This document shows positions 1 to 34,262 of a DNA stretch of 34,262 nt, piece by piece. Origin of the DNA: Sphingomonadales bacterium (GTDB lineage Bacteria > Pseudomonadota > Alphaproteobacteria > Sphingomonadales > Sphingomonadaceae); contig JAGWVC010000037.1 of NCBI GenBank assembly GCA_018971065.1, forward strand, positions 1-34,262, read 5' to 3'. How positions within the stretch are numbered: the first letter of the stretch is position 1; every line of letters starts with the position of its first letter. A program made the position numbers and the translations under genes. The notes beneath the pieces are model-generated. The model worked only from the letters and a program-made list of their open reading frames with translations, did no database searches and was not told where the DNA came from.

Positions 1-384
1 CTGGCGGGGGAAGGCCTGCCGCTGCTGCCGCTGGGCGAGGATGTGGCGGTGCTGAAGGCGGCGTTCGATGTGGCGATGCGGATCGTGCCGCAGCTTGCCG
101 AGGCACAGGGCGCGTTGCGCGGGCTGGCGCGCGAGGCGGGGTTGCCGCTGGTGGCGACGGAGGCGCAGGCCGGGGACGCGGGCGGTGCGGTGGTGTGCCT
201 GGAGCGGTTCGCGGGCGCCTATGATGGCGCGGTGGCGGTGATCGACGCGGTGGTCGAGGCGCTGGTGGCGCGCGGCGACGGCGAGGCGTTCGCGTTTCTG
301 CTGCGGCACCTGGCCGACAACGAGGTGGTGATCGCCGGGCGGCTGCAGGGCTGTCTTGAGAAGGGCGCCGGGCTGCTGGAGTAA
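1..384 (+). CDS. C-terminal part of an unrecognised protein (5' end outside window)
   Basis: Frame 1 is open from the first base to the TAA at 382-384, so this is the last 127 residues of a gene that starts upstream; the GTG at 43 is internal rather than a convincing start. The visible part is alanine/leucine/glutamate-rich and looks mostly alpha-helical, with no signal peptide or membrane segment. The stretch near the end (LLRHLADNEVVIAGRL) has the look of a helical bundle. I do not recognise a family and assign no function. It converges on the crotonase gene that ends at 410, leaving only 25 bp between them. Confidence 0.6.
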   Translation: MAGEGLPLLPLGEDVAVLKAAFDVAMRIVPQLAEAQGALRGLAREAGLPLVATEAQAGDAGGAVVCLERFAGAYDGAVAVIDAVVEALVARGDGEAFAFLLRHLADNEVVIAGRLQGCLEKGAGLLE

Positions 385-396
385 GCTGCCCGGCGC
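365..396 (+). terminator. possible hairpin terminator over the stop codon of the first gene
   Basis: A perfect 9-bp inverted repeat (GCGCCGGGC at 365-373 and GCCCGGCGC at 388-396) with a 14-nt loop spans the TAA at 382-384. It is followed by an AT-rich stretch (TGAATATTAAATATT). The geometry is acceptable for an intrinsic terminator of the upstream gene, but there is no clean T run, so the call is weak. Confidence 0.35.
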
Positions 397-409
397 TGAA
401 TATTAAATA

Positions 410-1399
410 TTACGGCTTCTTGCGGCCGCCGTAGGACAGGCGCCACTCGGGCGGGAACAGCGCGTCGTTGTCCTTGACGGCGTTGTTGAGGCCCTTGTCG
501 AAGGTTTCCTCACCCAGCGCGAGGAGGTCTTCGTTCTTGACCTGGGCGAGCATCGATTCGAGCCATGCCGAGAGCACCGAGCCCATGTATTCGCCGTCGT
601 TCTGCTTGAAGACCTCGAAGAAGGTCTTCTGCATCATCACGGTGTCGGTGGGGCGGGTGTTGGCGCAGGCCATCGCGTATTTCATGGTTTCGGCTTCGAG
701 CTGGTCGCGCGGGACCACGCTGTTGACGAAGCTGATGTCGGCCATTTCCTTGGCGGTGAACGGGCGGCCGGTGAACACCATTTCCTGGAACTTGCGCAGG
801 CCCATCATCCGGCACCACTGCCACATGCGCGGCGCCCAGCCGACGTAGCGGAACGACGGGTGGCCGAACAGCGCGTCGTCGGACGAGACGATGATGTCGG
901 CATCGGCGGCCTGGTAGAAGTGCCAGCCGTAGCAGTAGCCCTTCACTTCGAGGATCGAGATCTTCTTGAAATCCTGCAGCGAGCGGTTGCCGGCGCTGGT
1001 GCTGGCGTAGAACTGCACGAGGCTGGCGAGATAGCGGTACGAATCGCCGGGCGGGTAGCGCACGCCCTCATCGTCGCCGATGCGGAATTCGCGCAGCAGC
1101 GAGCCTTTCGAGGTGGCCGAGAGCATGTCAGCCTGTTCGGGCAGATCGCCGCCGCCGCCGAGGTGCTTGCCGGCGCCGCGAATGACGAGGACCTTGACGT
1201 CGTCATCGACGTTGGCGCGGTGGATCAGGTCGGAATAGCGCTGGCGCATCGCCACGCTCATCGCGTTGAGATCGTTGGGGCGGTTGAAGGTGATCGTGGC
1301 GATCTTGGTCCTGGGGTCCTTCTCGTAGAGGACCGATTCTTCCGCCGGCGGGATTTTCGACGCGGCGCGGGCGGCGCCCTCGGTGGTGGCGGATACCAT
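410..1399 (-). CDS. enoyl-CoA hydratase/isomerase (crotonase) family protein, non-canonical active site
   Basis: 329 residues, longer than the usual 255-265 of the family, with an N-terminal extension of about 30 residues and an insertion after the first oxyanion-hole segment. The crotonase fold is recognisable from ITFNRPNDLNAM near the start, GAGKHLGGGGDL in the middle and the ADADIIVSSDDALFGHP region. Lining up with rat enoyl-CoA hydratase by eye, the two catalytic glutamates (Glu144 and Glu164) are replaced by Tyr and Ser, and the glycine before the first is Trp. Simple hydration of an enoyl-CoA is therefore doubtful; hydrolase, decarboxylase or lyase chemistry on a CoA thioester is possible. 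The ATG at 1399 is preferred over the upstream one at 1474 because GGAG lies just before it. It is transcribed divergently from the kinase-like gene at 1573. Confidence 0.8.
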   Translation of the reverse strand: MVSATTEGAARAASKIPPAEESVLYEKDPRTKIATITFNRPNDLNAMSVAMRQRYSDLIHRANVDDDVKVLVIRGAGKHLGGGGDLPEQADMLSATSKGSLLREFRIGDDEGVRYPPGDSYRYLASLVQFYASTSAGNRSLQDFKKISILEVKGYCYGWHFYQAADADIIVSSDDALFGHPSFRYVGWAPRMWQWCRMMGLRKFQEMVFTGRPFTAKEMADISFVNSVVPRDQLEAETMKYAMACANTRPTDTVMMQKTFFEVFKQNDGEYMGSVLSAWLESMLAQVKNEDLLALGEETFDKGLNNAVKDNDALFPPEWRLSYGGRKKP

Positions 1400-1515
1400 G
1401 TCACTCTCCTTCGGTTTCGCCGTGGCGGCGATTCGGTTGTTTGTGGGCCAATCGCGGCTGCCGTACAACGGCAAGAGGGCGCTGGCGTCGCCCGCAGATT
1501 AGCGCCATTGCGAAT

Positions 1516-1540
1516 CCAATCAATTACTCGGTTTGGTTGG
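1516..1540. promoter_or_regulatory. imperfect inverted repeat in the divergent crotonase/kinase intergenic region
   Basis: CCAATCAA at 1516-1523 and TTGGTTGG at 1533-1540 pair at 7 of 8 positions around a 9-nt spacer. It lies about 30 bp before the kinase-like start, within the 173-bp gap between the two divergent genes (1400-1572). A regulator binding site is plausible, but no regulator gene adjoins it and only one copy was seen. Confidence 0.3.
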
Positions 1541-1572
1541 TGGGGTAGAGCGGGGGCCGCAAGGGAGAAATG

Positions 1573-2883
1573 ATGTCGGCGGCGGTGGACTGGATCGAGG
1601 GTGACGTGCTGGGCATGACAATGCCGGCGCATCCCGAGGCGTTGCGGGGCGCGGGGGCGGAATTCCTGACGGCGGCGTTCCGGCGGTTCGGCGCGCTGGG
1701 GGCGGACAACGCGGTGGCGCGGGTGACGCGGTTCGAGGATTGTCCGCGCGGCAGCACCGGGCGCAAGGTGCTGCTGGGGGTGGAATATGCGCGGCCCGAT
1801 CCGGCGCTGCACACCGACCTGTTCGTGAAGTTCAGCCGCGCGTTCGATGATCCGCTGCGCGACAACCAGAGGTTCGAAATGGCGGACGAGGCGCGGTTCG
1901 CGGCGGTTTCGGCCGGGCCGGATTTTCCGATTGCGGTGCCGAAGGCGTACTTCAGCGATTTTCATGGCGAGAGCGGCACCGGGATGATGATCACCCAGTG
2001 CATTCCTTACGGGCAGGGCGCGAACGAGCCGCATTACGAGAAGTGCCTGGACTGGCAGATGCCCGATGCGCTGGGCCATTACCGGACGATCGTGGCAACC
2101 AACGCGCGGCTGGGGGCGGCGCATCGCGCGGGGGCTTTGCCGGCGGCGGTGGACCGGTGGTTTCCGTTCGACCGTGACAAGGCGATTGCGGCGGACCGGA
2201 TACGCTATGATGCGCGGCAGCTTGGCAACCGGGTGGCGCGGTTTGCCCAGTTCTGTGGCGATTATCCGCAGTTGTTGCCGGCGAACGTGCGCGATGGCGG
2301 GTTTCATGCGCGGCTGGCGCGCGATGTGCCCCGGTTTCTGGAGCATGAGCAGGTGCTGCGCGAATGGCTGTTCGGGCGGCCGGGGAGCATCGTGTTTGCG
2401 CACTGGAACGCGAACATCGACAATGCCTGGTTCTGGAAGGGCGATGACGGTGCGCGGCATTGCGGGTTCATCGACTGGGGCCGGGTGGGGCCGATGCCGG
2501 TGGCGCAGGCGCTGTGGGGCACGCTTTCGGGCGCGGAAGTGGCGATCTGGGATGGGCATCTGGATGCGCTGATCGGGGTCTATGTGGCGGCGTTCGAGGG
2601 GTTGCCCGAGGGGCCGCGGCTGGATGCGGCGCGGGTGCGGCTGGAGCTGGAGATTCAGGTGGGGCTGCTGGGGACGTGCTGGCTGCTGGATGCGGTGGCG
2701 TTGATCCAGCGGATGGTGCCTGATCTGGCCGAGGCGCAAAGCAAGCGCGATGCGCGGTTTGTCGCGCATGAGCAGGCGCGCAACCAGTTGCACATGCTGA
2801 CGGTGTTCATGAACCTGTTCGAGCGGCATGACCTGGGGCGGAGCATCGATGCGGTGCTGGCGCGGGTGGAGGAAGCACGATGA
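1573..2883 (+). CDS. aminoglycoside phosphotransferase/choline-kinase-like family protein
   Basis: About 436 residues with the bilobed small-molecule-kinase pattern: an N-lobe with LFVKFSRAF, which probably carries the ATP lysine, and a C-lobe with HWNANIDN and then FIDWGRVGPMPV. These correspond to the catalytic loop (usually HGDxHxxN) and the metal-binding segment (usually DFD/DWE). The catalytic-loop Asp is Asn here, so the protein may phosphorylate poorly or use another base. Family members in sphingomonads and mycobacteria often sit beside acyl-CoA and CoA-transferase genes with unknown substrates. Two ATGs occur at 1570 and 1573; the GGGAG at 1563-1567 is better spaced for the second. 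The stop overlaps the next gene as ATGA, so the two are translationally coupled. Confidence 0.8.
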   Translation: MSAAVDWIEGDVLGMTMPAHPEALRGAGAEFLTAAFRRFGALGADNAVARVTRFEDCPRGSTGRKVLLGVEYARPDPALHTDLFVKFSRAFDDPLRDNQRFEMADEARFAAVSAGPDFPIAVPKAYFSDFHGESGTGMMITQCIPYGQGANEPHYEKCLDWQMPDALGHYRTIVATNARLGAAHRAGALPAAVDRWFPFDRDKAIAADRIRYDARQLGNRVARFAQFCGDYPQLLPANVRDGGFHARLARDVPRFLEHEQVLREWLFGRPGSIVFAHWNANIDNAWFWKGDDGARHCGFIDWGRVGPMPVAQALWGTLSGAEVAIWDGHLDALIGVYVAAFEGLPEGPRLDAARVRLELEIQVGLLGTCWLLDAVALIQRMVPDLAEAQSKRDARFVAHEQARNQLHMLTVFMNLFERHDLGRSIDAVLARVEEAR

Positions 2884-3380
2884 GCGAGTGGCCCGATGTT
2901 GACGTGCCGGCGGGAACGTTCGCGTGGATCAAGCAGCATCGGCGGCTGTACCTGCAATCGGGCGGGGTGAAGGGCCACGTGATGGACCTGACCGGCGCCG
3001 GGGGGCGGGCGTTCGGGACGTGCTGCCTGATCCGGTACAGGGGGCGCAAGTCGGGGCGGACGATGATCCAGGGGCTGAGCTATGCCGACGTGGGCGGGGA
3101 AGTGGTGATCTGCGCTTCGAAGGGGGGCGAGCCGGACCATCCGCAGTGGTATCTGAACATCCGGGCGAGCGAGACGGTGGATTTCCAGATCGGCTGCCAG
3201 GCGTTCCGGGCGACATGGCGCGAGCCGGTGGGAGCGGAGCGCGCGAAAGTGTGGGATTTCATGGTGGACTGCCATCCGTTTTACGGCGTCTATCAGCCGC
3301 GCACGACAAGGCTGCTGCCGCTGGTGATGATGCGGGCGGTGGCGGCGATTCCGGTGTTTTCGGAAAGCGATCTGGATTGA
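2880..3380 (+). CDS. Ddn-like nitroreductase/quinone-reductase family protein (F420 split beta-barrel, DUF385)
   Basis: 166 residues. The signature region reads RYRGRKSGRTMIQGLSYAD, then ICASKGGEPDHPQWYLNIRA. This is the hallmark of the deazaflavin (F420)-dependent nitroreductase family typified by mycobacterial Ddn: GRKSG contacts the cofactor phosphates, and the SKGG...HPxWYxNL segment forms the barrel edge. Family members reduce quinones or nitro compounds with F420H2, but many proteobacterial homologues come from organisms where F420 use is unproven, so the cofactor here is uncertain. There is no signal peptide. It overlaps the kinase-like gene by 4 bp and is followed after 11 bp by the EthD-like gene. 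Confidence 0.8.
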   Translation: MSEWPDVDVPAGTFAWIKQHRRLYLQSGGVKGHVMDLTGAGGRAFGTCCLIRYRGRKSGRTMIQGLSYADVGGEVVICASKGGEPDHPQWYLNIRASETVDFQIGCQAFRATWREPVGAERAKVWDFMVDCHPFYGVYQPRTTRLLPLVMMRAVAAIPVFSESDLD

Positions 3381-3391
3381 GGGGAGCGAAC

Positions 3392-4102
3392 ATGGCCTAC
3401 AAGATGCTGTACCTGGCGCGGCGGGCGAAGGACGTGGCGTGGGCGGACTGGCCCCGCACCTGGAAATCGCACGCGGTGTTTGCCAGCCAGTTCCCGGCGA
3501 TGGACGGGACGATCGACTGGATGCGTTATACGACGCGGATCGATGATCCCGCCCTTGGAGAACTGCCGGTATCGACCGCGCATGACGGGGTGAGCGTGGC
3601 CGAGGCGCAGGATCTGAACACGTTCCTGGGCAAGGGGTTCACGCGCGAGCAGCGGGATCTGATCGACATCGACGAGTTGCGGGTGTTCGACCGCTATACG
3701 CCCGATTTCAGTTTCTATTGCAGCGAGACGCGGCCGGTGCCGGGGCCGCTGGGCGAGGCGGCGGTGTTCCGGTTCCTGAAGCGGAAGCCGGGCGTGCCGA
3801 GGCAGGACTACGTCGCGGTGCTGCAGGGCGCGCACGCGGCGGACTGCGTGGCGAATGCGGCGGCGCTGGGGGTTTCGCGCTGGGCGCTGAACCTGAGCAT
3901 CGGCGATATGCATCCCGACTTCCCGTTCGAGGCGATCGACGAGAGCTGGTTTGCGACTGCCGAGGAGGCGGCGAAGGCTTTGCGGGCGCCGGAGATGACG
4001 GCGGTGGTCGATGGGCTGGCCGGGGTGTGCGACGCCGGGGCGATGGTGACGATGCTGACGCGGCCGACGCATCGGTGGCCCCGGGAAGCGAGGCCGGCCT
4101 AA
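3392..4102 (+). CDS. EthD-like dimeric alpha/beta-barrel protein
   Basis: 236 residues starting at the ATG at 3392 behind GGGGAG. The N-terminus (MAYKMLYLARRAKDVAWADWPRTW, then SHAVF) resembles the EthD/ferredoxin-like opening in which a tyrosine/arginine strand is followed by a W...H helix. The second half repeats a similar strand-helix layout (VFRFLKRKPGVPRQDYVAV), suggesting two EthD-like modules in one chain. EthD proteins are small accessory proteins near oxidative catabolic enzymes, of ill-defined chemistry. It belongs to the same transcription unit as the two genes before it. The family call rests on pattern only. Confidence 0.6.
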   Translation: MAYKMLYLARRAKDVAWADWPRTWKSHAVFASQFPAMDGTIDWMRYTTRIDDPALGELPVSTAHDGVSVAEAQDLNTFLGKGFTREQRDLIDIDELRVFDRYTPDFSFYCSETRPVPGPLGEAAVFRFLKRKPGVPRQDYVAVLQGAHAADCVANAAALGVSRWALNLSIGDMHPDFPFEAIDESWFATAEEAAKALRAPEMTAVVDGLAGVCDAGAMVTMLTRPTHRWPREARPA

Positions 4103-4132
4103 GGCGATCCGGCCCTTGCCAAGCGAGTGCGA

Positions 4133-4148
4133 GATAGTATGCACTATC
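4133..4148. promoter_or_regulatory. operator-like inverted repeat upstream of the SDR gene
   Basis: GATAGT-ATGC-ACTATC forms perfect 6-bp arms around a 4-nt centre, in the 65-bp gap between the EthD-like gene and the SDR gene and 19 bp before the SDR start. AT-rich dyads of this size are typical for TetR- or GntR-family dimers. Its position suggests that the SDR/CoA-transferase pair can be controlled separately from the three genes before it. Confidence 0.45.
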
Positions 4149-4167
4149 CAAACTCAAGGGAGGGGCC

Positions 4168-4953
4168 ATGATTACGCAACTGCTCGATTTCACCGGCAAG
4201 GTGGCCATCGTTACCGGCGGGGGCACTGGCATCGGTTATGCCACGGCGCTGCAACTGGCGAAGCTGGGGGCCAAGGTGGTGATCGCCAGCCGCACGGCGG
4301 ACGAGCTGGAAGCGGCGGCGGCGCGGATTCGCGAGGCCAGCGGTGGCGAATGCCTGGCCGTGCCGACCGACGTGAAGAGCGAGGAATCGTGCATCGCGCT
4401 GGTCGAGAAGACGGTGGCGGCGTTCGGGCGGGTGGACGTGCTGGTGAACAACGCCGGCGGCACGCGGATGGGGCCGCTGGAGAGCATTCCGACGCGGGGG
4501 TGGGATTCGATCTTCGACCTGAACGCCAAGTCCACCTACATCCTGACGCGCGAGGCCGGGAAGCACATGATCGCGCAGCGGTCGGGGGCGATCGTCAACA
4601 TTTCGTCGGGCGCGGGCGTCAACGGGGTGAAGGGCGGGGCGCATTATTCGGCGGCGAAATCGGCGGTGCAGATGTTCACGCGGGTGACGGCGGCGGAGTG
4701 GGGCCGCTATGGCATTCGCGCCAACTGCGTGGCGGCGGGCGCGATTGCCAGCGAGCGGGTTTCCGAGGCGTGGAAGGTGGCGGGCCTGAAGGAGGAGGAA
4801 ATGGGCAAGGCGATGCCGTTGCGGCGGCTGGGTACGCCCGACGACATGGCCAACATGATCGTGTTCTTTGCCAGCGATGCGGCGTCGTACATCAGCGGCG
4901 AGACGATTTCCGTCAGTGGCGGGCCGAATCTGGGTGGGATAGAACTGGAGTGA
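4168..4953 (+). CDS. SDR family NAD(P)-dependent oxidoreductase
   Basis: 261 residues, standard classical SDR length. Visible motifs are TGGGTGIG (nucleotide-binding loop), NNAGG, NISSGAG with the catalytic Ser, and YSAAK with the Tyr/Lys pair. The C-terminal SVSGGP is the usual FabG-like ending. An Arg-rich loop after the second strand (SRTADEL) favours NADP(H). It probably oxidises or reduces a hydroxyl/keto group of a CoA-linked or cyclic substrate. A strong AGGGAGG lies just before the ATG at 4168. The stop is 5 bp before the CoA-transferase start, so the two genes are co-transcribed. Confidence 0.9.
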   Translation: MITQLLDFTGKVAIVTGGGTGIGYATALQLAKLGAKVVIASRTADELEAAAARIREASGGECLAVPTDVKSEESCIALVEKTVAAFGRVDVLVNNAGGTRMGPLESIPTRGWDSIFDLNAKSTYILTREAGKHMIAQRSGAIVNISSGAGVNGVKGGAHYSAAKSAVQMFTRVTAAEWGRYGIRANCVAAGAIASERVSEAWKVAGLKEEEMGKAMPLRRLGTPDDMANMIVFFASDAASYISGETISVSGGPNLGGIELE

Positions 4954-4958
4954 CGGTG

Positions 4959-6080
4959 ATGGGCGAGGTGATGAAGCCGCTGGAGGGCATTCGCGTGCTC
5001 GATTTCAGCAATGTGCCGCCGGGGGCTGCCTGTGCGACGCTGCTGGCCGATCTGGGCGCCGAGGTGGTGAAGCTGGATTCGCCGAAAGCCAAGGGCAAGC
5101 CCAGTCTGGTGATCGGGCAGGTGGCGCTGAGCCGGGGGCGCAAGTCGCTGACGCTGGACCAGCGCCATCCGGGTGCGAACGCGGTGCTGGCGAAGCTGGT
5201 GGCGGGGTTCGACGTGGTGCTGGAGAACAGCTTTCCGGGGGTGATGGAGCAGCGCGGGTTCGGCTATGCGCAGGCAAAGGCGGTGAATCCCGGGGTGATC
5301 TGGTGCGCGCTGACCGGGTTCGGGCAGGACGGGCCTTATGCGGCATGGTCGGGGCATGACATTTCGTATCTGGCCCATGCCGGGGTGCTGAGCGCGCTGA
5401 CTGCGGACCGGGGCTGGCATCCGGGGTTGCCGATCGCGTTGCAGGCGGGTGGGCTTTCGGCGCTGGCGGCGATCGAGGCGGCGCTGATCCGCAAGTTGCG
5501 CACCGGCAAGGGGGCGTTTCTGGACGTGAGCCTGGCCGAGGCGGCGGGGTGGTTGCTGACGTGCGGGGTGAACGCGATTTCGGACCGGCCGTTCGCGATT
5601 CCGGCGACGCCCGACCGGCATCAGTATGAATGCGCCGACGGGCGCTGGGTGGTGGTGGCCTGTGCTGAACCGCGCACCTGGGGCGCGCTGTGCGCGGGGC
5701 TGGGCTGCGAGGACCTGGCCGAGCAGTTGCACCGGTGGCAGGATATGCCGGGCACGATCGCGCGGCTGGCGGGGCTGTTCCGGGCGAAGGCCGCGGCGGA
5801 ATGGGTGGCCTTGCTGGCGCCGATGGGGGCGGCGGTAACGGTGCTGAACCATGCCGCGCAATTGCTGGACGATCCGCACATCAAGGCGCGGGGCAGTGTG
5901 GTCGAGATCGGCGGGGTGAACGTGCCGGCCAATCCGCTGCGGATGCACGACGCGGGGGCGGCGACGGGCACGCTGGGCGGGGCTCCGACACTGGCCGGGG
6001 CGGACAATGGCGATGTGCTGGCGGCGGCGGGTTTCGGTGCCGAGGAGATTGCGGCGCTGGAGGCCGAGGGGGTTATCTGA
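4959..6080 (+). CDS. CaiB/BaiF (family III) CoA-transferase, alpha-methylacyl-CoA-racemase-like
   Basis: 373 residues from the ATG at 4959, which has GGAG at 4947-4950; an ATG at 4971 is an alternative. The N-terminus (GIRVLDFSNVPPGAACATLLADLGAEVVKLD) is diagnostic of the family. The segment SGHDISYLAHAG matches the AMACR/MCR subfamily, where this His is one half of the acid/base pair. The partner Asp, expected in an LADFxGG-like segment, is not present (IALQAGGL), so racemase activity is doubtful and CoA transfer remains possible. It follows the SDR by 5 bp and overlaps the epoxide hydrolase gene tail to tail by 8 bp. Confidence 0.85.
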   Translation: MGEVMKPLEGIRVLDFSNVPPGAACATLLADLGAEVVKLDSPKAKGKPSLVIGQVALSRGRKSLTLDQRHPGANAVLAKLVAGFDVVLENSFPGVMEQRGFGYAQAKAVNPGVIWCALTGFGQDGPYAAWSGHDISYLAHAGVLSALTADRGWHPGLPIALQAGGLSALAAIEAALIRKLRTGKGAFLDVSLAEAAGWLLTCGVNAISDRPFAIPATPDRHQYECADGRWVVVACAEPRTWGALCAGLGCEDLAEQLHRWQDMPGTIARLAGLFRAKAAAEWVALLAPMGAAVTVLNHAAQLLDDPHIKARGSVVEIGGVNVPANPLRMHDAGAATGTLGGAPTLAGADNGDVLAAAGFGAEEIAALEAEGVI

Positions 6081-7224
6081 GTTCGCGGAAGAAGGTGCGG
6101 AGGTCTGCGGCGAGCAGGTCAGGGACTTCCATTGCGGCGAAGTGGCCGCCTTCGGGCATCTCGGTCCAGCGCTGGAGGTTGTAGTACCGGGCGGCGGCGG
6201 CGCGGGGCGCGAAGGTGAGTTCGGCCGGGAACACGGCGACGGCGGTGGGGGCGGCGACCACCGGGGTTCGGGCATGGCTGGGCTGCCAGGGGTGGTGCGC
6301 GCCTTCGTAGTAGTACCGTGCCGAGGTGTGGTAGCTCTGGGTGGCCCAGTAGAGCATGGCGTTGTCGAGCAGATCGTCCTTGCTGAAGCGGGATTCGACA
6401 TGGCCGTGGGTGTCGGCCCAGGCGCGGCGTTTGTCGACCAGCCAGGCGAGCAGGCCAGCCGGTGAATCGGCGAAGGCGACGGCGAGGTTCTGCGGCTTGG
6501 TGGACTGGATGATGAAGTGGCCGGTCTCGGCGGCGCGGGTCTGTGCCATGCGGGGGAAGTGGCGGGCTTCTTCGGCGGAGTAGTCGCTGGCGTCCCAGCC
6601 GCCGCCGGTCATGAACGTCAGCGGGCCGGGGGTGGTGAGGTGGACGCCGATGATCCGTTCGGCGTGCTTGTGGCCGAGCTGGGCGCTGATGAACGCGCCG
6701 ACATCGCCGCCGTGGGCGCCGAAGCGTGGGTAGCCGAGGCGGTCCATCAGTTTGACCCAGAGATCGGCGGTGCGCCACCAGTTGACGCCGGGGCGCGCGA
6801 GCGGGGTGGAGAAGCCGAAGCCGGGCAGCGAGGGGATGACGAGGGTGAAGGCGTCGGCAGGGTTTTCGGGGTTGGTGAGCGGTTCGATCAGCTTGTGGAA
6901 ATCGTGGAAGGTCCACGGCCAGCCGTGGCTGAGCAGCAGCGGGGTGGGGTTGGGGCCGTTACCCCTGATGTGCTGGAAGTGGATGGGGAGGCCGTCGATT
7001 TCGGTGCGGAACTGGGGGTGGCGGTTCATTGTCGCTTCGCGGGCGCGCCAGTCGTAACCGTTCTGCCAGTGGTCGGCGACATCGCGGATATAGGCGGTGT
7101 TGGCGCCGTAGGCCCAGTCGTCGTTGGCGAAATCGGCGGTCCAGCGGGTGCGGGTGAGGCGGTCGTGGAGATCGTCCAGCACGGTTTGCGGGAGGTCGAT
7201 GCGGAAGGGTTCGATCGCGCTCAT
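6073..7224 (-). CDS. epoxide hydrolase family protein (alpha/beta hydrolase with EHN domain)
   Basis: 383 residues. The N-terminal ~110 residues form the EHN domain typical of microsomal-type epoxide hydrolases (PFRIDLPQTVLDDLHDRLTRTRW; NRHPQF followed by the IDGLPIHFQH strand). The alpha/beta hydrolase core has the oxyanion HGWP, the nucleophile Asp in AHGGDVG and the catalytic His in PEGGHFAAME. It would open an epoxide to a diol, but juvenile-hormone-type and other hydrolases share this architecture. It is co-transcribed with the regulator gene upstream on the same strand (4-bp ATGA overlap at 7221-7224), suggesting regulation by its own neighbour. No signal peptide is seen. Confidence 0.88.
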   Translation of the reverse strand: MSAIEPFRIDLPQTVLDDLHDRLTRTRWTADFANDDWAYGANTAYIRDVADHWQNGYDWRAREATMNRHPQFRTEIDGLPIHFQHIRGNGPNPTPLLLSHGWPWTFHDFHKLIEPLTNPENPADAFTLVIPSLPGFGFSTPLARPGVNWWRTADLWVKLMDRLGYPRFGAHGGDVGAFISAQLGHKHAERIIGVHLTTPGPLTFMTGGGWDASDYSAEEARHFPRMAQTRAAETGHFIIQSTKPQNLAVAFADSPAGLLAWLVDKRRAWADTHGHVESRFSKDDLLDNAMLYWATQSYHTSARYYYEGAHHPWQPSHARTPVVAAPTAVAVFPAELTFAPRAAAARYYNLQRWTEMPEGGHFAAMEVPDLLAADLRTFFRELR

Positions 7225-7715
7225 CGCAGGTCCTCGTCAGGGCCGGAGCGGATGAATTCATCGGCCAGTTCGGCGATGCGGCCAGTGATGGTGGCGGCCA
7301 TCTTGCGGTGGAACGAGGCGAGGTAACGCAGGCGGCGCAGGGTTTCGCCGGTGGCAACGGCGTGCGCGCGGGCTTCGGCCAAGCGGCCGATATCCGCCAG
7401 CAGCGCAGCCTGCGCGGCGAGGAACCCCGAGTAGGTATCGGACGCGCCATAGCGCACGCGCTTGGTTCCGGGTTCGGCATGGCGGCGGGCGAGGCCGAAC
7501 TGTTCGAGCGCGCGGGCGGCGACGCTGGCGGTGCTGCGCGCCATGCCAAGCGTTTCGGCGATCTCGTCGAGGGAGGCGGGCAGGTCGCGGATCAGCAGGT
7601 AGGCATAAAGGCTGGCGGTGGCGGGTTGCATTCCCCACGGCGCCAGCAGTGCCGCCATGTCTTCGACGAAGCGGCGTTGGTCAGGGGGCATCTTGGTGTT
7701 TGACATATTCGGCAT
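7221..7715 (-). CDS. GbsR/MarR family transcriptional regulator
   Basis: 164 residues from the longest start (ATG 7715); in-frame ATGs at 7706 and 7691 are alternatives. The GbsR signature RRFVEDMAALLAPWGMQ followed by LYAYLLI and a winged helix-turn-helix (SLDEIAETLGMARSTASVAARAL) is clear. The C-terminal half is helical and should provide dimerisation. An inverted repeat at 7705-7726 covers the two upstream ATGs, so either the true start is 7691 or the repressor binds over its own initiation region. No good Shine-Dalgarno precedes any of the three. It heads the operon with the epoxide hydrolase and is divergent from the sulfotransferase. Confidence 0.85.
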   Translation of the reverse strand: MPNMSNTKMPPDQRRFVEDMAALLAPWGMQPATASLYAYLLIRDLPASLDEIAETLGMARSTASVAARALEQFGLARRHAEPGTKRVRYGASDTYSGFLAAQAALLADIGRLAEARAHAVATGETLRRLRYLASFHRKMAATITGRIAELADEFIRSGPDEDLR

Positions 7716-7726
7716 TTACCGAATAT
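7705..7726. promoter_or_regulatory. candidate operator of the GbsR/MarR regulator
   Basis: ATATTCGG at 7705-7712 and CCGAATAT at 7719-7726 are perfect 8-bp inverted arms with a 6-nt spacer. The site lies in the divergent region between the regulator and the sulfotransferase gene (start 7775) and covers the regulator's upstream start codons. Autoregulation plus control of the sulfotransferase/DUF1214 pair is the natural reading. Confidence 0.6.
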
Positions 7727-7774
7727 TCCACAGGGCATCGGGCGAATCAAGGGCCGGAGCGGGAGAGGAACGAC

Positions 7775-8938
7775 ATGCTGGATGCGCGGGCGATCATTGC
7801 CGAGGCCGAGGCGAAAGTGGGGATTGCCGACAGCGACCCGGGCGTGGCGGGGAACCTGGCGCGGCTGGTGGCGGCGATGGCCGAGACATTTCCGATTTCG
7901 GAAGCGGGTGAGGCGCGGGTTCTGGCGTCGATGCGGATGGATGCGACCAACCGGCTGGAGAGCCTGAAATGGCTGCGTGAGCATCCCGGGATCGGCGACG
8001 AGGTGATCGACGCGCCGGTGTTCCTGATGGGGTTGCCGCGTTCGGGGACGACCTATTTCCAGTACCTGTTCGATCGCGATCCGCGTTTCCGGCTGATCCG
8101 CACCTGGGAATCGTCGATGCCGTCGCCGCCGCCGGGGTTCGATCCCGCGAGCGTGGAATCGCGGCGGGCGGCCTGGCGCGAATTGCAGAAGGCGCGCGGA
8201 CACTTCGAGGGGTTCGAGGCGCTGCACCTGTATGACGACGATGGCTCGGACGAGTGCCATGCGTTTTTGCAGCAGAGCTGGGGGGCGGTGGGGCTGAACA
8301 ACCTGTACCGCGTGCCGGGCTATTTCGACTGGTTGCTGGATGGGGCCGATCTGGTGGAGACCTACAAGGTTCACAAGCGGCAGTTGCAGTGCCTGCAATG
8401 GCTGCGCGAGCCGAAGCCGTGGGCGCTGAAGTATCCGAACCACGTTATCGCGATGAACGAAATTCTGGAGGTCTATCCCGATGCGCGGTTCGTGATGACG
8501 CATCGCGATCCAGCACAGGTGGTGGGCTCGATCGCGAAGATGAGCTGGAACTTGCGCGGGATGTGTGCGGCGAGTCCGGTGGACAAGGCGGAGGTGGGGG
8601 CGGACATGCTGCACTTCATCCAGCGGCATGTGGACCGGATCATGGATTTCGACGCCGGGCCGCACGGGGGCCGGGTGGTGCATGTCGATTACTATGCGCT
8701 GGTGGCCGATCCGGTGGGGCAGATGCGGCGGATTCATGCCGGGTTGGGGATCGATACGCCCGACGAGGTGGCGCAGGCGGTGGGGGATTGGCACGCCGCC
8801 AACCCCAAGAACGCGCGGGGGGCGAACGCTTATTCGCTGGATGAGTACGGACTGGATGTGGACGAAGTGCGGGCGCGGTTCGCGGCGTATTCGGCGCGGT
8901 TCGGGATACCGACCGAGGCGGAAGGGCTGGCCCGATGA
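7775..8938 (+). CDS. sulfotransferase family protein (PAPS-dependent)
   Basis: 387 residues from the ATG at 7775, with GGGAGAGGA upstream. FLMGLPRSGTTYFQYLF is the 5'-phosphosulfate-binding loop, and RFVMTHRDPAQVVGS is the 3'-phosphate-binding region, the two defining PAPS motifs. Flanking helices resemble the Sulfotransfer_3-type enzymes that are abundant in sphingomonads and mycobacteria. It would transfer sulfuryl from PAPS to a hydroxyl of an unknown small molecule or lipid in the cytoplasm. There is no membrane segment. It overlaps the DUF1214 gene by 4 bp (ATGA at 8935-8938). I see no link in sequence between this gene and the sulfonate locus further right. Confidence 0.85.
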   Translation: MLDARAIIAEAEAKVGIADSDPGVAGNLARLVAAMAETFPISEAGEARVLASMRMDATNRLESLKWLREHPGIGDEVIDAPVFLMGLPRSGTTYFQYLFDRDPRFRLIRTWESSMPSPPPGFDPASVESRRAAWRELQKARGHFEGFEALHLYDDDGSDECHAFLQQSWGAVGLNNLYRVPGYFDWLLDGADLVETYKVHKRQLQCLQWLREPKPWALKYPNHVIAMNEILEVYPDARFVMTHRDPAQVVGSIAKMSWNLRGMCAASPVDKAEVGADMLHFIQRHVDRIMDFDAGPHGGRVVHVDYYALVADPVGQMRRIHAGLGIDTPDEVAQAVGDWHAANPKNARGANAYSLDEYGLDVDEVRARFAAYSARFGIPTEAEGLAR

Positions 8939-9945
8939 GCTGGGAGGCGCTGAACGCGGCGATTGCCGAAGTGCGGGTGGCGGTGGCGGCCGAGGCGCGC
9001 GATGCCGACATGGCGGCGGAGGGCGAGGCTTATGTCGCCCGTGTGGTGACGGCGGCGATGGCGACGGCGTTCATGGGGCATCGGCTGGTGCAGGGCGGGC
9101 TGGGGCTGGCGTTGCCGGTCTATGGCGGGCCGAACCCCGATTATATCATGCGCCATGCCGCGATCGATGCGGGTGGGCGCTATCGGCTGACCGGGCGGCT
9201 GAACGGATCGGAGCGGGTGGGCGTGGGGCTGTATACGGTGGGGCCGAACGGGGCGCCGCTGATCGCCGGCTATTGCGCGTTCGATCGGGGAAATGTGGGG
9301 CCTGACGGGTCGTTTGCGCTGGAGCTGGCCGGCGATGCGGAAGGGCCGGGGGCGATGGCGATTCCGCAAGGCGCGCGCATCGTGATGTTCCGGGTGTTGC
9401 ATCGCGATGCTTCGGAGCCGGCGTACCTCGATCTGGTGGGTGGGGCGCCGCTGCGCGGGCCGACGCTGGTGACGGGGAGCAACGACGGCGCGCTGGCGTT
9501 TGCGGCGCGGGCGGTGCGGGCGAACGTGGCTGAGTATATGAAGTGGGTGCGGGCGGCGGCGAATCTGCCGAATCGGCTGGACGTGGCGCCCCCGGAACTG
9601 GCGGAGACGGTGATCGGCGATGCCGACACGCAGTATTTTCTGGGTGGGTTCGATCTGGGCGAGGGGGAGTGGCTGGAAGTGGTGCTACCGGCCGGGTTGA
9701 CCGGCTACTGGTCGCTGCACGCCTATAACGCGTGGTACGAGCATCTGGTGACGCCGGGGGTGCATGATCGCAACGCGGTGGCCGGGGCGGACGGCACGGT
9801 GCGGATTGCGGTGGGGCCGGATGTGCCGGGCGACGCGGCGAACCGGATCGACACGCTGGGGCGGCGCAAGGGCGCGTTCGTGTGCCGGATTGTCGGGCAT
9901 GGCGCGGCGGTGGCGGCGCCGGGGGCGGTGGTGCGCCACCTCTAA
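8935..9945 (+). CDS. DUF1214 domain-containing protein
   Basis: 336 residues. The C-terminal third carries the DUF1214 pattern: GYWSLHAYNAWYEHL, HDRNAV, IAVGPDVPGDAANRIDT and GAFVCRIVGHG. The N-terminal part is a helical segment followed by beta-rich sequence. No signal peptide is evident, although some relatives (DUF1254/DUF1214 proteins) are exported. The function is unknown; the tight coupling to the sulfotransferase suggests a shared substrate. Its stop codon overlaps tail to tail with the minus-strand SDR that ends at 9942. Confidence 0.75.
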   Translation: MSWEALNAAIAEVRVAVAAEARDADMAAEGEAYVARVVTAAMATAFMGHRLVQGGLGLALPVYGGPNPDYIMRHAAIDAGGRYRLTGRLNGSERVGVGLYTVGPNGAPLIAGYCAFDRGNVGPDGSFALELAGDAEGPGAMAIPQGARIVMFRVLHRDASEPAYLDLVGGAPLRGPTLVTGSNDGALAFAARAVRANVAEYMKWVRAAANLPNRLDVAPPELAETVIGDADTQYFLGGFDLGEGEWLEVVLPAGLTGYWSLHAYNAWYEHLVTPGVHDRNAVAGADGTVRIAVGPDVPGDAANRIDTLGRRKGAFVCRIVGHGAAVAAPGAVVRHL

Positions 9946-10682
9946 GTGGTGGCGGCGCCGTTGGCCATGATGTGCGTGCCCGAGACCCAGCTTGCTTCGG
10001 GCGAGGCCAGGAAGGCGACGACGGCGGCGATCTCGTCGGCTTGGCCGATGCGCTTGAACGGCGAGGCGGCGGCGAAGTGCGCCTTGTATTGCGGGTTGGC
10101 GTCGATCATCCCCGGGCTGGTGGCGCCGGGGATGACGGTGTTGACGGTGATGTTGCGCGCGCCGAGTTCCTTGGCCCAGCTTTCGGTGAAGCTTTCGACG
10201 GCGGACTTGGCGGCGCTGTAGAGGCCGGCGCCGGCGACGGGGAACTTTGCCAGCGTGGAGCCGAAGTTGATCACGCGGCCGCCTTCGCGGAGGCGTTTTG
10301 CCGCTTCGCTGGCGATGTAGAGCGGGCCTAGCATGTTGAGGCCGAGGATCTGGTCGATCGCCTCGTCGGTGACGTCCGCCAACATGCCGCTGCCGGAGAC
10401 GCCGGCGCAGTTGACGACGATGTCGAGCCGGCCGGGGTCGGCGTCGATCTGGCCGAACAGCCGGGTGACTTCGGCGCGGCGGGTCACGTCGGCCTGATAG
10501 GCGACGGCGCGGCCGCCGTCGGCGGTGATCATCGCCACGGTTTCTTCTGCGCCGCCCTTGCTGTGGGCATAGTGAGCGATGATCATGGCGCCATCGCGCG
10601 CGAGGCGCAGCGCGACAGCGCGGCCGATGCCGCGCCCGGCACCGGTGACCAGTGCGACTTTTCCTGCCAGCGGTTGCGTCAT
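9942..10682 (-). CDS. SDR family oxidoreductase
   Basis: 246 residues with TGAGRGIG, NCAGVSG, the catalytic Ser in INFGST, YSAAK and the C-terminal THIMANGA. NCAG replaces the common NNAG. This is a FabG-like classical SDR of normal length. It stands alone on the minus strand between the DUF1214 gene and the GntR gene; a 62-bp gap (10683-10744) separates it from the GntR stop, so it may be read from the GntR promoter. The substrate is not deducible. Confidence 0.88.
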   Translation of the reverse strand: MTQPLAGKVALVTGAGRGIGRAVALRLARDGAMIIAHYAHSKGGAEETVAMITADGGRAVAYQADVTRRAEVTRLFGQIDADPGRLDIVVNCAGVSGSGMLADVTDEAIDQILGLNMLGPLYIASEAAKRLREGGRVINFGSTLAKFPVAGAGLYSAAKSAVESFTESWAKELGARNITVNTVIPGATSPGMIDANPQYKAHFAAASPFKRIGQADEIAAVVAFLASPEASWVSGTHIMANGAATT

Positions 10683-10744
10683 CGTTCCCTCCCGTTTGCG
10701 CCTACGGTAGTTTCCCGGCGTGGGTGAGCAACCGCGAAGTGCCT

Positions 10745-11440
10745 CTAGCTGCCATTGCCGTTGAGGAAGGCGAGGATGGGGGCGCGGTTGTTGCGGTCCG
10801 CCTCGAAGCGGGCGAGCGCGGGATCGCCGCGCAGGATGGCGTCGATGATCAGGCGGCGGCCGGTTTTCCAGCGTTCGATGCCGATCGGGCCTTCATAGAG
10901 ATCGCCCAGCGGCCGCGCGCCGGCGAAGCGCAGGGTGACGCGGGTGAGCAGTTCGAACAAGGGCCGCGCGACCATGCGGAACAGCAGGTCCTGGAATTCG
11001 ACCTCGCGGTGGGTGAGCGAGATGCCGTCGCCGGCTTCGGCGATCGAGCGGGCGAAGCGGCGCAACTCGTCGAGCAGAGCGGGATCGCGGCATGTGGCGG
11101 CGGCGGCGGCGAGCTCGTTGAACAACAGCGAGGTCATGTCCAATGCTTCCTGCCACGAGGCGGGCTGGCTGCGCATGTAGGCGGCGAGCGAGCGTTCGAG
11201 CGAGGCGGCGTCGGGCCGGCGGCCATAGTAGCCGCCGCCGGGGCCGCGCCGCACGTCGAGCAGGCCTTCGTGTTCGAGGATGCGGGCGGCCTGCTGGATG
11301 GTGACGACGCCGACGCCGAGCGCGCGGGCGAGATCGGGCAGGGTGCCGATCGCCTCACCATCGGGGGCGGCGAAGATCCGTTCGCGCAGGGCTTCGACCG
11401 TGGCGGGGACGAGGTTCTTGCGGGAGACTTTTGCGGTCAT
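10745..11440 (-). CDS. GntR family transcriptional regulator (FadR-like C-terminal domain)
   Basis: 231 residues. The N-terminal winged helix-turn-helix (LPDLARALGVGVVTIQQAARILEHEGLLDVRRG) is GntR-type, and the C-terminal ~150 residues are helical with an FCD-like pattern (an Arg-containing helix around FRMVARPLFELL). A -35 TTGATC (11469-11474, minus strand) and -10 TATTAT (11447-11452) with a 16-bp spacer place the transcription start at or within a base or two of the ATG at 11440, so the message is probably leaderless. The -10 overlaps an operator-like motif shared with the divergent aldehyde dehydrogenase promoter. It is likely an autoregulated repressor of that operon. Confidence 0.87.
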   Translation of the reverse strand: MTAKVSRKNLVPATVEALRERIFAAPDGEAIGTLPDLARALGVGVVTIQQAARILEHEGLLDVRRGPGGGYYGRRPDAASLERSLAAYMRSQPASWQEALDMTSLLFNELAAAAATCRDPALLDELRRFARSIAEAGDGISLTHREVEFQDLLFRMVARPLFELLTRVTLRFAGARPLGDLYEGPIGIERWKTGRRLIIDAILRGDPALARFEADRNNRAPILAFLNGNGS

Positions 11441-11446
11441 GGCGGG

Positions 11447-11474
11447 ATAATACGCGTGTTTTTGGCGTGATCAA
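11447..11474 (-). promoter_or_regulatory. promoter of the GntR gene with overlapping operator
   Basis: On the minus strand, TTGATC, a 16-nt spacer and TATTAT are followed 6 bp later by the GntR ATG. The spacer/-10 junction contains AACACGCGTAT (11450-11460 on the plus strand as ATACGCGTGTT), an imperfect dyad around ACGCGT. The same motif sits at the same place relative to the -10 of the opposing promoter. Confidence 0.6.
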
Positions 11475-11488
11475 TCCGATTATTCCGC

Positions 11489-11515
11489 TTGTGGTGGAAA
11501 TAACACGCGTATAAT
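11489..11515 (+). promoter_or_regulatory. promoter of the aldehyde dehydrogenase operon with overlapping operator
   Basis: A perfect -10 TATAAT lies at 11510-11515. The best -35 is TTGTGG at 11489-11494, with a short 15-bp spacer. AACACGCGTAT at 11502-11512 runs into the -10. A start near 11522 would give a leader of about 43 nt before the ATG at 11565. Confidence 0.55.
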
Positions 11516-11564
11516 CTGCGTTCGACTCGCGTCGGCCCGTTCGATGCGCAGAGGGAGAGATTTG

Positions 11565-13043
11565 ATGGCGTTTCAGCATCCGGATGCGGCGAGTCTGCCG
11601 CGTTTTGCCAATTTCATCGGCGGTTCGGCGGAGGAAAAGGGCTCTGGCAACGTGCTGGCGCATGTGTATCCGGGCACCGGGCGGGTTTCGGGCGAATTGC
11701 GGATGGCGAATGCCGCCGATGTGGATCGCGCGGTGGCGGCGGCGCGCAGTGCGTTTCCGGCGTGGCGGGCGATGCCGGGCGACAAGCGGCGCGACCTGAT
11801 GTTCAAGCTGGCGGCGCTGCTGGAAGCGCGGATGATGGATTTCGTGCCGTCGCTGGTGGCGGAGAACGGGTCGATCAGCATGGCGGCGCCGTACATGGGG
11901 ATCGATGCCGCGCAGAAGTTCCGGTATTTCGGCGGCTGGGCCGACAAGATTCACGGCCGCACCGTGCCGATGTGGGCCGGGCAGGCGCATGATTACGTCA
12001 GCTATGAGCCGTATGGCGTGGTGGGCGTGATCGTGCCGTGGAACGGGCCGCTGTTTGCCGCGACGATGTGCATGGCGCCGGCGCTGGCGGCGGGCAACTG
12101 CGTGGTGCTGAAGGCGCCCGACCTGGCGCCCTATTCGGTGATGAAGCTGGTGGAGGTGATTCATGAGGCCGGGTTCCCGGCGGGGGTGGTGAACCTCGTC
12201 ACCGGCGCCGCCGATGTGGGCGACGCGATGGTGGCGCATCCGGCCATCGACATGATCCAGTTCATCGGTTCGGGCGCCACCGCGCGCAAGGTGCTGGCGC
12301 GCGCTTCGGAGACGCTGAAGCCGTGCGGGCTGGAACTGGGCGGCAAATCCGCGGTGATCGTGTTCGACGATGCCGAATTGCAGGGCGCGGCGAAGCGCGG
12401 GCTGACCGGCGCGGTTTCGGCCAACGGGCAGGGCTGCGTGAACGGCACGCGGCTGCTGGTGCAGCGCGGCGTGTATGAGCCGTACCTGCAGATGCTGGGG
12501 GCGATGGCCGGCTATATCCAGGTGGGCGATCCGTTCGACGCGAAGACGACGATGGGGCCGGTGATTTCGGAAGTGGCGATGAGCCGCATCACCGGCATGG
12601 TCGAGCGCGGCGTCGGTGCCGGGGCGCGGCTGGTGTGCGGCGGGCAGCGGCTGGGCGGCGACCATGCCGACGGGTTCTTCCTGCCGGTGACGGTGCTGGC
12701 CGATGTCGATCCCGCCAGCGAGATCGCGAAGAACGAGGTGTTCGGGCCGGTGCTGGTGGTGACGCCGTTCGACACCGAGGAAGAGGCGATCGCGCTGGCC
12801 AACGGCAGCGATTACGGGCTGGGTGCCTATGTCCACACGCAGAACCTGGGCCGCGCGCATCGCGTGACGAAGGAACTGCAGGCCGGGCAGATCCACGTCA
12901 ACGGATCGGGCGAGGCGATGCAGCCCAACGTGCCGTTCGGCGGTTGGAAGCATTCGGGCCACGGGCGACTGGGCGGGGTGGAAGGGTTGCAGGCGTTCCT
13001 GCAGCCGAAGAACATCTGGATGAATATCGGGGCGGAGGGCTGA
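11565..13043 (+). CDS. aldehyde dehydrogenase family protein
   Basis: 492 residues from the ATG at 11565, chosen over 11544 because GGGAGAG lies between them at a suitable distance. All hallmarks are present: VIVPWNGPLF (cofactor entry), the ELGGKS glutamate, GQGCVNGTR with catalytic Cys291, EIAKNEVFGPVL, and FGGWKHSGHGR near the C-terminus. It is a soluble NAD(P)-dependent enzyme that oxidises an aldehyde to the acid; the substrate is unknown. It is the first gene of a five-gene operon with spacings of 4, -1, -4 and 2 bp and is probably repressed by the divergent GntR protein. Confidence 0.93.
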   Translation: MAFQHPDAASLPRFANFIGGSAEEKGSGNVLAHVYPGTGRVSGELRMANAADVDRAVAAARSAFPAWRAMPGDKRRDLMFKLAALLEARMMDFVPSLVAENGSISMAAPYMGIDAAQKFRYFGGWADKIHGRTVPMWAGQAHDYVSYEPYGVVGVIVPWNGPLFAATMCMAPALAAGNCVVLKAPDLAPYSVMKLVEVIHEAGFPAGVVNLVTGAADVGDAMVAHPAIDMIQFIGSGATARKVLARASETLKPCGLELGGKSAVIVFDDAELQGAAKRGLTGAVSANGQGCVNGTRLLVQRGVYEPYLQMLGAMAGYIQVGDPFDAKTTMGPVISEVAMSRITGMVERGVGAGARLVCGGQRLGGDHADGFFLPVTVLADVDPASEIAKNEVFGPVLVVTPFDTEEEAIALANGSDYGLGAYVHTQNLGRAHRVTKELQAGQIHVNGSGEAMQPNVPFGGWKHSGHGRLGGVEGLQAFLQPKNIWMNIGAEG

Positions 13044-13047
13044 CAGG

Positions 13048-13836
13048 ATGACGATGCTGGATCCGAAGGAGCGCACCGCGCGCGGGGTGGCGATTGGCGC
13101 CGACGTGGCGGGGATCGGGGCCGAGGCGGTGACGCCGTGGCAGGGATCGATCCGCGATTTCCATTTTGCCGAAGTGTGGAACCGGCCCGGGCTGGCGCGG
13201 CGCAAGCGGTTCCTGATCGCGATTGCCGGTTCGGCCTGCACCGGCAATGTTGCCGAGGTGGCGCAGTATGTGCGTGGGGCGCTCTCGACCGGGGAGCTTT
13301 CGGTGCGCGAGCTGCGCGAGGCGGCGCTGCACTTCTCGGTCTATTCGGGCTGGGCGCGCGGGCGGCTGATCGACGAGGCGGTGACGGCGGCATTGCCTGA
13401 GTTGGGCCTGGCCGATGCCGAGTGCCCGCCGCTGCGCGAAGGCCCGTGGGACCCGGAAGTGCGCACCAAGGAGGGCATGGCCGAGTTCACCAACGTGATG
13501 ACGTTCAGCGGCGGGCCGTCGATCAGCCCGTTCCTGGAAGCGATCAACAACTTCGTGTTCGGCGAGATGTGGTGCCGGTACGAAGGGCTGGACCAGCCGT
13601 CGCGGCGCTGGCTGACGCTGGTGGGGGTGTGCGAATCGACCGCCGAGACGCCGATGAAGAGCCATATCCATGCGGCGATGGCGAGCGGCAACTGTGCGCC
13701 GGCCGAGATGCAGGAGTTCGTGCTGGCCTATGGGCTGGTGATGGGCTGGCCGCGCGCCTCGATGATCCAGGGGCTGGTGTGGGAGCAGGTGCGCAATTTC
13801 GAGAACGGCTGGCCGTGGTCGGGGGAACCGGCATAA
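13048..13836 (+). CDS. carboxymuconolactone-decarboxylase-like (CMD) family protein
   Basis: 262 residues with two CMD-like helical repeats. The first covers roughly 50-115 (SACTGNVAEVAQYVRGALSTG, then ELREAALHF). The second covers roughly 190-245 (ESTAETPMKSHIHAAMASG, then EMQEFVLAYGLVMG). The AhpD-type CxxC pair is absent, and a His is retained only in the second repeat, so a peroxidase role is unlikely. It could be a decarboxylase/hydrolase or a binding protein for a ring-opened or lactone intermediate. The start at 13048 has GGAGG 9 bp upstream; an ATG at 13054 is possible. The stop overlaps the next start as TAATG. Confidence 0.75.
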   Translation: MTMLDPKERTARGVAIGADVAGIGAEAVTPWQGSIRDFHFAEVWNRPGLARRKRFLIAIAGSACTGNVAEVAQYVRGALSTGELSVRELREAALHFSVYSGWARGRLIDEAVTAALPELGLADAECPPLREGPWDPEVRTKEGMAEFTNVMTFSGGPSISPFLEAINNFVFGEMWCRYEGLDQPSRRWLTLVGVCESTAETPMKSHIHAAMASGNCAPAEMQEFVLAYGLVMGWPRASMIQGLVWEQVRNFENGWPWSGEPA

Positions 13837-14591
13837 TGGCGCAGGTTATCGACATGACCGGCAAGGTTGCGCTGGTGACTGGCGCGGCTTCGGGGCTGGG
13901 CCGGGCGGTGGCGCTGCGGCTGGCGGAAGCCGGGGCGACGCTGGCGCTGGTGGATGTGAATGCCGAGGGCATCGAGGAGACGGCTTCGCAGATCAGCGGC
14001 GTCGAGGTGTTGCGGCACGTGGCCAACCTGGCCGATGCCGAGGCCTGCGCCGGATCGGTGGCGACGACGGTGGCGACGTTCGGGCGGCTGGATGCGCTGT
14101 GCAATATCGCCGGGATCATCAAGATGGCGCACAGCCACGAGATGCCGCGCCGCGATTTCGAGCTGACGATGGCGATCAACCTGCATGCGCCGTGGTATCT
14201 GTCGCAGGAGGCGATCCCGCACTTGCTGGATGTGAACGGAGCGATCGTCAATTGCTGCTCGTCCGCGTCGTTCATCGGTGAGGCTTATGCGGCGGCCTAT
14301 TGCGCCAGCAAGGCCGGGTTGATGAACATGACCAAGGCGCTGGCGATGGAATACGTGAGGAAGCCGATCCGCATCAACGCGGTGGCGCCGGGCGGAATGA
14401 TGACCGGCATCGCCAACGGCATGACCTTTCCGCACGAGCCGGAGCGCGACCTGCTGGCGCGCTATTCGGGCCTGCGCGGGCTGGTCGAGGTGGAGGACGT
14501 GGCCGAGCTGATCGCGATGCTGGCTTCGCCGGCGGGGCGTTCGTATCACGGCGCGTGTCTTTCGATCGATGCGGGGATTACGGCGGGATGA
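13836..14591 (+). CDS. SDR family oxidoreductase
   Basis: 251 residues, starting at the ATG that overlaps the previous stop (TAATG). Motifs are TGAASGLG, the acidic VDVN after the second strand, which favours NAD(H), NIAG, the catalytic Ser in NCCSSAS, and YCASK. It is probably a NAD-dependent alcohol dehydrogenase in the pathway of the neighbouring aldehyde dehydrogenase. It overlaps the next gene by 4 bp (ATGA), consistent with translational coupling. Confidence 0.9.
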   Translation: MAQVIDMTGKVALVTGAASGLGRAVALRLAEAGATLALVDVNAEGIEETASQISGVEVLRHVANLADAEACAGSVATTVATFGRLDALCNIAGIIKMAHSHEMPRRDFELTMAINLHAPWYLSQEAIPHLLDVNGAIVNCCSSASFIGEAYAAAYCASKAGLMNMTKALAMEYVRKPIRINAVAPGGMMTGIANGMTFPHEPERDLLARYSGLRGLVEVEDVAELIAMLASPAGRSYHGACLSIDAGITAG

Positions 14592-15400
14592 GCGACAGGA
14601 TCGGCTTTATCGGGGTTGGTTCGCAGGGCGGGCCGATGGCGCATCGCATCGTCGATGCCGGGATGCCGCTGGTGGTGTGGGCGCGGCGGCCGGAGGCGCT
14701 GGAGCCTTACGCCGCCAAGGGCGCGGGCGTGGCGGCGAGCGTGGCCGCGCTGGGCGCGCAGTGTCGGCATGTGGGGGTGTGCGTGGTCAACGATGCCGAC
14801 GTGCTGGGCATCTGCGAGCAGTTGATCCCGGCGATGGCGAAAGGCGGGGTGATCGCGATCCATTCGACGGTGCTGCCCGAGACGGTGGTGGCACTGGAGG
14901 CGCGCTGCGGCGAGGCCGGGCTGATGCTGGTGGATGCGCCGGTCAGCGGTGGCGAGCCGGCGGCGAAGGCGGGGACGCTGACGGTGATGTGCGGCGGTTC
15001 GGCCGAGGCGTTTGCCGCCGCGAAGCCGGTGTTCGAGACGTTCGGGAAGATGATCGTGCTGCTGGGCGGCGCGGGCGCGGGGCAGCGGGCGAAGATCGTC
15101 AACAACGCGCTGCTGTCGGCGCACATCGGGCTGGCCTGGTCGGCGCTGGGATCGGCGGCGGCGCTGGGCATCGACAAGGCGGCGCTGACCGAGCTGATCC
15201 GCGAGAGCAGCGGGCGCAGCTTCGGCTTCGAGGTGGCGGCGCGGCTGCCGGCGCCTACCGCGTTCGAGCACGGCGCGCGGATGCTGTTCAAGGATATCGA
15301 ACTGATGAAGGCCATTCTGCCGGGCGATCCCGGGGTGGCGGCGCTGTGGAATGCCGGCGGGGAATTCCTGCAGGCGGCCACCGGCAACAAGGAGCAATGA
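14588..15400 (+). CDS. NAD(P)-dependent oxidoreductase, 3-hydroxyisobutyrate dehydrogenase-like
   Basis: 270 residues, slightly shorter than the usual 290-300 of beta-hydroxyacid dehydrogenases. The N-terminal Rossmann motif is GFIGVGSQGGPMA, the substrate-binding motif is DAPVSGGEPAAKAG, and the catalytic Lys lies in QRAKIVNNALL. The C-terminal helical domain contains KDIELM. Family enzymes oxidise a beta-hydroxy acid (3-hydroxyisobutyrate, tartronate, gluconate-6-P) or reduce its semialdehyde. Beside an aldehyde dehydrogenase and two SDRs it may act on a hydroxyacid intermediate. It overlaps the preceding SDR by 4 bp. Confidence 0.87.
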   Translation: MSDRIGFIGVGSQGGPMAHRIVDAGMPLVVWARRPEALEPYAAKGAGVAASVAALGAQCRHVGVCVVNDADVLGICEQLIPAMAKGGVIAIHSTVLPETVVALEARCGEAGLMLVDAPVSGGEPAAKAGTLTVMCGGSAEAFAAAKPVFETFGKMIVLLGGAGAGQRAKIVNNALLSAHIGLAWSALGSAAALGIDKAALTELIRESSGRSFGFEVAARLPAPTAFEHGARMLFKDIELMKAILPGDPGVAALWNAGGEFLQAATGNKEQ

Positions 15401-15402
15401 CA

Positions 15403-16188
15403 ATGGCATTTTCGCTGGATGAATTCCGCCTGGACGGCAAGGTGGCGGTGGTGACCGGCGCCGGCGGGCGTGGCAACTCGATCGGCCGCGCCTATGCGCT
15501 GGGGCTGGCCGATGCCGGTGCGGCGGTGGTCGTGGCCGACCTGAACGGCGAGGGCGCGAAGGCGGTGGCCGACGAGATCGTTGCGGGCGGCGGCAAGGCG
15601 GTGGGCGTGGCTGTGGACGTGGCCGACGAGGCCTCGACGCTGGCGATGGGCCAGGCGGCGGTGGACGCGTTCGGCGGGGTGGACATCCTGGTGAACAACG
15701 CCGCGCTGATGGTCGATATTTCCTACGACAACTGCGAGACGGTGAGCCTGGACGCGTGGAACAAGGCGTTCGCGGTGAACCTGAACGGGGCGCTGCTGTG
15801 TGCCCGCGCGGTGCTGCCGTCGATGCGTAGCCGGGGTGGTGGGCGGATCGTCAACCAGGTTTCGGGCGGGGCGTTTCCGGCGATTGGCCTGTACGGCATC
15901 AGCAAGCTGGCGCTGGTGGGGCTGACGACGACGCTGGCCAAGCAGTTCGGCAAGGAAAACATCACCTGCAACGCGATTGCGCCGGGCAATGTGATGTCGG
16001 ACGCGGGCAAGCTGCTGGTGCCGGACGATTCGCCGTTCATCCAGTTCCTGCAGGCGACATGCGCAACCAAGCCGCGCGGCGCGCCGGAGGAACTGGTGGG
16101 GGCGCTGATGCTGCTGTGCTCGCCCGCCGGGCAGTGGATCACCGGGCAGACGATTCACGTCGATGGCGGCTGGGTGATGCGGCCCTGA
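15403..16188 (+). CDS. SDR family oxidoreductase
   Basis: 261 residues. The glycine loop is lengthened (TGAGGRGNSIGRA) compared with the usual TGxxxGIG, a variant seen in some SDRs. NNAAL replaces NNAG, the catalytic Ser is in NQVSGGA, and YGISK supplies Tyr and Lys; the C-terminus has HVDGGWV. VADLN after the second strand suggests NAD(H). The ATG at 15403 is preferred to the one at 15397 because AAGGAG at 15389-15394 is then 8 bp away. It is the last gene of the five-gene operon and ends 25 bp before the convergent anion channel gene. Confidence 0.9.
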   Translation: MAFSLDEFRLDGKVAVVTGAGGRGNSIGRAYALGLADAGAAVVVADLNGEGAKAVADEIVAGGGKAVGVAVDVADEASTLAMGQAAVDAFGGVDILVNNAALMVDISYDNCETVSLDAWNKAFAVNLNGALLCARAVLPSMRSRGGGRIVNQVSGGAFPAIGLYGISKLALVGLTTTLAKQFGKENITCNAIAPGNVMSDAGKLLVPDDSPFIQFLQATCATKPRGAPEELVGALMLLCSPAGQWITGQTIHVDGGWVMRP

Positions 16189-16213
16189 TCGGCGGCGCAT
16201 CAGCAGGGCAAGG

Positions 16214-17962
16214 CTATCGCCGCCGGTGGGTCTCGGCGTGAACCATGCCCTGGCGGGCGCGCAGCAGGTCGTGCCGGGTCAGGATGCCGGTGACCCGCAG
16301 CGTTGCTGAATCGAGGATGGGGATGCGACCGGTGCCGGTTGCGATCATCAGGTCGGCGATTTCGCCGATCGCCGAGGAATCGTAGCCGAACGCCTGCGAC
16401 GCGTCGGAAAGGACGTCGGCCAGCGTGGCGCCCGGCGAGGTTTCGCCCGCCTGCCACTGAAGCGCGTCCGACCGGGATACCAGCCCTTGCAGCCGGTGGT
16501 CGTCGTCGATCACCGGATAGCTGCGATGCACCGCCGGCCCGGCAAAGAAGGCGACGGCGTCGGCGATCGGCATGGTGCCGGGCAGGCAAACCGGATCGCG
16601 CGTCATGATCTGCGCGGCCTGCAGCAACTCGTGCGGATCGACCGTATATTCCTGGCGGATGTGGCGGCCCCGGCGGGCGATCTTTTCGGTCAGGATGGAG
16701 CGCGGCATCAGCAGCACGCTGATCGCATAGGCGCCGACCGATGCCGCGACCGTCATCGGCAGGGCGGCGTAGTGCCCGGTCAGTTCGACGGCGAACACCG
16801 CACTGGTCAGCGGGGCGCGCATGGCGCCGCTGACAATGGCGGCCATGCCGATCATCGCCCAGTAGCCGGGGGTGCCGGGCAGGATCTGGCCGACCAGCAG
16901 GCCGAGCGCGCCGCCCAGGATGAGCAGCGGCGCCAGCACGCCGCCCGAGGTTCCCGAGCCCAGCGCGACGAGCCACACCGTGGCCTTGACCAGAAGCAGC
17001 ACGACGATGGCCCGCAGCGCCATCGATCCGTCGAGCAGGTCCTGGATGTTCTGGTAGCCGGCGCCCAGCACCCGCGCATCACACAAGCCGCCGATGCCGA
17101 CGACGATGGCGCCGAGTGCCGGCCACCACATCCAGTGCAGCGGCAGGCGATGGAACAGGTCCTCGATGCGGTAGAGCAGGCTGGACAGGACGGTGGCCTC
17201 AACCCCCACCAGCACGCCGACCGCGAGGGTCAGCGCCAGCGTGGCCGGGCCGGACGGGGCCGGTGCCGCGAAGGGGAACAGCGGGCCGCTGCCGATCAGC
17301 AGCGGGCGCCATGCCAGCGCGACGAGCGCGGCGACGACCACCGGCACGAAACTGCGCGGTTTCCATTCGAACAGCAGCACTTCCACCGCCAGCAGTATCG
17401 CCGCCAGCGGGGTTCCGAAGATCGCGGTCATCCCGGCGGCGGCCCCGGCGACGAGCAGGGTCTTGCGTTCGGCGGCGCTGAGGTGAAAGCACTGGGCGAA
17501 CAGCGAACCGATCGCGCCACCGGTCATGATGATCGGCCCTTCGGCGCCGAACGGCCCGCCGCTGCCGATCGAGATGGCCGACGACAGCGGCTTGAGGATC
17601 GCCACTTTCAGCGAGAGGCGGCTTTCGCCGTAGAGGATGGCCTCGATCGCCTCGGGAATGCCGTGGCCGCGAATCTTTTCGGAACCGAACCGGGCCATCA
17701 CCCCGATAATCAGGCCGCCGAGGACGGGGATGGCGAGAAGGACGATCCCGAGCGCGTTGTCCTCGATCCGCGCGGGGGCTGCGGACAGGCGGCCGAACCA
17801 GAACAGGTTGGTGGCAATGGCGATCGCCTTGATCAGCAGCCATGCGCCCAGCGCGCCGCCCGAGCCGACGACGAGAGCGGCGGCGCCCAGCGCGACCATG
17901 CGCAGATCGGCGCTGTGATCGGCCAGTTTTCGGGGCTTGGAAATCGGACGGGACGCGTTCAT
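16214..17962 (-). CDS. CLC-type voltage-gated chloride channel family protein with CBS domains
   Basis: 582 residues. A membrane domain of about 430 residues carries the three CLC anion-path segments: RGHGIPEA (about 98-105), GSGGPFGAEGP (about 133-143) with gating Glu141, and GTSGGVLAPLL. Two cytoplasmic CBS domains follow (MTRDPVCLPGTMPIADAV..., then LADVL...). By alignment to E. coli ClcA, the internal proton-transfer glutamate (Glu203) is Val195, as in CLC channels, and the central Ser107 is His100. This suggests a passive channel or altered selectivity rather than a classical 2Cl-/H+ antiporter. Its promoter (TATAAT at 17991-17996, minus strand) is covered by a MarR-type operator, and the MarR gene is divergent. 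Confidence 0.92.
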   Translation of the reverse strand: MNASRPISKPRKLADHSADLRMVALGAAALVVGSGGALGAWLLIKAIAIATNLFWFGRLSAAPARIEDNALGIVLLAIPVLGGLIIGVMARFGSEKIRGHGIPEAIEAILYGESRLSLKVAILKPLSSAISIGSGGPFGAEGPIIMTGGAIGSLFAQCFHLSAAERKTLLVAGAAAGMTAIFGTPLAAILLAVEVLLFEWKPRSFVPVVVAALVALAWRPLLIGSGPLFPFAAPAPSGPATLALTLAVGVLVGVEATVLSSLLYRIEDLFHRLPLHWMWWPALGAIVVGIGGLCDARVLGAGYQNIQDLLDGSMALRAIVVLLLVKATVWLVALGSGTSGGVLAPLLILGGALGLLVGQILPGTPGYWAMIGMAAIVSGAMRAPLTSAVFAVELTGHYAALPMTVAASVGAYAISVLLMPRSILTEKIARRGRHIRQEYTVDPHELLQAAQIMTRDPVCLPGTMPIADAVAFFAGPAVHRSYPVIDDDHRLQGLVSRSDALQWQAGETSPGATLADVLSDASQAFGYDSSAIGEIADLMIATGTGRIPILDSATLRVTGILTRHDLLRARQGMVHAETHRRR

Positions 17963-17990
17963 GCAGACACCCTGGCAGCTTCGCAGCGCG

Positions 17991-18017
17991 ATTATATCGC
18001 ATTGCGATATAAATCAA
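17991..18017 (-). promoter_or_regulatory. promoter of the CLC gene overlapped by a MarR-type operator
   Basis: On the minus strand, TTGATT (18012-18017) and a perfect TATAAT (17991-17996) are 15 bp apart. TTATATCGC (17992-18000) and GCGATATAA (18004-18012) form a perfect 9-bp inverted repeat with a 3-nt centre that fills the space between them. Occupancy by the divergently encoded MarR protein should block the channel promoter. The site is also 22-30 bp from the MarR start. Confidence 0.75.
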
Positions 18018-18033
18018 CCGTGGGATGTGCCCG

Positions 18034-18444
18034 ATGACGAATGCGGCGCTGGCCGATGCCGATTACAAGGTGCTTGCCGATTTCCGCGCGACGATCCGGC
18101 AGTTCCTGGCCTTCAGCGAAGCCCGGGCGGCCGAAGTGGGCCTGACCCCGCAGCAGCACCAGGCGTTGCTGGCGATCCGGGCTGCCGACGCGGGCAAGGC
18201 GACCATCGGCTATGTTGCCGAGCGGCTGATGCTGAAGCCGCACAGCGCCAGCGGCCTTGTCGATCGGCTGGCATCGCTGGGCCTGCTGGAGCGGCAGGTG
18301 GCGTCCGGCGATCGGCGGCAGGCCCAGCTCGTCCTGACCGGGCGGGCGCGCGATCTGCTGGCCGAGCTGGGCCGTACCCACCGCGACGAGTTGCGGCGGT
18401 TGGGGCCGATGCTGACCGAATTGCTGGGGCGGCTGGACGGGTAG
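18034..18444 (+). CDS. MarR family transcriptional regulator
   Basis: 136 residues from the ATG at 18034 (GGGA 8 bp upstream); an in-frame ATG at 18025 has no spaced Shine-Dalgarno. The winged helix-turn-helix is plain: GLTPQQHQALLAI, IGYVAERLMLKPHSASGLVDRLASLGLLER, then the wing SGDRRQAQLVLT. Terminal helices provide the dimer interface. It is divergent from the CLC gene across 71 bp with one perfect operator, so autoregulation and ligand-relieved repression of the channel are expected. The ligand is unknown; MarR proteins typically respond to anionic or phenolic compounds or to oxidants. Confidence 0.9.
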   Translation: MTNAALADADYKVLADFRATIRQFLAFSEARAAEVGLTPQQHQALLAIRAADAGKATIGYVAERLMLKPHSASGLVDRLASLGLLERQVASGDRRQAQLVLTGRARDLLAELGRTHRDELRRLGPMLTELLGRLDG

Positions 18445-18460
18445 GCGGCGGGCAACCGCT

Positions 18461-19531
18461 TCAGATCAGGAACCGCGCGCAGGCCAGGGCGGTGACAAGG
18501 CTGACCAGCGTGGCGGCGATGACCGGGGTGGTGGCGCGCAGGCCGCCCGCCAGCAGCATGTCGAGCCGCGTGCGCATTGCGGTTGCGGTGACCGCGAGCA
18601 GCAGCAGGGTCTTCGATGCCGAGAGCGACAGGCCGGTGATCGCCGCGGGGATTGTCAGAAGCGAGTTGAGCGCGACCACGGCCAGGAAGGCGACGATGAA
18701 CCACGGCAGCGAAATGCGCTGCCACCACCTGGCCTGCGCGCCGTCGCGGGGGATGAGCAGCCCGACCAGCGCGACGATCGGCGCGAGCAGGGCGACGCGG
18801 GCGAGCTTGACGATGGTGGCGTGGCTGCCGGCGAGGTCGGAGAAGGCATAGCCGCCGCCGATCGCCTGCGCGACGTCGTGGATGGAGGCGCCGATCAGGA
18901 ACCCGGCCTGATTGTCGGTGAAATGCAGTTCGAGCGCCAGCAGCGGGTAGATCGACATCGCGGCGGCCGAGGCGAGCGAGATGCCGACCAGCGTGAGCGC
19001 GAACTGGGCCTGGCTGAGGCGGTCCTTGCCGATGACGCCATAGAGCGCGAGCGCGGCGCTGGCGCCGCAGATGGCGGTGGCGCCGCCGGCGAGCAGGCCG
19101 GCCCAGGTGTCCTGGCCGGAAAGGCGCGCGCCGAGCCAGCCCGCCAGCATGGTCAGCGCCATGACCACCAGCAGGCAGGCGAACGGGACCGGGCCGACCA
19201 CGGCGATCTGGTGGAACGTGACCTGGAGGCCCAGCACGACGATGCCGAGGCGCAGGCAGGTGCGGCCGACGAAGTCCAGCCCGCGATGGGTGCGCGGATC
19301 GCCCGAGACGAAGTTCATGGCGAGGCCGACCAGCAGGCCGAGCAGGATGATCGGGAAGTGATAGCGATCGGCCAGCCAGGCGGCGGCGGCGCTGACCACG
19401 CCGCAGGCGGCAAGGCCGGGGAACAGGGGGCGGACCGGTGGTTCCGGCTGCGCCGGGGACACGTCGGCCAGATGCAGTTCGCCGAACAGGTCGCCGCCGT
19501 AAGGCAGGGTTTCCCAATCGATCTCGGCCAT
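18461..19531 (-). CDS. YeiH family (UPF0324) putative sulfate/sulfite exporter
   Basis: 356 residues with about ten hydrophobic segments and a ~40-residue soluble N-terminus. Family signatures are RLGIVVLGLQVTF, GGATAICGASAALAL and IGASIHDVAQAIGGGYAFSD, which define the Cons_hypoth698/YeiH membrane proteins annotated as putative sulfate exporters. The ATG at 19531 has GGGAGA upstream. It is divergent from the MFS gene, and a copy of the 20-bp motif shared with the sulfoquinovosidase/receptor region lies between them at 19555-19574. In this context the most economical role is removal of the sulfite released by the SQ monooxygenase. That role is inferred; transport by this family is little characterised. 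Confidence 0.85.
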   Translation of the reverse strand: MAEIDWETLPYGGDLFGELHLADVSPAQPEPPVRPLFPGLAACGVVSAAAAWLADRYHFPIILLGLLVGLAMNFVSGDPRTHRGLDFVGRTCLRLGIVVLGLQVTFHQIAVVGPVPFACLLVVMALTMLAGWLGARLSGQDTWAGLLAGGATAICGASAALALYGVIGKDRLSQAQFALTLVGISLASAAAMSIYPLLALELHFTDNQAGFLIGASIHDVAQAIGGGYAFSDLAGSHATIVKLARVALLAPIVALVGLLIPRDGAQARWWQRISLPWFIVAFLAVVALNSLLTIPAAITGLSLSASKTLLLLAVTATAMRTRLDMLLAGGLRATTPVIAATLVSLVTALACARFLI

Positions 19532-19554
19532 CGCGGCATTCTCCCGGTGGTTCT

Positions 19555-19574
19555 TATGTCCTGCGGTGTCATAT
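19555..19574. promoter_or_regulatory. candidate LacI operator, copy 1 (yeiH/MFS divergent region)
   Basis: TATGTCCTGCGGTGTCATAT matches 18 of 20 positions with 23487-23506. The ends form a dyad (TATG/CATA). It lies 24 bp from the YeiH start and 80 bp from the MFS start, so one protein could control both directions. Confidence 0.7.
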
Positions 19575-19654
19575 CCGCTTTTCTTCTGCTTGCGAAGTGC
19601 TAGTTTGGCGATGGTGACGCCGGTCTCGAGCCGTGCGCGCGGGGGAGAGAGCAT

Positions 19655-20878
19655 ATGGCGGATGGCACGCGGATGGGCCGGGCAACCACGGTGCTGGTGG
19701 TGCTGCTGTTTTTCGGCAACGCGCTGAACTATGTCGATCGGCAGGTGCTGGCGTTGCTGAAGCCGACGCTGGAGGCGACATTCCACTGGAGCGACGTCGA
19801 TTATGCCAATCTTGGTTCCGCCTTCCAGGTGGCCGCGGCCGGTGCCTTGCTGCTGGTCGGCTGGTTCGTCGACCGGCTGGGGGTACGGCTGGCCTATGGC
19901 ATTGCCGTGGCGGTGTGGAGCGCGGCGGGCATGGCGCACGCGCTGGCCGCCAGCGTGCAGCAGTTCGTGGCGGCGCGGGTGCTGCTGGCGGTGGGCGAAT
20001 CGGTCAGCACGCCGGCGGGGCTGAAGGCGGCGGCGATGTACATGCCCGCGAAGCAGCGCAATCTGGCGATCGGGCTGGTGAACACGGCGCCCAATATCGG
20101 CGCGATCCTGACGCCGCTGATCATTCCGCCGTTTGCGCTGGCGTTCGGCTGGCAGGCGGCGTTCTGGGTGACCGGCGGGCTGGGATTCCTGTGGCTGGCG
20201 GGCTGGGCGGCGGGCACGCGGCAACTGGTGCCGGTGAGCGCGGCGCCCGAACGCGCGCGGGTGGCCTGGGGCGAACTGCTGGCCGACCGGCGGACCTGGG
20301 CGGTGATCGGCGCCAAGGCGTTCACCGACGCGGTGTGGTGGTTCGTGCTGTACTGGATGCCTGATTTCTTCCACCGCGAATTCGCCATGACCCAGGCCGC
20401 GCTGGGCGGGCCGGTGGCGGTGGTGTTCGTGCTGGCGGCGCTGGGCGCGGTAACGTCGGGCGCGCTGTTCCCGCTATTGCAGGCGCGCGGCTGGGACATG
20501 AACCGGGCGCGCAAGGCATCGATGCTGTTCTTTGCGCTGGCGGTGCTGGGGATGCCGCTGGCGATGCTGGCGCACAACCCGTGGGTGGCGGCGGCGCTGA
20601 TCGGCGTGGGGCTGTTCGCGCATCAGGGGTTTTCGACCAATGTGTTCGGGATGACCGCCGACGTGGTGCCGGCGACGCGCATCGCCAGCGTGATCGCGCT
20701 GGGCGCGGTGGCGGGCAACCTTTCGGGCGCGGGAATCATCAAGTTCGCGGGGTGGTCGCTGGCCGGCGGGCACGGGTATCTGCCGCTGTTCGTCTATTGC
20801 GGCGGGGCCTATCTGGCGGCGCTGCTGTGGGTGCAGGTGCTGCTGCCCAGGCTGGTGATGACCAACGGCGTGGATTGA
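19655..20878 (+). CDS. MFS transporter, ExuT-like anion:cation symporter family; probable SQ/SQGro importer
   Basis: 407 residues with twelve predicted membrane segments in two six-helix halves. NYVDRQVLALLKP in helix 1 and the WFVDRLGVRLAYG loop between helices 2 and 3 are typical of the hexuronate/ACS branch, which imports acidic sugars with protons. A sulfonated sugar is a similar anionic hexose, and the flanking genes point to sulfoquinovose or its glycerol glycoside as substrate; that is inference. The start is the ATG at 19655 with GGGGGAGAG upstream. A candidate LacI site precedes it. It ends 93 bp before the convergent receptor gene. Confidence 0.88.
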   Translation: MADGTRMGRATTVLVVLLFFGNALNYVDRQVLALLKPTLEATFHWSDVDYANLGSAFQVAAAGALLLVGWFVDRLGVRLAYGIAVAVWSAAGMAHALAASVQQFVAARVLLAVGESVSTPAGLKAAAMYMPAKQRNLAIGLVNTAPNIGAILTPLIIPPFALAFGWQAAFWVTGGLGFLWLAGWAAGTRQLVPVSAAPERARVAWGELLADRRTWAVIGAKAFTDAVWWFVLYWMPDFFHREFAMTQAALGGPVAVVFVLAALGAVTSGALFPLLQARGWDMNRARKASMLFFALAVLGMPLAMLAHNPWVAAALIGVGLFAHQGFSTNVFGMTADVVPATRIASVIALGAVAGNLSGAGIIKFAGWSLAGGHGYLPLFVYCGGAYLAALLWVQVLLPRLVMTNGVD

Positions 20879-20899
20879 ATGGGCTGGCCGTAAAGCAAA

Positions 20900-20927
20900 G
20901 GCCCCCCGCCGTTGCCGGCGGGGGGCC
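20900..20927 (-). terminator. intrinsic terminator of the TonB-dependent receptor gene
   Basis: A perfect 11-bp GC-rich stem (GGCCCCCCGCC / GGCGGGGGGCC) with a 6-nt loop. Read on the minus strand it is followed by TTTGCTTT, so it fits best as the end of the receptor transcript, though it may stop MFS transcription from the other side as well. It lies in the 92-bp gap between the convergent genes. Confidence 0.75.
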
Positions 20928-20932
20928 TGATT

Positions 20933-20955
20933 GCTGCCCCGAGGGGAGGGGCAGC
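20933..20955. terminator. second hairpin between the MFS and receptor genes
   Basis: GCTGCCCC (20933-20940) and GGGGCAGC (20948-20955) form a perfect 8-bp stem with a 7-nt loop, directly after the receptor stop on the minus strand. It has no T run of its own and probably supports the stronger hairpin beside it. Confidence 0.4.
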
Positions 20956-20970
20956 GGCAGGGAGTCCTGA

Positions 20971-23370
20971 TCAGAAGTTGTAGCGGGCGTTCACGCCCCA
21001 GTAGCGATCGGCGTCGCGGGGGATCTGGTAGCGGTACGAGCCGCCCGGCCCGCCGTTGATGATGGCGGCGGCGTAGTGCTGGTTGAACAGGTTGCGCACT
21101 TGCGCGGTGACCTTCCACTTGTCGCTGGGGCTGACGAGGCCGAGCGAGAGGTTGACCAGCGCATAGGCCGGGATCGTGCCGAACTGGCGCTGGACCGGAT
21201 CGGGCGCGAACAGCGAGAGCTGGCTGGACTGGAAGTTCATCTGCGCGCCGAAGGCGAGGTCGGCGATGCCGTCGGTGCGGACGCGATGATCGAACGCCAC
21301 CGAGCCCTTCCACTTCGGCGCATAGCCCAGCGCGGTGCCCGATGGGATGATCGCGGTGGCGGCGGCGCCGGGTGCGGCCAGGAACGCATCGACGTGCGCG
21401 TCGGTATAGGCGACGCCGCCGTTCACGGTGGTGTCCGGCCCGAGGCGCAGGTTGACGTCGGCCTCGACGCCGCGCGTGGAGACCTCACCGGCGTTGGTGA
21501 AGCGGGTGACGACGACGCCGGCGACGAGATCGGGGTTGTTGGCCTGGAAGTTGTGGTACTTGGCATAGAACCCGGCGAGGTTGATCGTCAGGTGGCCGCC
21601 GAGCAGCGAGTTCTTCAGGCCGACCTCGAACGCGTCCGAGGTTTCGGGCGCGATGACGTTGGTGCCGGTGGCCGTGAGGTTGAAGAAGACGTTGTAGGCC
21701 GGGCCCTTGTAGCCGCGCGTGTAGCTGGCATAGGCGGTGACATCGCGGCTGAGGTCGGCCTGGAGCACGGCCTTGCCCGAGAGGTTGTCGCTCTTCGTGC
21801 CGGTGCGGAACGCCACGCCGTTGGCCGAGGTGACCGCGGCGCTGGCGGCGGCGGTGGGCGAGGTTCCGGCGGCGACCAGCGACAGGTACTGGTTGTAGAC
21901 GCCCTGGTCGAACGCCGGGTTGACGCCGCCGAACGCCGCGTTGGCGATCAGCCCGGTGGCGGTGCGGCTGTGGAACACGTCGAGCTGGTCATGGCTGTAG
22001 CGCAGCCCGCCGATCACGCGGACGCGGTCGTTGAACTTGAAGGTGGCCTGGCCGAACAGCGCGAGGTTCTTGAAGGTGGAGCCGAAATCGGCGGTGCCCG
22101 AGACGTTGCGGATGCCGGTGGCATCGGCGCTGGTGCAGGGGATCAGCACGCCGCTGGGCGCGGTGGCGGCGGCCGAGCAGCCGATGTCGGTGCGGGTGAA
22201 CACGCGTTCCGAGTAGGCACGGCTGAAGTAGCCGCCGAGTACATAGCTGAAGGTCTGGTCGGCCGGCGAGGTCACCCGCAGTTCCTGCGTGAAGGTGTTC
22301 GACTTCTGCGGGCCGCTGTCGTGAAGCTGGGTGAAGCCGACGTAGGCCTGGTTTAGCCAGTCACCGTCGCGAATCTCGGTGTTGTCCCACTTGCGGTACG
22401 AGGTGATGCTGGTGAGGGTGTGGCTGCCGAGCGCGATGTCGGCCTGGGCGGAGATGCCCCAGCCTTCTTCCCTGGTGGCGGTGACGAGGTTCTGCGTGAC
22501 ATAGCGCGTGCTGGCGCCCGACGGCGCCGGCAGCACGTTGAACGCCAGATTGGTGGTGGCAACGCCGGCGGCGGTGAGCGGGCCGGTGGCGATGATGTCG
22601 GCGCAGCAGTCGTCGTTGTTCTTGTGATAATCGGCGGCGACGTAGATCTTCAGGTCGCTCGACGGATCGTAGAGGAACTGGGCGCGGCCGCCGTAGTGCT
22701 TGTAGCCGTTGACGTACTTGCCGACAGCCTGGTTGATGATGTTGCCATCATAGCTGCCGTAGAAGCCGGTGAAGCGGCCGGCGAGATCCTTGCCCAGCGG
22801 CAGGTTGACGGCGGCCTTCAGGCGATATTCGTTGCGGTCGAAGTACGACGCCTCGACGCTGCCGCCCAGTTCGTGCTTCGGCATGATCGAGGTGATGTTG
22901 ATGACGCCGGCGCTGGCGTTCTTGCCGAACAGCGTGCCCTGGGGGCCGCGCAGCACTTCCATCTGGGCAATATCGACCAGATCGCTGAATGCCTCACCCG
23001 AGCGGGCGTAGACGACGCCATCGACCACGGTGGAGACCGAGGGTTCACCGGCGATGGAGAACGTGGCGGTGCCGACGCCGCGCAGGAAGATGGTCTGGTT
23101 AAGGGTGGTGCCCGACTTCAGGAAGTTGAGCGACGGCACCATCTGCGCGGCGGATTCGACGCTGGGGCGCGCGGCCTGGGCCAGCATGTCGCCCTTCAGC
23201 ACCGAGACGGCGAGTGGCACCTTCTGCAGGCTTTCCGAGCGCTTCTGCGCGGTGACGACGATTTCGTCCGAGGCGGTGTCGGCCGGCTTGCCCTGCGCGT
23301 GGGCGGTGGGCGCGGCGAGCGCAACGGCGGCGGCGGACAGCGCGGCGGATGCACGAAGCATGGCTTTCAT
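20971..23370 (-). CDS. TonB-dependent receptor; probable outer-membrane port for SQ/SQGro
   Basis: 799 residues from the ATG at 23370, preferred over the one at 23400 because GGGGAG lies directly before it. A signal peptide of about 25 residues ends at AHA|QG. A TonB box (DEIVVTAQKR) follows near residue 35, then the plug domain (residues ~50-170; LRGVGTATF, MEVLRGPQGTLFGKNASAGVINI). A long beta-barrel ends in the aromatic YNF. It fits the large sphingomonad receptor group rather than classical siderophore receptors. Divergent pairing with the sulfoquinovosidase gene across a shared operator makes sulfoquinovosyl glycerol or a related sulfolipid product the likely cargo. A perfect minus-strand -35 TTGACA lies inside that operator. 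Confidence 0.92.
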   Translation of the reverse strand: MKAMLRASAALSAAAVALAAPTAHAQGKPADTASDEIVVTAQKRSESLQKVPLAVSVLKGDMLAQAARPSVESAAQMVPSLNFLKSGTTLNQTIFLRGVGTATFSIAGEPSVSTVVDGVVYARSGEAFSDLVDIAQMEVLRGPQGTLFGKNASAGVINITSIMPKHELGGSVEASYFDRNEYRLKAAVNLPLGKDLAGRFTGFYGSYDGNIINQAVGKYVNGYKHYGGRAQFLYDPSSDLKIYVAADYHKNNDDCCADIIATGPLTAAGVATTNLAFNVLPAPSGASTRYVTQNLVTATREEGWGISAQADIALGSHTLTSITSYRKWDNTEIRDGDWLNQAYVGFTQLHDSGPQKSNTFTQELRVTSPADQTFSYVLGGYFSRAYSERVFTRTDIGCSAAATAPSGVLIPCTSADATGIRNVSGTADFGSTFKNLALFGQATFKFNDRVRVIGGLRYSHDQLDVFHSRTATGLIANAAFGGVNPAFDQGVYNQYLSLVAAGTSPTAAASAAVTSANGVAFRTGTKSDNLSGKAVLQADLSRDVTAYASYTRGYKGPAYNVFFNLTATGTNVIAPETSDAFEVGLKNSLLGGHLTINLAGFYAKYHNFQANNPDLVAGVVVTRFTNAGEVSTRGVEADVNLRLGPDTTVNGGVAYTDAHVDAFLAAPGAAATAIIPSGTALGYAPKWKGSVAFDHRVRTDGIADLAFGAQMNFQSSQLSLFAPDPVQRQFGTIPAYALVNLSLGLVSPSDKWKVTAQVRNLFNQHYAAAIINGGPGGSYRYQIPRDADRYWGVNARYNF

Positions 23371-23486
23371 CAGGTTTCTCCCCATCGGCAGTCGGTGCAA
23401 TCGAACGCACGGGCTGCAAACCGAACGCGCGGCTGGAGCATGTGCCGTTGCCGCATCTGGTGCTTGAAATGCGACGGGTGCGGCGG

Positions 23487-23506
23487 TATGTCAAGCGGTG
23501 TCATAT
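23487..23506. promoter_or_regulatory. candidate LacI operator, copy 2 (receptor/sulfoquinovosidase divergent region)
   Basis: TATGTCAAGCGGTGTCATAT, 18/20 identical to copy 1 at 19555-19574. On the minus strand it contains a perfect -35 TTGACA (23489-23494) pointing toward the receptor gene, so binding would block that promoter. It lies 45 bp before the sulfoquinovosidase ATG at 23552. This divergent gap (23371-23551) holds no other feature I can support. Confidence 0.72.
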
Positions 23507-23551
23507 GAATCGGCGGGCAAGCGTGGCAAATTGGCCACGGCGGCGGTCGGC

Positions 23552-25567
23552 ATGGGAGATCAGGGCTTGGGCGTCACGTTTTCGGTGGTGGATGGCGGCT
23601 TCGATCTGCATTTTGCGGGTCGGTTGCTGTTGCGCCACCGGGCCGACTGTCCAGCGGTGGTCACGGCGCGGGGCAATGCGCAAGTGGCTATGTTGCGCGG
23701 CAATTTCCGGATCGACGATGCGCCGGGCGAGCTGGCGCGGCCCGACGGCTGGTCGCGCGAGGGCGATTCGGTGATCCTGTCGCGGGGTTGTGCGCAAGTG
23801 GCGCGGATCGAGCTGGGTGAGGGCGGGCTGGCGATTGCCGCGCTGGCGCCCGGGCATGACCGGTTGTGGGTGCGGTTTCATGCCGAGCCGGGCGAAACCG
23901 TCTGGGGCGGCGGTGAGCAGATGAGCTATCTGGCGCTGAATGGCCGGCGGTTTCCGATGTGGACCAGCGAGCCGGGCGTGGGGCGTGACAAGACCACCGC
24001 GCTGACCCGCCTGATGGACGAGATCGGCATGGCCGGTGGCGACTACTGGAACACCAACTACCCGCAGCCGACCTTCCTGACATCGCGCTGGCTGGCGGTG
24101 CATCTGGATGCCGGTTGCTATTCGGTGCTCGATTTCGAGGATGCGGCGGCGCACCGGGTCGAGGTGTGGGGCAGTGCCGCGCGCTTCGAACTGTTCGCCG
24201 CCGATGGGCCGCAGGCGCTGGTTTCGGCGCTGTCGGCCCGGTTCGGGCGGCAATCGCCGCTGCCCGACTGGGCGATCGGCGGGGCGATCGTCGGGCTGAA
24301 GCAGGGCGAGGAAAGCTTCACCCGGCTGGAGCGGTTTGTCGAAGCCGGCGCGGCGGTTTCCGGGCTGTGGTGCGAGGATTGGGCAGGCATTCGCGAGACC
24401 AGCTTCGGGCGCCGCCTGTTCTGGGACTGGCAGGCCAGCGCGGCGCGTTATCCGGGGTTGCAGGCGCGGATCGCCGCGCTGGCCGCGCGGGGCATCCGCT
24501 TCCTGGGCTATGCCAATCCCTATCTGGCGGTGGACGGCGCGCTGTATGCGGAAGCGGCGGCGGGCGGGCATTTCTGCCTGAAGCGCCATGCCGACGAGGT
24601 CTATCTGGTCGATTTCGGCGAGTTCGACTGCGGGGTGATCGATTTCACCCGCGAGGCGACGCGGGCGTGGTTCGCCGAGCGGGTGCTGGGGCGGGAGATG
24701 CTGGACATCGGCATGGCGGGATGGATGGCCGATTTCGGCGAGTACCTGCCGACCGACGTGCGGCTGGCCGACGGGTCCGATCCGATGGAGGCGCACAACC
24801 GCTGGCCGGTGCTGTGGGCCGAGGTCAACGCGGCGGCGCTGGCCAGCCGGGGCAAGGCGGGCGACGCGGTGTTCTTCATGCGGGCGGGCTTTTCCGGCGT
24901 GCAGGCGCATTGCCCGCTGCTGTGGGCGGGGGACCAGTCGGTCGATTTCACCCGCCACGACGGCATCGGCACGGTGGTAACGGCGGCGCTGTCGGCCGGG
25001 CTGGTGGGCAATGCCTTCAGCCATTCCGATTGCGGTGGCTACACCTCGCTGCACGGCAACGTGCGCAGCGCCGAGCTGCTGATGCGCTGGTGCGAGCTGG
25101 CGGCGTTCGCGCCGGTGATGCGCAGCCACGAGGGCAACCGGCCCGATGACAACCTGCAGTACGATTCCACCCCCGAATTGCTGGCCTGCTTCGCGCGGTG
25201 GAGCCGGGTCCACGCGCATCTGGCGCCGTATGTGCGGCATTTGTGCGACGAGGCCGGGGCCAGCGGCCTGCCGGCGCAGCGGCCGCTGTTCCTGCATTAT
25301 CCCGACGACAAGACCCTCTTTGCAGTGCAGGACCAGTTTCTCTACGGTGCCGACCTGCTGGTGGCGCCGGTGATCGAGGCCGGCGCGGTTTCCCGGCGGG
25401 TGGTGCTGCCCGGCGATGCGCCGTGGCGCGATTGCTGGACGGGCGAACGGGTGACGCCCGGCGTGCATGACGTGTCGGCGCCGATCGGCCGGCCACCGGT
25501 GTTCTATCGCCCCGACAGCGCGTTTGCGGCGCTGTTCAGCGGGTTGGCGGGGGTGCTGGGCGAATGA
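23552..25567 (+). CDS. smoI: GH31 sulfoquinovosidase (YihQ/SmoI type)
   Basis: 671 residues, close to E. coli YihQ (678), and similar along its whole length: GGGEQMSYLALNGRRFPMW, GVGRDKTT, GGDYWNTNYPQPTF, HEGNRPDDN and APIGRPPVFYR. The nucleophile is Asp394 (WMADFGEYLPTD) and the acid/base is Asp461 (LLWAGDQ). Positions that grip the sulfonate in YihQ (Gln262, Gln288, Arg301, Trp304, Tyr508) are Lys250, Glu275, Arg288, Trp291 and Tyr497, the K-E-R-W-Y set known from the Agrobacterium-type enzymes. It should release SQ from sulfoquinovosyl glycerol. No signal peptide, so cytoplasmic. The GTG at 23498 lies inside the operator and is rejected as start. It overlaps the LacI gene by 4 bp. A general tool would call it alpha-glucosidase. 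Confidence 0.92.
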   Translation: MGDQGLGVTFSVVDGGFDLHFAGRLLLRHRADCPAVVTARGNAQVAMLRGNFRIDDAPGELARPDGWSREGDSVILSRGCAQVARIELGEGGLAIAALAPGHDRLWVRFHAEPGETVWGGGEQMSYLALNGRRFPMWTSEPGVGRDKTTALTRLMDEIGMAGGDYWNTNYPQPTFLTSRWLAVHLDAGCYSVLDFEDAAAHRVEVWGSAARFELFAADGPQALVSALSARFGRQSPLPDWAIGGAIVGLKQGEESFTRLERFVEAGAAVSGLWCEDWAGIRETSFGRRLFWDWQASAARYPGLQARIAALAARGIRFLGYANPYLAVDGALYAEAAAGGHFCLKRHADEVYLVDFGEFDCGVIDFTREATRAWFAERVLGREMLDIGMAGWMADFGEYLPTDVRLADGSDPMEAHNRWPVLWAEVNAAALASRGKAGDAVFFMRAGFSGVQAHCPLLWAGDQSVDFTRHDGIGTVVTAALSAGLVGNAFSHSDCGGYTSLHGNVRSAELLMRWCELAAFAPVMRSHEGNRPDDNLQYDSTPELLACFARWSRVHAHLAPYVRHLCDEAGASGLPAQRPLFLHYPDDKTLFAVQDQFLYGADLLVAPVIEAGAVSRRVVLPGDAPWRDCWTGERVTPGVHDVSAPIGRPPVFYRPDSAFAALFSGLAGVLGE

Positions 25568-26577
25568 GCGAACGGGCCAATATCCGCGATGTGGCGGCGC
25601 GGGCCGGGGTGGCGGTGAAGACGGTCAGCCGCGTGTTGAACGGCCATCCCTACGTCAGTGCCGAAAAGCGCGAGGCGGTGGAGGCGGCGATGCGGGCGCT
25701 GGATTTCCGGCCGAGCATTGCCGCACGCATCCTGACCGGCGCGAAATCGAACCAGGTGGCGCTGATCTATGACAATCACAGCCCCTACTACATGTTCCAG
25801 ATCCAGTCGGGCTGCTGGGAATTCTGCAAGCAGAACGGCATCCGCCTGCTGGCGCAGCCGGTGGACGTGGCTGATCCGCTGGTGGGCCAGCAGGTGCGCG
25901 GGCTGGTTTCGGAAACGCATGTCGATGGCATCATCCTGTCGTCGCCGGTTACCGACTGCGAGCCGGTGCTGCGCCAGTTGGAGGCGCTGGACATTCCGTT
26001 CGTGCGGATATCGCCGGGCACCAATCACGCGCTGACCAGCTCGGTGTTCATGGACGATGCCCAGGCGGCGGACGACATGACCACGCACCTGATCAATGTC
26101 GGGCACCGCCGCATCGGCTTCATCAAGGGGCACCCGAACCACATGGCCTCGGACGACCGGCTGTTCGGCTATCGCCGCGCGCTGGACCGGGCGGGAATCG
26201 GCTATGAGCCGGCGCTGGTGCAGGATGGCGCGTTCGATTTCGACAGCGGCGTGGCGGCGGCGCGCCAGTTCCTGACCATGCGTGACCGCCCGACCGCGAT
26301 CTTTGCGGCGAACGACGACATGGCCGCCGGGGTTCTGGCGGTGGCGCACGAAATGGGGATCGACGTGCCGGGCCGGCTGTCGGTGGCCGGGTTCGACGAT
26401 ACCACCTTGGCGCGGACGGTGTGGCCGCCGCTGACCACGATTCACCAGCCGATGGCCGAACTGGCGCGCGCGGCGGCCGAAATCCTGATTGCCGGTGGCG
26501 ACCTGACTCATCGCCGCCTTCCCCATACCCTTGTCGAACGCGCGTCGGTTGCGCCCCCACCCAGGAATCCCGCATGA
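25564..26577 (+). CDS. LacI family transcriptional regulator of the SQ locus
   Basis: 337 residues. The helix-turn-helix ANIRDVAARAGVAVKTVSRVLNGHPYVS and hinge RPSIAARILTGAKS are typical LacI family, followed by a periplasmic-binding-protein-like sugar domain (VALIYDNHSPYYM; DGIILSSPV; GHRRIGFIKG; AIFAANDDMAAGVL; VAGFDDTTLA). It sits inside the operon between the sulfoquinovosidase and aldo-keto reductase genes, with ATGA overlaps on both sides. The two 20-bp motifs at 19555 and 23487 are the candidate targets. The effector is probably SQ or SQGro, inferred from neighbours. Confidence 0.92.
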   Translation: MSERANIRDVAARAGVAVKTVSRVLNGHPYVSAEKREAVEAAMRALDFRPSIAARILTGAKSNQVALIYDNHSPYYMFQIQSGCWEFCKQNGIRLLAQPVDVADPLVGQQVRGLVSETHVDGIILSSPVTDCEPVLRQLEALDIPFVRISPGTNHALTSSVFMDDAQAADDMTTHLINVGHRRIGFIKGHPNHMASDDRLFGYRRALDRAGIGYEPALVQDGAFDFDSGVAAARQFLTMRDRPTAIFAANDDMAAGVLAVAHEMGIDVPGRLSVAGFDDTTLARTVWPPLTTIHQPMAELARAAAEILIAGGDLTHRRLPHTLVERASVAPPPRNPA

Positions 26578-27488
26578 GCCAATTGCCCGCGCCGCCCGCC
26601 ACCCGCACGCTGGGGAGCAGCGGCATTGAAATCTCGTCGATCGCCTGGGGCATGTGGCGGCTGGCCGAGGATGGCCGCAGCGCTGCCGATGCGGCGAGGC
26701 TGGTTCACGCCGCGCTGGATGCCGGCATCACCCTGCTGGATACCGCCGACATCTATGGCTTCGACGGCAAGGGCGGGTTCGGCGATGCCGAGGCGCTGCT
26801 GGGTGAGGTGCTGGCGGCCGAGCCGGGCCTGCGCGGGCGCATGGTGCTGGCCACCAAGGGCGGGATCATGCCGCCGTTGCCCTATGACCAGAGCCCGGAT
26901 TACCTGCGCGGCGCGATCGAGGCGTCGCTGCGGCGGCTGCGCACCGACACGATTGACCTGTGGCAGGTTCACCGGCCCGACATCCTGGCCCATCCGCAGG
27001 AAGTGGCGCGGGTGCTGGACGATGCGGTGGCGTCGGGCAAGGTGCGCGCGCTGGGGGTATCGAACTTCACGATGCCCCAGATCGCGGCGCTCGACCGGTT
27101 CCTGGGCAGCAGGCTGGTGGCCACCCAGCCCGAGATCAGCCCGTTGCGGATCGCCTGTTTCGAGAACGGCGAGCTGGACCAGGCGATGATGCTGGGGCTG
27201 ACGCCGCTGGCATGGTCGCCGCTGGGCGGTGGCGGCCTGCTGGCGCCGGCCGGGGCGCGGGGGGTGGAGGTTGCCTCGGCACTCGATGCGGTGGCCGGGG
27301 CGCAAGGCGTGTCGCGCAGTGTGGCTGCCTATAGCTGGTTGATGGCGCATCCGGCGGGCATCGTGCCGATCATCGGATCGCAGCAGGCGGCGCGGATTGC
27401 CGAAGGTGTTCAGGCCCTGCACGTCCGGTGGACGCGGCAGGAATGGTATGCGGTGCTGGTTGCCGCGCGTGGGGAGCCGCTGCCTTAA
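26574..27488 (+). CDS. smoB: aldo/keto reductase (YdhF type); probable 6-oxo-glucose reductase
   Basis: 304 residues from the ATG at 26574, which overlaps the LacI stop. The AKR tetrad is visible: Asp and Tyr in LDTADIYG, Lys in LATKGG, His in WQVHRPD. GVSNFTMPQ and EISPLR follow, with the cofactor segment IIGSQQAARIAEG near the end. WGMWRLAED and LAWSPLGGGGLL match the YdhF subgroup. In the Agrobacterium sulfo-SMO pathway an AKR reduces 6-oxo-glucose to glucose with NADPH. The position here between sulfoquinovosidase and SsuD-like genes supports the same role, but the family alone does not prove substrate. Confidence 0.82.
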   Translation: MSQLPAPPATRTLGSSGIEISSIAWGMWRLAEDGRSAADAARLVHAALDAGITLLDTADIYGFDGKGGFGDAEALLGEVLAAEPGLRGRMVLATKGGIMPPLPYDQSPDYLRGAIEASLRRLRTDTIDLWQVHRPDILAHPQEVARVLDDAVASGKVRALGVSNFTMPQIAALDRFLGSRLVATQPEISPLRIACFENGELDQAMMLGLTPLAWSPLGGGGLLAPAGARGVEVASALDAVAGAQGVSRSVAAYSWLMAHPAGIVPIIGSQQAARIAEGVQALHVRWTRQEWYAVLVAARGEPLP

Positions 27489-27579
27489 AAACAGGCGCGG
27501 AATCGGGTTCGGTTGGTTGTCACGGCGCTCGCTGGCGGGTTGGTCGGCGGAAAGTTGCGCCCTTTGAAGGAGAACGCGA

Positions 27580-28668
27580 ATGAGCACGCAAGCTTGCGAG
27601 ATCGCCTGGTTTTCGGCGCTGTGCGATGACGACTACGAGTTTCTGGGGGTGCCCGATGCGGCGCTGAAGTCGAGCTGGGAGCACTGCCGCAATATCGTGC
27701 TGCGCGCCGAGGAGGGCGGGTACGACAATATCCTGCTGCCTTCGGGCTACGAGCTGGGGCTGGATACCACCGCGTTCGCCGCCGCGGTTGCCACCCAGGT
27801 GCGGCGGATCAAGCTGCTGTGGGCCACCCGCATCGGCGAGGACTGGCCACCGCAACTGGCGCGCCGCATCGCCACGCTGGACCGCATCCTGGGACCGAAC
27901 GCGGCGGGCACTGGCGGGCGGCTGAACGTCAACATCATCTCGTCCGACCTGCCCGGGCAGAAGCTGGACAGCGGCCCGCGCTATCGCCGCGCCACCGAAG
28001 TGATGCAGATCGTGCGGACCTTGCTGAACGGGCAGTCGCTGGATCATGACGGCGAGTTCTACAAGCTGAAGCTCGATCCGCCGCGCATCGGCACGATTTC
28101 GGGCAAGGCGCCGGCGTTCTACTTCGGCGGGCTGAGCGAGGATGCGCGCGAATGCGCGGCCGAGGGCTGCGACGTCTACCTGATGTGGCCCGACACGATG
28201 GGCAACGTGCGCGACACCATCGCCGACATGACCGCGCGGGCGGCACGGTTCGGGCGCAAGCTGCGTTTCGGCTATCGCGCCCATGTGATCGTGCGCGAGA
28301 CCGAGGAGGAGGCGCGCAGCTATGCCGACCGGCTGCTGTCGAAGCTGGACGACGAGGCGGGCCGGGCGATCCGCGAGAAGTCGCTGGATGCCAAGGACTA
28401 TGGCGTGCAGCGGCAGGCGGCCTTGCGCGGCGCGGCGGGCGGCGACGGGTTCGTGGAAGAGAACCTGTGGACCGGGATCGGCCGGGCGCGTTCGGGCTGC
28501 GGGGCGGCGATTGTCGGCAATCCCGACCAGGTGCTGGCCAAGCTGCGCGCCTATCAGGCCGAGGGCATCGAGGCGTTCATCCTTTCGGGCTATCCCCATG
28601 CGCAGGAGGCGGACCTTTTCGCGCGGCACGTTCTGCCGCATATCGGGCATGGCCCCCTGGCGATCTGA
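27580..28668 (+). CDS. smoC: SsuD-like LLM-class flavin-dependent monooxygenase; probable sulfoquinovose monooxygenase
   Basis: 362 residues, with GAAGGAG 5 bp before the ATG. Long matches to E. coli alkanesulfonate monooxygenase SsuD are visible: RIATLDRILG, FYFGGLSEDARECAAEG, LRFGYRAHVIVRETEEEA, NLWTGIGRARSGCGAAIVGN and FILSGYPHAQEADLF. The arginines of the mobile loop (GRARSG) and of the GYRAHVIVR strand, and its His, are kept. The SsuD Cys54 position (TGRSCED) is not (SGYELGLD), consistent with a different substrate. It uses FMNH2 and O2 to cleave a C-S bond, here proposed to turn SQ into 6-oxo-glucose and sulfite. A 91-bp gap (27489-27579) without a clear promoter or terminator separates it from the AKR. 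Confidence 0.85.
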   Translation: MSTQACEIAWFSALCDDDYEFLGVPDAALKSSWEHCRNIVLRAEEGGYDNILLPSGYELGLDTTAFAAAVATQVRRIKLLWATRIGEDWPPQLARRIATLDRILGPNAAGTGGRLNVNIISSDLPGQKLDSGPRYRRATEVMQIVRTLLNGQSLDHDGEFYKLKLDPPRIGTISGKAPAFYFGGLSEDARECAAEGCDVYLMWPDTMGNVRDTIADMTARAARFGRKLRFGYRAHVIVRETEEEARSYADRLLSKLDDEAGRAIREKSLDAKDYGVQRQAALRGAAGGDGFVEENLWTGIGRARSGCGAAIVGNPDQVLAKLRAYQAEGIEAFILSGYPHAQEADLFARHVLPHIGHGPLAI

Positions 28669-28677
28669 GCGAGCGGC

Positions 28678-30159
28678 ATGAGCGAGGTTCCCTTCGATGT
28701 TGCGGTGATCGGCGGCGGCGTCAACGGCGCCGGGATCGCGCGCGATATTGCCGGGCGCGGGGCAAAGGTGCTGCTGCTGGAGGCGGGCGATCTGGCGGGG
28801 GGAACCTCGTCCGCCTCCACCAAGCTGATTCACGGCGGCTTGCGCTATCTGGAGCATTACGAGTTCGCGCTGGTGCGCGAGGCGCTGGGCGAGCGCGAGC
28901 GGCTGTGGGGGATCGCGCCGCACGTGATCTGGCCGCTGCGCTTCGTTCTGCCCTATGCGCCGGGGCTGCGGCCGCGCTGGCTGCTGCGGCTGGGGCTGTT
29001 CCTCTATGATCATATCGGCGGCAGGAAGCGGTTGCCGGCGACCGAGAGCGTGCGGTTGGGCGCGCATCCGGCGGGCGGTCCGCTGAAGCCGGAATACACG
29101 CGCGGCTTCGTCTATTCGGACTGCTGGGTGGACGATGCGCGGCTGGTGGTGCTGAACGCGCGCGATGCCGCGAACCGGGGCGCCGAAGTGCGGACGCACT
29201 GCGCGGTGACGGCGCTGGCGCGGGTGGGCGAGGGTTGGCGGATCGAGACCGGCGCGGGCGTGTTTCGCGCGCGGGCGGTGGTGAACGCGGCGGGGCCGGG
29301 GGTGCTGGACGTGCTGCAACGGGCGGGCGAGCGCACCAATCGCCACATGCGGCTGGTGCGCGGATCGCACATTGTCGTGCCCAAGCTGTTCGACCATCCC
29401 TACGCTTATTTCTTCCAGTTGGCGGACGGGCGGATTTTCTTCGCGATCCCTTACGAGCGGGATTTCACGCTGATTGGCACGACCGATCGCGATCACCACG
29501 GGCCGCTGGATTCGGTTCATGCCGATGCCGACGAGATCGCGTACTTGTGCGAAGGCGCGAGTGGCTATTTCCGGCGGGCGGTGACGCCGGCGGACGTGGT
29601 GTGGTCCTATGCCGGAGTGCGGCCGCTGGTGGATGACGATTCGGGCCGGCCCGAGGCGGCGACGCGGGGCTATCGGCTGGAATTGTCGCCCGCCGGGGAG
29701 GGCGCGGCGCTGCTGTCGGTGTTCGGCGGCAAGATCACCACCTATCGGCATCTGGCCGAGGCGGCGGTGGCCTTGCTGGCGGAGCGGCTGCCCGAACTGG
29801 CGGGGCCGGGGTGGACCGGTGCGGCGGCGCTGCCGGGCGGCGATTTCGCGATGGATGGTGCCGATGCTTTGCTGGCGCGGGTGCGCGGGCGCTATGGCTG
29901 GCTGGAGGCGGACTGGGCGCTGCGGCTGGTGCGGGCCTATGGCACCGAGGTGTTCGAGGTGCTGGGCGATGCCGGGTCGCTGGCGGATTGCGGGCGGCAT
30001 TTCGGGCATGGGTTGACCGAGGCCGAGGTGCGCTGGCTGATGACGCGCGAATGGGCGCGGTCTGCCGATGACGTGCTGTGGCGGCGGAGCAAGCTGGGGT
30101 TGCGGTTTGGCGCCGACGAGGCGGCGGCGTTAGCGGAACGGATGGGGGAGCAGGCGTGA
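28678..30159 (+). CDS. glpD: glycerol-3-phosphate dehydrogenase (GlpD, FAD-dependent)
   Basis: 493 residues. The FAD-binding GGGVNGAGIARDIAGRG opens the protein; GGTSSASTKLIHGGLRYLE is the classic GlpD signature, and GTTDRDH, SYAGVRPLVDDD and FGGKITTYRHLAE follow. It oxidises sn-glycerol 3-phosphate to dihydroxyacetone phosphate at the inner face of the membrane, passing electrons to quinone. It starts 9 bp after the monooxygenase stop with a weak Shine-Dalgarno and overlaps glpK as GTGA. Within this locus it probably deals with the glycerol half of SQGro rather than with free external glycerol. Confidence 0.95.
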   Translation: MSEVPFDVAVIGGGVNGAGIARDIAGRGAKVLLLEAGDLAGGTSSASTKLIHGGLRYLEHYEFALVREALGERERLWGIAPHVIWPLRFVLPYAPGLRPRWLLRLGLFLYDHIGGRKRLPATESVRLGAHPAGGPLKPEYTRGFVYSDCWVDDARLVVLNARDAANRGAEVRTHCAVTALARVGEGWRIETGAGVFRARAVVNAAGPGVLDVLQRAGERTNRHMRLVRGSHIVVPKLFDHPYAYFFQLADGRIFFAIPYERDFTLIGTTDRDHHGPLDSVHADADEIAYLCEGASGYFRRAVTPADVVWSYAGVRPLVDDDSGRPEAATRGYRLELSPAGEGAALLSVFGGKITTYRHLAEAAVALLAERLPELAGPGWTGAAALPGGDFAMDGADALLARVRGRYGWLEADWALRLVRAYGTEVFEVLGDAGSLADCGRHFGHGLTEAEVRWLMTREWARSADDVLWRRSKLGLRFGADEAAALAERMGEQA

Positions 30160-31622
30160 GCGGGGAATGGCTGCTGGTGCTGGACGAGGGCACGACCTCG
30201 ACCCGGGCGATGCTCTATGGCGTGGATGGCACCTGTGGCGGGATGGCGCAGGCGGGGCTGGAGCAGTTCTATCCGCGCCCGGGCTGGGTGGAGCACGATG
30301 CGCAGGAGATCCTGGACAGGACGCTGGGTTGCGCGCGGGAGATGATCGCCAAGGCGGGCGGGGCGGATCGCATCGCGGCGATCGGCATTACCAACCAGCG
30401 CGAGACGGTGGTGGCCTGGGACCGGCGCACCGGCAGGCCGGTGCATCGCGCAATCGTCTGGCAGGACCGGCGGACGGCGCCGTTTTGCGAGGGCCTGCGC
30501 GCTGCGGGGCACGAGGACGCGGTGCAGGCGACGACCGGGCTGGTGCTGGACCCCTATTTCAGCGCGAGCAAGCTGCGCTGGGTGCTGGACAATGTGCCCG
30601 AGGCGAAGGCGCTGGGCGGGAATCTGGCGTTCGGGACGATCGAGAGCTGGCTGGTGTGGCATCTGACCGGGGGAAGCCACGTCACCGACGCCAGCAATGC
30701 CAGCCGCACCAGCCTGCTGGCGCTGGGCGGTGATGGCTTCGACGCGGGGCTGTGCGATCTGTTCGGGGTGCCGGTGGGCGCGTTGCCCGAGGTGGTCGAT
30801 TGCGCGGGGGAACTGGGGGTGACCGCGGCGGAGGTGTTCGGCGCGGCGATCCCGATCTGCGGGATGGCGGGCGATCAGCAGGCGGCGACGATCGGGCAGG
30901 GCTGCCTGATGCCGGGGCAGACCAAGGCGACGTTCGGCACCGGGGCGTTCATCCTGACCAACATGGGCGACACGGTGCCGCGTTCGGCGAACCGCCTGCT
31001 GGGCACGGTGCTGTGCGCGGTGGGGGGCAAGCGGACTTATGCGCTGGAAGGATCGGTGTTTGCCGCCGGCAGCGCGATCCAGTGGCTGCGCGATAACCTG
31101 GGGCTGCTGGAATCGGCGCTGCAAAGCGAGGCGCTGGCGCGATCGGTGGCGGACAATGGCGGGGTGGTGTTCGTGCCGGCGCTGTCCGGGCTGGGCGCGC
31201 CGCACTGGCGGCCCGCGGCGACCGCCGCGCTGACCGGGATGACCTTTGCGACGACGCGCGCGCATATCATCCGCGCGGCGCTGGAAGCGATGGCGCATCA
31301 GTGCCACGACCTGAAGGCGGCGTTCGCGGCGGACGGGGCGGGGTGGAACCTGCTGCGCATCGACGGCGGGATGAGCGGCAACGACTGGCTGGCGCAGGAT
31401 CTGGCCGATATGCTGGACGTGCCGTGCGAGCGGCCGGTGGACGTGGAGACGACCGCGCGCGGGGCGGCGCTGCTGGCGGCGGTGGGGGCGGGGTTGTACC
31501 CGGACCTTACTGCGGCGGCGGCGGCGATGATCCCGGCGGTGACGCGGTTCGAGCCGGCGATGGCGGCGGGGGTGCGCGCGGCGCGGCTGGCGGGGTGGCG
31601 CGCGGCGCTGGCGGTCAGCTAA
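30156..31622 (+). CDS. glpK: glycerol kinase
   Basis: 488 residues starting at GTG 30156 in the GTGA overlap with glpD. FGGY-kinase motifs are complete: DEGTTSTRA (DQGTTSSR in E. coli, so Gln is Glu), GWVEHD, ITNQRETVVAWDRRTGRPV, DASNASRTSL, CGMAGDQQAATIGQ with the catalytic Asp, and LRIDGGMSGNDWLAQDLAD. It phosphorylates glycerol to sn-glycerol 3-phosphate. No glycerol facilitator gene is present, which fits glycerol being produced inside the cell by the sulfoquinovosidase. It overlaps the amidohydrolase tail to tail by 8 bp and closes the locus. Confidence 0.95.
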   Translation: MSGEWLLVLDEGTTSTRAMLYGVDGTCGGMAQAGLEQFYPRPGWVEHDAQEILDRTLGCAREMIAKAGGADRIAAIGITNQRETVVAWDRRTGRPVHRAIVWQDRRTAPFCEGLRAAGHEDAVQATTGLVLDPYFSASKLRWVLDNVPEAKALGGNLAFGTIESWLVWHLTGGSHVTDASNASRTSLLALGGDGFDAGLCDLFGVPVGALPEVVDCAGELGVTAAEVFGAAIPICGMAGDQQAATIGQGCLMPGQTKATFGTGAFILTNMGDTVPRSANRLLGTVLCAVGGKRTYALEGSVFAAGSAIQWLRDNLGLLESALQSEALARSVADNGGVVFVPALSGLGAPHWRPAATAALTGMTFATTRAHIIRAALEAMAHQCHDLKAAFAADGAGWNLLRIDGGMSGNDWLAQDLADMLDVPCERPVDVETTARGAALLAAVGAGLYPDLTAAAAAMIPAVTRFEPAMAAGVRAARLAGWRAALAVS

Positions 31623-32487
31623 CGGCGGGCCAGTTCAGCAGACGGCGGGCGGTGGCGCCGAGGATGGCGGTCTTTTCCGGGGTGGAAAGCTCGGGATCGT
31701 CGCGCAGGCCGTGCAGCAGGTCGGACCAGGTGTGGCCGAACATCACGGTCTTGTCGCTGGCCCACATCAGCCGGTCGGCGCCGAACGCGGTGATCGCCGC
31801 GCGAAGGTGCGGGCGCAAGCCTTCGTAAGGGAAGTGCGGCACGCCGAGCCGGGTCTGGGCGTGGCTCCACTTCATCGCCGCGTTGGGGAAGCGGGCGAGT
31901 TTCAGCACTTCGGCAAAGTAGGCGGGATCGTTGGCGCGGGCTTCGGCTTCGGCGGAGCGGCCCGGCGGGATCTGGGGGAAGCCCATGCCGCAATGGTCGA
32001 TGATGATCTGTTGGCGGGGGTATCTTTCGAGATAGCGCGCCATCGGCTCGGCATGGCCGGGGATGAAGGCACATACGGGCAGGCCGATGTCCTGCGCGAG
32101 GTCGAACAGCGCGTCGTAGCGGCCGCGCGCGAAAGCGTCGGCTTCGGCCAGGGTCCACACCGGCTGGATGCGGAAGGCGCGGACGGCGGGGTTGGCGGCG
32201 GCGGCGCGCATCACCGCTTCGAGCTGCGGATCGGCGGGATCGATGCGGACGAGGTAGGCGAAACGGCCGGGGTGGAGCAGTGCGGCTTCCTCAGCGGTGG
32301 GCGAGAGCGCGCGCCAGCCGCCGCCGGGCAGCGCGAAGCCGGGCTGGATGTGGCTGGGGTGCGCACCGGGCTTCCCACCCCAGTACTCGTCGATCAGCAC
32401 CGACGCGATGCCGAGCGAATCCATCGCTTCGAGCGTGGCCCCGATCTGGCCGCGACCGACGTGAACCTGGGCATCGACGATGTCCAT
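31615..32487 (-). CDS. amidohydrolase family protein (metal-dependent, PF04909-like)
   Basis: 290 residues. The N-terminal metal motif is reduced to DAQVHV (usually DxHxH), the middle His is in IIIDHCG, and the late Asp is in MWASDKTVMFG. The TIM-barrel layout fits amidohydrolase-2 enzymes such as ACMS-decarboxylase-like and resorcylate-decarboxylase-like proteins or lactonases. The missing first His of DxHxH means a single metal or altered chemistry. The ATG at 32487 has GGGGAG upstream. It is divergent from the HMG-CoA-lyase-like gene and convergent with glpK. Its substrate is unknown; it belongs more likely with the right-hand acyl-CoA genes than with the SQ locus. Confidence 0.8.
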   Translation of the reverse strand: MDIVDAQVHVGRGQIGATLEAMDSLGIASVLIDEYWGGKPGAHPSHIQPGFALPGGGWRALSPTAEEAALLHPGRFAYLVRIDPADPQLEAVMRAAAANPAVRAFRIQPVWTLAEADAFARGRYDALFDLAQDIGLPVCAFIPGHAEPMARYLERYPRQQIIIDHCGMGFPQIPPGRSAEAEARANDPAYFAEVLKLARFPNAAMKWSHAQTRLGVPHFPYEGLRPHLRAAITAFGADRLMWASDKTVMFGHTWSDLLHGLRDDPELSTPEKTAILGATARRLLNWPAVS

Positions 32488-32596
32488 GCGGCATTCTCCC
32501 CTGCGTGCGCCCCGGATAGGCGTTGGCGGCGGGCGTGGCCTTGTCGTAAGCCTGCTCCGGTCCGGGGGTAAGGTATGCCCGGATGTGGCGGCGGTT

Positions 32597-32606
32597 CAAC
32601 CGGTTG
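32597..32606. promoter_or_regulatory. 10-bp palindrome before the HMG-CoA-lyase-like gene
   Basis: CAACCGGTTG is a perfect palindrome 14 bp before the GTG at 32621, in the 133-bp divergent gap shared with the amidohydrolase. A short palindrome is not rare in GC-rich DNA, so this is only a weak operator candidate. No clear -35/-10 pair was found in the gap. Confidence 0.2.
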
Positions 32607-32620
32607 TTGTGGGGGCGGGC

Positions 32621-33529
32621 GTGAGGTCGGTCGAGATTGTCGAGGTGGGCCCGCGCGACGGGTTGCAGAACGAGGCGCGGCTGGTCTCGACCGCCGACAA
32701 GGTGGCGCTGATCCGCCGGGTGATCGCCGCCGGGGTGCGGCGGGTGGAGGTGGCCAGCTTCGTCAACCCGAAACGCGTGCCGCAGATGGCCGATGCCGAG
32801 GAGGTGGTCGCCTTGCTTGGCCCCGTGCCCGGCGTGGTGCGGATGGGGCTGGTGATGAACGCGCGCGGGGCGGAGCGGGCGCTGGCCTGCGGGATCGACC
32901 AGTTGGGCGCGGTGGCGGTGGCGTCGGACGTGTTCGCGATCCGCAACCAGGGGCAGAGCAGCGACGAATCGGTGGTGGCGGCGGAGCAGATTCTGGCGAT
33001 GGCGCGGGAGGCCGGGCGATCAGGACAGGTGACGATCGCGGCGGCCTATGGCTGTCCGTTCAGTGGGCCGGTGGCGCAGGCGCGGGTGGTGGCGATGGCG
33101 GCGCGGCTGGCGGAATCGCGGCCGGCGGAGATCGTGCTGGCCGACACCATCGGCGTGGCGGTGCCGGCCGGGGTGACCGCGCTGGTGACGGCGGTGAAGG
33201 CGGTGGCGGGCGATGTGCCGATCCGTGCGCATTTCCATGACACGCGCAACACCGCGATCGCCAATGTCTGGGCGGCGGTGGAGGCCGGGGTGGCGACCGT
33301 GGATGCGGCGATCGGCGGGCTGGGCGGATGTCCGTTCGCGCCGGGGGCGGCGGGCAACGTGGCGACCGAGGACGTGCTGTACCTGCTGGCGCGATCGGGG
33401 GTGGCGACGGGCGTGGACCTGGATGCGACGATCGATACCGCGCGCTGGCTGGGCGGGGTGATGGGCAAGGCGATGCCGTCGCTGCTGTCGCGCGCGGGGA
33501 ACTGGCCGGAAGGGAGCATCGGGCAATGA
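32621..33529 (+). CDS. hydroxymethylglutaryl-CoA lyase family protein
   Basis: 302 residues from GTG 32621; the open frame extends further upstream, but that part has no family similarity. EVGPRDGLQNE opens the TIM barrel, with the metal/catalytic Arg and Asp. VEVASFVNPKRVPQMAD follows, then HFHDTRNTA with the metal His residues. GLGGCPFAPGAAGNVATED is the HMG-CoA lyase signature with the catalytic Cys. It cleaves HMG-CoA or a related 3-hydroxy-acyl-CoA (for example citramalyl- or 3-hydroxy-3-methyl-type substrates) to acetyl-CoA plus a ketoacid. It overlaps the CoA-transferase start by 4 bp (ATGA), a pairing common in branched-acid catabolism. Confidence 0.9.
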   Translation: MRSVEIVEVGPRDGLQNEARLVSTADKVALIRRVIAAGVRRVEVASFVNPKRVPQMADAEEVVALLGPVPGVVRMGLVMNARGAERALACGIDQLGAVAVASDVFAIRNQGQSSDESVVAAEQILAMAREAGRSGQVTIAAAYGCPFSGPVAQARVVAMAARLAESRPAEIVLADTIGVAVPAGVTALVTAVKAVAGDVPIRAHFHDTRNTAIANVWAAVEAGVATVDAAIGGLGGCPFAPGAAGNVATEDVLYLLARSGVATGVDLDATIDTARWLGGVMGKAMPSLLSRAGNWPEGSIGQ

Positions 33530-34262
33530 CGGGGGTGAACCGGGGGGCGCTGCGCGGGATTCGCGTGGTGGAAATGGGGCAGTTGATCGCCGGGCCGTTC
33601 TGCGGGCAGTTGCTGGGCGACATGGGCGCCGACGTGATCAAGGTGGAGCCACCGGGTGCGGGCGATCCGATGCGCGAATGGGGCCAGGGCGAGGCCAAGC
33701 TGCAGTGGGAGGTGATCGCGCGCAACAAGCGTTCGGTCTCGGCCAACTTGCGCGTGCCCGAGGGGCAGGCGCTGGTGCGGCGGCTGATCGCGACGGCCGA
33801 TGTGGTGGTGGAGAACTTCAAGCCCGGCACGATGGAGAAGTGGGGGCTGGGGCCGGAGGTGTTGCTGGCGGAACAGCCGGGGCTGATCATCGCGCGGATG
33901 AGCGGTTATGGCCAGACCGGGCCGTATTCGGACCGCGCCGGGTTCGGCGGGATCGGCGAGGCGATGGGCGGCTGGCGCTATATCGTCGGCGAGCCGGACC
34001 GGCCGCCGAGCCGGATGGGGGTGTCAATCGGCGATACCCTGACCGCGACGTATGGCTGCATGGGGGTGCTGGCGGCGCTGCATCACCGGACGCGCACCGG
34101 CGAGGGGCAGGTCATCGACGCGGCGCTGTACGAATCGGTGTTGCAGGTGATGGAAGGGCTGGTGCCCGAGTACGACTACAGCGGGATAATCCGCGAGCGA
34201 TCGGGATCGATCCTGAAGGGGCTGGCGCCGTCGAACGTCTATGCCTGCAAGGATGGCGAATA
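33526..34262 (+). CDS. CaiB/BaiF (family III) CoA-transferase, 3' end outside window
   Basis: The first 245 residues are visible. GIRVVEMGQLIAGPFCGQLLGDMGADVIKVE is the family N-terminus, ENFKPGTMEKWGLG and SGYGQTGPYSDR follow, and GVSIGDTLTATYG contains the Asp that forms the aspartyl-CoA anhydride in formyl-CoA transferase. Unlike the CoA-transferase at 4959, this one keeps the catalytic Asp and should be a true transferase, probably activating the acid whose CoA thioester is cleaved by the lyase encoded just before it. The gene is open to the last base of the window. Confidence 0.9.
   Translation, partial: MTGVNRGALRGIRVVEMGQLIAGPFCGQLLGDMGADVIKVEPPGAGDPMREWGQGEAKLQWEVIARNKRSVSANLRVPEGQALVRRLIATADVVVENFKPGTMEKWGLGPEVLLAEQPGLIIARMSGYGQTGPYSDRAGFGGIGEAMGGWRYIVGEPDRPPSRMGVSIGDTLTATYGCMGVLAALHHRTRTGEGQVIDAALYESVLQVMEGLVPEYDYSGIIRERSGSILKGLAPSNVYACKDGE

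Follow-up and report, generated by a model that had tools for sequence, protein, structure and literature searches.

A probable LacI-controlled sulfoquinovose regulon with a conserved operator in a sphingomonad contig

The nine intact open genes at positions 18461 to 31622 of the window (the whole contig that was analyzed, 34,262 bases) are deduced to form a LacI-controlled regulon for the use of sulfoquinovose (SQ), of the sulfo-SMO (sulfo-ASMO) type and with a full scheme from import to export. We put the probability of this reading at about 0.93. The first-pass annotation had taken the nine genes as one locus for the desulfurization of SQ or SQ-glycerol, and this is supported by the presence of three SQ-type enzymes and of a common operator. 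In the proposed scheme, a TonB-dependent receptor and a major facilitator superfamily (MFS) transporter would take up sulfoquinovosyl glycerol (SQ-glycerol) and/or free SQ, and a cytoplasmic GH31 sulfoquinovosidase (SQase) would split SQ-glycerol into SQ and glycerol. The monooxygenase (SMO), with FMNH2 and O2, would then break the C-S bond of SQ to give sulfite and 6-dehydroglucose, the latter to be converted to glucose by an aldo-keto reductase (AKR). Glycerol would be turned into dihydroxyacetone phosphate by GlpK and GlpD, and sulfite (or sulfate) would be removed by YeiH. The LacI-family regulator would act on both operator copies and be released by an SQ-derived signal.

The features are listed in Table 1. 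At least one Pfam family over its curated cut-off was found for each of the nine genes, which are arranged in the order YeiH(-), MFS(+), receptor(-), SQase(+), LacI(+), AKR(+), SMO(+), GlpD(+), and GlpK(+). Overlaps of 4 bases were observed for SQase/LacI, LacI/AKR, and GlpD/GlpK, and the gaps are 9 bases for SMO-GlpD and 91 bases for AKR-SMO. Because of this overlap or near-abutment, the six plus-strand genes from SQase to GlpK are read as a single operon. The open reading frames and the Pfam data thus bear out the place and reading given to the nine genes in the first-pass annotation, with small corrections of starts. The start of YeiH was corrected to ATG 19531 and that of AKR to ATG 26574, and the first Met codon of the receptor is likely at about 23370. 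For the SQase, the start is most likely ATG 23552 rather than the listed GTG 23498, because the GTG falls within the operator and the alignment with the best PDB match leaves out the first 27 residues of the longer frame.

Table 1. Positions of the genes and operator copies in the window, with the proposed assignments
Feature	Position	Strand	Basis
YeiH-family (PF03601) membrane protein, putative sulfite/sulfate exporter	18461..19531	-	PF03601, 181.8 bits (cut-off, 24.5)
Operator copy 1, TATGTCCTGCGGTGTCATAT, between divergent YeiH and MFS	19555..19574	+	No match in 100 shuffles
MFS transporter, likely SQ or SQ-glycerol importer	19655..20878	+	PF07690; beside operator
TonB-dependent outer-membrane receptor	20971..23370	-	PF07715 and PF00593; divergent from SQase across operator copy 2
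Operator copy 2, TATGTCAAGCGGTGTCATAT, between receptor and SQase	23487..23506	+	
GH31 sulfoquinovosidase (SQase)	23552..25567	+	Best PDB match 5ohy, E 2.6e-246
LacI-family regulator, proposed SQ-responsive repressor	25564..26577	+	PF00356 and PF13377
Aldo-keto reductase (AKR), SmoB/SquF-type, predicted to convert 6-dehydroglucose to glucose	26574..27488	+	Best PDB match 7bbz
FMNH2-dependent sulfoquinovose monooxygenase (SMO), SmoC/SquD-type	27580..28668	+	54% and 53% identity to 7olf and 7oh2, respectively; quick tree
Glycerol-3-phosphate dehydrogenase GlpD	28678..30159	+	NF009906, 725 bits (cut-off, 352)
Glycerol kinase GlpK	30156..31622	+	NF000756, 554.7 bits (cut-off, 498)

The assignment of the GH31 protein as an SQase, already made in the first-pass annotation, was upheld by its best PDB match and by the retention of catalytic and SQ-binding residues. 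The best match, 5ohy (823 bits, 56% identity), carries the PDB record name "Alpha-glucosidase yihQ" and is taken by us to be the Agrobacterium SQase. The score was 600 bits for 5aed/5oht, which are named Sulfoquinovosidase in the PDB. Scores ranged from 598 to 823 bits over the top six PDB sequences, of which four bear the name yihQ, while the next, an alpha-glucosidase, gave 126. All five positions that we take to be the SQ/sulfonate-binding set of the Agrobacterium enzyme AtSQase (K245, E270, R283, W286, and Y491) are preserved as K268, E293, R306, W309, and Y515, and its presumed catalytic Asp pair (D388 and D455) is preserved as D412 and D479 (protein numbering from GTG 23498). A YihQ-type GH31 enzyme is firmly supported by NCBIfam, where the label on the same protein is "alpha-glucosidase." Since no signal peptide was apparent by inspection at the likely N terminus (ATG 23552), the SQase is presumed to be cytoplasmic.

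For the monooxygenase, the best PDB matches were 7olf (372 bits) and 7oh2 (369 bits), both of which we take to be rhizobial SmoC; their PDB record names are methanesulfonate sulfonatase and alkanesulfonate monooxygenase, respectively. The scores against 7jv3 and SsuD (1nqk) were 204 and 188 bits. A quick tree built by maximum likelihood from 95 rows placed SMO, 7olf, 7oh2, and the rows of 80 relatives on one branch with an SH-aLRT value of 99. SsuD/MsuD, 7jv3, and ten SsuD-like paralogues from two Novosphingobium genomes fell outside this branch, with a warning from the tool of long branches meeting among the paralogues. The first-pass annotation had proposed an SsuD-like monooxygenase of the SQ pathway and had named clustering with plain SsuD as the result that would speak against it; as far as a quick tree can tell, SMO instead belongs to the SmoC branch, in agreement with its best PDB matches. 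The score against the SsuD model TIGR03565 was 238.1 bits, far under the cut-off of 518.2.

These data bear on the alternative that the locus serves alkanesulfonate scavenging, with SMO as an SsuD for sulfur supply beside an ordinary alpha-glucoside operon. The NCBIfam label on the GH31 protein and the very fact of a match to the SsuD model would fit such an arrangement. However, that match lies well below the cut-off and SMO is grouped with SmoC, the GH31 protein is separated from the next alpha-glucosidase by several hundred bits and keeps the presumed sulfonate-binding residues, a single operator joins the genes (see below), and glycerol genes would be senseless for alkanesulfonates. Alkanesulfonate scavenging was therefore deemed highly improbable, and SQ use is retained as the function of the locus. 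It had also been predicted that automatic annotation would misname the key enzymes and miss the system. For the most part this was borne out. The names were as predicted in the case of the NCBIfam label and of the NCBI name for the SMO relatives, "LLM class flavin-dependent oxidoreductase," but not in the case of the JGI name, "alkanesulfonate monooxygenase," and a targeted survey for SmoB plus SmoC would not miss the locus.

The AKR scored 194.7 bits against its best PDB match, 7bbz, which we take to be SmoB, and 144.7 bits against YdhF; this greater closeness to 7bbz agrees with its earlier designation as the reductase of the pathway. The AKR gene is immediately upstream of SMO in 75 of the 80 relatives' loci. 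With the PDB entries taken as above, SQase, AKR, and SMO each have a characterized SQ enzyme as the best solved relative, and this argues against a substrate such as another 6-deoxy-6-sulfosugar (e.g., sulfofucose) or a sulfosugar glycoside besides SQ-glycerol. The substrate range is not readable from sequence, and sulfofucose catabolism exists in a Paracoccus according to the account in PMC12421959; the enzymes of N. aromaticivorans are, however, presented as characterized SQ enzymes in PMC9594981. A substrate other than SQ or SQ-glycerol was given very little weight. In the window, the SmoB-type and SmoC-type genes are adjacent and so fall within the 10-gene window that was applied to SmoB plus SmoC in the genome survey outlined in PMC13372026.

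A palindromic 20-base operator, TATGTCNNGCGGTGTCATAT, was found between the divergent YeiH and MFS genes and again between the divergent receptor and SQase genes. No third copy was found in the window at up to 3 mismatches, and none was found in 100 shuffles. A shorter form of the pattern was found 11 times in the window, the two known sites included, versus 13 times expected by chance. Since the pattern was derived from the two window sites, the independent test is provided by the relatives. With up to 4 mismatches allowed, the 80 relatives' loci plus the window had the operator in 47 of the 48 divergent regions between receptor and SQase and in 20 of the 23 between YeiH and MFS, while the reversed pattern used as a control gave 0 in both. 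The regions lacking it were the YeiH/MFS regions of L059, L062, and L069 and the receptor/SQase region of L054. When the bases of the 80 loci were shuffled (1.43 million bases), 9 matches at up to 4 mismatches were obtained. A scan for the sigma-70 consensus at the SQase promoter found nothing.

The same association was seen in genomes. With a relaxed form and one mismatch allowed, 17 of 20 whole genomes had sites (36 sites, versus 4 for the reversed control). The zero-mismatch form was present in 1 of 289 genomes across the class, namely the Novosphingobium used as the center, and in none of the other 288. Among 99 genomes of the Novosphingobium genus group, the operator was found in 38 of 39 SQase-positive genomes versus 3 of 60 SQase-negative genomes (p 1.1e-22), with no match for the reversed control, and 57 of the 67 sites in this group shared a contig with the monooxygenase and were no more than 13 kb from it. 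Six of the other ten sites were inspected, namely those of G398, G342, G393, G371, and G351 and one of the two in G362, together with one in N. mathurense from the set of 20 whole genomes. For all five that belong to SQase-positive genomes, the flanking genes are a divergent YeiH/MFS pair. This pair has clearly moved in three of them: it is about 160 kb away in G398, is separated from SMO by about 17 kb in N. mathurense, and is located mid-contig on a different contig in G342; the G393 and G362 sites are close to a contig end, so that the apparent gap may be an assembly break. Of the remaining four of the ten, the second G362 site and one G391 site are, by their coordinates, within 100 bases of the SQase match. 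A single site is present in each of the SQase-negative genomes G351 and G371, and there it is not adjoined by any match to YeiH, MFS, or SQase.

The presence of the operator was found to track the similarity of LacI. This was examined in the 69 loci with enough upstream DNA, the 11 of 80 that are cut short upstream being set apart (1 of the 11 has a site). At up to 3 mismatches, the operator was present in 47 of 48 loci whose LacI is at least 68% identical to that of the window, in 0 of 14 loci with a less similar LacI, and in 1 of 7 loci without a LacI match. Sites therefore occur with a similar LacI only, except at two loci without a LacI match, and on this basis the operator was assigned to the window LacI. 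To judge from its family, this LacI would act as a repressor, with an SQ compound causing its release. Taken together, it is quite probable that a LacI-family repressor binding TATGTCNNGCGGTGTCATA defines a distinct sphingomonad SQ regulon, co-inducing import across the outer and inner membranes, deglycosylation and desulfonation, the salvage of glycerol, and the export of sulfite, and that it unites this regulon even where the YeiH/MFS pair has moved away. In the literature searched for a LacI regulator or an operator of SQ use, the papers found were by title on E. coli, Pectobacterium, and Bradyrhizobium, and none was on sphingomonads; the conserved operator and the boundary of the regulon are what is added here.

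The arrangement of the genes is conserved as well. The best 120 of at least 7,999 SMO matches (at least 7,999 pass E 0.001) are at least 83% identical, and of the 99 genomes that represent the Novosphingobium genus group here, 48 have the monooxygenase at E 1e-80 or better. A match to SMO at E 1e-60 was found in 29 plasmid records, six of them from Novosphingobium. SQase, LacI, AKR, and SMO are in that order on one strand in 49 of the 80 relatives' loci, with receptor, MFS, and YeiH in addition in 33 and all nine genes in 7, in counts for which many loci were truncated, either at the end of a contig or at the 10 kb limit. Conservation of gene order over the 80 loci indicates that the arrangement is not due to chance.

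It could be argued that the pathway is as proposed and that YeiH, GlpD, GlpK, and MFS are mere neighbors rather than partners. This would be in line with the low score of YeiH on the NCBIfam subfamily model TIGR00698 (putative sulfate exporter), which at 111.6 bits is under the cut-off of 232.6 (the broader PF03601 is matched), and with GlpD, for which no match was found near SMO in 45 of the 80 relatives' loci, some of which end too soon. On the other hand, the operator at YeiH/MFS is conserved even where the pair is detached from the enzymes, and this links both the importer and the exporter with the use of SQ. Furthermore, GlpD is just after SMO in the window and in 19 of the 80 relatives, and adjoins YeiH on the same strand in 12 of 80, not counting two loci where it is on the YeiH strand but about 10 kb off. 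It is thus beside SMO or YeiH in 31 of 80, and in two more loci it is next to MFS with the operator in between. That GlpD moves within the regulon, from the SMO side to the YeiH side, argues that glycerol salvage is part of it. Mere adjacency of these four genes was accordingly considered unlikely, and their membership in the SQ regulon is preferred. GlpK is under the cut-off on TIGR01311 (569.2 bits versus 590.35) and over it on NF000756.

The cargo of the transporters is less certain than the enzymes. An SQ-glycerol ABC transporter was not found by Pfam among the nine genes, and the receptor and MFS would stand in its place. The best NCBIfam match of MFS was TIGR00893 (galactonate transporter subfamily), under its cut-off. 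The receptor is the most variable gene, with 34 to 77% identity in those relatives that have a match (61 of 80), and its substrate is therefore the weakest assignment; the direction and cargo of YeiH are also among the weakest points. As discussed in PMC11582611, SuyZ of Paracoccus is more probably a sulfite than a sulfate exporter, and a YeiH may act alike.

No flavin reductase or sulfite oxidase was found by Pfam among the 30 window frames scanned, and searches of the window with relatives' proteins for flavin reductase, RibB, SorA, and SqgA were likewise negative. In the relatives, an NADPH-dependent FMN reductase (PF03358) together with a RibB-type DHBP synthase (PF00926) follows SMO or GlpD in 12 of 80 loci, and the reductase without RibB is present in 4 further loci. 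A SorA-like sulfite dehydrogenase (2blf, E 1.7e-113) was found in 5 loci, and an SqgA-like, GH188-type, NAD-dependent SQase (8qc3, E 1.1e-106) was found in 17, each of these families having been checked on one member. The entry 8qc3 is SqgA as given in PMC10755693. These types are what a two-component FMNH2 monooxygenase producing sulfite from SQ would need. In eight relatives' genomes, the SsuE model gave weak matches in seven and none over the cut-off; two of the weak matches adjoin SMO at the FMN_red/RibB pair (G004 and G006). Since PF01613 flavin reductases were present in all eight genomes, it is plausible that the FMNH2 for SMO comes from the general pool.

The chemistry of the core enzymes is known from work on Agrobacterium tumefaciens and N. 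aromaticivorans, the two organisms to which the accounts in PMC9594981 and PMC12890257 assign the sulfo-SMO/sulfo-ASMO pathway. The first-pass annotation had regarded the core as established in Agrobacterium; this is true but not exclusive, as both accounts credit N. aromaticivorans equally. Since the latter is a sphingomonad, the pathway is less new than had been claimed. According to the same two accounts, the N. aromaticivorans DSM 12444 system (SquD/SquF; Liu et al. 2021) came from a study of gene clusters with the sulfoquinovosidase YihQ; PMC9594981 describes the pathway as shown with recombinant enzymes and the cluster as being without SsuE. The window is alike in having an SQ monooxygenase and an AKR and no SsuE in the cluster, a likeness to Novosphingobium at the level of the SquD/SquF core as reviewed. 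A flavin reductase (SmoA or SsuE) in the cluster, which the window does not have, is thus not obligatory, as it is absent from N. aromaticivorans in the description of PMC9594981. Novosphingobium was dominant among the assimilators of SQ carbon in a mangrove incubation reported in PMC13372026, where the pathway was also predicted in this genus.

The A. tumefaciens system (Sharma et al. 2022) resembles the window in its GH31 SQase and its SmoC and SmoB types. It differs in having an SQ-glycerol ABC transporter, as stated in PMC9594981, where the window has a TonB receptor and MFS, and in SmoA flavin reductase, which is part of the pathway definition in PMC12890257 and PMC13372026 and for which the window has no counterpart. 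GlpDK, YeiH, and the LacI operator are the features of the window set against it. The clusters of GH188 (SqgA) with sulfo-SMO genes described in PMC10755693 share the SMO/AKR core but have an NAD-dependent SQase instead of the GH31 enzyme. The operator pattern was absent from the three searched genomes with GH188 clusters (G018 to G020).

The kind of pathway is thus already known, including in sphingomonads, and the locus represents a nearly complete gene set for the conversion of SQ to glucose and sulfite. The operator provides a means to find members of the SQ regulon away from the enzymes, and it makes the assignments of transporter, exporter, and regulator directly testable. Few organic sulfur compounds are as abundant as SQ, and when it is broken down, sulfur from plants and algae re-enters the cycle. 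The gene content indicates that a sphingomonad known here from a metagenome-type contig alone would be capable of complete SQ use.

The monooxygenases (SMO, SmoC type) at two Rhizobium loci, L072 and L073, were found to be of the sphingomonad type (71-72%), and Rhizobium plasmids likewise hold SMO of this type. In the quick maximum-likelihood tree, the L072 and L073 sequences fall among Sphingomonas rows, and no match to the aldo-keto reductase (AKR) was observed directly upstream of SMO at either locus. The presence of SMO at these two loci looks like gene transfer. At L072, the gene adjoins apparent genes for another LacI and for the ATPase of a sugar ABC transporter.

In genome G398 (contig C4), the YeiH/MFS pair shares a replicon with the sulfoquinovose (SQ) enzymes, at a distance of approximately 160 kb from them. 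This distant pair retains the operator, the palindrome assigned to LacI. Operator-like sites were also observed at L126 (G371) and L127 (G351), in two SQase-negative genomes of the Novosphingobium genus group; these are possibly sites of a related LacI. The L126 site lies at the start of a long frame, the N terminus of which appears secreted by inspection.

The features beside YeiH in the window are listed in the table below, together with those of a catabolic gene set (window 410-16188) that was recognized in a Pfam scan of the frames and is separate from the SQ cluster. The loci of the relatives seldom extend to the chloride channel and MarR genes.

Features of the window outside the SQ cluster
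Feature	Window position	Remark
F420H2-dependent quinone reductase family protein	2880-3380	PF04075; on a sphingomonad contig
Sulfotransferase-family protein	7649-8938	PF13469; member of the catabolic set neighboring the SQ cluster
Enoyl-CoA hydratase	within 410-16188	
Family III CoA-transferase	within 410-16188	
Epoxide hydrolase	within 410-16188	
Aldehyde dehydrogenase	within 410-16188	
Carboxymuconolactone decarboxylase-like and hydroxyisobutyrate dehydrogenase-like proteins	within 410-16188	
Short-chain dehydrogenases	within 410-16188	
ClC-type chloride channel with CBS domains	16214-17962	beside YeiH
MarR regulator	18025-18444	beside YeiH

Among the relatives, a pair of genes for FMN reductase and RibB was found within the SQ cluster at 12 loci (L006, L018, L023, L028, L032, L033, L034, L039, L040, L042, L043, and L045), where it is a putative local source of flavin for the monooxygenase.
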